Assembly (NCBI GenBank): GCA_029982205.1
Contig: JARRCM010000006.1
Location: forward strand, 73,438 to 120,864
Reading direction: 5' to 3'
Origin: Thermosediminibacterales bacterium
GTDB lineage: Bacteria > Bacillota > Thermosediminibacteria > Koleobacterales > JARRCM01
DNA length: 47,427 bases
In this document: in pieces, positions 1-47,427 of the stretch
Layout of the letters: every line of letters begins with the position of its first letter
Position numbering within the stretch: the stretch's first letter is position 1
Notes under the pieces: generated by a model
Seen by the model: the letters and a program-made list of their open reading frames with translations, nothing else
The model's database searches: none
What the model was told of the DNA's origin: nothing
Position numbers and translations under genes: made by a program

Positions 1-72
1 TTTAAAACCCAGCCCCATCTTTTTAAAACCAAACAAAAAAAGGATAAGACCAACAATAATCAGCAAAACCAA
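1..72 (-). CDS. possible start of a small hydrophobic protein, cut by the window edge
   Basis: Reading leftward from a TTG at 72, an open frame runs off the window without a stop. It would encode about 24 residues, almost all Leu/Ile/Val/Phe followed by two lysines, like a single membrane anchor. A GGGGGG tract lies 9 bases upstream as a possible ribosome site, and the frame follows the terminator behind ylzJ. In other Firmicutes ftsK/spoIIIE often follows ylzJ, but this peptide does not resemble an FtsK N-terminus. A TatA-like or other small membrane protein is possible. The fragment is too short to identify. Confidence 0.2.
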   Translation of the reverse strand, partial: MVLLIIVGLILFLFGFKKMGLGFK

Positions 73-121
73 ACAGTTTCACCCCCCAAAAAACCTATGT
101 GTTATATCTATTCTCATAAAA

Positions 122-143
122 ACAAAAAATGCGCCTTCGCGCA
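122..143 (-). terminator. rho-independent terminator after ylzJ
   Basis: On the minus strand a 5-bp stem (TGCGC/GCGCA) with a GAAG loop is followed by a run of T interrupted by one G. It lies about 20 bases past the ylzJ stop and closes the tepA-ylzJ unit. Confidence 0.65.
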
Positions 144-161
144 AAAAAAATAAAAGACCAG

Positions 162-377
162 TTAAAATTTTATGACGGCCCCAGGCTGAAACAGAGGATT
201 AATATAATCTTGAGGATCAGAACTCAATATTTTTATAATTTTGGCTTCCCTAAAATTGATCGGCTCGACAATCATTCTTATCCCTTGATAAAATATTTCT
301 TTTTGTGATTTTGCTTTGTTTTGATTGAATTGACCGAAAATTAATTCTTCCGGAATTGCCGCATAATGCACCATCAA
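162..377 (-). CDS. ylzJ: YlzJ-like protein
   Basis: This 71-residue protein of unknown biochemical role resembles the YlzJ-like family. It has the typical N-terminal pattern (VHYAAIPEELIF) and ends in a conserved-looking segment with PGAVIKF at the C-terminus. Location is the strongest evidence: it follows the TepA-type protease gene by 12 bases on the same strand, an arrangement known in Bacillus and many Clostridia. The first codon appears to be TTG at 377 followed directly by ATG, so either may be the true start. There is no signal peptide or membrane segment. A terminator follows, so tepA and ylzJ probably form a short unit. Confidence 0.75.
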   Translation of the reverse strand: MMVHYAAIPEELIFGQFNQNKAKSQKEIFYQGIRMIVEPINFREAKIIKILSSDPQDYINPLFQPGAVIKF

Positions 378-389
378 TCATCGCCCCTT

Positions 390-1151
390 TTAGTTTTTGT
401 TAATACAGTTCTTCTTTTTTCCTTCAATCAAGTCATTCAATTTGTCTAATGCTTCTTTTATCCCACCTACTTCATTGATCAATTTATAATCAACTGCATC
501 TTGGCCTACTAAAACTGTGCCAATATCTCTAGCTAATTTCCCAGAGCTAAACATAAGCTCTCTAAAATCTTTTTCTTTTATTCCAGAATGTCTCACCACA
601 AAGTTAATTACCCTATCTTGCATTTTATCTAAATACTCATATGTTTGAGGCACTCCTATTACTAACCCTGTTAAACGTATCGGGTGTATAGTCATTGTTG
701 CAGTGGATGCTATAAAAGAGTAATCACTTGCAACCGCAACAGGAACTCCTATACTATGCCCGCCGCCTAACACTAATGATACTGTAGGTTTGGACATGCT
801 TACGATCATTTCTGCAATTGCCAACCCTGCCTCTACATCCCCGCCAACGGTGTTAAGAACAATAAGCAATCCTTCGATTTTAGGGTTTTGTTCTACTGCG
901 ATCAATTGGGGTATTATATGTTCATATTTTGTAGTTTTGTTTTGAGGCGGCAAAATAAGATGGCCTTCAATCTGGCCAACAATAGCTATACTATGGATAT
1001 TGCTCTCGTATTTTGGTATGTTTAATTGGCCTAATTGATTAAGATTTTCCAAAGATTCGTTTTGCTGTTCTATTTTTTTAGTTTTCTTTTTACGAGCTGT
1101 TTTCTTGGGTGTTTTAGGATGCAACGTTTTCGGAGGTAACAACAAAATCAT
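390..1151 (-). CDS. tepA: TepA-type ClpP-family serine protease
   Basis: This 253-residue protein belongs to the ClpP/crotonase fold. Residues 1-50 are a basic, low-complexity extension rich in Lys/Pro. The protease domain follows, with the oxyanion-loop motif NTVGGDV (about 100-106), a GGGHSIG motif placing the likely nucleophile at Ser133, and TMTIHP with the likely catalytic His156. In Bacillus TepA has been linked to export of secreted proteins and SASP degradation, and is cytoplasmic. The pairing with ylzJ supports the assignment over ordinary ClpP. GGAAGG directly abuts the ATG at 1151, so a TTG two or three codons further in is a possible alternative start. Confidence 0.85.
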
Positions 1152-1206
1152 CCTTCCATTATTTATTACTTCTTAAAATAGTATTAGTTAACTTAATAAA
1201 AATATG

Positions 1207-1234
1207 CAATAATAAAAGGCGGTTTTAACCGCCT
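1207..1234 (-). terminator. rho-independent terminator of the amidohydrolase gene
   Basis: An 8-bp inverted repeat (AGGCGGTT/AACCGCCT, 1217-1234) is followed on the minus strand by TTTTATTATT. It sits about 100 bases past the amidohydrolase stop. No gene is seen in 1152-1333. Confidence 0.75.
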
Positions 1235-1333
1235 ACATGATATGCCTAGATTAATCAATGTTTATAGCTGCTTTTATCTATCTCATTAGTTCTAATTTTG
1301 ATAAAAAACTATGGATTCTGTTGATTATATACA

Positions 1334-2548
1334 TTATTCTTTATTAATTACAATTTCCCCATCTTTAATTACCATCCGTATATCTTCCGGTGTATCCGTC
1401 TCTATTCCCGGCAATTTAGAACACACGATAAAATCAGCTCTTTTCCCTTCTACGATACTACCGGCTTCATGATTCATTCCTAAGATTTCCCTTCCGTTAA
1501 TAGTAATAAATTTCAGGCATTCTTCATTAGAGACTCCTTTTTCTTTAAAGTACTGGAAAATGGGATAACAAATTTTCAAAAAATCATCAGGCCCAATAAG
1601 TTTGCCCTTTGCTAACTTAATCCAATGGGCTTCCGGGTGAAGAGGAAGGTATGAATCACTTGCCAAAGCAATCTTTACTCCGTGTTTATAAAACTCATAA
1701 ACTTCATGGGGAGAGGTAGGAACAGAACTGGTTCCGCCATGAGGAGTTATAACCAATGAAATATTTTTGTCAGCCATAGTTTTAACAATACTTGAGCCAA
1801 CTCTGTGACCGTGATGTATAACGTCTCCTCCTGCTTGAATAAACATTTCAGCTGCTTCATCACCTTCAATATGTGCCCCGATCTTTTTGTTGGAAGCATG
1901 GAATATACCAACAATTTCCTTCAGTTCATCCATGGTAAAGGTTATTTCGCCTGCCCTGGGAGCAGCAGATAAAGGAAGATTGGCTACTGTTGCGTTAAGG
2001 AAGATGTTCTCACCGGGGAACTGAGATTCAATTGCCATTTTTTTATATTCCTCCATGGAAAGTTCATCTTTTGATACAACCTTTCCCGGAGCAGTTGAAG
2101 AAACCACGGTTAAAAGCTCTGTTCCTATAAAACAGCATCCAACTGCAAACTTGACATCTATTGGAATGTTTTTTACGATCCCCTTGTAATCCTTGGTTTT
2201 TTGAGTTAATAGTGGATGACCCAAGTGGTGCTCTCCTAAAGCAACTATTCCAGATTTTAAGGCTGTAAGCAAATTAGATATACCTGATAGTTTTTGAGCC
2301 TTTCCCAAAGTTTTATGCAACTCAAGGGCAGCATATTCCATGAGATGAGTATGGCAGTCTACCAAGCCAGGCATAACAATTAAGCCTTTAGCATCAACCT
2401 TTTTTTGAGCTTCTAAGTGTTTGGGAAGGCTTCCCTCGGCAATTTCAACAATTTTCCCCTTATTAATCAAAATGTATCCTTTTTCTATGCTACCCATGTT
2501 ATCATCAAGAGTAACAATTTTTGCATTGTATAAAACCATATCAAACAT
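1334..2548 (-). CDS. metal-dependent amidohydrolase (imidazolonepropionase/HutI-like)
   Basis: The 404-residue protein has the amidohydrolase superfamily layout: an N-terminal beta-sandwich strand (YNAKIVTLDD, GYILINKGKIVEI), then the TIM barrel opening with PGLVDCHTHL (the HxH metal pair near residue 66). Further ligand candidates are the His in GAHIEGD and in VIHHGHR, and the Asp in ALASDSY. The closing sandwich ends with GSIVEGKRADFIV. It probably hydrolyses a cyclic amide or amidine in the cytoplasm, but the substrate cannot be read from sequence. GGGGG precedes the ATG by 7 bases. It stands alone between its own terminator and the distal end of the CRISPR array, with no hut genes nearby, so a histidine-degradation role is not supported. 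Confidence 0.75.
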   Translation of the reverse strand: MFDMVLYNAKIVTLDDNMGSIEKGYILINKGKIVEIAEGSLPKHLEAQKKVDAKGLIVMPGLVDCHTHLMEYAALELHKTLGKAQKLSGISNLLTALKSGIVALGEHHLGHPLLTQKTKDYKGIVKNIPIDVKFAVGCCFIGTELLTVVSSTAPGKVVSKDELSMEEYKKMAIESQFPGENIFLNATVANLPLSAAPRAGEITFTMDELKEIVGIFHASNKKIGAHIEGDEAAEMFIQAGGDVIHHGHRVGSSIVKTMADKNISLVITPHGGTSSVPTSPHEVYEFYKHGVKIALASDSYLPLHPEAHWIKLAKGKLIGPDDFLKICYPIFQYFKEKGVSNEECLKFITINGREILGMNHEAGSIVEGKRADFIVCSKLPGIETDTPEDIRMVIKDGEIVINKE

Positions 2549-2776
2549 AATAATCCCCCTTTTTGCTGTCTATTGTTTTATATTCAATGCCATGTCTTGC
2601 TTTCCTTTTTATGGCCAAAATTTTTTTTGTATAGGCACAGGCACACAAATAGTAAACTGTTCGTTCCTTCTATTACAAGAAGCTCCCTAACTGAATTGGA
2701 CACTTATAGTCTTAACAAATATAACAAAAGAGTTAGGGGGCTATATAGATACGGTGATTAGAATTGCTGATTTATG
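2549..2776. other. intergenic region between amidohydrolase gene and CRISPR trailer
   Basis: No gene is supported here. It contains a weak minus-strand promoter candidate for the amidohydrolase gene (TTTACT, 17 bases, TATACA, roughly 2630-2658). It also contains a 12-bp inverted repeat with one mismatch (AGCTCCCTAACT at 2681-2692 against AGTTAGGGGGCT at 2731-2742). Array transcripts run leftward into this stretch, so the inverted repeat could end or trim the precursor crRNA, but no T-run follows it. Confidence 0.4.
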
Positions 2777-5700
2777 GTTCAAATTCCTCTATGGTCAATG
2801 GTTACGACTGCGGAATCCTGTCCTGTTTCCTTCCCTACTCCGTTCAAATTCCTCTATGGTCAATGGTTACCCCGAGCATAGATAATTGTTATGATAGTTC
2901 CGGGTAATTCAAATTCCTCTATGGTCAATGGTTACTAGCTCGGGTTCGCTACAATGCGAACCTCGACTACGTTCAAATTCCTCTATGGTCAATGGTTACA
3001 TATTGCGAGCCAATAAAGCATTTAAAAACAAGAAGATTCAAATTCCTCTATGGTCAATGGTTACTCAAGAAACATTTAACGAAGCGATAGATACGTTGTT
3101 GTTCAAATTCCTCTATGGTCAATGGTTACTAACTTGATTAAGTGCATACATTACGACGTTTTTTTGTTCAAATTCCTCTATGGTCAATGGTTACACCCGG
3201 AATTCGGACCAATCCGAATGATAGAAATTGAGTTCAAATTCCTCTATAGTCAATGGTTACGAAAATAGGCTACTTCGCCTTCATAGAAACATTGAAGTTC
3301 AAATTCCTCTATGGTCAATGGTTACTTCAACCTCCAGAAGATGCTTGTGAAGCAATTTGTATGTTCAAATTCCTCTATGGTCAATGGTTACCAGTTTATT
3401 AAAAGAGAGATTGAGGGATTGAAAGGGGTTCAAATTCCTCTATGGTCAATGGTTACTTCCTGAATTGAGAGGGTTTTCTTCAACGCCTCCTGCGTTCAAA
3501 TTCCTCTATGGTCAATGGTTACTCGACTCCGCCGATTCACGAGTCACTTCTGATACAGGTTCAAATTCCTCTATGGTCAATGGTTACAGGGTTTGAAAAG
3601 GTTGGAGGATTTTAAAGATATGCGTTCAAATTCCTCTATGGTCAATGGTTACAAGGCTAGAAAGCATGTTAGAAGGATATTTGATTAGTTCAAATTCCTC
3701 TATGGTCAATGGTTACCATCAACAATAATAGCATTAATTAAGGCAGGATGTTTGTTCAAATTCCTCTATGGTCAATGGTTACTTGTCATTAATATAAAAT
3801 CCAGTTTTTATACTCCTGAGTTCAAATTCCTCTATGGTCAATGGTTACCAGTTTATTAAAAGAGAGATTGAGGGATTGAAAGGGGTTCAAATTCCTCTAT
3901 GGTCAATGGTTACAATAATCCGCTAAAGCCTTGATACAATTGACGTTAAGTTCAAATTCCTCTATGGTCAATGGTTACGCGGTTGCGGTGCAGGCGGAGG
4001 AATATATCAAGGTGGTTCAAATTCCTCTATGGTCAATGGTTACAATTAGAGGAGGTAAAAAATCAATTAATTTATTTACGTTCAAATTCCTCTATGGTCA
4101 ATGGTTACTCGTAGCCTATTTCCTGTATCGGCAGGAGAAGGTCAGTTCAAATTCCTCTATGGTCAATGGTTACCTTTTGCAACATCGACTATTGAAGGAT
4201 TCTCTGTCGTTCAAATTCCTCTATGGTCAATGGTTACAGTAGGTGATATTCATGTTGCAAGAACTTACTTTGTTGTTCAAATTCCTCTATGGTCAATGGT
4301 TACCATAAAAGACGCTAAAGGAAGGATATTAGAAGTTTTTGTTCAAATTCCTCTATGGTCAATGGTTACTGTCAAGCCTCCTAATTGGTTTATCTCCGCC
4401 TTCAAGTTCAAATTCCTCTATGGTCAATGGTTACTCTTACTTTCACCCGATTCACCTACTTACATCAATTGTTCAAATTCCTCTATGGTCAATGGTTACA
4501 AGAACAGGGATACCCTTTGAGTTTATCCTTGCTCAAGTTCAAATTCCTCTATGGTCAATGGTTACAAGAAATACAGAAACGTATAGCACAATTATTACCA
4601 GGTTCAAATTCCTCTATGGTCAATGGTTACTCGTTGGCGAGTTGCCAATACGATATACATACAAACTGGTTCAAATTCCTCTATGGTCAATGGTTACCCT
4701 ATTCTTGCAGTGCAGAATATCGAAGGGTATGAAGGTTCAAATTCCTCTATGGTCAATGGTTACATTCAGTATGTCGCCGTTGAGTATGATGAATGCGTTG
4801 TTCAAATTCCTCTATGGTCAATGGTTACCAATGTTGGGCCTAATCCTTTTACGTTTTTTAGCCAGTTCAAATTCCTCTATGGTCAATGGTTACGTTCCAG
4901 AATCTCCGGTGTAGATACTTCTCTGCCTGGTTCAAATTCCTCTATGGTCAATGGTTACTTGTGCTAACTGTAGATTTAGTGCCGTCAAACCAATGGTTCA
5001 AATTCCTCTATGGTCAATGGTTACGCCACGGCCCTTATTTCTTGCGTTGTTCTTGCGTTTGTTCAAATTCCTCTATGGTCAATGGTTACTATTAAATTTT
5101 CCCGTGATTTGTCTGATAGTGTCCCGTTCAAATTCCTCTATGGTCAATGGTTACAGGAAAGGTTCAAATTCCTCTATGGTCAATGGTTACTGCTGGCGGG
5201 CGGGGCTCGAACCCGCACGGTTACTTGTTCAAATTCCTCTATGGTCAATGGTTACTATTATTCATATCACGTGAAATGTCAAAGATTCAGCTGTTCAAAT
5301 TCCTCTATGGTCAATGGTTACTTTAATGGACATATCTTCTCTGTTCAAATTCCTCTATGGTCAATGGTTACGCTTTCGCCAAGCCTGCCGGGAAGCCAAT
5401 CAAGGAGGTTCAAATTCCTCTATGGTCAATGGTTACCGTCACTCCAGTCTACAGTGACGGATTGTATACCGTGGTTCAAATTCCTCTATGGTCAATGGTT
5501 ACTCAGTAAAAGAAAAAATTCAAAAAATGACAAAAATTAAGTTCAAATTCCTCTATGGTCAATGGTTACATTTTTTGAAAAAAATATAAAAAAAATACCT
5601 GCTTTGTTCAAATTCCTCTATGGTCAATGGTTACTAAAACTATGTAAGGAATTAGGGATAAGGTACTCTAGTTCAAATTCCTCTATGGTCAATGGTTACC

Positions 5701-8700
5701 AAATCCTCTTTTGGTATCAGCTACTCCCTTTTTGGGTTCAAATTCCTCTATGGTCAATGGTTACTTTTAAATCTTCCTCCAATGAAGCAACCAATAACGT
5801 GTTCAAATTCCTCTATGGTCAATGGTTACGCTGAAAAAATATTAAATGAAGGCTTCTACTTTTATGGTTCAAATTCCTCTATGGTCAATGGTTACACATT
5901 ATAAACAAGTAATTGATTTTAATGAAGCCGAAGTTCAAATTCCTCTATGGTCAATGGTTACTCGTGAAGCTAATGCTGAATACAATAGAATTGAAAGTTC
6001 AAATTCCTCTATGGTCAATGGTTACCGAAGCAGTTTCAATTCTGTAGTCTTTCATCATATCAGTTCAAATTCCTCTATGGTCAATGGTTACCATCAAAAG
6101 GAACTAACTTGTTACGTACTTTTTCAAAGTTCAAATTCCTCTATGGTCAATGGTTACTAAACAGATTTAAAAAAGACGAACAACCAGCGGCTTTGTTCAA
6201 ATTCCTCTATGGTCAATGGTTACTCATGTTTATTTCCATAAAAGACCAATTTTATCAACGTTCAAATTCCTCTATGGTCAATGGTTACGAGAATTAGATG
6301 ATGTAATTGATGAAGTTGGTCAAAGAGTTCAAATTCCTCTATGGTCAATGGTTACAATATTGAAATTGAAAACGTTATTTTTTGGGGCGAGGTTCAAATT
6401 CCTCTATGGTCAATGGTTACGAAAAAATTTTTGATCTTTTAGAAGACGGTGATTTCGTTCAAATTCCTCTATGGTCAATGGTTACCTGAATCATTTCCTT
6501 CTTCTTTCCAGGCTTTCCAACGTTCAAATTCCTCTATGGTCAATGGTTACTTCTTTTGCAATAAATCCTGTTTGACTTGTTCCTTGGTTCAAATTCCTCT
6601 ATGGTCAATGGTTACAACCCTTCCAACAGATGTTATTGAAAGATGCTTTAAGTTCAAATTCCTCTATGGTCAATGGTTACCTTATTCGGGGAAGGGTGTT
6701 TATTGCAAGCTTTTTAGTTCAAATTCCTCTATGGTCAATGGTTACTTCCATACGGAAACCGAATCATCATCCCTATTTATGTTCAAATTCCTCTATGGTC
6801 AATGGTTACGTACTTTACGCCTTTGATTTTGTTAATATCAGGCACGTTCAAATTCCTCTATGGTCAATGGTTACCCTTAGGCATATTTGCGTCTTGAAGT
6901 CTTTCGTAAAGTTCAAATTCCTCTATGGTCAATGGTTACGAGTATTCATTGCTATATCAATTTGTCCTTTGCCTAGTTCAAATTCCTCTATGGTCAATGG
7001 TTACGTCAGGTCCTCTCCAAGAAGTTTTTTGATTGATTCAGTTCAAATTCCTCTATGGTCAATGGTTACGTTTACCTCGAAACGCTCAAATGTCCGGTTT
7101 AAAAACGTTCAAATTCCTCTATGGTCAATGGTTACCTTCGGGTCAAGGCCGGTGATGTCGGGTATTGCTCTCGTTCAAATTCCTCTATGGTCAATGGTTA
7201 CGTCGTAAAGTTGAACCTCCGTCACATTGATATCCCCGTTCAAATTCCTCTATGGTCAATGGTTACTGGAAAGAAACGATCTGCGGAAAAGGAGAAAAGC
7301 ACGTTCAAATTCCTCTATGGTCAATGGTTACCTTATCGGGTGATTTGGTCAGACTCCTTCCCGGTCCGAGTTCAAATTCCTCTATGGTCAATGGTTACCT
7401 TCCGCGAACCGGTCCAGGACTTCTTATAATGCTAGTTCAAATTCCTCTATGGTCAATGGTTACTGGCAACAAACATGGATAGAAAACCACCCTCTTGGCG
7501 TTCAAATTCCTCTATGGTCAATGGTTACCGTCGGCAGTCACGGAAACAGATTTGCTTCTACCGAGTTCAAATTCCTCTATGGTCAATGGTTACTCAATAA
7601 TCTTCCGGCCAGGTCATCCTCGTGCCACCGTTCAAATTCCTCTATGGTCAATGGTTACTTGCGGCGTTTCAGCCCCCGGCTCATCTTGTTCCCAGTTCAA
7701 ATTCCTCTATGGTCAATGGTTACTTGATAGAAAGAAAGAGGTATTATCCGCAGTTATCGAGTTCAAATTCCTCTATGGTCAATGGTTACACGCTTCTACT
7801 GCTTTATGTCTTTCGGGGATAGGAGGTTCAAATTCCTCTATGGTCAATGGTTACCTATTCCCCACAATCGCTTTTGGTGGTTTTATCTGGGTTCAAATTC
7901 CTCTATGGTCAATGGTTACGTACTATTATTCATCGGATTGTCTAACCAAGATGGGGTTCAAATTCCTCTATGGTCAATGGTTACCAGAGAGGACAGAAAT
8001 TGCGACTACGGAATTTTCGAGTTCAAATTCCTCTATGGTCAATGGTTACCAGTGGCGGTAGATTCCGAGAGGGAGGAATCCCTCTGTTCAAATTCCTCTA
8101 TGGTCAATGGTTACTTTGCCACCGTTAATCGTCAAGCAGTGGAAGCATGCGTTCAAATTCCTCTATGGTCAATGGTTACTCGTGACCTCACGCTAGAGCA
8201 GATTAACAAGCTCCGTTCAAATTCCTCTATGGTCAATGGTTACGCTGTTATCGTAGCTGTCCAGTACTTTTTATCAGGAGTTCAAATTCCTCTATGGTCA
8301 ATGGTTACCTCCCCGTCTTTCGCTTTAACCTTTACAGTAGGAAGTTCAAATTCCTCTATGGTCAATGGTTACTGTTAAAGAAAGCTGTTGCAAGCGGTGA
8401 TATTAACAGTTCAAATTCCTCTATGGTCAATGGTTACCAAGTCAGCCCAATGCAGATCATTTACCTACCCACGTTCAAATTCCTCTATGGTCAATGGTTA
8501 CTATGGCAACGACAACAGAGGCGGCCGTAGGAGAGCAGTTCAAATTCCTCTATGGTCAATGGTTACTCCCAACATGATGAAGCGCATGAAGGGTCGAATT
8601 CCGTTCAAATTCCTCTATGGTCAATGGTTACTTTATCGAAAGCCCTACAAAGTTAGGGCTTTTATGCGTTCAAATTCCTCTATGGTCAATGGTTACGTTG

Positions 8701-11508
8701 AACCTGAAATTGAGAACAACGCCCGCGGATTGGTTCAAATTCCTCTATGGTCAATGGTTACTGCCCGTCTAACGTCTAAAAACGGGATGACTATTAAGTT
8801 CAAATTCCTCTATGGTCAATGGTTACCTTACACAAATGGCAAGGACGAGAAGCATTAAACCGTTCAAATTCCTCTATGGTCAATGGTTACCTTTTCCTTG
8901 GCGGCCAGCTCTGCGATTCTCTCCTTCGTTCAAATTCCTCTATGGTCAATGGTTACCGGGTAGAGCCTCACCAGGCGGAATACCTCGACGACGTTCAAAT
9001 TCCTCTATGGTCAATGGTTACGTAGAAATGTTCCTAACATCCGGACGCGGCGGAAGACCGTTCAAATTCCTCTATGGTCAATGGTTACCCGTAAGGATTT
9101 CGAGATCAAGACCTTACAGCCCGAGTTCAAATTCCTCTATGGTCAATGGTTACGCTCTGTGAGCATGACGTTTTTGGCCTGCTCCAGGAGTTCAAATTCC
9201 TCTATGGTCAATGGTTACTGCGGCTTCATATAGCTTCGCGGCGTCCGTATACTGCGTTCAAATTCCTCTATGGTCAATGGTTACCTTTAGGGCATACGAG
9301 ACCGGCGCGGCCAGTGGGGGGTTCAAATTCCTCTATGGTCAATGGTTACATTTATTTGAACAAAGCAAGAAACGAATACATAGGATGTTCAAATTCCTCT
9401 ATGGTCAATGGTTACAAGTTGTGACCATAGATTTTCATACTTACCTGCTGTGTTCAAATTCCTCTATGGTCAATGGTTACATTTAATGAATGTATGTAAA
9501 TTTGCAATTGATAAAAGGTTCAAATTCCTCTATGGTCAATGGTTACTTTGTTTGGCTTGCAATGTCTCTTCCGGTATGAAGCTGGTTCAAATTCCTCTAT
9601 GGTCAATGGTTACCGGACGTTGAAATCCGTTCCGTTGGTGCCGCTGTGGAGTTCAAATTCCTCTATGGTCAATGGTTACGTGAGAATACCAATATCCAAG
9701 TAAGCCAGCCGGCATTGTTCAAATTCCTCTATGGTCAATGGTTACCTTCATTCCATACTATTTTGCTTTGCTCTGTTTTCGGTTCAAATTCCTCTATGGT
9801 CAATGGTTACCCTACCTTCTCGACTGTGCCACTCATTATGACATTCAGTTCAAATTCCTCTATGGTCAATGGTTACATCCCGCTTAAATATGAACCGATA
9901 GGCGACAATTCTGTTCAAATTCCTCTATGGTCAATGGTTACAATAAATACGCAGACATAGAGTTTTTGACGAAGTTAGTTCAAATTCCTCTATGGTCAAT
10001 GGTTACACGAAATAGTTCCTCGCTGACCATTAGCACCACCTGTGTTCAAATTCCTCTATGGTCAATGGTTACCTTTGGAGCTGTTGCTGTAAGGCTCCAC
10101 ATACCATCGTTCAAATTCCTCTATGGTCAATGGTTACTGCCACATTTGAGGTTTTCTTCTCCAATGTTAGCGCGTTCAAATTCCTCTATGGTCAATGGTT
10201 ACGAATAATTCTGCAAGTACAACCGTAGGGATTGAAGTGTTCAAATTCCTCTATGGTCAATGGTTACCGTTTCCGTCATAAATGCGAGGGTAGTTCTTGT
10301 CTGGTTCAAATTCCTCTATGGTCAATGGTTACTATGCTATCACCGTCATTTACGCTTGCTGTAATCTCCGTTCAAATTCCTCTATGGTCAATGGTTACAG
10401 GAGGGATAGTATGTATCAATTCTTACTCAATATGGTTCAAATTCCTCTATGGTCAATGGTTACGGGCGATAATATGAAAGGTTTTTGGAACGATTCGGAG
10501 TTCAAATTCCTCTATGGTCAATGGTTACTACATAGAGATTTACTTGCTCGCTAGCAAGGACATCGTTCAAATTCCTCTATGGTCAATGGTTACACTTTCA
10601 ATTTCTTTTTGATTATTTTATCGTATTTGGTTCAAATTCCTCTATGGTCAATGGTTACCCGTAGCAATACAGTATTTCTCCTTCATCAGGATCCGTTCAA
10701 ATTCCTCTATGGTCAATGGTTACCCCGCCGCCGCTACTCCCCGCCATACTACGGCATGCGTTCAAATTCCTCTATGGTCAATGGTTACAATTCTAAGGAG
10801 GAATGACAATGCTTCAGACTGATATGTTCAAATTCCTCTATGGTCAATGGTTACTTGTACCGTCCCAAGCAAGTCCAGTCGGATTAGTCGAGTTCAAATT
10901 CCTCTATGGTCAATGGTTACCAGCGGATGCGGTATGAGGATATTGTATATGGATCAGTTCAAATTCCTCTATGGTCAATGGTTACCCGATCCATATTGGG
11001 CTGAGAAAATCGCCAGGCACAGTTCAAATTCCTCTATGGTCAATGGTTACCAGAGTGGAGTCGCTGCTACTGAGGCAGCAGGCTCGTTCAAATTCCTCTA
11101 TGGTCAATGGTTACACCTTAGTTAAAGCTCCGGTGCCGGTAAGTGTACCGCCGTTCAAATTCCTCTATGGTCAATGGTTACCGAAATATTAATCGTTCTT
11201 CATACTGTATCCGAAAGCGTTCAAATTCCTCTATGGTCAATGGTTACCTGTAAAGGCACTTTAAATGCTATAAAATGATAGCGGTTCAAATTCCTCTATG
11301 GTCAATGGTTACTGATCAAGAACGATGATCTTACCGGTGACGATTTAAGTTCAAATTCCTCTATGGTCAATGGTTACTTTTTCTGGTTGCCAGGAAAAAC
11401 GGAAAATCGACAAGTTCAAATTCCTCTATGGTCAATGGTTACCAAGTGAAAGCCCAATTGCATCTCTCGCAAGTTTTACGTTCAAATTCCTCTATGGTCA
11501 ATGGTTAC
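2777..11508 (-). CRISPR. type I-B CRISPR array, about 135 repeats of 29 bp
   Basis: Repeats of 29 bp, on the plus strand beginning GTTCAAATTCC and ending CAATGGTTAC, recur every 64-67 bp. My manual count is 135 repeats and 134 spacers. Almost all repeats are identical. Exceptions lie near the left end: first base G to A at 2907 and 3036, and an internal G to A at 3248. Spacers are about 35-38 bp, except for one of 7 bp (5155-5161) and one of 21 bp (5322-5342). The 36-bp spacers at 3392-3427 and 3849-3884 are identical. Read on the minus strand the repeat ends ATTTGAAC, as expected for the 8-nt crRNA handle of type I-B systems. With the AT-rich leader next to cas2 on the right and degenerate repeats on the left, transcription is leftward and the newest spacers are at the right end. 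Confidence 0.98.
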
Positions 11509-11601
11509 CGCATTTAAATTGCTGTAATACTAAGTATTCCAGCACTGTAAAAATTGTTTTTTGCGTCAAACTTTCGGTTTTGTTTTCTACAGTCATATAT
11601 A
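11509..11601 (-). promoter_or_regulatory. CRISPR leader with candidate promoter
   Basis: The 93-bp AT-rich gap between the cas2 stop and the first (newest) repeat is the leader. On the minus strand it holds a promoter-like pair, TTTACA (11546-11551) and TATTAC (11524-11529) with a 16-bp spacer, which would start transcription just before the first repeat. An imperfect 23-bp palindrome (11521-11543, arms AATACT/AGTATT and GCTG/CAGC) overlaps the -10 element. Confidence 0.65.
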
Positions 11602-11883
11602 TTATATAAAATTATCAGTTGGATCAGGTGTATCTGTAAAAATATCACGTTGTATCTTACTCCCCTCGCTTAGAGTATAAATTATAACAAAATCCCGTTT
11701 CATATCAACACTAGACTTCAAATCTCTTTTTAAAAGCGCTACTTTCCCTTCTGACAAATCTCCTTCAAATACCGATTTTTGAACATGGGTCAAATATTTT
11801 CGACATATTTTCATAGTTTTAACCAGCCGTTTCCTGCCCCTCTTATCCTCAGTATTAATATCGTATACAAGTATAACTCTTAT
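11602..11883 (-). CDS. cas2: Cas2, with an apparent ATA (AUA) start codon
   Basis: Cas2 forms the spacer-integration complex with Cas1. The frame encodes 93 residues, the normal family length, beginning RVILVYDINTEDK, which contains the first beta strand and its conserved Asp, and ending DPTDNFI. No ATG, GTG or TTG exists in frame before the ATG at 11814. Starting there would remove 23 residues including that strand and Asp. The codon at the expected initiator position (11881-11883) is ATA, preceded by GGTGG at a suitable distance, and a stop lies six codons upstream of it. AUA initiation, or an ATG-to-ATA change or error, must be assumed. It follows cas1 by one base and is the last gene before the array. 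Confidence 0.85.
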   Translation of the reverse strand: MRVILVYDINTEDKRGRKRLVKTMKICRKYLTHVQKSVFEGDLSEGKVALLKRDLKSSVDMKRDFVIIYTLSEGSKIQRDIFTDTPDPTDNFI

Positions 11884-11884
11884 G

Positions 11885-12853
11885 CTACCACCACACTTTC
11901 ATAGGAATATAAGTATCTTCTCCCAAGATATGTTTAATCAGCTTGTACAAATCTAGACGTATTAAACTTTTGTACTTTATTTTTCTTTTCAGATTCCGAT
12001 GCAAAATAGTTTTCTCCATCATTTTTTCAAATTCTGTTACAAAAATCCTTCTACCTTGCTCTGTTAAGTAAGATAAATTTATTCGGGTATCAAAATGTTT
12101 CTCGTTCAGTATATTAAGGTTGATCAACTTAAATATCAACCTATCTACAAAAACAGGCTTGAAAACCTCTGCAACATCAAGAGCTAAAGAAAATCTTCGC
12201 TCAGAAGGTTCATGTAAAAAACTCACTGTAGGATTTAGCACAGTTCGATGAATTTCTTTAAGTACTGTTGTGTAAGTCATTGCGTTGCCAAAGGAAATTA
12301 ATGCATTTAATGCATTTCCAGGAGGGCGCTTGCTGCGCCCTTCAAATGCCCAACCCGTAATTTCTTCCCACTTTGAATAATATAGCTTGCGGGTATGCGC
12401 TTCCAAACTCATCACCTGTTCTATTGTTTCTGTTTCTTTGAGCATCTTCCTGTAAACATCAATTTTTTTACAGGTATCTTTATCCTCGCGTTTTTCTAAG
12501 TTGCGGCGTATATTATGAATAGCCCCTTCAACAAAGGCACGAGCAAGTAACAAACGTTTGTCTCTATCAAGATAATGTTGAACCTGTTTGACTACCAAAT
12601 ATCCAGATAATTGGGCCTCTCGGGGAATGAAACTTCCGGTATAATTACCATAATAATCAAAGAAATGAAGACATATCTGGTTTTGACCTAAAAAAATCAG
12701 TAGCTTAGTGTTAAACTCAAGTTCCGAAAAACAGTAAATATGATCAACATCTTCCACTGGAATAATACGGCGGGAAACATCTGTTTCAAAAGCTAGAGTA
12801 TTATCTTTCCTTTTCAGCTTTCCAACTGAAAACAAATAGTAAGTTCTGCTCAC
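11885..12853 (-). CDS. cas1: Cas1 integrase, type I-B
   Basis: Cas1 is the metal-dependent integrase that inserts new spacers at the leader end of the array. The protein (322 residues from the GTG at 12853) shows the N-terminal beta domain (RTYYLFSVGKLKRKDNT), then the catalytic helical domain with the active-site Glu in SLEAHTRKLYY, the His in FLHEPSERRF and the acidic residue in LALDVAE. I prefer the GTG at 12853 because GGAGG lies 8 bases upstream and family members begin at this point. An ATG at 12880 would add nine residues and overlap cas4. It lies between cas4 and cas2 in the operon. Confidence 0.95.
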   Translation of the reverse strand: MSRTYYLFSVGKLKRKDNTLAFETDVSRRIIPVEDVDHIYCFSELEFNTKLLIFLGQNQICLHFFDYYGNYTGSFIPREAQLSGYLVVKQVQHYLDRDKRLLLARAFVEGAIHNIRRNLEKREDKDTCKKIDVYRKMLKETETIEQVMSLEAHTRKLYYSKWEEITGWAFEGRSKRPPGNALNALISFGNAMTYTTVLKEIHRTVLNPTVSFLHEPSERRFSLALDVAEVFKPVFVDRLIFKLINLNILNEKHFDTRINLSYLTEQGRRIFVTEFEKMMEKTILHRNLKRKIKYKSLIRLDLYKLIKHILGEDTYIPMKVWW

Positions 12854-12867
12854 AACGTATTCCTCCA

Positions 12868-13404
12868 TTATACATAACAAAAATCATAATAGGCACATTT
12901 TTTACAGAATTTTTTGTTGAGTTTTGCTGGTGGGCACATTTCCTGCAAAATGTTATTAATATCCACTAAAGCTTTTCCCAACAAGTCTTTATCTTCATTT
13001 GTAAGTTTAACATCTATTTTTCTCATAGTGGTAGGATAGTGGATTACACCAGCAAAACAGTTCACACCTCGGTTTTGAAGAACGTGAATGTAGTATTTTA
13101 ATTGCCATATATGGGCCTCTTCAAATTTTTTACTCTTCTTTACTTCGTGGACATATACCTCATCCCCATACTTAAAAAAATCAATTTTGACATTGTCGAA
13201 ATCGAGGTCACGGCTGCTTTCACGTTTAAACCTCGTTTCATGCAGTATTCTGCCTTTGATAACATCTGCATTACCTGATACATTTTCTAGGTTCAAACCC
13301 TTTGCATGCAGCCATAGCTTGCGTCGGCAAATAAAATAGTAGGAAACAAGTGTTCCAGTTATTTTTATCCATTCTACCTCTACCACATTAGCATTACTCA
13401 TCAT
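12868..13404 (-). CDS. cas4: Cas4 RecB-like Fe-S nuclease
   Basis: Cas4 trims prespacers and helps choose them by PAM together with Cas1-Cas2. This 178-residue protein has the expected order: the first cluster cysteine in YFICRRKLW (about residue 26), GRILHE with the nuclease His/Glu (about 51-56), the acidic-Lys motif in VHEVKKSKK (about 84-92), the QLKYY helix, and a C-terminal cysteine cluster (CPPAKLNKKFCKKCAYYDFC). All four Fe-S cysteines are present. Its start overlaps the end of cas3 by 11 bases, suggesting translational coupling. Two adjacent ATG codons can serve as start. Confidence 0.95.
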   Translation of the reverse strand: MMSNANVVEVEWIKITGTLVSYYFICRRKLWLHAKGLNLENVSGNADVIKGRILHETRFKRESSRDLDFDNVKIDFFKYGDEVYVHEVKKSKKFEEAHIWQLKYYIHVLQNRGVNCFAGVIHYPTTMRKIDVKLTNEDKDLLGKALVDINNILQEMCPPAKLNKKFCKKCAYYDFCYV

Positions 13405-16138
13405 AGATCAAACCTTTTTCATTCTCGTAAGGAATATTGACTACATAAATACCCGCCAACCAGCGCCGAAGTTTGTTCTGAACCTTATTATGAATATCGG
13501 CACAATTAATAAGAGAAATAATCTTACTGACATCAACAGGTAATGAATCTTCTTTTTGAATCACTTTTCTCCATGGACAATCAACAGTATATTTATATAA
13601 TATTTTATCAGCAAATTCCATATAAGTTATATTTCCACAACAATTCCTCACCCAATCAGCAACTTCTCTGCAAAAATCATCTTCCATAACAGCAGGTACT
13701 ATAGTAACATTTCTTACTTCTCTAAAAATATTTTGCGCATCTTTTTTAGATTCTGAACAGTAGCCATTGTCAAGAATATCTAAAGTTTCATCATATATAT
13801 TCAGATAACTGCCTAAATAAACAGGGAAACCTTCTTCTTTTTTTTGTGCATCATAAAGCAATTGGTAACATACATCCACCCACTGCAATTTCTCTTTCTC
13901 AGTAACGGCAAACTCACAATTGTATTTACTGATTAGTTCGTTTAGGGATTTGATAAGTTTTTCATTATTGCGTTTCTTGCTTCCTGAAACAAGAAAACAT
14001 TTTTTCCATTCTTCTTTTTTAAGAAGAGATATCATATTTTCCTTTATAACTTCCTCTACTTCTCTACTTCCCATGGCAAGAAGAATTACCAGTGAAAGCA
14101 TCGTCAAATCAAAATCATACACAGCACTGCTGCTAGAACTTCTTATAGTTCCAATCCCCGGAGCAAGCCCCTTTCTGCTACCCGTTTTTACTTTTTGAAC
14201 CATTATCACTACATTTGCATTGGAAGGAGCATTGTTCCCTTTACTGCGAGCATATCTTCTATATACCCGACCCATTCGCTGGATAAGGCTGTCTGCTGGA
14301 GCTGCATCCGTAAACAATATATCTGCATCCAGGTCAAGAGAAGCTTCCACCACCTGGGTAGAAACCACTATACATCCTTTTTCATACCGTTTTTTCTGAT
14401 TAGGCATATATTGATAAACTTGGCTTTCCAGCTCTTTCCTCCTCTTTCGGGTAAATCTTGAGTGTAGCAACACAGTGTTAAGTTTATTTTCTCCATCCAT
14501 ATTCCTTATTTTTTCAAACACATCCATAGCCGTTCTTACTGTGTTGAGCACCACCAGCACCTTTTTCCCATTCTGGGCTGCTGCAATCATCTCAGGAATA
14601 AAAGGGTCATAGCTGCCGTCGTGCATGCCCAACCTTACCCTATGCCTGGTTGAATCAGCTAACTCTTCAAACTCGGGCTCATTCAACAAGTTTATAACCT
14701 GGTTATCGGAAATCCCCGTACGATTCATAACCTCTTTCTTAATAAAGACTGGTAAGGTAGCTGTCATAAGTAAAGTTCTACCGCCTAAAAGAGCAGTTTG
14801 TTGTATAAGATGAGTAACAATAGCTGCTGCTCTAGGGTCATATGCTTGGACCTCATCTATTACCAAACAACTGTTCATAAGCGATGCAAAAATTCGTTCA
14901 TAACCCGGGTATCGTAAAACTGCAGGAGCAATCTGGTCAGCAGTACATACTATATAGGGGTTTGCCATATGGCGCGCAAATTCAATAGCCAGTCTCAGCT
15001 CACCTTCATAATCTGGATTATCCTTAGTTTGAAGAGTTTCATCTGTATTTTCCCCTTTTTTCATTCTAAGACTGTACATTTCCAAAGCAGCATCTCCGTG
15101 AAACAGAGCAACTTTTTTGCTCATACCCTCCTTAATTTCTTCAAAAAACTTACAGGTGCGGCTCCAGATGCCATTAACAGCTGCCCTCATAGGAAGAACT
15201 ATAAAATTTTTCTTTTCTGCTCCCCACAAGTAAGCAAACTCTGTTTTCCCTGCTCCTGTCGGAGCTATGAGAATAAGATTTTCCCCTTGCAAATCTTTTT
15301 TCCGTCTAAAAAACTTCTTCTGCCAGAAGGAGTTAGAACCGAACTTTTCCTCCATAGCTTCTTCTAAAAGACCAAAATCCAAGTATTCAGAAATTTCAAT
15401 TTCCTGTAGTGCCACCTTATTATAGCTGTCCTCGACATATGAAGCAAAATGATCTGCCCGTATAAGGTTACCGGCAACAAATATCCGCATCTTCTCATAA
15501 GTCTCTTTAGTCTCTTTTTTATCTGACATTACCTTTATCCTGGACGGCAAAAATTTCATCGTATATGGCGGCAGAATAAGACCAGAAGCTCCAATATCAT
15601 TGTAACTGAGATATTCTACATATAAATCGTTTAGACCGATAGCTTCTGAATTTAAGCTGTACTTTTTGGCAACTTTTTTCAAAGAACTGTAAAGTATGTC
15701 AGACAACTTATACCATTCAGACTTGTTTTCCATTATGTTATTAGCTATGTTTTTAATATATGTACTACGGCTTCCCAAAATCAAATCTGGAAAGTATTCA
15801 CGCCAGTGATGAAAAGCCACAGCAGAAAGAACAATGCTTTTTAGTTCTTCATTATCGCTGTGAAAATTAATAAATTCAGGTTTTATAAAAAACAGCGAAA
15901 AAAGGCTGTGAGGAATATCTTCGCTTTTTTTGAAACCGTGAAATTTTAACTTTTTTTGAAAAACGGGATTTACCTTTCCTACATCATGGAGAAGGGCAGC
16001 ATACCTTAACGCTATCCACCATGTTTCAGGGAAAACATCTCGTTTTGCCTTTTTTAAGGCTTCTATACACTGCAGAACATGGTCAATATGTTCGCTTAGT
16101 GTGGTGCCGTTGCTTTTGGCCAGTATGTTTTGCGCCAT
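13394..16138 (-). CDS. cas3: Cas3 HD nuclease-helicase
   Basis: Cas3 is recruited by Cascade after R-loop formation, then unwinds and shreds target DNA. The 914-residue protein has an N-terminal HD domain (LLHDVGK, His51-Asp52; IPHSLF, His77; AFHHW, His110-His111), followed by an SF2 helicase. Helicase motifs visible are Walker A APTGAGKTE (about 292-300), VIDEVQ (about 426-431, the DExH position reading DEVQ), MTATLP (about 458-463), and motif VI QRMGRVYRR. The C-terminal ~220 residues are an accessory domain. HD and helicase in one chain suggests a complete interference effector. It starts 2 bases after cas5 ends and overlaps cas4. Confidence 0.96.
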   Translation of the reverse strand: MAQNILAKSNGTTLSEHIDHVLQCIEALKKAKRDVFPETWWIALRYAALLHDVGKVNPVFQKKLKFHGFKKSEDIPHSLFSLFFIKPEFINFHSDNEELKSIVLSAVAFHHWREYFPDLILGSRSTYIKNIANNIMENKSEWYKLSDILYSSLKKVAKKYSLNSEAIGLNDLYVEYLSYNDIGASGLILPPYTMKFLPSRIKVMSDKKETKETYEKMRIFVAGNLIRADHFASYVEDSYNKVALQEIEISEYLDFGLLEEAMEEKFGSNSFWQKKFFRRKKDLQGENLILIAPTGAGKTEFAYLWGAEKKNFIVLPMRAAVNGIWSRTCKFFEEIKEGMSKKVALFHGDAALEMYSLRMKKGENTDETLQTKDNPDYEGELRLAIEFARHMANPYIVCTADQIAPAVLRYPGYERIFASLMNSCLVIDEVQAYDPRAAAIVTHLIQQTALLGGRTLLMTATLPVFIKKEVMNRTGISDNQVINLLNEPEFEELADSTRHRVRLGMHDGSYDPFIPEMIAAAQNGKKVLVVLNTVRTAMDVFEKIRNMDGENKLNTVLLHSRFTRKRRKELESQVYQYMPNQKKRYEKGCIVVSTQVVEASLDLDADILFTDAAPADSLIQRMGRVYRRYARSKGNNAPSNANVVIMVQKVKTGSRKGLAPGIGTIRSSSSSAVYDFDLTMLSLVILLAMGSREVEEVIKENMISLLKKEEWKKCFLVSGSKKRNNEKLIKSLNELISKYNCEFAVTEKEKLQWVDVCYQLLYDAQKKEEGFPVYLGSYLNIYDETLDILDNGYCSESKKDAQNIFREVRNVTIVPAVMEDDFCREVADWVRNCCGNITYMEFADKILYKYTVDCPWRKVIQKEDSLPVDVSKIISLINCADIHNKVQNKLRRWLAGIYVVNIPYENEKGLIYDE

Positions 16139-16140
16139 AT

Positions 16141-17019
16141 TTATTTCCCCCCCCTTTTCTCCGCACAGATTTTAGCCAAATACACAGGGGTTTTAATCTC
16201 ACAATCACAGTATATTAGAGGAAAACTAACTACATTTAATAGAGGAATTTGGCCTTTGCACAACCGTGCCGGTATATGTTCAAAATTTCGAATCGTTGCA
16301 ACTTGTTGTTTGGTTTTTTTCCCATCTTTTTCAGACCAGTTTACTTCAGTCAAGTGATAAACAGAAGTTACTAAAAAAAGATTCCCCTGTATTTTTTCAT
16401 ATAATCTTTTATAGTTATTTTCAACTTCTTTTTCATTCGGCAAAAATGCATTTTCAGGATGAGGCATCCACTGATAATACTGCTGTGCATTACGAAAATT
16501 TTCCGGTTTTTTGCTAATCTGCAGATCAACCATGCATGCACCACAGGGTACTGCCCAATCTTCCGATCGCCCTAGATGCAGGTGGCTGAACCACTTTTCA
16601 GGAAGTTTGATGTTTTCCTGGAGACACTTTGTAACCTGCTGAACTGGATGGTAAAGATATATAAACACTTTTACTCCATTTAATACCTGCACAACGACTG
16701 GGCTTTGACCTCCAGGATGTTCAGGATTCTCCTCCCATATTCTATTTTCAGTACTACCAAATCTCTTTTTATGCTCATCGGGATTAAAATTCCGTAACCA
16801 TGTGTATTCATTACTTACAAATTCGTGCTGTGACAGTATCCCCAGGACAAATGGATTCTTTAACATAAGGTCAATTATTTTTCGATCTCCAATTATGTTT
16901 GTTAGTATACCTATAACAGTAGAATAGGGCGGCAGTGGATAGCTTTTTCTGGGATTGCTGCTTTGGGCCACTCGGAAATGCGCGCTAGGTGCAGAAAATT
17001 CCAATCTTAACACTTTCAA
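16141..17019 (-). CDS. cas5: Cas5, Cascade subunit (Cas5t type)
   Basis: Cas5 caps the 5' handle of the crRNA in Cascade. The protein begins with the family signature KVLRLEFSAPSAHFR followed by PPYSTVIGIL, and contains the ferredoxin-like RAMP fold. From the TTG at 17019 it is 292 residues. I chose TTG because GGTGGTG lies six bases upstream and the family normally starts at this position. GTG codons at 17028 and 17031 are alternatives, and a longer frame reaching 17088 overlaps cas7 and is unlikely. The stop is 2 bases from the cas3 start. Confidence 0.92.
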   Translation of the reverse strand: MKVLRLEFSAPSAHFRVAQSSNPRKSYPLPPYSTVIGILTNIIGDRKIIDLMLKNPFVLGILSQHEFVSNEYTWLRNFNPDEHKKRFGSTENRIWEENPEHPGGQSPVVVQVLNGVKVFIYLYHPVQQVTKCLQENIKLPEKWFSHLHLGRSEDWAVPCGACMVDLQISKKPENFRNAQQYYQWMPHPENAFLPNEKEVENNYKRLYEKIQGNLFLVTSVYHLTEVNWSEKDGKKTKQQVATIRNFEHIPARLCKGQIPLLNVVSFPLIYCDCEIKTPVYLAKICAEKRGGK

Positions 17020-17033
17020 AACAATCACCACCG

Positions 17034-18137
17034 TTAGTCGTCGGTTTTCAAGCCAATGGCTTCTATAATTTCTTGAATTCCTGCCCATTCATTCAATTTA
17101 TCATCCAAGGTTCCGATAAGTGGGAGTGTATTATTATGCCAATACCAAGTCTTGATGATATGACTGTTCTCAGCTGTTTTGTTTATAGGTACAGCATTGA
17201 TGCCTCCGTCTTTAATATTTATGGCCGAATTAAAAACTGGAACGGGAACCTTAAGAGCTGCTGCAACAATAAACACAGGCACCATACCGTAATCTTCTGT
17301 ACTGGAATGCATAGTTAAACCATCTTTTATCACAGTCAAAACATGTTCAACTCGCCTTTTGTATTCTTCAACAGTTACGAGAAAACGAACTGTTGCAGCC
17401 TGCTTCTCTTCTTTTTTCCCCACAAATCCTAAAAGTTTTTCGGCTTCATTAATTTTATACCATTTAAAACCTTCTACTACTTTTTCCTTCCATACAACTT
17501 TTTCTCTCACATCTTCAACAACAGTTTCGGAGAGTTTATTGCACCATTCTTCCAGTTCTTTTGGAAGTTTCTTGAAGTATAAATCATGCAAGCCCAAACG
17601 CATCAGGTCAAGAGTAAAAGAAACCTTGTAATATGAATAATGTTCTTCCTTAGAATAAGGATTAGGAGTTGGCTCTTCTCCTTTTTTTCCTGCTGTTAGC
17701 CCTTGCTCTCGTGCTCGCATAACCATGTCATGATTAGCATAAAAGGCCATATCACCCTGCCATGGCTCAAGGGAAATAGCTTTTGTAATGCCGAGAGGTG
17801 CTTTTCTGGTAACCGTATCCGGGCTGGTGCTCATAAAGCCAAATAAATCAAGTTCAGGATATGTAAGAATATTACCCTCGGGGAAGGAAAACTGAATGAC
17901 ACCTTTTTTATTTTTTTTGTTTTCAGTGCTTATCTTAACCGGAGCAGGTTCCCACTCAAAAAGTCGGTTTAAAGTGCTGTACATATGGTGCCGTATAAAA
18001 GCCCTGCTCATAAAAGAATACGTTCCATTAAAACGTGACAGTTTCTTTATTGAAGTAATGTTTTCACCCAGTTTTTCATCCCTATTAACTGAAGAACTTT
18101 CAAAAACAACAGTAATCGAAATACCTTTAGCTTTCAT
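17034..18137 (-). CDS. cas7: Cas7 (Cst2/DevR family) Cascade backbone
   Basis: Cas7 polymerises along the crRNA to form the Cascade backbone. The 367-residue protein starts MKAKGISITVVFESSSVNRDE, the Cst2/DevR N-terminal pattern, and carries NRDEKLGENITSIKKL, an arginine-rich segment (SRAFIRHHMYS), and a glycine-containing FGFMSTSP region. The ATG at 18137 has AAAGGAG at good spacing and falls 19 bases after the cas8 stop. Upstream in-frame ATGs at 18173 and 18230 overlap cas8 and are not needed. Together with Cst1-type Cas8 and Cas5t it defines the Tneap variant of subtype I-B. Confidence 0.92.
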   Translation of the reverse strand: MKAKGISITVVFESSSVNRDEKLGENITSIKKLSRFNGTYSFMSRAFIRHHMYSTLNRLFEWEPAPVKISTENKKNKKGVIQFSFPEGNILTYPELDLFGFMSTSPDTVTRKAPLGITKAISLEPWQGDMAFYANHDMVMRAREQGLTAGKKGEEPTPNPYSKEEHYSYYKVSFTLDLMRLGLHDLYFKKLPKELEEWCNKLSETVVEDVREKVVWKEKVVEGFKWYKINEAEKLLGFVGKKEEKQAATVRFLVTVEEYKRRVEHVLTVIKDGLTMHSSTEDYGMVPVFIVAAALKVPVPVFNSAINIKDGGINAVPINKTAENSHIIKTWYWHNNTLPLIGTLDDKLNEWAGIQEIIEAIGLKTDD

Positions 18138-18156
18138 GCTTAACAGCTCCTTTCTG

Positions 18157-19587
18157 TTAATTGTCTTTTTCATGCTGATCCAGCCCGGATATATAGGCAT
18201 AAATACCTGTTTTAAATAATTCGACGTCACTTATTTCAAACAACCGAGCCAAACTGGAAGGAAAAGTTTTACCACTTGCTACATAAGTCCTCATCAACAG
18301 ATGGTAAACATCAGATTTTTTGTTAAGCCTAGTTAGTTCCAGTAAACGATAAACCAAATTTTTTTTCGAGTTGTCATCTAAAGAAAATGGGCTCTGTTTA
18401 GCAGCTTCGCGAATGTGCCTCAGGTTGATGGCACTCACAGGAACACCTCCCTTTTTCTTCTGAAAATATTTTTTTATTTCATAAAATAAATCAATAAGAT
18501 TATCAATCCTGCCTGTATTTTTGTTATTACGTATTGTAACAACCTCAGGGTCCTTGCCTCGGTTCTCCCCTGTAAGGCTGGCATAAATCGATTTGTATAT
18601 CATGGTAAGCAAATAATTGAATTTTTCCTTCAATATAACATCCCACACTGTATCGTGGTTAAGCTTTCCTAAAAGAGATGAAATCGTTGGAATCAAGAAA
18701 AGTTCCGCTAACCTGTCAGATATTGGGTAATAATTGACTTTCCCTCTTTCAAAAGATATTACCTCCATACTCTGGAGCCCCCAGCTTCCTAAAGTACTCC
18801 TCAATTGACTGTTATAGGGCACAGCAGCAAGCAGGGCCTTTTGGTAAGAACCTTTGCTTCTGGTTTCATTCCAAACCAACTGGTTCAAATACCAGTTTAC
18901 CTTCAGTGAATCGGAGTTGATAAAATATTTCTTTTGATCAATAATGTGAAAACACAGGAAGTAAGAACGGCATTGCTGGCACATTGGCAGGTTAGGATTA
19001 CCATCCCAAAAATAATTTGGAACTTTATTTGGAGCACTTCCTAAATATTTTGATAACGTCAGAGTAAAAAACCTTTCAAACAACCTATTCATTTGCTTAT
19101 CAAAATCAAACTTTTCCCCGCAAAAACTACATCGTATTTTCTTTTCTTCTTTGTTTGCTAAAGAAAACCACATATTTAGGAAGTCAATTTTAGATATCTT
19201 AGTATTATGTGGAAGCAGATTTGGATAAAATGTTTCTTTTGAGCCTAATAAGCTGTTGCAGGTAATCTCTATCGTTTCTTTCACATTTATTCCATCTTTT
19301 TTCTTGCTCTTCTCAACCCACCACCAAACTATTCGTTTCAAGCCCTTTATCTTATCTGGTACTTCGCGGTCATTTGAGCACAAAGGATAGCCCTCAGGCA
19401 TATTTACATCCCGGGTACTGAACACCGCTTCCATTACCTTTCTCGGTATACTAACCACATTATCGTGAAAAAAACTTTCAACCACATCTTCACCCAACCC
19501 CCAGGCCAGTATTTCCAAAAATCCTTGCACGCAAGCGTTGTAATACCAGGTAGAAGGATATATAGTTACATCTTTATTTTTATTCAC
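18157..19587 (-). CDS. cas8b: Cas8 (Cst1-type large subunit)
   Basis: This is the large Cascade subunit, expected to recognise the PAM and recruit Cas3. At 476 residues it begins VTIYPSTWYYNACVQGFLEIL, typical of the Cst1 family. It contains a split zinc-finger-like pair, CSFC (about 152-155) and CQQC (about 203-206). The C-terminal half is helical with Lys/Arg-rich stretches, as expected for DNA contacts. The identification rests on the N-terminal pattern, the CxxC pairs, size and position between cas6 and cas7, because Cas8 proteins diverge quickly. It follows cas6 by 5 bases. Confidence 0.88.
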   Translation of the reverse strand: MNKNKDVTIYPSTWYYNACVQGFLEILAWGLGEDVVESFFHDNVVSIPRKVMEAVFSTRDVNMPEGYPLCSNDREVPDKIKGLKRIVWWWVEKSKKKDGINVKETIEITCNSLLGSKETFYPNLLPHNTKISKIDFLNMWFSLANKEEKKIRCSFCGEKFDFDKQMNRLFERFFTLTLSKYLGSAPNKVPNYFWDGNPNLPMCQQCRSYFLCFHIIDQKKYFINSDSLKVNWYLNQLVWNETRSKGSYQKALLAAVPYNSQLRSTLGSWGLQSMEVISFERGKVNYYPISDRLAELFLIPTISSLLGKLNHDTVWDVILKEKFNYLLTMIYKSIYASLTGENRGKDPEVVTIRNNKNTGRIDNLIDLFYEIKKYFQKKKGGVPVSAINLRHIREAAKQSPFSLDDNSKKNLVYRLLELTRLNKKSDVYHLLMRTYVASGKTFPSSLARLFEISDVELFKTGIYAYISGLDQHEKDN

Positions 19588-19592
19588 AGCTA

Positions 19593-20324
19593 TTATTTCA
19601 CCTCCAGAAAGCCGAATCCCTGGCCGGTGCGTACACCCAAGCCAAAGTCATATAAAAACTGCAGGCTGTCGGGAGACCCCCCTAGAGCAATACTGCCCCG
19701 CAGGGTAGTTATCTGACCACCATAATGGCTGCATACACCTTTGTGGTAGCTGGATACGGAAGGTATAATTTTTACTTTTCCTATGCTGTTACTGAAACTT
19801 TTTCCATACTCCCGGCAAAAAAACTCGTGCTGTTTTAGAAGGTGTGTGTTTATAGCTTCTTCCAAATCATATATAGTGCACTCAAGTGGATCTAAATAAC
19901 CATCACGGCCACGCAACACTGCATGTCCCCGAATTTTGAAAACCTGTTGAGAATATTTAATCTTTTTCAAAGGCATCAGGTTGATACGGCACAACTTTAA
20001 GCCCAGGATAGTATCTTTTCCTTTTAAACTTATTGCACCGTTACACAGCGCTGTCATGACTTCATAAAACCCGGTAGAAATCAAAAAATATATCGGTGGC
20101 TTTACACACATCTCCTTCGTTCTCGTATCAATATCTAATATCTGTTGAAAATTTACTGAAAACACATACGGACTGTAGCCCGGCTTGCTCTGCTTAAAAC
20201 GGTTAAACACAGGCGAATTCTCCAACATACTCTTGATCAGAGAAATAAAGTGACGCCGAAAATCAAGAGGAAATATTACATTCTGTTTCATTTCCCGAGG
20301 TTCAAGTATAATATTTAATCGCAA
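19593..20324 (-). CDS. cas6: Cas6 crRNA-processing endoribonuclease
   Basis: Cas6 cleaves the precursor transcript within each repeat, leaving the 8-nt handle. The 243-residue protein has the RAMP double ferredoxin fold and ends with the glycine-rich loop GLGVRTGQGFGFLEV that is diagnostic of Cas6. Histidines near the N-terminus (FRRHF, about 24-26) are candidate catalytic residues. The start is a TTG at 20324 preceded by GGAGGTG at about 5 bases. It is the first cas gene of the operon, 74 bases after the HIRAN-protein stop. No convincing separate promoter is visible in that gap, though it is large enough to hold one. Confidence 0.93.
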   Translation of the reverse strand: MRLNIILEPREMKQNVIFPLDFRRHFISLIKSMLENSPVFNRFKQSKPGYSPYVFSVNFQQILDIDTRTKEMCVKPPIYFLISTGFYEVMTALCNGAISLKGKDTILGLKLCRINLMPLKKIKYSQQVFKIRGHAVLRGRDGYLDPLECTIYDLEEAINTHLLKQHEFFCREYGKSFSNSIGKVKIIPSVSSYHKGVCSHYGGQITTLRGSIALGGSPDSLQFLYDFGLGVRTGQGFGFLEVK

Positions 20325-20398
20325 ACTGTCACCTCCATTTCATCTTTTTGTTTTATTGTAAATAAAACTTGAATTCAGCCCGCAAAAAAATTTCTCCT

Positions 20399-21262
20399 TT
20401 AAATGCTAACCCGCACACCTGACCCTGACTTGGATTTCTTCTCCACTCTGACAGCCACTCTCTTATCCGGAAAAATGCCTTCATCCTGAATTACCAACGC
20501 CACCCTGCCGTCGAACCAGTCACCGTTTCTGATGTGGAAAGCAAGACTTGACGCGATGGAGCGTGGAACGTAACCGAGGTCAATACCTTCAGGAGTCCAT
20601 AAGCGGACGGCATTGGGGTCGTGGATGTTATTTGTCTCATGCTGGAGAATAATATTATCCCCTACCTTTAAAAAAGGAATTGAGAAAATTCTTTTCTCAT
20701 GCTTTAGTCCGGCAGGATGAATATAAAATGGCTTATCGCCAGAAAATAATTTCTTGGGGTTTTCCTCGGGTATATTGAGAATAAAAGTATTAAGAAAATC
20801 GTTATTCTTAAAATTGTTGTTCCCGTAAAGGTATTCAGCATAAATGTTTACTCTCAAATCCTCAGATAGGGTTTCTGCAAAAAACAGGCTGTCACTCTGG
20901 GTAAGATCCATATCATCGAGGTAAGATAGTCCTAACCCTAAAGCCCCTGAGTAAAAATATACAGAGGCCCTGCCGAGTCTTTCGAAATGTTCTAGCTGTG
21001 AATTCGCAGGTTTTATGTCTTCCCACGAGAAGATATAAAAACCCTTTACATCGTTTAAAAACCCCCCTTCAAAAAGCTCACCAATCTTTTTGTTTGTTAA
21101 GTTTTTGTAACTGCCTTGTGATAATTCACCCTTAATGGTTTGAACTTTTTTCTCCAAAATCTTATATGAATTTTCATTTATAATCTGAATTTCAAGTTCT
21201 AATATTGTCCCTTCATTTTTCAAAAAATCTGTAGCTCCCAATAAAAACGTAGCTTTAAACAT
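20399..21262 (-). CDS. HIRAN-domain protein next to the cas operon
   Basis: From the ATG at 21262 (AGGGG upstream) this is a 287-residue protein. The N-terminal ~190 residues match no family I recognise. The C-terminal ~90 residues look like a HIRAN domain: ILQHETNNIHDPNAVRLW, then GIDLGYVPRSIASSLAFHI. HIRAN domains bind DNA ends or single-stranded 3' ends in known proteins such as HLTF, and stand-alone bacterial HIRAN proteins have been noted with WYL regulators. Here it lies directly after a WYL regulator gene and before cas6 on the same strand, so a role in CRISPR adaptation or in sensing damaged or foreign DNA is an inference. A longer frame to 21319 would overlap the WYL gene. Confidence 0.7.
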   Translation of the reverse strand: MFKATFLLGATDFLKNEGTILELEIQIINENSYKILEKKVQTIKGELSQGSYKNLTNKKIGELFEGGFLNDVKGFYIFSWEDIKPANSQLEHFERLGRASVYFYSGALGLGLSYLDDMDLTQSDSLFFAETLSEDLRVNIYAEYLYGNNNFKNNDFLNTFILNIPEENPKKLFSGDKPFYIHPAGLKHEKRIFSIPFLKVGDNIILQHETNNIHDPNAVRLWTPEGIDLGYVPRSIASSLAFHIRNGDWFDGRVALVIQDEGIFPDKRVAVRVEKKSKSGSGVRVSI

Positions 21263-21302
21263 AATAAACCAGCCCCTTTTTTCTTTGCTTATATATATCC
21301 TA

Positions 21303-22319
21303 TCATGAGAGCTGGTCATACCGTGTCCTTTTAAGATAAATTTCAGCCATTTTTTCTGCTTCTTTGATAATTTTTTCCTTAAGTTCCACAGGTTCTATAA
21401 CTTCTACTTCTCCGCCAAAGCTTAATACCCATGAAGATATCTCTTCAAGACCTGCTACCCTGCGTTCAAAAATTATAGAACCATCAGACAGTTCTTCGAT
21501 TTTATGTGCTTTCGTTCTGTAATATTCTTTAATAAATCGAGCCTTCCCGGGTGAAAATTTTAATTTAACATGATATATTTTTTGGCTCTTTAATATTTCC
21601 CAGGAATCTTTTATGTAATCTCTATAAGAAAAGCCGTCATCTATGACAAATGTTTCGTCTTTTACTTTTAAATCCTTTATTCTAGATATTCTAAAATCTC
21701 TAATCTCGTGATTTTTACGGCAAAAACCTGTAAGGTAGAAGTTCTGATTTTTAAAAGCAATACAATAAGGTTCTACTTCTCTCCAAAGCAAGGTGTCTGA
21801 GCTAAAAGAGTAGTATTTCATTTTTATAACCTTTCTCTCGTTTATGGCTGTCTCTAATGCTTTAAGAACTTCGCTTGATATTTCTGTAGTAGGGTCTAAC
21901 AGTCGGAAATCTACTTTAAAGAAATCTTTAACATCATCTATAAATTTCTGATTTATTTTAGGAAGGTTTGTTATTATCTGAGATATAAAATTATAAGCAT
22001 TCTTTGTAATTGGCAGATTTGAAACAGGTGAAAGAATCTCTTTCAAAAAATAAAGGCTTATTAGCTCTTCTATTGTAAACTGAAACCTGGAAATTTCGAT
22101 TTTGTTTAATTTAAAACATAATCCTTTTTCTGTTTCTTCTTCGTAAATGGGAAAATTTAAAATGGAAAGAGTATCCAAATCTCGTCTTATGGTCTTTTGA
22201 GAAACAACTATACCTTCGTTTAAGAGCCTTTTATGCAACTCATTTGCGGTATAGCCATCCTTTTTCCAACCTAAAAGGGAAAGGATAAAAAGTTGCCGTT
22301 CTATTTGTTTTGAATCCAA
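21303..22319 (-). CDS. HTH-WYL transcriptional regulator
   Basis: The 338-residue protein has an N-terminal DeoR-like winged helix (about 1-65: ERQLFILSLL, ANELHKRLL, VSQKTIRRDLDTLSIL) and a WYL domain (about 150-235). The WYL domain carries EPYCIAFKNQNFYLTGFCRK and RDFRISRIKDL, followed by a WCX-like C-terminal region. WYL domains bind ligands, likely nucleic acids or nucleotides, and several regulate CRISPR or other defence operons. The start is a TTG at 22319, with GGGGGG seven bases upstream, overlapping the FlhB-like gene by 19 bases. It is 40 bases upstream of the HIRAN gene. Control of the downstream cas operon is plausible but not demonstrated. Confidence 0.85.
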   Translation of the reverse strand: MDSKQIERQLFILSLLGWKKDGYTANELHKRLLNEGIVVSQKTIRRDLDTLSILNFPIYEEETEKGLCFKLNKIEISRFQFTIEELISLYFLKEILSPVSNLPITKNAYNFISQIITNLPKINQKFIDDVKDFFKVDFRLLDPTTEISSEVLKALETAINERKVIKMKYYSFSSDTLLWREVEPYCIAFKNQNFYLTGFCRKNHEIRDFRISRIKDLKVKDETFVIDDGFSYRDYIKDSWEILKSQKIYHVKLKFSPGKARFIKEYYRTKAHKIEELSDGSIIFERRVAGLEEISSWVLSFGGEVEVIEPVELKEKIIKEAEKMAEIYLKRTRYDQLS

Positions 22320-22609
22320 TTTTTAACCCCCCAGGCTTCTTTATCCAGGTTGTAGACAAAAGTTAAAATCTCAGCAATAACCCTGTAAAGCTTTTCCGGG
22401 ACCTCATCATTAAGATCGATGTGTAACAAAGCATCGATCAGTTCAGGGTCTTTATACAGAGGCACCTGGTTTTCCCGGGCAATATTGATAATTCTGCGGG
22501 CTATATCTCCTTTACCCCGGGCAATAACCTTCGGAGCGCTATCCACTGAAGGGTCATATCCAAGAGCTACCGCTTTATCAATTGACTTATCGTTGCGTTT
22601 TTTACTCAT
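22301..22609 (-). CDS. FlhB-like C-terminal domain protein (YlqH family)
   Basis: This 102-residue soluble protein matches the cytoplasmic domain of FlhB/EscU export switches without the membrane part. It has AVALGYDPSVDSAPKVIARG, where the usual NPTH-type cleavage motif is replaced, then ENQVPLYKDPELIDALLHID and EVPEKLYRVIAEILTFVY. Such stand-alone proteins (YlqH) occur with a FliK-like partner in many Firmicutes, and their function is unknown. The ATG at 22609 has AGGAG upstream. It follows the FliK-like gene by 13 bases and overlaps the WYL gene. Confidence 0.8.
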   Translation of the reverse strand: MSKKRNDKSIDKAVALGYDPSVDSAPKVIARGKGDIARRIINIARENQVPLYKDPELIDALLHIDLNDEVPEKLYRVIAEILTFVYNLDKEAWGVKNWIQNK

Positions 22610-22622
22610 CAGATATCTTCTC

Positions 22623-23345
22623 CTAAACCTTAATATCAAATAAAATCATTTCTCCAAAACCTCTGATTTCTCTATTAACCCTAATTTTAAAATCTACCAT
22701 CTTATAATCGAGCTCTTTTAAACGTTTTTCTAATAAATCTAATTTTTTTTCGATTATGTATTTTGTTTCTATATTAGTCACTTGAATCTCACCGTTAATT
22801 TGCTTGTTAAAAATCTCGGCTGTGATATAAACAGTGTTTAGGTTTTTCGTGGTAATGGAAAATTCAATCCTCAACCTGTGTGAATCAACAGATTTATTCT
22901 TACGATATGGGCGTTTTTGAATTTTTATGTTTGCTGTATGGTATTCTCCGTTAAAAACTACAGGAACCTGCAGGAAAATGAAATCAGAAGAAGAGGCGTT
23001 CTTTTTATTTGATAAAACCAAAAGAGGCTTTTGTATGTCCTGTTTTATTCGAATCTCAGATATATCTCTCTCAATCACAGGAGGTTTCGATTTGTTTTTA
23101 GTAAGGCGGAATTCCACAGCTCCTTCTTTTGAAATTCCACGATAAACCAGTTCAATCTGCTGGCCCTTTTTAAAGTTTATCCTAGTTTTTGCTGAAATCA
23201 GCTTTCCCCTTAAATTCAGAATCACGGAATCCTGCAGAACTTCTACCACGCGTGCCTTTAAAACAGCTCCCGGTTTTATACCAAACGGATCGTTCAAAAG
23301 CTTTAACAGGTTTGGGCCAGCGTTTACCAAACCAGAAACATCCAT
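22623..23345 (-). CDS. FliK/YlqG-like protein
   Basis: The 240-residue protein has an N-terminal OB-like segment (GAVLKARVVEVLQDSVILNLRG) and a C-terminal region like the flagellar hook-length control domain (FLQVPVVFNGEYHTANIKI, then VNREIRGFGEMILFDIKV). It is shorter than true FliK and pairs with the FlhB-like gene downstream, as in the ylqG-ylqH arrangement. No flagellar genes are nearby, so hook control is unlikely to be its local role. The ATG at 23345 follows GGAGGG. An upstream ATG at 23363 has no ribosome site. Confidence 0.65.
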   Translation of the reverse strand: MDVSGLVNAGPNLLKLLNDPFGIKPGAVLKARVVEVLQDSVILNLRGKLISAKTRINFKKGQQIELVYRGISKEGAVEFRLTKNKSKPPVIERDISEIRIKQDIQKPLLVLSNKKNASSSDFIFLQVPVVFNGEYHTANIKIQKRPYRKNKSVDSHRLRIEFSITTKNLNTVYITAEIFNKQINGEIQVTNIETKYIIEKKLDLLEKRLKELDYKMVDFKIRVNREIRGFGEMILFDIKV

Positions 23346-23405
23346 GGGAACTTCCCTCCGCATACATTGTTTTTATCAGTTCCAATTGTAATAATAGCAC
23401 ATGAT

Positions 23406-24569
23406 CTATGAAAGGTTATAATCTATGATTTCTTTTAAAGATCTTAAAGTATAATCTATTTCATCTGTTGTGTTAAAATATCCTATACTAAACCGTAAAG
23501 TGCCTTCAGGAAAACTGCCGATGGTTTTATGTGCCAAAGGCGCACAGTGAAGCCCTGAACGGGTCATGACACCATATTGGTAATCCAGCATAAAACTCAA
23601 CTCGCCCATATCTAAACCTTTTATACTTATGGAGATGGTAGAAGTTTGAAGCTCGGGATCACCGGGACCGTAGACTATAATGCCGGGAAGTTTTTTTAAA
23701 CCCTCGAGAAATCTTTCGGTAAGCTGTTTTTCATGATTCCGTATGTTCTGCAGCCCTGTTTTGTTTATAAATTTCAGGCCTGCATTAAGCCCTGCTATCC
23801 CAACAGTATTCATTGTCCCGCTTTCAAACTTATCAGGCAGCATATCAGGCTGATACTCCATATCTGACCTGCTGCCGGTTCCCCCTTCAATCAGGGGTTC
23901 CATCTGTTCTGCAGCGCGCCGGCTGATGCAAAGCCCCCCGATACCAGGCGGACCCATTAAAGATTTATGACCGGTAAAAGCAAGGACATCTAGCCCCAGA
24001 TTTTCAAAATCTATTTCATAGACTCCGGCGGTCTGGGCGGTGTCCAGGACATATAACAAACCCTCTTCATTGGCAATCTCTCCTATTTCTTCAACTGGCA
24101 TTAAAGTGCCTGTGACATTAGAGGCATGTGTTAATACAATCATTTTGGTGTTATGTTTTATTTTATCTTTCACCAGTTGTGGATTTAATAACCCTTTCTC
24201 ATCACACTTAACAAAATCTACCTCTATACCTTTTGTTTTTTCAAGGTTTCTCAGAGGGCGCACAACAGAATTGTGTTCCATACTTGATGTTATAACATGG
24301 TCCCCTTTTTTCAATAATCCCTTTAAAGCCATATTTAATGAATGTGTAATATTCTGTGTAAAAATCACCTGTTCAGGAGATGGAATATTAAAAAAGTCCT
24401 TAAGCAGCACCCTTGTTTCAAGTAGAATCCTTCCGGCTTCAAGGGAACACTCATACCCTCCCCTGCCCGGGCTGCAGCCGATGTTTTTCATATAGTTCTC
24501 CATCGCCTCCCATACAGCGGGAGGTTTAGGCCTTGAAGTTGCGGCATTATCTAAATATACCTGTCTCAT
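23406..24569 (-). CDS. cysteine desulfurase family protein (class V aminotransferase)
   Basis: This PLP enzyme of 387 residues probably removes sulfur (or selenium) from cysteine (selenocysteine) for delivery to acceptors. It starts MRQVYLDNAATSRPKPP. It has the His of SSMEHNSVVRP, the PLP-binding Asp-x-x-x of VLDTAQTAGV, the Schiff-base lysine in FTGHKSLMGPPG and the mobile-loop cysteine in RSGLHCAPLAHK. The RSGLHC type of loop places it with the SufS/CsdB-like group. GGAG lies 10 bases before the ATG at 24569; a long upstream frame is spurious. A minus-strand promoter lies in the 73-bp element at 24610-24682. Related genes are often neighbours of DUF3343; here DUF3343 lies 7 kb away behind a second copy of that element. 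Confidence 0.88.
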   Translation of the reverse strand: MRQVYLDNAATSRPKPPAVWEAMENYMKNIGCSPGRGGYECSLEAGRILLETRVLLKDFFNIPSPEQVIFTQNITHSLNMALKGLLKKGDHVITSSMEHNSVVRPLRNLEKTKGIEVDFVKCDEKGLLNPQLVKDKIKHNTKMIVLTHASNVTGTLMPVEEIGEIANEEGLLYVLDTAQTAGVYEIDFENLGLDVLAFTGHKSLMGPPGIGGLCISRRAAEQMEPLIEGGTGSRSDMEYQPDMLPDKFESGTMNTVGIAGLNAGLKFINKTGLQNIRNHEKQLTERFLEGLKKLPGIIVYGPGDPELQTSTISISIKGLDMGELSFMLDYQYGVMTRSGLHCAPLAHKTIGSFPEGTLRFSIGYFNTTDEIDYTLRSLKEIIDYNLS

Positions 24570-24609
24570 AGTATTTTTTCTCCTTTTTTTTGAATCCAAC
24601 ACATCGTTT

Positions 24610-24682
24610 CCATGTATTTCTAATTTTAGTATTGCATATGAATATATTAAAGTCAATATGATATTCGCGTTATAATAATATT
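24610..24682. promoter_or_regulatory. left copy of a duplicated divergent promoter/operator
   Basis: This 73-bp element recurs at 31463-31535 with about 80% identity by eye. The core (about 24640-24676) has only three or four differences. On the minus strand it carries TTGACT (24651-24656) and AATACT (24628-24633) with 17 bases between them, suitable for the cysteine desulfurase gene. On the plus strand TATAAT lies at the right edge of the core. An imperfect palindrome with GAATAT and ATATTC arms spans the core, as an operator would. Confidence 0.6.
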
Positions 24683-24803
24683 TTAATTGTAAAAATTTAT
24701 AAATTGGCTTCTCTTTGCGATATTTGAGTAAACACAACATAAAATCCCTACCAGAATTGATAGGGAGTTTATTACAAAAAAAATCAAAATTCAGATTCCT
24801 TGT

Positions 24804-26561
24804 TTACAATCTTTCTGGAACACCCTCTGTTGACCATCCTCTTAAACTATAATAATCTGATAACATTGTTTCCAATTGTTCTCTTGTAATAACCTTGCTT
24901 TTAGAACCTATAGGCTCTTCGAAAAATCTTTCAGGCAGGGTATCATCTTTTTTAGTAATGCCTTCTCTTATGTTAAATATCCGTGTGGCATCCACTATGT
25001 TTGACGCTATTTTTCTAAGCTCTTCTGTGTTTAATTTTAATCCCGTCGTAGCTTGAATTATCGTAGAAAGGTCTTCCCATAACACTATATCTCTATAAAA
25101 CCGGCATAAAATTAGTGCATCGTACAAAGCCAGCCTATCTTCATATTCTATAAAGAGTTTTGCTTTTCCTTCCGTTGTATCAGGGTCTATTATCCCTGCT
25201 AATTCCGGTTTGTAAAAGGTTGATCTCAAATGACACGCTCCTCTGTCTGAGGTAGCATAAGCTAATCCCATCCCTTTCAGTATTCTTGGATCATATCCTG
25301 CTGGTTCCAAACCCTTTACATGTATAGCTATATTTTCTAAACCCAGCTGTTTGCTTGCCGTTTTAATGCCTTCGGCTAATACTGCTCCGGCACCTCTCTT
25401 ATAAACGATATCTTCAATGAGTCTAGCTATTTTATCTACCTGACCATAATCTATATCCAAATCAAGCTTCCCGGCCTTTGATGCTTCTATTGCAAATGCT
25501 ACCATATTACCTGTTGTTATTGTATCTATGCCAAACCTGTCACAGAGGTCATTAAGATAGGCTATTGCTTTTATGTCATCTATGCAGCATAACCCACCGA
25601 AGGAATATATTGTTTCATATTCAGGGCCTTCAATAGTTAACCCTTTATATGGCCCTTCTTTGATTTTACTTAACTTACCACAAGCAAAGAAACACGGTGG
25701 ACATGCTCTAGGGGTTACTTCCATTTCTCGCTGCATTTTTTCTGCACTTATATTTTCCCATGTATCCAGGCTACCTTTATGCCAGTATTGAGTAGGAAAC
25801 CCTTCAACTTTATTCATTATTGCCACAAGCATCGGTGTTCCTGTATTTTTATATGCCTTAGCACCCGGATCATTTTTTCCTCTTTTCACCAAATCCTTCA
25901 CATAGCTATCTAATAAATCTTGATCAGCCAGTTCACACTTAGAATTACCGTGAAATACTATTGCCTTTAAATTCTTTTTGCCCATAACGGTTCCTACTCC
26001 TGTTCGCCCGGCTGATCTCCAGTAATTATTTTCTATGCAAGCATATCTTACCAGATTTTCTCCTGCCGGGCCTATTACTACAGCCTGGGCGCCTTTTTTC
26101 GCTACCTCTGCTAATACTGAATCTTCCGTTTCATAGGTGTCTTTCCCCCACAAATGAGATGCATCATGAAATTCTACCCTTTCATCAGATATCTCCAAAT
26201 ACACTTTCTCTTTTGAAATCCCTTCAATAACTATAGCGTCATAACCGGTCTTTTTAAGAGCAGGAGCTACATTGCCTCCCGAATAGGATTCAGAGTAAAT
26301 TCCAGTTAGAGGAGATTTTGTGAAAACTCCATATCTGCTTGATCCCATCATTTTGGTATCTGCTATAGGGCCGGTGGTAAATATTAGCTTGTTATCTTCA
26401 GACATAGGACAAACACCTTTGGGAATTTCTTTTAAAAGCAAATAACTCCCAAGGCCTTTTCCACCTAAATATTTTTTCAAAATTTCATCGGCTATCTCTT
26501 CAACATGATAGGTTTTATTTGTAAGATTTATCTTTAGCAGCCTATTATAAAATCCATACAT
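24804..26561 (-). CDS. aor: aldehyde:ferredoxin oxidoreductase (tungsten-bis-pterin type)
   Basis: The enzyme interconverts aldehydes and carboxylic acids with ferredoxin, using a tungsten (or molybdenum) bis-pterin and one [4Fe-4S] cluster. The 585-residue protein has the normal family length. It has YLGGKGLGSYLL near the start, TGPIADTKMMGSSRYGVFTKSP in domain 1, the cysteine cluster RACPPCFFACGK (CxxCxxxC), EGPEYETIYSFGGLC, and a late cysteine in YDALILCRF that completes the cluster. The ATG at 26561 has GGAGG 11 bases upstream. It is the last gene of adh-permease-aor, so aldehyde from the dehydrogenase, or acid reduced by this enzyme, probably links the two. The substrate is unknown. Confidence 0.92.
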   Translation of the reverse strand: MYGFYNRLLKINLTNKTYHVEEIADEILKKYLGGKGLGSYLLLKEIPKGVCPMSEDNKLIFTTGPIADTKMMGSSRYGVFTKSPLTGIYSESYSGGNVAPALKKTGYDAIVIEGISKEKVYLEISDERVEFHDASHLWGKDTYETEDSVLAEVAKKGAQAVVIGPAGENLVRYACIENNYWRSAGRTGVGTVMGKKNLKAIVFHGNSKCELADQDLLDSYVKDLVKRGKNDPGAKAYKNTGTPMLVAIMNKVEGFPTQYWHKGSLDTWENISAEKMQREMEVTPRACPPCFFACGKLSKIKEGPYKGLTIEGPEYETIYSFGGLCCIDDIKAIAYLNDLCDRFGIDTITTGNMVAFAIEASKAGKLDLDIDYGQVDKIARLIEDIVYKRGAGAVLAEGIKTASKQLGLENIAIHVKGLEPAGYDPRILKGMGLAYATSDRGACHLRSTFYKPELAGIIDPDTTEGKAKLFIEYEDRLALYDALILCRFYRDIVLWEDLSTIIQATTGLKLNTEELRKIASNIVDATRIFNIREGITKKDDTLPERFFEEPIGSKSKVITREQLETMLSDYYSLRGWSTEGVPERL

Positions 26562-26590
26562 TGTCTTTAACCCTCCTCTCAAAAATCAGT

Positions 26591-26630
26591 TTAAGGGGCA
26601 AGATATATTCCAAAAAATCTTACCCCTTAA
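26591..26630 (-). terminator. strong hairpin between permease and aor genes
   Basis: Arms TTAAGGGG plus AAGAT pair with ATCTT plus CCCCTTAA, with one bulge on each side, around a 14-base AT loop. On the minus strand a short T-run follows after four bases. It may reduce read-through into aor or stabilise the upstream message. Confidence 0.5.
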
Positions 26631-26651
26631 TCAAGAATCTATATTACGAAA

Positions 26652-28010
26652 TTACGAACCTGCTGATACCTCTGAATCCACTTTTGCTGCTATGGTTTTT
26701 CCTGATTCAATTAACAGATACATAATAATCCCTAATCCTAAACCCCATGCAGCACCTTTCATTGCCAGAACCGCACCGGTCACACCTGCTATTCCCTTTT
26801 GCTCATTAGTTTTAACCATGTCCATTGCAATCCTTGTACAGACAAATCCCTGAACCAAAAGGGTAAGCGACAGAGCAATAGGCAATGCCGGACGCACCAA
26901 AGAAACTATCGGCATCAGGCTTACGCCTACAAACGTCATAATCCTAAACGTTCCCATTCCACTGTATATAGAATCCATACCATCTCTACCGTCTTTATAC
27001 CTTTCGGAAACAGCAGCTGTAACTGCTGCCCACAGCGGTCCACATAATTGTGTATATGGAGAAATAAATGCCTGTACTAAATTCCTTATACCACTTATAA
27101 GATTTGACCTGTCGGGGTTAAAATCTATTTTTTCATCTTTCCTAACCACATCAGCCTCAGTAATCAAAGCTTTGCTTGTTACAAAATCACCAAAAGCGAT
27201 AATATATGCTGCAAACATCATAGGAAGAGCTGCAACAAACATATTAAACCCAGGGAAACCAATCCCAAATGGAGTTACTTCTTTTATAAGTCCGCCAAAT
27301 TGCGGTACAAATATTTCCCATTTAATCTGAGGTACCGGGAGTTCCTTAACTATCGGGCCTAAAATTAATGCAATAAGTATTGCCGGAAGCATACCATATT
27401 TAGCTATATTGTTCATAAGCCTGCTTTTTTGTCTTACTTTTTTAAACTTGGCGGAAAATAAAAGGTAAAAAGACAAGAGCCCTCCAACTAAAATAGTTAT
27501 AGGAAACTGTTCGAACCTGCCCCCTGGTTTTAATTCACCCATAATAGCCGCAATTCCTGCCCCCAGTAGGATACCAGCTTTAATTGAATCAGGTACTCGG
27601 GAAACAAGTTTTTGAGCAAGACCTGTTATACCCATTATTAAGAAAAACACACCAACTAAAAGCTGTAAAGCAATTAACGCTTGAGTTCTTTCCGGTCCTA
27701 TTGGGTATTGAGTAAGATAAGCTATAGTCAGGGGAATTGCTGGAGTAATCCATCCCGGAACTACAGGATCTCCTAAAAGAACGTGCAAATTGTATAAAAG
27801 TCCATTAATAATAACCATTGTAAGCGCAATCTCAAAAGAAACACCGAGAACTTCCGTTAATACCGGAATAGCTCCAAGACATGTCGCACACATAAGTAGT
27901 GCCTGTAAAGCTTCAGGCCATTCCCACCGGTAGTGAATTAAAGGTAAACGAATCTTAAAAGGCCCAAAAGGTATAAACGGTTGTTCCTTTCCATATTCTC
28001 TAACTGCCAT
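26652..28010 (-). CDS. multi-spanning permease, NCS2/xanthine-uracil-like
   Basis: A 452-residue integral membrane protein with about 12 predicted hydrophobic helices. It resembles the nucleobase/ascorbate (NCS2, UraA-like) and SLC26-type fold: PEALQALLMCATCLGAIPVL at the first helix, LGDPVVPGWITPAIPLTIAYL around the substrate-binding half-helices, and RVPDSIKAGILLGAGIAAIMGEL in the fourth to fifth helices. Its cargo cannot be read. Because it lies between an alcohol dehydrogenase and an aldehyde oxidoreductase, a carboxylate or aromatic substrate is a reasonable inference over a nucleobase. The ATG at 28010 has AGGAG at 7 bases; an ATG two codons earlier is too close to it. Confidence 0.72.
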   Translation of the reverse strand: MAVREYGKEQPFIPFGPFKIRLPLIHYRWEWPEALQALLMCATCLGAIPVLTEVLGVSFEIALTMVIINGLLYNLHVLLGDPVVPGWITPAIPLTIAYLTQYPIGPERTQALIALQLLVGVFFLIMGITGLAQKLVSRVPDSIKAGILLGAGIAAIMGELKPGGRFEQFPITILVGGLLSFYLLFSAKFKKVRQKSRLMNNIAKYGMLPAILIALILGPIVKELPVPQIKWEIFVPQFGGLIKEVTPFGIGFPGFNMFVAALPMMFAAYIIAFGDFVTSKALITEADVVRKDEKIDFNPDRSNLISGIRNLVQAFISPYTQLCGPLWAAVTAAVSERYKDGRDGMDSIYSGMGTFRIMTFVGVSLMPIVSLVRPALPIALSLTLLVQGFVCTRIAMDMVKTNEQKGIAGVTGAVLAMKGAAWGLGLGIIMYLLIESGKTIAAKVDSEVSAGS

Positions 28011-28102
28011 ATACATACTCCTTTCTTTTTGTTTTTGTTTTTTAATTTTTTAAACTATTTCATAACATCACCTCACAGCTTGCTTTTATTGTCAGCTAAA
28101 GA

Positions 28103-28128
28103 CCCGAAATATTTTTTAATATTTCAGG
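28103..28128 (-). terminator. hairpin between adh and permease genes
   Basis: GAAATATT and AATATTTC form an 8-bp AT stem with a TTTT loop (28106-28125), 17 bases past the adh stop. No clear T-run follows, so it may be an intercistronic or weak attenuating structure. Confidence 0.35.
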
Positions 28129-28144
28129 CCTGCTTTTCTCACCT

Positions 28145-29302
28145 TTACCATGCATTAGTATAAATCTGCGTAATATCTTCAAGGGTTAAAACTCTTGGGT
28201 TGTTAGAAAGCAATCGGGTAACCTTTACCCCGGCCTCAGCGAGCTTTGGTATTGCAGCTTCAGGTATGTCTACCTCTCTTAATTTTGTTGGAACCCCGAT
28301 GTCTTCAGCTAAGGCAATCATGGCATCTATTGCTTTTTGAGCAGCCTCTCTAATAGATAAACCTTCAATGTTTTCTCCCATCGCTTCGGCAATTTTGGCA
28401 AACTTCTCCATACGGCTGACCACATTATATTCCATCACATATCTCAGCATTAAAGTATTGGCCATTCCATGCGGGATATGGAACTGACCACCCAGAGGGT
28501 ATGCAAGTGCATGAACCGCCCCTACACCGGCGTTTGCAAAGGCAACACCAGCCATAAGACTTCCCAATGACATGTTATATCGGGCTTCTATATTTTCTCC
28601 ATCGGCAACTGCCGTCCTGAGGCTTCCGGAAATTAATTTAATAGCTTCAAGAGATATGCACTCTGTAAATTTATTGGCCTTTTTAGCTATATAAGACTCT
28701 ATAGCATGGATAAGTGCATCCATACCGGTATTTGCCGTTATTTTAGGCGGAACTGTAATAGTCAAATTTGGATCCACTATAGCAACATCTGCATAAAGAT
28801 AAGGACTTACTACGCCTTTCTTTAATTCTTCTTTCACATCTGTTAATATTGCTATTGGAGTTACTTCTGAACCCGTGCCTGAAGTTGTAGGTAACATAAT
28901 TGTTGGTAAGCCGGGTTTTTCAACTAAATTTGTCCCAACATATTTATCTATAGGGCCTCCATTTGTCACCAATATTGATACTGCTTTTGTTGCATCTATA
29001 GAACTTCCACCGCCAAGACCAATCAACAAATTATAGCCATCCTGTTTTACTGCTTCTGCAATATCTTCAACTGTATCTATTGGTGGTTCCGGAATAACTT
29101 TATCAAAATAACCAACCTCAAAGCCTTCTTTTTCAAGAATTCCTTTGACTTTTTCTAATATCCCCGCTTTAGCAATTCCTTCATCGGTAATTATAAATAC
29201 TTTTTTTCCCCCTAGCTTTCTAGCCTCACTACCCAATTTTTTTAATGCTCCTACTCCCATAATAATAGAACCTGCTGTTGAAAAATTAAATATGCCATTC
29301 AC
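28145..29302 (-). CDS. iron-dependent (group III) alcohol dehydrogenase
   Basis: This NAD(P)-linked, iron-dependent dehydrogenase of 385 residues carries the family signatures in order: KVFIITDEGIAKAGI, the dinucleotide loop GGGSSIDATKA (about 97-107), PTTSGTGSEVTPIAIL (about 138-153), and metal ligands in TGMDALIHAIESY and GAVHALAYPLGGQFHIPHG. The start is a GTG at 29302 with GGAGG 11 bases upstream. It is the first gene of the adh-permease-aor unit. A candidate sigma-54 promoter lies 60-80 bases upstream, and the likely activator is the next gene on the same strand. It probably supplies or consumes the aldehyde handled by the oxidoreductase; its chain-length preference is unknown. Confidence 0.9.
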   Translation of the reverse strand: MNGIFNFSTAGSIIMGVGALKKLGSEARKLGGKKVFIITDEGIAKAGILEKVKGILEKEGFEVGYFDKVIPEPPIDTVEDIAEAVKQDGYNLLIGLGGGSSIDATKAVSILVTNGGPIDKYVGTNLVEKPGLPTIMLPTTSGTGSEVTPIAILTDVKEELKKGVVSPYLYADVAIVDPNLTITVPPKITANTGMDALIHAIESYIAKKANKFTECISLEAIKLISGSLRTAVADGENIEARYNMSLGSLMAGVAFANAGVGAVHALAYPLGGQFHIPHGMANTLMLRYVMEYNVVSRMEKFAKIAEAMGENIEGLSIREAAQKAIDAMIALAEDIGVPTKLREVDIPEAAIPKLAEAGVKVTRLLSNNPRVLTLEDITQIYTNAW

Positions 29303-29362
29303 AAAAAATTCAACCTCCTTTGTAATTTTATTATTTTTTTGATAACTTTTAATGCTTTAACG

Positions 29363-29380
29363 TTGCAATTTTCAGACCAA
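29363..29380 (-). promoter_or_regulatory. candidate sigma-54 (-24/-12) promoter of the adh-permease-aor unit
   Basis: On the minus strand TTGGTCTGAAAATTGCA has the invariant GG (29377-29378) and GC (29365-29366) exactly 10 bases apart, and matches the TTGGNNNN...TTGCA pattern. It lies downstream of a terminator and about 60 bases before the adh start. A sigma-54 activator gene is adjacent. Confidence 0.62.
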
Positions 29381-29399
29381 CGTTATCACCAAAAGGCTA

Positions 29400-29428
29400 A
29401 AAATAAAAAATCCCTTCTAACAGGGATT
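29400..29428 (-). terminator. rho-independent terminator after the sigma-54 activator gene
   Basis: On the minus strand AATCCCT and AGGGATT form a 7-bp stem with a 6-base loop, followed by TTTTATTTTT. It lies 150 bases past the activator stop and just upstream of the -24/-12 promoter, insulating the adh unit from read-through. Confidence 0.7.
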
Positions 29429-29577
29429 ATAAAAGTTTAATCTTTTTTATAATTTTTCACGGTAGCAACAATGCACTAATTTTTCATGTCGATATACATT
29501 TAAAACTTTAAAATTCTTACTTTTATACAAGATTCTCTATATGTTTACTTCTGCATCTTTGTAGTGCAAGCCGGAAC

Positions 29578-31311
29578 TTAAATGTTGTATTTCCGCTTCT
29601 TTCTTATAACTGTCGTGCGATGAACACCCAATGCTTCTGCTACTTTTTTTAAACTTTTATATTTTTTTATTGCTTTTTCAATAAGTTGTTTTTCCAGTTT
29701 GCTGATTGCATCATCCAAAGGAATAATGTCTTTTATAAACACATCAGTTCTTTTGTTTTTGAAGTTGTCTTTTAAATAATTAGGTAAATGTTCGATATTA
29801 ATATAATCATCTTCAGCTACTACCACCAATCTTTCAATTATATTTTCCAATTCTCTAACGTTACCGGGCCAGTCATAATCAATGAGCTGATTAATAACTT
29901 CTGAACTAATTGTTTTTTTCAAACCATATTTTTTACTAAATTTCTTCAAAAAATGATATATAAGGGGAACAATATCTTCTTTTCGTTCTCTTAAAGGAGG
30001 AACACAAATCGGAACTGCATTTAATCTATAAAACAAATCCTCTCGGAATTTGCCTTGTTCTACCAACTGTTTCAAATCTTTATTTGTCGAAGCTAAAATC
30101 CTAACATCAATTTTTCTCTCTTTTATTCCACCTACTCTAATTATTTCTCTTTCTTGAATTGCCCTCAAAAGTTTTACCTGCAATTTAAAAGATAAATCAG
30201 CAATTTCATCCAAAAGAAGTGTTCCGCCTTCGGCGACTTCAAACAAACCTGGTTTTCCTTCTTTTTTTGCACCAGAAAATGCTCCTCCTTCATATCCAAA
30301 AAGTTCTGATTCTAACAGGTTTTCTGGAATTGCTCCACAATTTATTTTTATGAATGGTCCTTTACATCTATCACTTTCTTTATGTATCAATTTCGCTATC
30401 AGTTCTTTACCAACCCCGGATTCCCCCGTAATCAGAACATTTGAATCAACTCTTGAAACACGTAAAGCAAGAATAATTATCTGTCTCATGCTGTTACTTT
30501 TTGTTATTATATCTTCCATCTCTATTTGCTGTAGTCGCAGCTCAGATAATTGGTCATAATATTTTTTTGTCAGCTTCTTGGTTTTTTCCAGTTCATCTTT
30601 CAATCGGTTCAATTCTGTTATATCTCTAACATTAGTTACAACTCGGGTTATTTTCCCATTCTCATCAAAAATTGGATTCCCTGTAACAATAACATCTTTC
30701 TTTCCTTTTATAGTCTGCATTATCGTCATCGGTTTCTTCTTTTCAAGCACCAAAAGGGTTACAGATTGTGAATAAAAACCTGCTTTTTCCAGATCACGCA
30801 TATGCCTGCCTATTACTTCTTCGCCCATAACGCCTGTTATTCTTTCATAAGCCGAATTTACCCTTAGTGTAGTTCCGTTTCCATCAGTAACATATATTCC
30901 ATCATATGATGACTCAATTATAGCATTTAATTCTGCATTAAGCTCTTTAACACTGTTTAATTCTTTTGAAATGGTTTCCAATTCTGAAATATCCTGAAAA
31001 ACAGCAACAGCTCCTACGACTTCTCCATTTTTCAAAATAGGGGTTCTATTTGTAATAACTGTTCGATTGCCTATCAAGAGCTTTTGACTAAAATTGCTTT
31101 CTCCTGTCTGTAGCACATCAATAAGAAGGGTGTTTGGAATGACACAAGAAATATGTTTCCCTATTGCATCAACAGCCTTTTTACCTATAACTCTTTCAGC
31201 GGCTGGATTTAATATAGTTATATAACCATCTTTATCGACAGCCACTATTCCGTTATGGGTGGAATTCAAAATGGTATTAAGTTCAATTGATAAATTGTCA
31301 ACGCTTTTCAT
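29578..31311 (-). CDS. PAS-PAS sigma-54-dependent activator
   Basis: The 577-residue bacterial enhancer-binding protein has two PAS domains (about residues 10-110, including VDKDGYITILNPAAERVIG, and 120-235, including GIYVTDGNGTTLRVNSAYERI). A short coiled coil follows (about 235-265). The AAA+ domain has Walker A TGESGVGKE, a GAFSGA loop in place of GAFTGA, Walker B TLLLDEIADL, and the arginine-finger region FREDLFYRLN. A Fis-type helix-turn-helix ends the protein (LKKVAEALGVHRTTVIRKKRKY). It probably senses a ligand or redox state by PAS and activates the adjacent adh-permease-aor unit from the site near 29370. An upstream ATG at 31335 would add eight residues and lacks a separate ribosome site. 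Confidence 0.92.
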   Translation of the reverse strand: MKSVDNLSIELNTILNSTHNGIVAVDKDGYITILNPAAERVIGKKAVDAIGKHISCVIPNTLLIDVLQTGESNFSQKLLIGNRTVITNRTPILKNGEVVGAVAVFQDISELETISKELNSVKELNAELNAIIESSYDGIYVTDGNGTTLRVNSAYERITGVMGEEVIGRHMRDLEKAGFYSQSVTLLVLEKKKPMTIMQTIKGKKDVIVTGNPIFDENGKITRVVTNVRDITELNRLKDELEKTKKLTKKYYDQLSELRLQQIEMEDIITKSNSMRQIIILALRVSRVDSNVLITGESGVGKELIAKLIHKESDRCKGPFIKINCGAIPENLLESELFGYEGGAFSGAKKEGKPGLFEVAEGGTLLLDEIADLSFKLQVKLLRAIQEREIIRVGGIKERKIDVRILASTNKDLKQLVEQGKFREDLFYRLNAVPICVPPLRERKEDIVPLIYHFLKKFSKKYGLKKTISSEVINQLIDYDWPGNVRELENIIERLVVVAEDDYINIEHLPNYLKDNFKNKRTDVFIKDIIPLDDAISKLEKQLIEKAIKKYKSLKKVAEALGVHRTTVIRKKRKYNI

Positions 31312-31462
31312 TGTTATAAAAATTCTCCCTCCCATCCCAGATATGTTACTCTTTGTAAAATTTTATAATTTTCACGATTTGTTGTTTTTTTGCAATATTC
31401 TCTCATGATAATAATATATCATATGTTAAAAATGATTTCCATTCACTTATATTTAGGTCTTC

Positions 31463-31535
31463 CCATATATTTCTAATTCAAGCATTTCATTGGAATATAT
31501 TAAAGTCAATACGATATTCGTGATATAATATATTA
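31463..31535. promoter_or_regulatory. right copy of the duplicated divergent promoter/operator
   Basis: This is the same element as 24610-24682, in the same orientation. On the plus strand TATAAT (31524-31529) with a weak TTAAAG about 18 bases upstream can drive DUF3343. On the minus strand TTGACT (31504-31509) remains, but the -10 is weaker (AATGCT). The GAATAT...ATATTC palindrome is kept. The remaining gap 31336-31610 also has a small ATGATA/TATCAT dyad at 31405-31422. Confidence 0.6.
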
Positions 31536-31610
31536 CATAAATTTATTAAAGTTATAATTGAATATTTATATTGTAGAAAAATATTTGAAAACAAAAAGGA
31601 GTCAATTTTA

Positions 31611-31874
31611 ATGAAAGAAAAATTCTATGTTATTACTTTTCCTACAACACATCACGCACTTAAGTTTGAACAGTTTATAAAAGAAAAAGGCTTTAATTCT
31701 AGGCTTATCCCTGTTCCCAGGGAGATAAGCTCGAGCTGCGGGCTTGCAGCGCGTTTTGAAGAAGATAATTTGCATGAAATCAGCCAACTCGTAAAAGCCA
31801 ACAGTATAGAATATGAATCGCTGTATTTTATAGACAGGACCTCCAATAAAAAACCTGAAAAAACAGATTTTTAA
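31611..31874 (+). CDS. DUF3343 protein
   Basis: An 87-residue cytoplasmic protein with the DUF3343 pattern: YVITFPTTHHALKFEQFIKEKG, LIPVPREISSSCGLAARF with its conserved Ser-Ser-Cys-Gly, and a terminal ESLYFI strand. The biochemical role is unknown. The family commonly accompanies cysteine desulfurases and selenium-metabolism genes, so a sulfur/selenium carrier role is suggested by context only. AAGGAG lies 11 bases before the ATG. It is the only rightward gene in the region, with a terminator right behind it, and shares its promoter element with the cysteine desulfurase gene 7 kb to the left. Confidence 0.85.
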   Translation: MKEKFYVITFPTTHHALKFEQFIKEKGFNSRLIPVPREISSSCGLAARFEEDNLHEISQLVKANSIEYESLYFIDRTSNKKPEKTDF

Positions 31875-31880
31875 AAATCG

Positions 31881-31908
31881 AGAAGAATCCCGTTTTAGGG
31901 ATTCTTCT
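31881..31908. terminator. bidirectional terminator between DUF3343 and serC
   Basis: An 11-bp perfect stem (AGAAGAATCCC/GGGATTCTTCT) with a 6-base loop lies between two converging genes. The minus strand has ATTTTTAAAAA after it, and the plus strand a weaker TATC tail. Confidence 0.75.
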
Positions 31909-31924
31909 TATCATACACCCTTAT

Positions 31925-33013
31925 TTAACCGTTTTTTCGTTGGAATTCCTTCATAAACTCTGCCAAAGCTTTACATCCTTCCACAGGCATTGCGTTATAA
32001 ATAGACGCCCTCAACCCTCCTACGGAACGGTGCCCCTTAAGGCCAATCAACCCTTTGGCAGCAGCCTCTGTTACAAATGTTTTTTCTAAATCTGCATTAG
32101 CCATGGTAAAAGTTACATTCATCAATGAACGGCTGTCCTTCCGTGCATGGCCTCTATAAAATCCGCCGCTGTTGTCTATAACTTCATAAATATAGCCTGC
32201 CTTCTCCTTGTTAATCCTTTCTATAGCAGTCAGACCACCGTTAGATTTTATCCACTTCAACACTAGATTAACGATGTAAATGTTAAAGGATGGAGGTGTA
32301 TTATATAAAGACTTCTTCTTTACATGAGTGCTGTATTTTAACATTGTAGGCAGAGAATCATTTGCTTTTTTCAAGAAGTCTTGTCTGATCAATACCACAG
32401 TAACCCCGGAAGGCCCCAGATTTTTTTGAGCACCTGCATATATTAGACCAAACTTGGAAACATCAAAAGGCCTGCTGAGCATATCAGATGACATATCTGC
32501 CACTATCGGAACATCTCCGAAATCCGGGAATTGTTGCCACTGGGTACCAAAGATTGTATTGTTTGATGTTATGTGCACATACACCGGGTTTTCGCTTAAC
32601 GTAATTTGGTCCATGGAAGGAATGTATTTGTAGTTATCTTCCTTAGTTGAACCTGCTACATGGACTTTCCCCATCATTTCTGCTTCCTTTAGAGCTTTTT
32701 CTGACCAACTTCCTGTAAGTATATAATCTGCAGTGTTTTCTTCAGTAAGGAAATTCATGGGGACCATAAAAAACTGTGTACTTGCACCGCCTTGCAGAAA
32801 CAAAACTTCGAATTCATCCCCAATACCCAAAAGTTCCTTCATCAATGCCTCTGTCTCAAAAATCACCTCTTCAAAATCCTTGGATCGGTGGCTTATTTCA
32901 AGAATAGACATACCTGTGCCTTTATAATTTAAAAACTCTTCTTGAGCTTGCTCCAAAACTGGCAGCGGTAGGGTTGCCGGACCGGCGTAAAAATTATAAA
33001 CTCGTTCAGTCAT
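31925..33013 (-). CDS. serC: phosphoserine aminotransferase
   Basis: SerC converts 3-phosphohydroxypyruvate and glutamate to phosphoserine (serine biosynthesis; it may also serve pyridoxal phosphate synthesis). The 362-residue protein shows VYNFYAGPATLPLPVLEQAQ, GMSILEISHRSKDFE, LFLQGGASTQF for phosphate binding, and the Schiff-base lysine in YAGAQKNLGPSG. The C-terminal LKGHRSVGGLRASIYNAMP is also typical. AGGAGG lies 9 bases before the ATG at 33013; an ATG three codons earlier abuts it and is less likely. No serA is adjacent, although serC-serA pairs are common in Clostridia. Confidence 0.95.
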   Translation of the reverse strand: MTERVYNFYAGPATLPLPVLEQAQEEFLNYKGTGMSILEISHRSKDFEEVIFETEALMKELLGIGDEFEVLFLQGGASTQFFMVPMNFLTEENTADYILTGSWSEKALKEAEMMGKVHVAGSTKEDNYKYIPSMDQITLSENPVYVHITSNNTIFGTQWQQFPDFGDVPIVADMSSDMLSRPFDVSKFGLIYAGAQKNLGPSGVTVVLIRQDFLKKANDSLPTMLKYSTHVKKKSLYNTPPSFNIYIVNLVLKWIKSNGGLTAIERINKEKAGYIYEVIDNSGGFYRGHARKDSRSLMNVTFTMANADLEKTFVTEAAAKGLIGLKGHRSVGGLRASIYNAMPVEGCKALAEFMKEFQRKNG

Positions 33014-33157
33014 TATATTCATCCTCCTAAAAATTTTTTCCTCATAAAGTTTTTAAAATCACAACTGCAGAATAATTATAATTAATTATGGTTCGACATA
33101 AATTACTTGTTTCCTGCAAAATTTAAGCAAAAACTTGATTTTATAACGAAAAAATAT

Positions 33158-33186
33158 TTTACAAATGCTCAAAACAATATTATACT
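33158..33186 (+). promoter_or_regulatory. promoter of the metallo-beta-lactamase-fold gene
   Basis: TTTACA (33158-33163) and TATACT (33181-33186) are separated by 17 bases. The coding start is 49 bases downstream. serC diverges on the other side; its own promoter is not clear. Confidence 0.65.
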
Positions 33187-33234
33187 AAAATCAGAATATT
33201 TTTAAGCAAATAACAGAAAGGTGGTTAGAAAACT

Positions 33235-34113
33235 ATGTCAATTCTATCAAATATCGGTGAGGTTGATTGTGTTCAGGTAACACCTCTTTTGGATGATTAC
33301 TGCGGCTTTGGTTCAGATTTTCTTGCACAGCACGGCATATCAATTTTAATCGACGTATTTTATGAAAACAGGCACTCCAAAAGAATACTTCTGGATACGG
33401 GTAACTCTGCTGAAATTGTTTTACATAACATGGAACTAATAAATATTGACCCTAAAACCATAGACATGATTTTTCTATCCCACTGCCATTATGACCATAC
33501 AGGAGGGCTTATAGAAATCCTTAAAACGATTAATAAAAACATTCCTGTTGTAGCCCATCCCCAAATATTCAGGCAGAACTATAAATTAGAACCCTGTTTA
33601 AAAAACATTGGATTAAAGGAAAACGCCAGGGAAGAAGTTGCCAAAGCCGGGGGACATCCTGTTTTAATCGATAAACCGTTCAATCTTATGCCCGGAGTCA
33701 TTTCTACCGGAGAAGTGGAAAGGGTTACAGGATTTGAGGGAAAAGGGATAGGAACATATAATATTGTAAATAATGAATTCGTCCCTGACCTGATTATAGA
33801 CGATATGGCACTCATTATAAACATCAAGAAAAAAGGTCTGTTAATTGTATCAGGATGCAGCCACTCAGGAATAGTTAATATAGTAAAACATTCAATAAAA
33901 ATAACGGGGATAGATAAAATCCATGGAATAATGGGAGGCCTTCATCTAGTTAACGCATCTGATGAAGTTATAGACAAAACAGTAGAAGAACTAATAAAGC
34001 TTAATCCTGAACATGTAGTTGCCGGGCACTGCACAGGTCTAAAAGCATTGGCAAAACTTATGACAGCCTTTAGGGATAAATTCAGCCAGTTGAGTATAGG
34101 CAGAAACTTTTAA
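33235..34113 (+). CDS. metallo-beta-lactamase-fold hydrolase
   Basis: The 292-residue protein has the zinc/iron motif SHCHYDHTGG (about 83-92), further ligand candidates in GCSHSGIVN, GIMGGLHL and AGHCTGL, and an early LLDTGNS strand. It resembles the group annotated as dihydropterin-phosphate synthase-like (MptA/DUF-type) metallo-hydrolases of anaerobes; the substrate is unknown. AAAGGTGG precedes the ATG. It is transcribed alone from a good promoter, and its stop overlaps the end of the converging DUF4363 gene by 4 bases. Confidence 0.85.
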   Translation: MSILSNIGEVDCVQVTPLLDDYCGFGSDFLAQHGISILIDVFYENRHSKRILLDTGNSAEIVLHNMELINIDPKTIDMIFLSHCHYDHTGGLIEILKTINKNIPVVAHPQIFRQNYKLEPCLKNIGLKENAREEVAKAGGHPVLIDKPFNLMPGVISTGEVERVTGFEGKGIGTYNIVNNEFVPDLIIDDMALIINIKKKGLLIVSGCSHSGIVNIVKHSIKITGIDKIHGIMGGLHLVNASDEVIDKTVEELIKLNPEHVVAGHCTGLKALAKLMTAFRDKFSQLSIGRNF

Positions 34114-34490
34114 AGCACATTTTCTAAACTTAACTTTTCGTTTTCAGGGATATGTTTTAAAAACAGCTTCATTCCGGCAATCTCTGCACGGGCTTCTGAA
34201 GTGTTTTTTGATTTTATGTATTCTTTGATATGAGTGATGCTTAATTCTATATTATCTATTTCATGATGGTTTATTAAAATTGACCAGTATGGTTGATTTT
34301 GCCTCCATTGTTTTTCTAAAACGCTCAAACTTTTGTTTGCATCTGGCCAGTTCTCTTGAACAACAGCTTTTTCAATTTTGTTTAAAATATCAGCCATACT
34401 AGATGATGTTTTATCAAGAAATGATACTGTATAGAATCCTAAAGATAAAAACACACAAAACAAAATAAAAGTAACAATTATAACACGCAT
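34110..34490 (-). CDS. DUF4363 membrane-anchored protein
   Basis: A 126-residue protein with one N-terminal membrane helix (VIIVTFILFCVFLSLGFYTV, residues 3-22) and an outward-facing helical domain. The domain contains paired helices (MADILNKIEKAV, WPDANKSLSVLEKQW) and WSILINHHEIDNIELSITHIKEYI, the pattern of DUF4363. Function is unknown. It follows the DUF421 gene by 9 bases, an association known in Clostridia, so the two probably act together at the membrane. Confidence 0.8.
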   Translation of the reverse strand: MRVIIVTFILFCVFLSLGFYTVSFLDKTSSSMADILNKIEKAVVQENWPDANKSLSVLEKQWRQNQPYWSILINHHEIDNIELSITHIKEYIKSKNTSEARAEIAGMKLFLKHIPENEKLSLENVL

Positions 34491-34499
34491 TTTATCACC

Positions 34500-35198
34500 T
34501 CAATTGCTGGATTGATATTGAGATTTATCACCTTTGGCCTGTGCATGGAAATTGCCGTTTGTATCAAGTATCGCAATAAAAGCATCCTCCGGTTTTTGTA
34601 TGCTGTAGGCCTGCAGCTGGTTTAACAGCCATTCTTCACTTATGTTTAAAGACTTCATGTTTTTTGTCTGTACAACACCGTCTAATACTAAAGTAGTTGG
34701 GAGCTTGGGAGGAGGATGCTTAATGTTGATGTCCTTCACCACAACAGGAGTATTTTCACCCTTAGGAATAACACTTATCTCCCCATTTGTTTCCAAAATT
34801 GCAAATTCTATCTCATTTATGTTGGGATAATTTTTTATCCTTAATTGTTCCAGCAGGTCATTAATGTTGTATCGAAGCCGATAAAGTTCCTTTTCTATGA
34901 TTTTACCGTTTTTTATTAACACACTTGGAGTACCGCATATTAAACTACGGGAGGGTTGATGTTTGAGGGTTAAAAACGATATTGCCACATGAGCAGCCAG
35001 CAGAACAATTATAGGGGTTATTCCTCTTATTAATGGAATGCCCGTTTCCTCCATAGGAATAGACGCAAGTTCTGCAATCATAATAGTAACCACAAACTCA
35101 AAAGGCTGCAGCTGACCTATCTGTCTTTTACCCATCAACCTTGTAACTATTACGATTGTTATATAAAGAATAATTGTCCTAAAAAAAGTTATTAACAT
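34500..35198 (-). CDS. DUF421 (YetF-like) membrane protein
   Basis: The 232-residue protein has three N-terminal membrane helices (about 1-80, including VTRLMGKRQIGQLQPFEFVVTIMIAELAS) and then the double DUF421 alpha/beta domain (SRSLICGTPSVLIKNGKI, LLEQLRIKNYPNINEIEFAILETNGEISV). Bacillus YetF-type proteins are membrane proteins needed for spore or stress traits, and the biochemical activity is unknown. It is first in a two-gene unit with DUF4363. The gap 35199-35387 upstream holds a terminator of the next gene and no other gene. Confidence 0.88.
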   Translation of the reverse strand: MLITFFRTIILYITIVIVTRLMGKRQIGQLQPFEFVVTIMIAELASIPMEETGIPLIRGITPIIVLLAAHVAISFLTLKHQPSRSLICGTPSVLIKNGKIIEKELYRLRYNINDLLEQLRIKNYPNINEIEFAILETNGEISVIPKGENTPVVVKDINIKHPPPKLPTTLVLDGVVQTKNMKSLNISEEWLLNQLQAYSIQKPEDAFIAILDTNGNFHAQAKGDKSQYQSSN

Positions 35199-35321
35199 GT
35201 TATCCCCTTGCTTTCTTTTTCCATAAAAGTTGTAACAGGTTTTATTTTTTTATTTTTTCCTGTTTTATAGAAGTTATATCATCAGATAGTACTACAAAAT
35301 ATGCCAGTTTGCCAAGGGTAA

Positions 35322-35359
35322 TACAAACAAAAACCACCTTCTTATAAATAGAAGATGGT
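35322..35359 (-). terminator. terminator of the NifX/MinD operon
   Basis: On the minus strand ACCATCTTCT pairs with AGAAGGTGGT (one wobble pair) around a 7-base loop, followed by TTTTTGTTTG. It lies 29 bases after the CoA-binding-protein stop and ends the long leftward operon. Confidence 0.8.
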
Positions 35360-35387
35360 AGCAGCTTATAAATCAATATAAAAATTT

Positions 35388-35771
35388 TCAAACCGCAAGC
35401 ATATATACACATGCATTATGAACAACCTTTAGCCCGGCCTGTTCAGCGGATTTTATGGCGTTTTCGCTTTCAGCGCCTGGCTGCATCCAGAGGTATTTGA
35501 TTCCCAGTTCTATGCATTTTTCTACTGCTTTTTCCGTGTGTTTTGGAGGAATAACAAGATTTACTACTTCAGGGACTTCAGGAAGCTCGTCCAAGCCCTT
35601 ATAACATTTATCGCCGTCTATTTTATCTGCTCTGGGATTTATCGGGTATACCGTATAACCTTTGTCCTTAAGCTTTTTGTATATTTTGTAACCGTATTTT
35701 TCAGGGTTAGTAGAAGCTCCCATCACTGCCCATACCTTTTTGTTCAGCATTTCCTGTATTATATCTTCCAT
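35388..35771 (-). CDS. CoA-binding (YccU/Rossmann) protein
   Basis: A 127-residue single Rossmann domain like the CoA_binding_2 family: KVWAVMGASTNPEKYGYKIYKKL, YPINPRADKIDG, VNLVIPPKHTEKAVEKC, LWMQPGAES. It probably binds CoA or acyl-CoA; a catalytic role is not evident. GAGGGACAA precedes the start. It is the last gene of the operon running from DUF5320 at 38.8 kb and lies 32 bases after the second MinD-type gene. Confidence 0.88.
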   Translation of the reverse strand: MEDIIQEMLNKKVWAVMGASTNPEKYGYKIYKKLKDKGYTVYPINPRADKIDGDKCYKGLDELPEVPEVVNLVIPPKHTEKAVEKCIELGIKYLWMQPGAESENAIKSAEQAGLKVVHNACVYMLAV

Positions 35772-35803
35772 TTAAATTTGTCCCTCCTGAGGGTTTTTTT
35801 ATA

Positions 35804-36661
35804 TTATAACATATTCTGGACCTTTTGCCATAGATTTTTTATTTCAGATGCTGTTTGGCTTGTTTCTTCATATTCAACTATGGAAAGACCTTTAATCAGC
35901 GCATCTATTACTTTTCTATCAAACGGAATTTTGCTTATAACATCTACTCCTATACTTTTACAATAGTTTTCAATTTCTAAAGTCTTCCGCTCATCGAGGT
36001 CGTATTTGTTTATACACACGGCGGTCTTTACATCGAAATGGTTTGCGAGTTTTATTATCCTTTCAAGGTCGTGTTTCCCGGCTACCGTTGGTTCTGTAAC
36101 TATCAAAACCATATCAACCCCGGTAATTGACGATATAACAGGGCAGCCTATTCCCGGAGGCCCATCTATAATTATTAAAGATTTGTTCTGCTCTTGAGCG
36201 ATTTTCTGGGCCGCCTTTCTAACTTCAGTTACCAGTTTACCGGAGTTTTCTTCAGCTATTCCAAGTTTTGCATGAACCATAGGGCCATGTTTAGTTTCAG
36301 ATACAAACCAGTGGCCTGAAAGGCTGTCTTCCATAGTTATGGCGTTTTGAGGACAAATGCGGTAGCAAACACCACAGCCTTCACAATAAATATGGTTAAT
36401 TTTGAAATCTTCTATAGCATCAAACCTGCATGCTTCTATGCATTTACCACATCGAACACATTTATCTTCGTGAATTTCAGCCACTTTTGATGCATAGAAC
36501 TGGTGTGTCTCTTTAACATCGGGCTGGAGAAGCAGGTGCATATCAGCAGCATCGACATCACAATCTGCAATAACTTTGTTATCTGCTAAAGCAGCAAAAG
36601 CTGCCGTTATAGATGTCTTCCCTGTCCCTCCCTTGCCGCTTATTATTAAGAGTTCCTTCAC
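35804..36661 (-). CDS. MinD/Mrp-type ATPase with inserted 2x[4Fe-4S] ferredoxin domain (second of pair)
   Basis: The 285-residue protein has the deviant Walker A GKGGTGKTS near residue 9, DCDVDAADMH, then a bacterial ferredoxin insert (CVRCGKCIEACRF and CEGCGVCYRICP, about residues 68-105), and IIDGPPGIGCPV as the switch II region with a cysteine. Such ATPases form pairs in anaerobes and are thought to assemble or carry Fe-S clusters; the targets are unknown. Its start overlaps the stop of its partner by 4 bases, suggesting coupled synthesis of a heterodimer. Confidence 0.9.
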   Translation of the reverse strand: MKELLIISGKGGTGKTSITAAFAALADNKVIADCDVDAADMHLLLQPDVKETHQFYASKVAEIHEDKCVRCGKCIEACRFDAIEDFKINHIYCEGCGVCYRICPQNAITMEDSLSGHWFVSETKHGPMVHAKLGIAEENSGKLVTEVRKAAQKIAQEQNKSLIIIDGPPGIGCPVISSITGVDMVLIVTEPTVAGKHDLERIIKLANHFDVKTAVCINKYDLDERKTLEIENYCKSIGVDVISKIPFDRKVIDALIKGLSIVEYEETSQTASEIKNLWQKVQNML

Positions 36662-37506
36662 TTCTCCACCCTCCTCTCAATCTCTTTCCAGAGGTCGTTA
36701 AATTTTTTATACAACTCCGGGAACTCCTCTACAACACAACCACCACGTGCGTAGCACTCAGCATATCTGCGGTCAAATGGTATTTTTAAAAGGATCGGGA
36801 TTCCTTCACTGTCACAATATTTTTCAACTTTGTCATCACCCAAACCAGAACGATTTATAATTACACCAAACGGGATTCCCATTTCTCTAACCATTCCCAC
36901 TGCTAATTTAAGGTCATTCAATCCGAAGGGGGTTGGCTCGGTAACCAACAAGCAGTAGTCACTTCTTGAAAGTGAAGCTATAACTGGACATGAAGTTCCC
37001 GGAGGCGCATCAATAATTACTACGCCGTCGTTTTTTGCTTTTTTCTTTACCGCCTTAATCACAGGTGGAGCTAAAGGTGAACCTATGTTTAGTTTTCCGT
37101 GGACAAAACTAAAACCTTCTGAACATCTTCCTGACTCTACAACTCCAATTTGTTTAGGTTTATCTGTTAAAGCACCTTTAGGGCAAAACTTAACACATCC
37201 TCCACAACCGTGGCATAGTTCTTCAAACACCAGCACATTTCCGGCCATAACGGTTATTGCACTGAATTCACATACTTCTTTACAGTAGCCGCAGCCATCA
37301 CACAACTCTTCATTAACAGAAGGAACCGGCAGAGTTACCGGTTCGATAACGTTTAGTTCGGGATTGAGAAACAGGTGAGCGTTTGGTTCTTCAACATCAC
37401 AGTCTAGAAATTCTACTGATATTTTATCTTTTACAACTAAAGCCAGATTTGTAGCTACAGTTGTCTTTCCGGTGCCGCCTTTACCGCTGGCAACTGTTAT
37501 TATCAT
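36658..37506 (-). CDS. MinD/Mrp-type ATPase with inserted 2x[4Fe-4S] ferredoxin domain (first of pair)
   Basis: A 282-residue paralogue of the next gene: GKGGTGKTT at about residue 8, FLDCDVEEPNAHLF, ferredoxin insert CDGCGYCKEVCEF and CHGCGGCVKFCP (about 69-110), and IIDAPPGTSCPV. All eight ferredoxin cysteines are present. Each of the two proteins retains its own Walker motifs and clusters, so both halves of a dimer could bind ATP. It lies about 50 bases after a NifX-like gene in the same operon. A role in Fe-S cofactor handling is inferred from family and neighbours. Confidence 0.9.
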   Translation of the reverse strand: MIITVASGKGGTGKTTVATNLALVVKDKISVEFLDCDVEEPNAHLFLNPELNVIEPVTLPVPSVNEELCDGCGYCKEVCEFSAITVMAGNVLVFEELCHGCGGCVKFCPKGALTDKPKQIGVVESGRCSEGFSFVHGKLNIGSPLAPPVIKAVKKKAKNDGVVIIDAPPGTSCPVIASLSRSDYCLLVTEPTPFGLNDLKLAVGMVREMGIPFGVIINRSGLGDDKVEKYCDSEGIPILLKIPFDRRYAECYARGGCVVEEFPELYKKFNDLWKEIERRVEK

Positions 37507-37555
37507 CTTCTCATCACCGCCAGTTTATAGTATAAATGCTTCGCTAGAATCGCAT

Positions 37556-37888
37556 TTAATGTTCACATGTGCTTTCCCCGACTTCAAGCTGACCCTTCAA
37601 ATACGCATCTATTACTTCATCTACCAATCCCCTGGCACCGACAACTGTTTTTATGTTTTGCTGTTCAAAAAGCCCCTGTGCCCTCGGGCCCATACCTCCT
37701 GCTATTATACAGTTAACGCCGCGTTCAGCAAGGTAGCGGGGTAGAAATCCGGGCTCATGTCCCGGGTTTGGAATAACGATTTTGCTCTCAATTTTTCCAT
37801 CATTTACCGTAAAAATAGTGTATTCAGGGCAGCGCCCGAAATGTTCTGCAACCCTAGCACCATCAGTAGCAACCGCTATTTTCATCAA
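37556..37888 (-). CDS. NifX/NifB-C-terminal-like cofactor-binding protein
   Basis: A 110-residue single-domain protein of the dinitrogenase iron-molybdenum cofactor family: KIAVATDGARVAEHFGRCPEYTIF, FLPRYLAERGVNCIIAGGMGPRAQGLF. Such proteins bind Fe-S or FeMo-type cofactors. No nitrogenase genes are visible, and relatives commonly accompany MinD-type ATPases in non-fixing anaerobes. AGGAGG lies 10 bases before the start. The C-terminus has an extra Cys-Glu-His that could bind metal. Confidence 0.9.
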   Translation of the reverse strand: MMKIAVATDGARVAEHFGRCPEYTIFTVNDGKIESKIVIPNPGHEPGFLPRYLAERGVNCIIAGGMGPRAQGLFEQQNIKTVVGARGLVDEVIDAYLKGQLEVGESTCEH

Positions 37889-37898
37889 TAAAACCTCC

Positions 37899-38264
37899 TT
37901 ATCTCAAACCAAAATGGGAATTTACTGTTGCACTTGAAATGGTTTTCAGTTCCCCCTGTTTATACATCTCGAAAGCCTCTGATACTTTTTTCCCAGAATC
38001 GGTTATATATATTTTTATGCCTGCTGCTTGAAGCCCTCTAACTGCATTTGGGCCCACATTGCCTGTAATTACTGCTTTAACACCTTTGTCAGCTAAAAAC
38101 TGTGCAGTTTGAACACCTGCTCCTGAAGCAGGAAGGTTTGAATTTTCAACAGCTTCAAAATCACCGCTGTCTTCATTTATAAAAATAAAATACCGGCATC
38201 TGCCAAAACGAGGGTCAATCAGTGATTCCATATCTTTCCCTTGAGATGTAATTGCAATAGTCAT
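37899..38264 (-). CDS. NifX-like cofactor-binding protein
   Basis: A 121-residue member of the same family as its downstream neighbour: DPRFGRCRYFIFI, GAGVQTAQFLADKGVKAVITGNVGPNAVRGLQAAGIKIY. The two are paralogues but differ at the ends, so they may bind different cofactors or partners. GGAGG lies 9 bases before the ATG. It stands between the broken DUF5320 gene and the second NifX-like gene. Confidence 0.9.
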   Translation of the reverse strand: MTIAITSQGKDMESLIDPRFGRCRYFIFINEDSGDFEAVENSNLPASGAGVQTAQFLADKGVKAVITGNVGPNAVRGLQAAGIKIYITDSGKKVSEAFEMYKQGELKTISSATVNSHFGLR

Positions 38265-38316
38265 TATCTAACCTCCAGATATAATTTATTTGTTTAAATA
38301 TGTAAATATCAGGGTA

Positions 38317-38355
38317 AGGTGGAAGCAAAAAACACAGCTTTTTTTACTTCCACCT
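38317..38355 (-). terminator. long hairpin between DUF5320 and nifX-like genes
   Basis: AGGTGGAAG pairs with CTTCCACCT, and the stem extends through A/T tracts to about 16 bp with one wobble and a 7-base loop. No T-run follows on the minus strand, so it may be a partial terminator or an mRNA-stabilising structure between the first and second gene. Confidence 0.45.
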
Positions 38356-38365
38356 CAAAAAATGT

Positions 38366-38807
38366 TTATTCTTTTTCTTCTTTGTCATCTTTTGAGCTTT
38401 CCAGTTCTTTCAGTCTTTCCTTGATTGCTTTAAGTTCCTCTTCAAGGTAATCGGCTTCTTCTTTTAGCATCTCAGCTTCCTGTTGTTCTGAATATTGAGG
38501 AGCAACCGGTTCAACCCAACGAGGACCATAACCGAAACGAGCCCAACCTGGAACACCTGTCATATAATACATGTTTCTCCATCCTCTGCCGCGGCCCCAC
38601 CAGCCCCGGCCTCTGCCAAAACCAAATCCTGGGCCTGGATTCATGTAGCCTGGCACAGGAAATCCAGCACAGTAACCCATCCCTCTACCTGTCATTGGGC
38701 CAAGACCTCTTGGTGTAGCCTGGCACAGGAAATCCAGCACAGTAACCCATCCCTCTACCTGTCATTGGGCCAAGACCTCTTGGTCCGGTTCCATCACCAC
38801 GTGGCAT
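38366..38807 (-). pseudogene. DUF5320 protein gene, frameshifted by a 70-bp tandem duplication
   Basis: The gene starts at an ATG at 38807 with AGGAGGG six bases upstream and begins MPRGDGTGPRGLGPMTGRGMGYCAGF, the DUF5320 signature. An exact 70-bp tandem duplication (38645-38784) shifts the frame, giving a stop after about 40 residues. Removing one copy restores a 123-residue protein with a glycine/aromatic-rich middle (GRGRGWWGRGRGW) and a C-terminal coiled coil (EAEMLKEEADYLEEELKAIKERLKEL) ending in charged residues. The open frame reported from a GTG at 38740 is an artefact of the duplication. The family is small, of unknown function, and typical beside NifX/MinD genes. Confidence 0.8.
38645..38784. 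repeat. exact 70-bp tandem duplication
   Basis: Copies 38645-38714 and 38715-38784 are identical, each beginning GTAGCCTGGCACAGG and ending CAAGACCTCTTGGT on the plus strand. The unit length is not a multiple of three and lies inside the DUF5320 reading frame. Confidence 0.97.
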
Positions 38808-38849
38808 TTATAACCCTCCTTTCGGTTTATAGTCATATGCTCATTATAT

Positions 38850-38878
38850 AGTATAAGATATTTTTGGGCATATGTCAA
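38850..38878 (-). promoter_or_regulatory. promoter of the DUF5320-NifX-MinD operon
   Basis: On the minus strand TTGACA (38873-38878) and TATACT (38850-38855) are 17 bases apart. CATATGC (38834-38840) and GCATATG (38868-38874) form an inverted repeat flanking the -10 element, a possible operator. Confidence 0.75.
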
Positions 38879-38940
38879 TATTTTTTTTAAAAAATTTGGT
38901 GTTCATTCACTGTTAAGCCTTCAATTAAAAACCGCATTAA

Positions 38941-39354
38941 TCAGGGCTCGCTATCATCTGGTTCAAACTCAGTTAAACATACATTCCTTATTATCAGAAA
39001 CAGCACTCCCAAAGCTATCACACCTAACAAAATCTCCCACATTGTTTTGGTTTCCACCAGAAGTTTCCGGGCAATCGCAAACAGAAGCACCTCAACAACA
39101 CTTAAGGGAGAGTGTTTTACAAGCATTAATATGAGTTCCAGCCCTATAACTAAAAGCAGGACTTGACCCAGAAAACTATGAAACACTGAATATGCCTCTT
39201 CAGGAGTTGCATTATAGATTATATCTAAATACTTAACCAAATCATATGTTGCGATTATCAAACCTAAAATGATAAATAAAGATAAGCCTGCCTCAAGAAA
39301 CACAACAAGTTTTGCCAGATCTTTTTTGAATTTTTTTATTTCTTTATAGTTCAT
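38941..39354 (-). CDS. PsiE-like small membrane protein
   Basis: A 137-residue protein with four hydrophobic segments (about 18-36, 60-80, 84-95 and 108-124) and a short acidic cytoplasmic tail. It resembles the PsiE (phosphate-starvation-inducible) family: AYSVFHSFLGQVLLLVIGLELILMLVKHSP and VLLFAIARKLLVE. Function is unknown; phosphate control cannot be judged here. It is monocistronic between the DUF5320 operon promoter and the FMN-protein terminator. Confidence 0.65.
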   Translation of the reverse strand: MNYKEIKKFKKDLAKLVVFLEAGLSLFIILGLIIATYDLVKYLDIIYNATPEEAYSVFHSFLGQVLLLVIGLELILMLVKHSPLSVVEVLLFAIARKLLVETKTMWEILLGVIALGVLFLIIRNVCLTEFEPDDSEP

Positions 39355-39468
39355 AATATACCTTCCCTTTTATTTAGTCTGTGTCATAAAAACTCTTGAT
39401 ATTCTCTTTAAAACTAAATATATTAATTGAAATTTTTATATATTTTCTTTTAGATATATATAAAGTAA

Positions 39469-39510
39469 TAAAGCTGTTGACTTATGAAGCAGAGTAAGTC
39501 AACAGCTTTA
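39469..39510 (-). terminator. terminator-like hairpin after the FMN glutamate-synthase-family gene
   Basis: A perfect 16-bp inverted repeat (39469-39484 and 39495-39510, arms around GCTGTTGACTTA) with a 10-base loop begins 5 bases past the stop codon. The following T-run is interrupted (TTACTTTATAT). Confidence 0.75.
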
Positions 39511-39514
39511 AAGA

Positions 39515-41101
39515 TTATCTTCTTCTCAAAATCTTCAATGCTTCTTCCTTGTCTATATCCATGACATAATCTATTCCAGACACATCAGCAGCTTCTTTTG
39601 TTAATGCAGCAATATCTGATCTATCTATATGTTTCAAGGTAAACTTTCTTGCTCCACACATTAACTGCTGGAGGCCAACTTTAATCCTGTCAAAATAGGT
39701 ATATACACCAAGAGCTGCAGGAGGTATTTTATCAAAGTCCTTTCCATAAGTCTTCTTCAGCGTCTCAGCTAATACAAATACCTGTTCATAGCTTGTGCCG
39801 TATTTTCTGGCTAAATCTCCTGCCACTTTGCCTTCTTTGATCAAATTCCCTAATGTTTTGCCAACCATTGCGGCTGTAAGCGGAGCTCTTGCCATTCCAA
39901 CAACATTAAAGTATGGCGCACCTAAAGCTAAACCTTTAAATATCTGGTCTTCCAGGGCAAATCCACCGGCTATAGCAACACTCGGCACGTATCCACCCTG
40001 CATGTCAATTTCTTTCAAATACTCATATAACAATGAAGCTATATAGACAGTAGGTATTCCCCATTCGTTCATCATTCTCCAGGGGCTCATACCGGTGCCG
40101 CCGCCTGCGCCATCTACAGTCAGCAAATCAATTTCAGCTTCTGACGCAAACTTTACAGCTCTGGCCAAATCAGTCGGCCTATAAGCACCTGTTTTAAGGA
40201 AAACATATTTTGCTCCAAACTCTCTTAGTTCTTTAACTCTTTTTATAAAGCCTTCCCTTGATACCATTCCAACTCTTGAATGTCTTTCAAACTCCTTGAA
40301 GGCTCCTTTTTTGAACGCTTCCTGGACTTCAGGCAGTTCAGGATCAGGGAAGACAAGGTATCCTCTGCTTTTGAGCTGTAATGCCCGTTCAATCGAGTGA
40401 AGCTTTACTTCTCCGCCGATATCTTTGGCTCCCTGCCCCCATTTTAATTCAACAGCTTCTACTCCTAATTCCTTTATAGCATATTCCAAGACGCCTAACC
40501 GGTCATCTTCCACATTTGCCTGAACCACAATACAGCCATGGCCGTCAGACCATTCCTGGTATAGTTTTACTCTTCTTTCCATATCAGGTGATTTCTTTAC
40601 TTTACCGTTTACAATTTCAGAATCAGGATCCATACCGCAAACATTTTCACCTATTGTTAAAATCACACCGCTTACTGCAGCCCCTATGGCAAGTCCATCC
40701 CAGTTATCTTTTGCTACTTTGGTAGAACCTAAACCTGGAATGACAACAGGAAGTTTTAAATTGATTTTGTTTTTCCCGCCTATCTGTGCTGAAACATCTA
40801 CCGCAGGAAAAATGGCCTTATCGCTGTCAGCTTCTATTCCGTAAGCTCCTGCCGCACTGCCCATGATATTAAAATGGGAAAGGTCAACAGGATAATCTTT
40901 CTGTCCTGCAGTTGTCATAGTCCCAAACGGCTGGGGATAAATCATCTCCCGACCTCTTAATGCAGAACTACCAACTTCACACAACCCCGGGCAGCCCTCA
41001 ATACACACACTGCAAAGACCGCTGAATGGACACACGCTTTTTGGTGTTCGGTTTTTTGTCCTTGTGGCGTCAGTAGCATTTATGCCTAAACTGTAGCTCA
41101 C
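39515..41101 (-). CDS. FMN-binding glutamate synthase family protein
   Basis: A 528-residue protein equivalent to the central FMN/Fe-S domain of glutamate synthase. An N-terminal cysteine-rich segment (CPFSGLCSVCIEGCPGLC, about 24-41) could hold Fe-S clusters. The FMN barrel contains VELKWGQGAKDIGG, LTVDGAGGGTGMSPW and VAIAGGFALEDQIFKGLALGAPYF, then a cysteine in QQLMCGARKF. Stand-alone forms occur in many anaerobes and archaea; their exact reaction is not established, and no glutaminase domain or small subunit is nearby. The start is a GTG at 41101 with AAGGGGG 9 bases upstream. A consensus promoter overlapped by a palindrome suggests tight repression. Confidence 0.88.
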   Translation of the reverse strand: MSYSLGINATDATRTKNRTPKSVCPFSGLCSVCIEGCPGLCEVGSSALRGREMIYPQPFGTMTTAGQKDYPVDLSHFNIMGSAAGAYGIEADSDKAIFPAVDVSAQIGGKNKINLKLPVVIPGLGSTKVAKDNWDGLAIGAAVSGVILTIGENVCGMDPDSEIVNGKVKKSPDMERRVKLYQEWSDGHGCIVVQANVEDDRLGVLEYAIKELGVEAVELKWGQGAKDIGGEVKLHSIERALQLKSRGYLVFPDPELPEVQEAFKKGAFKEFERHSRVGMVSREGFIKRVKELREFGAKYVFLKTGAYRPTDLARAVKFASEAEIDLLTVDGAGGGTGMSPWRMMNEWGIPTVYIASLLYEYLKEIDMQGGYVPSVAIAGGFALEDQIFKGLALGAPYFNVVGMARAPLTAAMVGKTLGNLIKEGKVAGDLARKYGTSYEQVFVLAETLKKTYGKDFDKIPPAALGVYTYFDRIKVGLQQLMCGARKFTLKHIDRSDIAALTKEAADVSGIDYVMDIDKEEALKILRRR

Positions 41102-41118
41102 TATATGTACCCCCTTGC

Positions 41119-41166
41119 ACAAGTATATTTGTACACAATTATACTTGTATAGATCAGGAATGTCAA
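41119..41166 (-). promoter_or_regulatory. consensus promoter with overlapping 30-bp palindromic operator
   Basis: On the minus strand TTGACA (41161-41166) and TATAAT (41138-41143) are exactly 17 bases apart, a perfect sigma-A match. A palindrome at 41119-41148 has 9-bp perfect arms (ACAAGTATA/TATACTTGT) and 26 of 30 symmetric positions. It covers the -10 element and the transcription start, as a repressor site would. Confidence 0.8.
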
Positions 41167-41261
41167 CATTCAGGCAATCTTAATTATATTAAAATCTCAA
41201 GAAAATAATATTAATAATTTATCTGACTGTTTTTGACCAGATAGATATTTCAAAAAAATAA

Positions 41262-41290
41262 TTGCCTAACTTGATAATTCGTTGTATAAT
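41262..41290 (+). promoter_or_regulatory. promoter of the hydG-like transcription unit
   Basis: TTGCCT (41262-41267) and TATAAT (41285-41290) are 17 bases apart. Transcription would start near 41297, leaving an untranslated leader of about 168 bases. Confidence 0.65.
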
Positions 41291-41295
41291 TATAA

Positions 41296-41464
41296 AAAAA
41301 CAATCGCCCAAGAACGAGGCTTTTGCTGAGTTTAAGGGCACATGTTTTACCTGAAGCTGAAGAACTGCTCTGAGGTTGAGGGGGGATTATTGTGAAGTTT
41401 ACTTATATGCCTCCTTAAATGGGGTATTATTTTTTGGAAAAACCATTTTAAGGAGGTCATTTAA
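41296..41464 (+). promoter_or_regulatory. structured 5' leader that sequesters the hydG-like ribosome site
   Basis: The leader is more GC-rich than other gaps here. Possible helices are ACAAT/ATTGT closing the upstream part, GCCC/GGGC, and ACCT..AGC/GCT..AGGT. A final hairpin pairs CCTCCTTAAATGG (41410-41422) with CCATTTTAAGGAGG (41443-41456), burying the whole AAGGAGG ribosome site 9 bases before the ATG. The layout suggests translational control by a riboswitch-like or protein-bound element. I match it to no known RNA family. Confidence 0.5.
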
Positions 41465-42874
41465 ATGATTGAAAAAGATTTTATAAATGATGCAGAGATT
41501 TGGGATATTCTGGAAAATGCTAAAAATCCTGAACCCCAGGAAATAAGAGAGATTTTTGCAAAGTCCCTTGAAAAAGTCCGTCTTGAACCTGAAGAGACTG
41601 CAAAACTTCTTCAACTAGAAGACCCGGAACTCATTGAGGAAATGTATTCCCTTGCCCGGAAAATCAAGGAAGATGTTTATGGTAACCGGATTGTATTCTT
41701 TGCTCCTCTGTATATTGGCAACAAGTGTGTTAACAACTGCTTATACTGCGGTTTTAGAAAAGACAATCATCTGACGAAAAGAAGGACTCTAACAATGGAA
41801 GAACTAAAAGAAGAAGTAAGGATTTTAGAAAGCCACGGGCATAAGAGGCTTATCCTTGTTTATGGTGAACATCCCGATTATGACGCCGATTTTATGGTTA
41901 AAACAATCGAAACCGTATATAACACTAAGTTCGGAAGAGGAGAAATACGGCGGGTTAATATAAACGCCGCACCGATGACTGTTGAAGACTATAAAAAGTT
42001 AAAAGAAATAGGAATCGGTACATTTCAGATATTTCAGGAAACCTACCACCATAAAACCTATGAAAGGCTTCATCCAAAAGGGACGTTAAAACACGACTAC
42101 CTGTGGAGATTGTACGGCCTTGACAGAGCCATGGAAGCGGGGATTGATGATGTTGGAATCGGAGCTCTGTTCGGCCTGTATGACTGGAAGTTTGAAGTTA
42201 TGGGACTTTTATACCACACGATTCATTTAGAAGAAACTTTCGGTGGTATAGGCCCTCATACAATATCCTTCCCGAGGTTGGAACCAGCTCTTAACACACC
42301 TTATGTTGAAAATTCTTCATATAAGGTCAGTGATGAAGATTTCAAGAAATTAGTTGCTATAATAAGGCTTTCAGTTCCTTATACAGGCATGATTTTAACA
42401 GCAAGAGAAAGCCCGGAAATACGCAGAGAAGTCATACCCCTGGGTGTATCACAGATCGATGCGGGTTCTCGAATCGGAATAGGAGGGTATAAAGAAGCAG
42501 AGCGTGGATATATTCCTGAAAAAGAACAGTTTCACCTGGGTGATATAAGGTCTCTGGATGAAGTAATCAGAGAAATATGTGAAATGGGCTGCATCCCTTC
42601 TTTCTGTACAGCAGGCTACAGAGCCGGCAGAACCGGAGACCATTTCATGGCCCTAGCAAAACCAGGTTTTGTTCATAAATTCTGCATGCCGAACGCCATA
42701 CTAACATTTAAAGAATATCTTCTGGATTATGCATCTCCTGAAACTAGAAAAGTTGGTGAAATCGCAATCAATAAAGAATTAGAAAAGTTTGAACGAACTG
42801 ATCCGGAAAGAAAACAACTTATTCTGAATAAACTTGCGCTTATTGAAGAAGGTCAGAGAGATGTCTACGTGTAA
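41465..42874 (+). CDS. hydG: HydG-family radical SAM enzyme lacking one auxiliary-cluster cysteine
   Basis: Canonical HydG splits tyrosine to make the CO and CN ligands of the [FeFe]-hydrogenase H-cluster. This 469-residue protein has the radical SAM motif CVNNCLYC (Cys88, Cys92, Cys95), the ThiH/HydG barrel, GPHTISFPRLEPA, and a HydG-type C-terminal domain ending with FKEYLLDYASPETRK. In the C-terminal CX2CX22C motif, Cys381 and Cys407 are present but the middle position is Gly384 (GGC at 42614-42616), and the usual FCHPNA reads FCMPNA. It is therefore either a divergent HydG or a paralogue with changed chemistry. No hydE, hydF or hydrogenase genes are in view. It is preceded by a structured leader and overlaps the next gene. 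Confidence 0.88.
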   Translation: MIEKDFINDAEIWDILENAKNPEPQEIREIFAKSLEKVRLEPEETAKLLQLEDPELIEEMYSLARKIKEDVYGNRIVFFAPLYIGNKCVNNCLYCGFRKDNHLTKRRTLTMEELKEEVRILESHGHKRLILVYGEHPDYDADFMVKTIETVYNTKFGRGEIRRVNINAAPMTVEDYKKLKEIGIGTFQIFQETYHHKTYERLHPKGTLKHDYLWRLYGLDRAMEAGIDDVGIGALFGLYDWKFEVMGLLYHTIHLEETFGGIGPHTISFPRLEPALNTPYVENSSYKVSDEDFKKLVAIIRLSVPYTGMILTARESPEIRREVIPLGVSQIDAGSRIGIGGYKEAERGYIPEKEQFHLGDIRSLDEVIREICEMGCIPSFCTAGYRAGRTGDHFMALAKPGFVHKFCMPNAILTFKEYLLDYASPETRKVGEIAINKELEKFERTDPERKQLILNKLALIEEGQRDVYV

Positions 42875-43196
42875 TAATTCTATGTTTAAACATTGGCTAA
42901 AAAACACATTAAATAAAATTTTGCAGAAAGAAAGCCTTTTGGAAACATTAGAATGCCTTTCCGAGGAAATTACCCAAAAATATCCCAACATCAAAATCTG
43001 GTTTACAAGAAAATACGGTAAAAGGTTGTCTTACATTACAGGCAATGGCAGAGAACATTTCCTCCCGCCTGTTAAAATAGATATTTCAAAAAACTATTCT
43101 GCATTTATCGAAAATCTGTCAGTTGTTCCAGAGAAAGAAGCTGAAATTTTGGTTTCACTCTTTAAAGTAGTTTTAGGTCTGTATGATGCTGAATAA
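42861..43196 (+). CDS. hypothetical protein coupled to the hydG-like gene
   Basis: From the ATG at 42861 (AAGG upstream) this encodes 111 residues, overlapping the hydG-like stop by 14 bases, so the two are probably translationally coupled. I recognise no family. There is an N-terminal basic amphipathic helix (FKHWLKNTLNKILQKESLL), a mixed alpha/beta middle (KYPNIKIWFTRKYGKRLSYITG), and a C-terminal helix (EKEAEILVSLFKVVLGLYDAE). The order is vaguely GAF-like. There is no signal peptide or membrane helix. A partner or regulator of the HydG-like enzyme is an inference from position. A strong terminator follows. Confidence 0.7.
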   Translation: MSTCNNSMFKHWLKNTLNKILQKESLLETLECLSEEITQKYPNIKIWFTRKYGKRLSYITGNGREHFLPPVKIDISKNYSAFIENLSVVPEKEAEILVSLFKVVLGLYDAE

Positions 43197-43206
43197 TTAT
43201 TTTAAG

Positions 43207-43240
43207 AAGCTCTTCCGGCAAAGTGTAGAGCTTTTTTTTT
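43207..43240 (+). terminator. rho-independent terminator of the hydG-like unit
   Basis: A 7-bp stem (AAGCTCT/AGAGCTT) with a 13-base loop is followed by an uninterrupted run of T. It lies 10 bases past the small gene's stop and reaches the end of the converging DUF192 gene. Confidence 0.85.
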
Positions 43241-43592
43241 ATTTTCTAACTTCCAAAACATCGCCGATGCTTACACCAAGTCTTTCCAGAGCCCCTGCCG
43301 GTAATTCGATAACAAAACGCGACCCCCGGACAAATGGGCCCAAACTATTGGGCCGAAGGGGCCTAAGCATGCGGCATATTTCTCCGTCACCGTTGACAAA
43401 GGCTACGTCTATTGGATAAAAGAGACCCAGGCTGTGAACCGCAGAACACGGTTTTATTATCATAGCTTCTCCATGCCGCAGGGGTGGCCGGCCGATTAAA
43501 CCTCTGGCTCTAAGGTAAAAGGTATCGGCAACCCAGGCCTGTTCCGCTATTACTATCTTTTTTGTAATATTGATTATCCTGACAGCTCTCAT
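43239..43592 (-). CDS. DUF192 protein
   Basis: A 117-residue protein of the DUF192 family: VADTFYLRARGLIGRPPL, AMIIKPCSAVHSLGLFYPIDVAFVNGDGEI and RFVIELPAGALERLGVSIGDVLEV. The family is a small beta-barrel of unknown function, often exported or near secretion genes. Here it has no clear signal peptide. AAGGTGG precedes the ATG. It is 40 bases downstream of the tadC-like gene on the same strand and may be the last gene of the Tad cluster. Confidence 0.88.
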   Translation of the reverse strand: MRAVRIINITKKIVIAEQAWVADTFYLRARGLIGRPPLRHGEAMIIKPCSAVHSLGLFYPIDVAFVNGDGEICRMLRPLRPNSLGPFVRGSRFVIELPAGALERLGVSIGDVLEVRK

Positions 43593-43632
43593 ATCGGTTC
43601 CACCTTAACCTTAGTTTCAAAACAAGTAAAGG

Positions 43633-44565
43633 CTACATATATTTTCTGAAAAAAGTAATAAACTGAATAACCACTGGGCCTAATATCACAATAAATACCG
43701 TTGGGAAAATGAAAAATACCAGAGGAAACAGTATCTTTACCGGCATTTTCATGGCCCTTTCCTCCGCCATCTGTCTCCTTTTGTTGCGCATTTGTTCAGA
43801 TTGTATTTTTAAAACCTTGCTAATACTCACTCCTAACTGGTCAGCTTGAATAATTGCTGCAGTAAAGGTTTTCATATCATTTATATTCACCCTCCTGGAA
43901 AGAGCCCTTAAAGCCTCCGCCCTTGATTTGCCAACACGTACCTCTTTTAAATAATTGCCAAACTCTTCTCCTATCGGCCCCTTAAATTTTTCACTAACCT
44001 TCTGAACAGCTCCATCAAATCCCAGCCCTGCTTCAACCGAAATACACAATAGGTCCAGCACATCAGGCAGTTTTTTCTCTATCTCATTCAGTCTTTTTTT
44101 TATCTTTCCCTTAAGCCTGACATCGGGAATAAAGAACCCTAAAACCATGGAAAAAGAAGCTCCGAAAAGTAAGAAAAGCGTTTTTTCTGCAGGAGGTTTG
44201 AATAGGGTTAAAAGAAGTATGTAAAAGAATAAAATAGAAAAAGACACCGTAGCCTTATAAAACATAAATACTACAGGGTCTGTGGAACAACCTGCTCTTT
44301 TTAACTGTTCTTCTAATTTATCTTTAACAGCTTTTGGAGCAGCCCAGTTTATTGCTTTTGTGATGCTGTGAATGAGGGGAATTAAAACTCTCTCTTTAAA
44401 GGGCCTTGATGTTTCTTCTTCATACAGTGTTTCAACAGAATAATCTTTATATCTTATTTCTTTTAACCTTTTTGCTATTCTTCTTTCTTCATCTGATGCA
44501 GTCAGGAAATAATAAGCAAATCCTGCCGAGGTTAAAAACACAAACAGTAAAAATATTTTTTTCAA
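43633..44565 (-). CDS. tadC: TadC-type inner-membrane platform protein (type II secretion F family)
   Basis: A 310-residue integral membrane protein with an N-terminal anchor (IFLLFVFLTSAGFAYYFL), a central hydrophobic pair (about 95-145), and a C-terminal membrane segment. The GspF/T2SSF cytoplasmic domain contains LPDVLDLLCISVEAGLGFDGAVQKVSEKFKGP and FTAAIIQADQLGVSISKVLKIQ. Together with TadB it forms the platform for Flp-pilus assembly. The start is probably TTG at 44565 with GAGGTG upstream. It lies 12 bases after tadB. Confidence 0.88.
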   Translation of the reverse strand: MKKIFLLFVFLTSAGFAYYFLTASDEERRIAKRLKEIRYKDYSVETLYEEETSRPFKERVLIPLIHSITKAINWAAPKAVKDKLEEQLKRAGCSTDPVVFMFYKATVSFSILFFYILLLTLFKPPAEKTLFLLFGASFSMVLGFFIPDVRLKGKIKKRLNEIEKKLPDVLDLLCISVEAGLGFDGAVQKVSEKFKGPIGEEFGNYLKEVRVGKSRAEALRALSRRVNINDMKTFTAAIIQADQLGVSISKVLKIQSEQMRNKRRQMAEERAMKMPVKILFPLVFFIFPTVFIVILGPVVIQFITFFRKYM

Positions 44566-44577
44566 TCCACAACACCT

Positions 44578-45576
44578 CTAATAATCTATATTTACAATCT
44601 TTCGTATTAATATAATTCCTAAGAGTTCCATTACCAAAGCTCCTGAAAGAAGCATCCAACCAATAGGATGTGTTATTAAAAGAGAAATGTAATCTGGTTT
44701 TATTAAATATATTATCAATCCTAAACCTATCGGCAGCAGGGAAATGATTATTCCTGAAATACGCCCTTGTGCAGTTAGAGTTCTTATTTCGCCCATGATT
44801 TTAATGCGGTTTCTAATGGTTTCATTGATATTATCCAAAATTTCCGATAGGTTGCCTCCTGTTTGCCTTTGAATGTGTATAGCCGTTACCACCAGGTCAA
44901 GGTCTGGGCTGTTAACCCTTTTCAGCATGTTGTTTAAAGCGTCTTCCATTGATATGTTTAACCGGCACTCTTTTAATACCTGATTGAATTCTCTAGAGAT
45001 GGGAGGCGGCAGTTCTTTTGATACTACATCAAACGCCTGAAGGAGAGAAAACCCTGACTTTAAAGCATTGGATATTAAATTCAAGGCATCGGGAAGCTGA
45101 TTGTTAAACTCCTTCAACTGAGCCTTCTGCTTCAAATTTAAGTAAAAACATGGAAACCAGATGCCAAACATCAGTAAAATGCCTCTGACGATCAGGTTTT
45201 GTGTTATTAAGATTCCAATAAAAAACAAACAAGCAATAAACAGCACCACAATGAACATAAATTCAGATGGTTGTAAAGGAATATCAGCTTTTTTCAACTC
45301 CAAAACCAGTTTAGCTCTGAACTTCCTTTCTGCAAGGGCTTTATCGAAAAACTCGAGAATCTTTTCCCTTAAACTTAAATATTTCTTTTTTGATTCTTGA
45401 TCTGCAACACCTTCAAAATCAACATCAATAAAGTTTTTCTGCCGGGTCGGCCTGTTTTTAACAATTTTTCTTAACCTGTCCTTGATTTTCTTTTTATTAA
45501 ACATCACAATAATATTTACATATAAATAGATAATAATCGTACCGATAAAAACCAATGATAACACAAACAGTTTCAT
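44578..45576 (-). CDS. tadB: TadB-type inner-membrane platform protein
   Basis: From the ATG at 45576 (GGGGTG upstream, just past the cpaF stop) it has 332 residues: an N-terminal membrane helix (LFVLSLVFIGTIIIYLYV), two central helices (about 95-140), the T2SSF domain with LPDALNLISNALKSGFSLLQAFDVVSKELP and VTAIHIQRQTGGNLSEILDNI, and C-terminal helices. It is the partner of TadC. A longer frame to 45639 lies inside cpaF and is not needed. Confidence 0.88.
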   Translation of the reverse strand: MKLFVLSLVFIGTIIIYLYVNIIVMFNKKKIKDRLRKIVKNRPTRQKNFIDVDFEGVADQESKKKYLSLREKILEFFDKALAERKFRAKLVLELKKADIPLQPSEFMFIVVLFIACLFFIGILITQNLIVRGILLMFGIWFPCFYLNLKQKAQLKEFNNQLPDALNLISNALKSGFSLLQAFDVVSKELPPPISREFNQVLKECRLNISMEDALNNMLKRVNSPDLDLVVTAIHIQRQTGGNLSEILDNINETIRNRIKIMGEIRTLTAQGRISGIIISLLPIGLGLIIYLIKPDYISLLITHPIGWMLLSGALVMELLGIILIRKIVNIDY

Positions 45577-45583
45577 TGTCTTT

Positions 45584-46924
45584 TCACCCCATAAAAATAT
45601 CAACAGGCAGTTCAATGCCCGAATGTTTGATATGCTCATAGCATATCGGTCTTATTCCTGTGCTTCTGAACTCGCCTTTAATCTTGCCGTCAATGGACGT
45701 GCCCTGCTGATAAAACTTGAATATATCCTGTAAAACTATCACTTCTCCTTCCATCCCCTGAACTTCAGTAATATGGGTTATCTTCCGGCTGCCATCTCTC
45801 AACCGCGATTGATGAATGATAATGTCAATAGCTGATGCTATCTGCTGCCTGATGGCCTTTATAGGAAGATCCATTCCCGCCATCATTACCATCGTTTCCA
45901 AACGGGATATAAGGTCACGGGGGTTGTTAGCATGAGCCGTCGTCAAACACCCGTCATGCCCTGTATTCATGGCCTGCAACATATCCAGTGCTTCACTGCC
46001 TCTAACTTCTCCCACTACGATTCTGTCAGGCCTCATTCTCAGCGAATTTTTTACAAGCTGGCGTATAGTAATCTCACCTTTGCCCTCTATATTTGCCGGC
46101 CGGGTTTCAAGAGAAACCACATGGTCCTGCATCAGCTGAAGTTCAGCAGCGTCTTCAATAGTTACTATCCTTTCATCATGAGGAATAAAGGAACTCAAGA
46201 TATTCAAGGTTGTTGTCTTACCGCTTCCGGTACCTCCTGAAACTATTATGTTTAATCTCGATTTTACACAAGCTTCAATGAATCTGGCCATGTCATCAGT
46301 TAAAGTTCCTAGGTTTATAATATCATCGATTTGGAGGGGAACCTTTGAAAATTTTCTTATGGTTACACAGGGCCCTTTAATTGCAAGAGGGGGAATTATG
46401 GCGTTTACCCTTGAACCATCAGGCAGCCTGGCATCAACCATAGGACAGCTTTCATCGATCCTCCGTCCTAAAGGAGTTACTATTTTTTCTATAAGGTGAT
46501 ATACTTCTTCGGCATTTCTAAACCGTATCTCGGTAAGTCTGAGTTTCCCTTTTGATTCTACGTAAACCTGATCTTCTGAGTTGATCATAATTTCGCTGAT
46601 ATCGGGATCATCTAAAAGCTTTTGTATAGGGCCAAATCCAATAATTTCAGAATATAAATCCTCAGCAATTTTTTCCCTTTCCAGCGGGGAAATGCCTTCT
46701 TCATCCCTTAATAATTCTTCAATTTTATCTTTAATTTTCTTTTTTTCGTCTTTTGTAAGGGTATCACTTTTCAAGAAAAGTTTTGCATCTATTTCGTTGA
46801 TAAGCCTCTGCTGTATTTTGTTTTTTAAATCACGGTTGGCGTCTTCAATTATAGGTTTGTTTAAACCTTCATTGCTTTTTGCAGTTTCCTTTTTAGCCCT
46901 AAGCCTTTGATAAAGAGTTGCCAT
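45584..46924 (-). CDS. cpaF: CpaF/TadA secretion ATPase
   Basis: The hexameric ATPase powering Flp/Tad pilus assembly. The 446-residue protein has a helical N-terminal part with charged coiled coil (about 30-85), IIGFGPIQKLLDDPDISEIMIN, and RIDESCPMVDARLPDGSRVNAIIPP. It then has Walker A SGGTGSGKTTTLN (about 229-241), the Asp box EDAAELQL, Walker B RPDRIVVGEVRGSEALDML, and the His box TGHDGCLTTAHAN. It lies 14 bases after the cpaE-like gene and 7 bases before tadB in one operon. Confidence 0.95.
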   Translation of the reverse strand: MATLYQRLRAKKETAKSNEGLNKPIIEDANRDLKNKIQQRLINEIDAKLFLKSDTLTKDEKKKIKDKIEELLRDEEGISPLEREKIAEDLYSEIIGFGPIQKLLDDPDISEIMINSEDQVYVESKGKLRLTEIRFRNAEEVYHLIEKIVTPLGRRIDESCPMVDARLPDGSRVNAIIPPLAIKGPCVTIRKFSKVPLQIDDIINLGTLTDDMARFIEACVKSRLNIIVSGGTGSGKTTTLNILSSFIPHDERIVTIEDAAELQLMQDHVVSLETRPANIEGKGEITIRQLVKNSLRMRPDRIVVGEVRGSEALDMLQAMNTGHDGCLTTAHANNPRDLISRLETMVMMAGMDLPIKAIRQQIASAIDIIIHQSRLRDGSRKITHITEVQGMEGEVIVLQDIFKFYQQGTSIDGKIKGEFRSTGIRPICYEHIKHSGIELPVDIFMG

Positions 46925-46938
46925 TTACACCCCTCCAA

Positions 46939-47427
46939 CTAAGAATTTGCCTTTTGTTTCTCAAACAATCTTTGAAAAAAACCGATTTTTCTGTGCTGCG
47001 GTTTTCTGATTTCTTTTATCGAATCACCGAAACTTGCAGCAATTGATTTTGACAGACGATCTATGCTCTGAGAGATAGGCTTCTGGGGAACACTACATAC
47101 AAAAGGTTCACCTAAATTTGCAGCTTTAACAACTACTTTTCCGTCGCTCGGTATTTTATAGCTTATCTGATAGTCAAGACTTTCGCTAATTTGCGTTTCG
47201 GTAAGGCCTATCGCTCCATCAGAGCGGTTTAAAACTAACTGTATTTTTTCTTTATCATAATCCAGTTTATTAAGCAAAATATCCAGGCATTTCCCTGTGT
47301 TTTGAAGAGTCGGAATATCAGGAGTTGTAACCAAGAGTATTTTATCCGACCGGTCCAGAGCGGTAAGATTTGTTTCTCGAAAATTTGAAGCGGTATCAAT
47401 GATTATATAATCATAATTCTTTTCCAA
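46939..47427 (-). CDS. cpaE: CpaE/TadZ-like MinD-family ATPase, 5' end outside the window
   Basis: The visible 162 residues are the C-terminal part of a MinD-fold ATPase: YDYIIIDTASNFRETNLTALDRSDKILLVTTPDIPTLQNT (Walker B and switch regions), then LNRSDGAIGLTETQISESL and YKIPSDGKVVVKAANLGEPFV. The Walker A and N-terminal receiver-like domain lie beyond the right edge; the methionine-like first codon at the edge is not the true start. CpaE/TadZ localises the Tad machine. The basic C-terminal tail (KPQHRKIGFFQRLFEKQK) may bind membrane. Confidence 0.85.
   Translation of the reverse strand: MEKNYDYIIIDTASNFRETNLTALDRSDKILLVTTPDIPTLQNTGKCLDILLNKLDYDKEKIQLVLNRSDGAIGLTETQISESLDYQISYKIPSDGKVVVKAANLGEPFVCSVPQKPISQSIDRLSKSIAASFGDSIKEIRKPQHRKIGFFQRLFEKQKANS

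Follow-up and report, generated by a model that had tools for sequence, protein, structure and literature searches.

Two copies of a promoter-like element stand in the same orientation on either side of a 6.8-kb metabolic block in the window, a stretch of 47,427 nt from contig C44 of a 1.9-Mb genome bin that is 86% complete. The question that this locus raises is whether the two copies descend from one control region and, if so, how a set of metabolic genes came to lie between them. The left copy (24607..24677) lies 38 nt upstream of the ATG of a cysteine desulfurase gene, csd (24569, minus strand). The right copy (31460..31530) lies 80 nt upstream of the ATG of a DUF3343 gene (31611, plus strand). 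Aligned without gaps, the copies are identical at 60 of 71 positions (85%) and are spaced 6853 nt apart. Two same-orientation elements of 73 bp and about 80% identity had been described in an earlier note; the elements are real, and their size and identity are revised here to 71 nt and 85%. The borders of the repeat are abrupt on both sides, and extension into the flanks was not significant (p = 0.40 and 0.79). A gapped alignment extending the repeat on the DUF3343 side looked good, yet it also lacked significance. When we searched the 1.9-Mb genome with the left copy using BLAST, the right copy (E = 1.4e-16) was the only other full copy recovered. Elsewhere in the window the best 71-mer match reached only 36/71, and an Rfam scan of 22-34 kb identified no RNA family. 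The earlier note had set its reading against a plain regulon motif scattered before unrelated genes, and full copies number two genome-wide. Because the match runs ungapped over 71 nt, spacers included, and the genome holds two copies, the copies appear to be related by descent rather than being mere regulon sites, and a divergent promoter has very likely been duplicated.

We further characterized the promoter-like anatomy of the two copies. All three motifs reported previously were found in both: TTGACT on the minus strand (read as AGTCAA at 24651-24656 and 31504-31509), TATAAT on the plus strand (24671-24676 and 31524-31529), and a palindrome with half-sites GAATAT (24640-24645 and 31493-31498) and ATATTC (24661-24666 and 31514-31519). 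The half-sites form the same imperfect dyad, GAATAT-N15-ATATTC, in the left (24640..24666) and right (31493..31519) copies, centred on overlapping -35 regions; neither the dyads nor the elements are assigned a strand. The predicted csd-facing promoter of the left copy (24628..24656, minus strand) reads TTGACT-17 bp-AATACT, has a TG before the -10 and scores 9/12. Its leftward equivalent in the right copy (31481..31509, minus strand) reads TTGACT-17 bp-AATGCT, also with a TG before the -10, and falls under the scan threshold; it could fire toward the sigma-54 activator gene described below. In the rightward direction, where a good -35 is lacking, the right copy carries an extended -10 upstream of DUF3343, TGATATAAT (31521..31529, plus strand). 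The rightward -10 of the left copy (24671..24676, plus strand; CGTTATAAT, CGT-TATAAT) has no TG, faces no gene and is probably vestigial. The better leftward -10 is found in the copy that serves csd and the extended rightward -10 in the copy that serves DUF3343. Each copy thus has the better version of the promoter that it apparently uses, with few substitutions behind the asymmetry.

Both flanking genes belong to selenium trafficking. The product of csd (23406..24569, minus strand) is a cysteine desulfurase family protein (TIGR01977, 507 bits) near the selenocysteine lyase SclA, whose model NF040779 it matches with 471 bits, under the cut-off of 525. A longer csd reading frame extending to 24740 was rejected as an artefact of a frame that stays open through the element. 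The DUF3343 gene (31611..31874, plus strand) encodes a Se_S_carrier protein (PF11823). The genome also encodes SelD with an in-frame TGA, and it therefore plausibly uses selenium. Comparative genomics has described a selenium cluster consisting of csd or Sec lyase, yedE, a SirA/TusA-like gene and DUF3343, with LysR_Se nearby (PMC5322559). The window resembles this cluster in that the locus is bordered by a Sec-lyase-like csd and by DUF3343, and relatives have it in compact, divergent form. The window differs in that yedE and the tusA-like gene are absent between csd and DUF3343, which are separated instead by 6.8 kb of unrelated genes, and in that no protein of the window genome scores above the LysR_Se family cut-off. 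No yedE was found anywhere in this genome, of which the bin is 86% complete. Elsewhere in the window are CRISPR-associated genes, encoding a Cas6-like protein (19593-20324) and a weak match to Cas_CXXC_CXXC (18157-19587), that adjoin HIRAN and WYL/WCX genes.

The gene order in relatives is informative about the ancestral arrangement. In a Halanaerobiales MAG (L197, csd 64%), a DUF3343-tusA-yedE arm faces away from csd, and FliK/FlhB-like genes flank csd there as they do in the window. Locus L212 has all four genes in the same order, with csd additionally preceded by a LysR gene. Loci L199 and L198 show the yedE side of the L212 arrangement, and in L199 yedE diverges from LysR-csd. In G002, G023 and G024, csd and yedE diverge, and DUF3343 lies downstream of yedE. 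The nearest relative compared, G001, which belongs to the same order (csd 70%), carries yedE and DUF3343 together on one contig, with LysR-csd on a second one. Relatives thus have a single intergenic region from which csd and the yedE-tusA-DUF3343 arm run in opposite directions, which gives good support for one control region shared by both; the 71-bp element likely came from it. The proposal that csd and the DUF3343 arm once diverged from one control region is thus borne out by L197, L212, G002, G023 and G024. The accompanying idea that the right arm started directly at DUF3343 is not, as yedE and often tusA came first. With yedE and tusA at the head of the ancestral right arm and both now gone, loss or replacement has to be invoked as well as insertion.

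We then looked for the element itself in relatives. A search of 60 relatives for the full 71-bp element gave nothing beyond short matches at chance level, and 2.4 Mb of fetched loci likewise contained no full element. A partial match of 28 nt at G000:C12:12372 was discarded because it is just promoter-like sequence with TTGACT, in the neighbourhood of unrelated genes. The undisrupted arrangement of csd, element and DUF3343 that the earlier note anticipated was seen in no relative, and genomes of the same order are too distant for non-coding sequence to be compared. In G001, the sequence preceding yedE agrees with the left copy at 31 of 46 ungapped positions in the expected orientation (p = 0.004, 20 tests made), and TTGACT-17-AATACT is identical in the two. 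The right copy has no such match in this region. The matched stretch includes seven positions at which the left and right copies differ; G001 agrees with the left copy at five, with the right copy at one and with neither at one. The G001 region is probably the counterpart of the csd-facing promoter, the match itself being only suggestive after correction for the 20 tests. The same alignment is suggestive of the left copy being the less altered csd promoter.

The 6.8-kb block between the copies comprises four genes, all on the minus strand. The first encodes a sigma-54 activator with two PAS domains (29578..31335), for which the best model is PrdR, below its cut-off. It is followed by adh, for an iron-containing alcohol dehydrogenase (28145..29302), a permease gene without clear family (26652..28016; weak Pfam match to MFS_MOT1), aor, for an aldehyde ferredoxin oxidoreductase (24804..26582), and a terminator after aor (24745..24766, minus strand). 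A candidate sigma-54 promoter of the adh operon (29364..29379, minus strand) has the form TGG-N10-GC; its motif, TGGTCTGAAAATTGCA (29379-29364), has three mismatches to TGGCAC-N5-TTGCA, and the general pattern does not exceed chance frequency in the window. The GC3 of the four genes is 0.24-0.29, versus mostly 0.31-0.45 in the other genes of the window (rank test, p = 0.001). Their deviation in codon usage is mild (z = 1.6-3.3) and common to other window genes too. The permease matches no NCBIfam family and represents an unnamed transporter family tied to aldehyde or alcohol use. Among homologues of aor, one in-frame TGA or TAA was observed in L156, L158 and L159 (G006, G017 and G011) and likewise in L166, L167 and L169 (G001, G010 and G007); the TGA cases could be either selenocysteine codons or broken genes.

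That this module could be found elsewhere in a relative had also been foreseen, and G001 provides such a case. Its contig C76 carries adh-permease-aor intact (82%, 64% and 80% identity), followed by a CoA-transferase gene and adjoining neither csd nor DUF3343. The sigma-54 gene is not visible at this locus because the stretch upstream of adh-permease-aor is masked. Of 399 genomes in the phylum, only 23 have the permease, and next to some of its homologues lies a sigma-54 activator, aor or adh gene. Combinations of permease, aor and sigma-54 activator recur sporadically, with similar sets in G001, G002, G062, G114 and G270. These data are consistent with the genes travelling together as one module. 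No sign of an integrase, a transposon end or an extended duplication was seen at the module boundaries.

The earlier note had further held that both halves kept an operator. GAATAT-N15-ATATTC occurs 19 times genome-wide versus 17 times for the reversed control; it is therefore not enriched and was ruled out as a regulon motif. Another dyad, TATAG-N7-CTATA, occurs in the csd and/or yedE intergenic region of G001 (L083:3774-3790), G002 (L187:9940-9956), G020 (L084:32-48) and L212 (3525-3541). Other sites (L193:7890, L196:6694 and L239:12764) are probably upstream of DUF3343 or yedF in some cases. This dyad, which often takes the form TATAGA-N5-TCTATA, is scarce, with only about five sites per genome in relatives. 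We consider it a candidate for the operator that controls the selenium cluster in these relatives and possibly, as a guess, that of LysR_Se. It is absent from both copies of the element and from the whole window, and the best LysR_Se match in the window genome, on contig C32 of this 86% complete MAG, reaches 217 bits against a cut-off of 250. As the GAATAT dyad is not enriched, TATAG-N7-CTATA is absent and no LysR_Se match exceeds the cut-off, retention of an operator by the two halves is not supported. The window genome seems to have lost the control of the selenium cluster that relatives show.

Plain co-regulation is the strongest of the alternatives to duplication from a shared control region, and we regard it as rather unlikely. 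Here, csd and DUF3343 would form a small selenium regulon, their promoters kept alike by operator selection and occasional gene conversion, and the module would be incidental. Both genes do function in selenium trafficking, and the differences between the copies fall mostly outside the promoter and dyad positions (1 of 30 positions there versus 10 of 41 elsewhere; Fisher p = 0.02, for motif positions picked partly for being conserved). However, the copies are still identical at 31 of 41 positions outside the motifs, and 71 nt of ungapped similarity, spacers included, far exceeds what an operator needs. The lack of a third copy in the genome, the unenriched dyad and the missing candidate operator of relatives also argue against co-regulation.

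Less probable still is duplication of the element separately from the arrival of the module, through an older tandem duplication or through integration of element-bearing circular DNA that left direct repeats. The direct orientation of the copies and the abrupt ends of their similarity on both sides are what such events would leave, but neither a recombinase nor an element end nor a second junction came to light, and the observations fit this reading and the favoured account equally well. Chance resemblance between two promoter-like stretches within AT-rich DNA is refuted for practical purposes, since 60/71 lies far above the ceiling of 44/71 in 30 simulated 50-kb AT-rich sequences (first-order Markov, same composition) and the E-value is 1.4e-16.

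We therefore return to descent from a shared control region, for which the repeat, its promoter-like anatomy, the ancestral type of gene order in relatives and the separate module in G001 are direct observations. We infer promoter activity, the order of events and the linkage between insertion and duplication. The 71-bp element would consist of two housekeeping promoters set compactly back to back, their -35 regions overlapping, and would descend from the control region shared by csd and a divergent (yedE-tusA-)DUF3343 arm. In the lineage of the window, yedE and tusA would have been lost, the element would have been copied once, and a self-contained module, made up of the PAS sigma-54 activator and an adh-permease-aor operon that is probably sigma-54-driven, would have ended up between the copies. 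The left copy would now drive csd through TTGACT-17-AATACT, and the right copy would drive DUF3343 through its extended -10 and perhaps, in the leftward direction, the sigma-54 activator as well. Taken as a whole, this history, from the shared ancestral promoter through yedE/tusA loss and copying to the module between the copies, is the account that we favour by a modest degree. Copying upon entry of the module, as the earlier note proposed, is plausible; no element-bearing empty site was found that would prove it. The reading given in that note is thus upheld in part.

Duplicated intergenic control regions can remain as direct repeats around an inserted block. The window is alike in that its direct repeats share one orientation and each end serves one flanking gene; it differs in that no mobile-element machinery or target-site rule was identified there. 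Compared with a usual target-site duplication, the repeat is much longer and already 15% diverged. A literature search for promoter duplication with insertion returned no matches. In gene content and in its candidate -24/-12 promoter, the module resembles other sigma-54-regulated modules for aldehyde and alcohol oxidation, with a PAS activator, permease, AOR and Fe-ADH. Unlike them, it lies between csd and DUF3343 and between two promoter copies, a position seen only in the window.

The rearrangement is a tidy and fairly ordinary one for a bacterial genome, and the locus leaves the general picture of gene regulation unchanged. It is doubtful that the right copy acts as a single divergent promoter that couples expression of DUF3343, the selenium carrier, with that of the AOR operon's sigma-54 activator; if it did, the rearrangement would have put AOR induction under a selenium-handling promoter. 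The locus offers a readable example of how a selenium cluster breaks up: the transporter and the TusA-like gene are lost, a regulated metabolic module arrives, and each orphaned arm of the cluster retains one promoter copy. A testable candidate for the operator of the relatives' selenium cluster has also come out of the comparison.

Follow-up and report, generated by a model that had tools for sequence, protein, structure and literature searches.

The iron unit of [FeFe]-hydrogenases that carries CO and cyanide is a product of HydG, the reference enzyme for the biological building of Fe(CO)CN units. Mechanistic models of HydG assume that three cysteines hold its second cluster and that a crown of hydroxyl groups surrounds the tyrosine phenolate. 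In connection with the cluster, the C-terminal site of C. acetobutylicum HydG is described as essential, mutation of its motif having abolished maturation (King 2006, as reported in PMC9431212), and variability of the motif is on record (Duffus 2012, as cited in PMC9431212). The CX5CX19C form is already known, a 2022 survey having found HydG of C. autoethanogenum to carry C-x(5)-C-x(19)-C (PMC9431212). In connection with the tyrosine site, a structure of ThiH with tyrosine identified T299, S318, S321 and R306 as the phenolate-site residues, strictly conserved in HydG (PMC9046217). Lastly, S. wolfei HydE, HydF and HydG, together with a 348-bp ORF, have been co-expressed with Hyd1ABC in E. coli; the authors state that the maturases were necessary and give an NAD+ reduction activity of 94.5 U/mg for Hyd1ABC (Losey et al., 2017; PMC5626996).

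The window analysed here is a stretch of 47,427 nucleotides from a Thermosediminibacterales bacterium (contig JARRCM010000006.1), in which a gene on the forward strand (41465–42874) encodes a HydG of 469 amino acids. In a profile search, it scored 522.8 bits against the HydG family TIGR03955, above the cut-off of 312.15, and its AlphaFold model (pLDDT 93.7) has T. italicus HydG as best PDB match (4wcx, TM 0.94–0.97). The radical SAM motif CX3CX2C is intact (C88, C92 and C95, 41726–41749), as is His265 of GPHTIS (42257–42259), a probable ligand of the dangler iron near the second cluster, by analogy with the T. italicus structure. The C-terminal motif reads FCTAGYRAGRTGDHFM...HKFCMPNA, that is, C381-T-A-G384-Y-R-A...C407. 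An earlier note on this DNA had pointed to exactly this arrangement and to the intact radical SAM cysteines, and direct reading bears it out: Cys381 (TGT, 42605–42607) and Cys407 (TGC, 42683–42685) keep the spacing of CX2CX22C, while the middle cysteine is replaced by Gly384 (GGC, 42614–42616). The canonical motif is thus broken, and because of the glycine we class the protein in a variant lineage descended from HydG and not as canonical HydG. Position 387, where many relatives have a cysteine, is alanine (42623–42625). Besides the fold and the radical SAM motif, the protein shares H265, C381, C407, R314, R320 and S335 with the T. italicus enzyme (4WCX), and differs from it by the lack of Cys384 and by Ala313 for Thr, Asp332 for Ser, Val132 for Glu and Arg215 for His.

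Relatives were gathered from a genome collection, from 60 related genomes and by searching 399 genomes of the phylum for the motif pattern, giving a comparison set of 113 HydGs less than 97% identical. The pattern search found Gly384 together with Ala, Ser or Thr at 387 in 10 of the 399 genomes. In the comparison set, 55 proteins have Cys384, 46 have Cys387 (with Gly or Asp at 384) and 12 have neither, these being the window protein and 11 others with Gly384; C88, C92, C95, H265, C381 and C407 are invariant in all 113. No protein of the set has both Cys384 and Cys387. The raw table (0/55/46/12) gives a Fisher value of 8e-21 that ignores phylogeny, and since only 2–5 phylogenetically independent pairs exist, a tree-aware test cannot reach significance; we therefore dropped statistical proof of mutual exclusion, striking as the count is.

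A tree built with the motif columns left out resolves two deep lineages. Lineage A (23 rows) includes T. italicus HydG and has Cys384 throughout. Lineage B (90 rows, SH-aLRT 100), to which the window protein belongs, is mixed at this position (Gly in 45, Cys in 32, Asp in 13), and 46 of its 58 proteins without Cys384 carry Cys387. The homologue search and tree that the earlier note had proposed thus show Gly384 to recur. The proteins with neither cysteine do not form a single clade (p-AU 0.002) and are polyphyletic, so this state arose more than once. Two pairs of Gly384 proteins gave dN 0.056/dS 0.41 and dN 0.027/dS 0.91, low ratios that place them under purifying selection. The window gene is, in other words, a real and widespread HydG variant without one cluster-binding cysteine thought essential, and the earlier note was right to regard it as a divergent enzyme, given that 12 of the 113 rows, which do not make up a single clade, have Gly384 and lack Cys387. 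One of its arguments did not hold, namely that FCMPNA would be a second, linked departure: the motif is present, yet residue 408 varies freely (T, Q, L, M, K, I, V, E or A in the 113 HydGs, with His elsewhere, as in L185, L187 and L189), and we rejected M408 as a linked change.

The earlier note had also remarked that no hydE, hydF or hydrogenase gene lies nearby. This is correct for the window, but the rest of the genome (1.9 Mb, 86% complete) supplies all of them: it encodes HydE and HydF, both above cut-off, and [FeFe]-hydrogenase, with nine Fe_hyd_lg_C matches. The implied detachment from hydrogenase maturation consequently finds no support, all the more so as the Gly384 type stands in operons with HydA, HydE or HydF in other genomes. 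A second, canonical hydG, which the same note had thought worth looking for, was not found in this 86%-complete assembly; the window HydG is the single copy. Similarly, three genomes of the g9 genus (99% complete, one of them a single contig) have a Gly384/no-Cys387 protein as their only HydG, along with HydF and 3–4 hydrogenase-domain matches. In two further genomes (G115 and G240, 99–100% complete), the only HydG has Gly384 and no cysteine at 376, 387, 392 or 393, and the gene order is HydA-HydG-small gene-HydE; in G346, G367 and G407 it is HydG-small gene-HydF-HydE. Two other genomes with the Gly384/no-Cys387 type (G079 and G097) also have a second HydG with the cysteine. One genome carries both HydG lineages (L101 and G017:C78), with a HydE-like match near each, which suggests two parallel maturation sets.

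As regards the rest of the window, a run on the reverse strand near hydG (35804–38740), comprising two paired MinD/ParA-type ATPases that carry 4Fe-4S insertions, together with a DUF5320 protein and a NifX-like Nitro_FeMo-Co protein, reads as a putative iron-sulfur or metal-cofactor handling cluster. Downstream, three genes on the reverse strand (43633–46924), an ATPase and two membrane proteins, appear Tad/Flp pilus-like as judged by sequence. A sigma-54 dependent regulator (29578–31335, reverse strand), close to PrdR but below the PrdR cut-off, adjoins an iron-type alcohol dehydrogenase gene (28145–29302), and an aldehyde ferredoxin oxidoreductase-like gene (24804–26582) lies near it. Farther away, a CRISPR array at about 2765–11700 has more than 120 repeats (GTTCAAATTCCTCTATGGTCAATGGTTAC) with a period of about 65 and is accompanied by a Cas3 gene (13394–16138, reverse strand). 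No RNA families were found in the window.

An experimental anchor comes from S. wolfei. The published cloning primers match the S. wolfei locus (L100) exactly and bound 2846 bp with HydG, the small ORF and HydE. The amplified HydG (SWOL_RS05190) reads FCTADYRC...C, that is, Asp384 and Cys387 in a CX5CX19C motif. The primer match, taken together with the active Hyd1ABC, means that a HydG lacking the middle cysteine of CX2CX22C contributes to successful maturation. The connection between motif and maturation is drawn in the present analysis, and covers Asp384/Cys387 without being proof for Gly384/Ala387; in the passages of Losey et al. (2017) consulted, we found no discussion of the motif (PMC5626996). 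Like the window protein, S. wolfei HydG belongs to lineage B, lacks Cys384, has Asp332 and Ala313 and is directly followed by a small gene; unlike it, it has Asp384 with Cys387 and adjoins hydE and hyd1ABC. The C. autoethanogenum protein (CLAU_RS03260) is also without the middle cysteine and has the shifted one (PMC9431212), which the window protein lacks.

The most plausible explanation, which we hold to be probable, is that the window protein is an active H-cluster maturase in which C381 and C407 hold the second cluster and the third ligand is relocated or non-protein. What is observed directly is the substitution and its recurrence, the presence of a sole copy, and the operonic links of same-type relatives to HydA, HydE or HydF; for the Gly384/no-Cys387 type we infer what clusters it has, which ligands hold them, its substrate and its activity as follows. 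An aromatic amino acid, probably tyrosine, would most likely be cleaved by radical SAM chemistry, and an Fe(CO)2CN unit would then most likely be built, HydG-like, on a C-terminal cluster held by the invariant C381 and C407, the third protein ligand having been moved or given up. For most of the relatives that lack Cys384, the probable third ligand is Cys387, three residues further along; in the window protein it may be Cys376 (42590–42592), or a non-protein or non-cysteine ligand. Against an active maturase count the loss of maturation in the C. acetobutylicum motif mutants, the fact that S. wolfei tests Asp384/Cys387 and not Gly384/Ala387, and the incompleteness of the window's own genome. 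We know of no biochemistry on a HydG lacking both C384 and C387.

Within the maturase explanation, it is possible, though we lean against it, that C376 replaces the lost cysteine (C376-X4-C381, CX4CX25C) so that the cluster keeps three cysteines. C376 is found in 5 of the 12 rows with neither cysteine, namely the window protein, the g9 genomes (L094/L096), L013 and L014. The same residue, however, also occurs beside C384 (L095, L012) and beside C387 (L016, L018), and it is missing from L053, L154, L159 and L160 as well as from L155–L157, which have C392 instead. With 7 of the 12 thus lacking C376, no single replacement ligand covers them all, and we rejected it as a universal one.

A further departure concerns the tyrosine site. 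Mapped through the 7pd1 alignment, T299, S318, S321 and R306 of TcThiH correspond to positions 313, 332, 335 and 320 of the window protein, where we find A313 (42401–42403), D332 (42458–42460), S335 and R320; two of the four reported residues are kept. Lineage A has T/S/S/R at 313/332/335/320 in 23 of 23 rows. In lineage B, residue 313 is Ala in 87 and Cys in 3 of the 90 proteins and never Thr, residue 332 is Asp in all 90, residue 320 is Arg in 89 (Lys in one), and residue 335 is Ser or Thr. Since the ThiH outgroups and C. hydrogenoformans HydG have Thr/Ser at the phenolate site, Asp332 is probably derived in lineage B, in a tree whose root is weakly resolved. Val in place of Glu132 (Glu in TiHydG) was considered as another mark of lineage B and discarded, as C. 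hydrogenoformans HydG, L183 and L192 also have Val.

An altered phenolate site means that tyrosine as the substrate is not assured. Tyrosine may still bind lineage-B HydG, either in its neutral phenol form or with Asp serving as base, given that R320 and S335, which set tyrosine lyases apart from NosL, are kept. A more far-reaching explanation, which we find unlikely, is that the chemistry of lineage B is altered at both sites: with Asp in place of the phenolate-binding Ser, tyrosine would bind as an uncharged phenol next to an internal base, or CO and CN- would come from a different amino acid, and the synthon would form on a two-cysteine cluster.

We also consider it unlikely that the window protein retains only the lyase half of the reaction, yielding dehydroglycine and perhaps cyanide but no synthon, with CO or the iron unit coming from elsewhere. 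Canonical HydG does need its C-terminal cluster for CO formation (PMC3457958), and the window HydG misses one ligand of it. The invariance of C381, C407 and H265 would be unexpected, however, if the second site had been lost, and several near-complete genomes with hydrogenases have a protein of this type as their only HydG; such proteins also stand in operons with HydA, HydE or HydF. A ThiH-like enzyme of the thiazole pathway, not involved in hydrogenase maturation, is very improbable. The protein is homologous to ThiH (282 bits against TIGR02351) and shares with ThiH of Thermosinus carboxydivorans (7PD1) the tyrosine lyase core and the equivalents of R300 and R306, but this score is below the ThiH cut-off of 380, its score against HydG is far above the HydG cut-off, its C-terminal cluster domain is absent from ThiH, which keeps T299/S318, it groups with HydG in a ThiH-rooted tree, and hyd operons hold relatives of the same type. 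A sequencing error or a decaying gene, for which we found no supporting point, is refuted by the homologues, as Gly384 occurs in many independent genomes, the frame is intact and dN/dS is low.

The small, unannotated gene that recurs beside hydG is present in the window as well (42861–43196, forward strand, 111 amino acids), where it shares 14 bp with the 3' end of hydG. Its product matches no Pfam or NCBIfam family; the AlphaFold model (pLDDT 93.4) is a compact alpha-beta fold, weakly GAF-like, and Foldseek gave DosP (TM 0.72, E 2.9e-3). About half of the lineage-B loci have the companion directly 3' of hydG (e.g., L100, L053, L096), and SWOL_RS05185 is the S. wolfei homologue. Among judgeable loci, a homologue immediately follows HydG in 11 of 12 with neither cysteine, 27 of 44 with Cys387 and 10 of 31 lineage-B loci with Cys384, and in 0 of 21 of lineage A. 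Judged by its position, the companion may act together with HydG. Gly53 and Arg55 are nearly invariant, and there is no conserved cysteine, for which reason a cysteine of the companion was rejected as a ligand in trans.

In the literature searched we found no description of a HydG with neither cysteine, which is no proof that none exists; this form appears to be new, as do the companion gene and the change at the tyrosine site that runs through lineage B. Lineage B departs from the hydroxyl crown throughout and from the three-cysteine cluster in most of its members. Motif searches for HydG based on CX2CX22C will miss genuine maturases, and sole-copy variants in hydrogenase-bearing organisms are natural tests of the cluster ligands and of phenolate binding.
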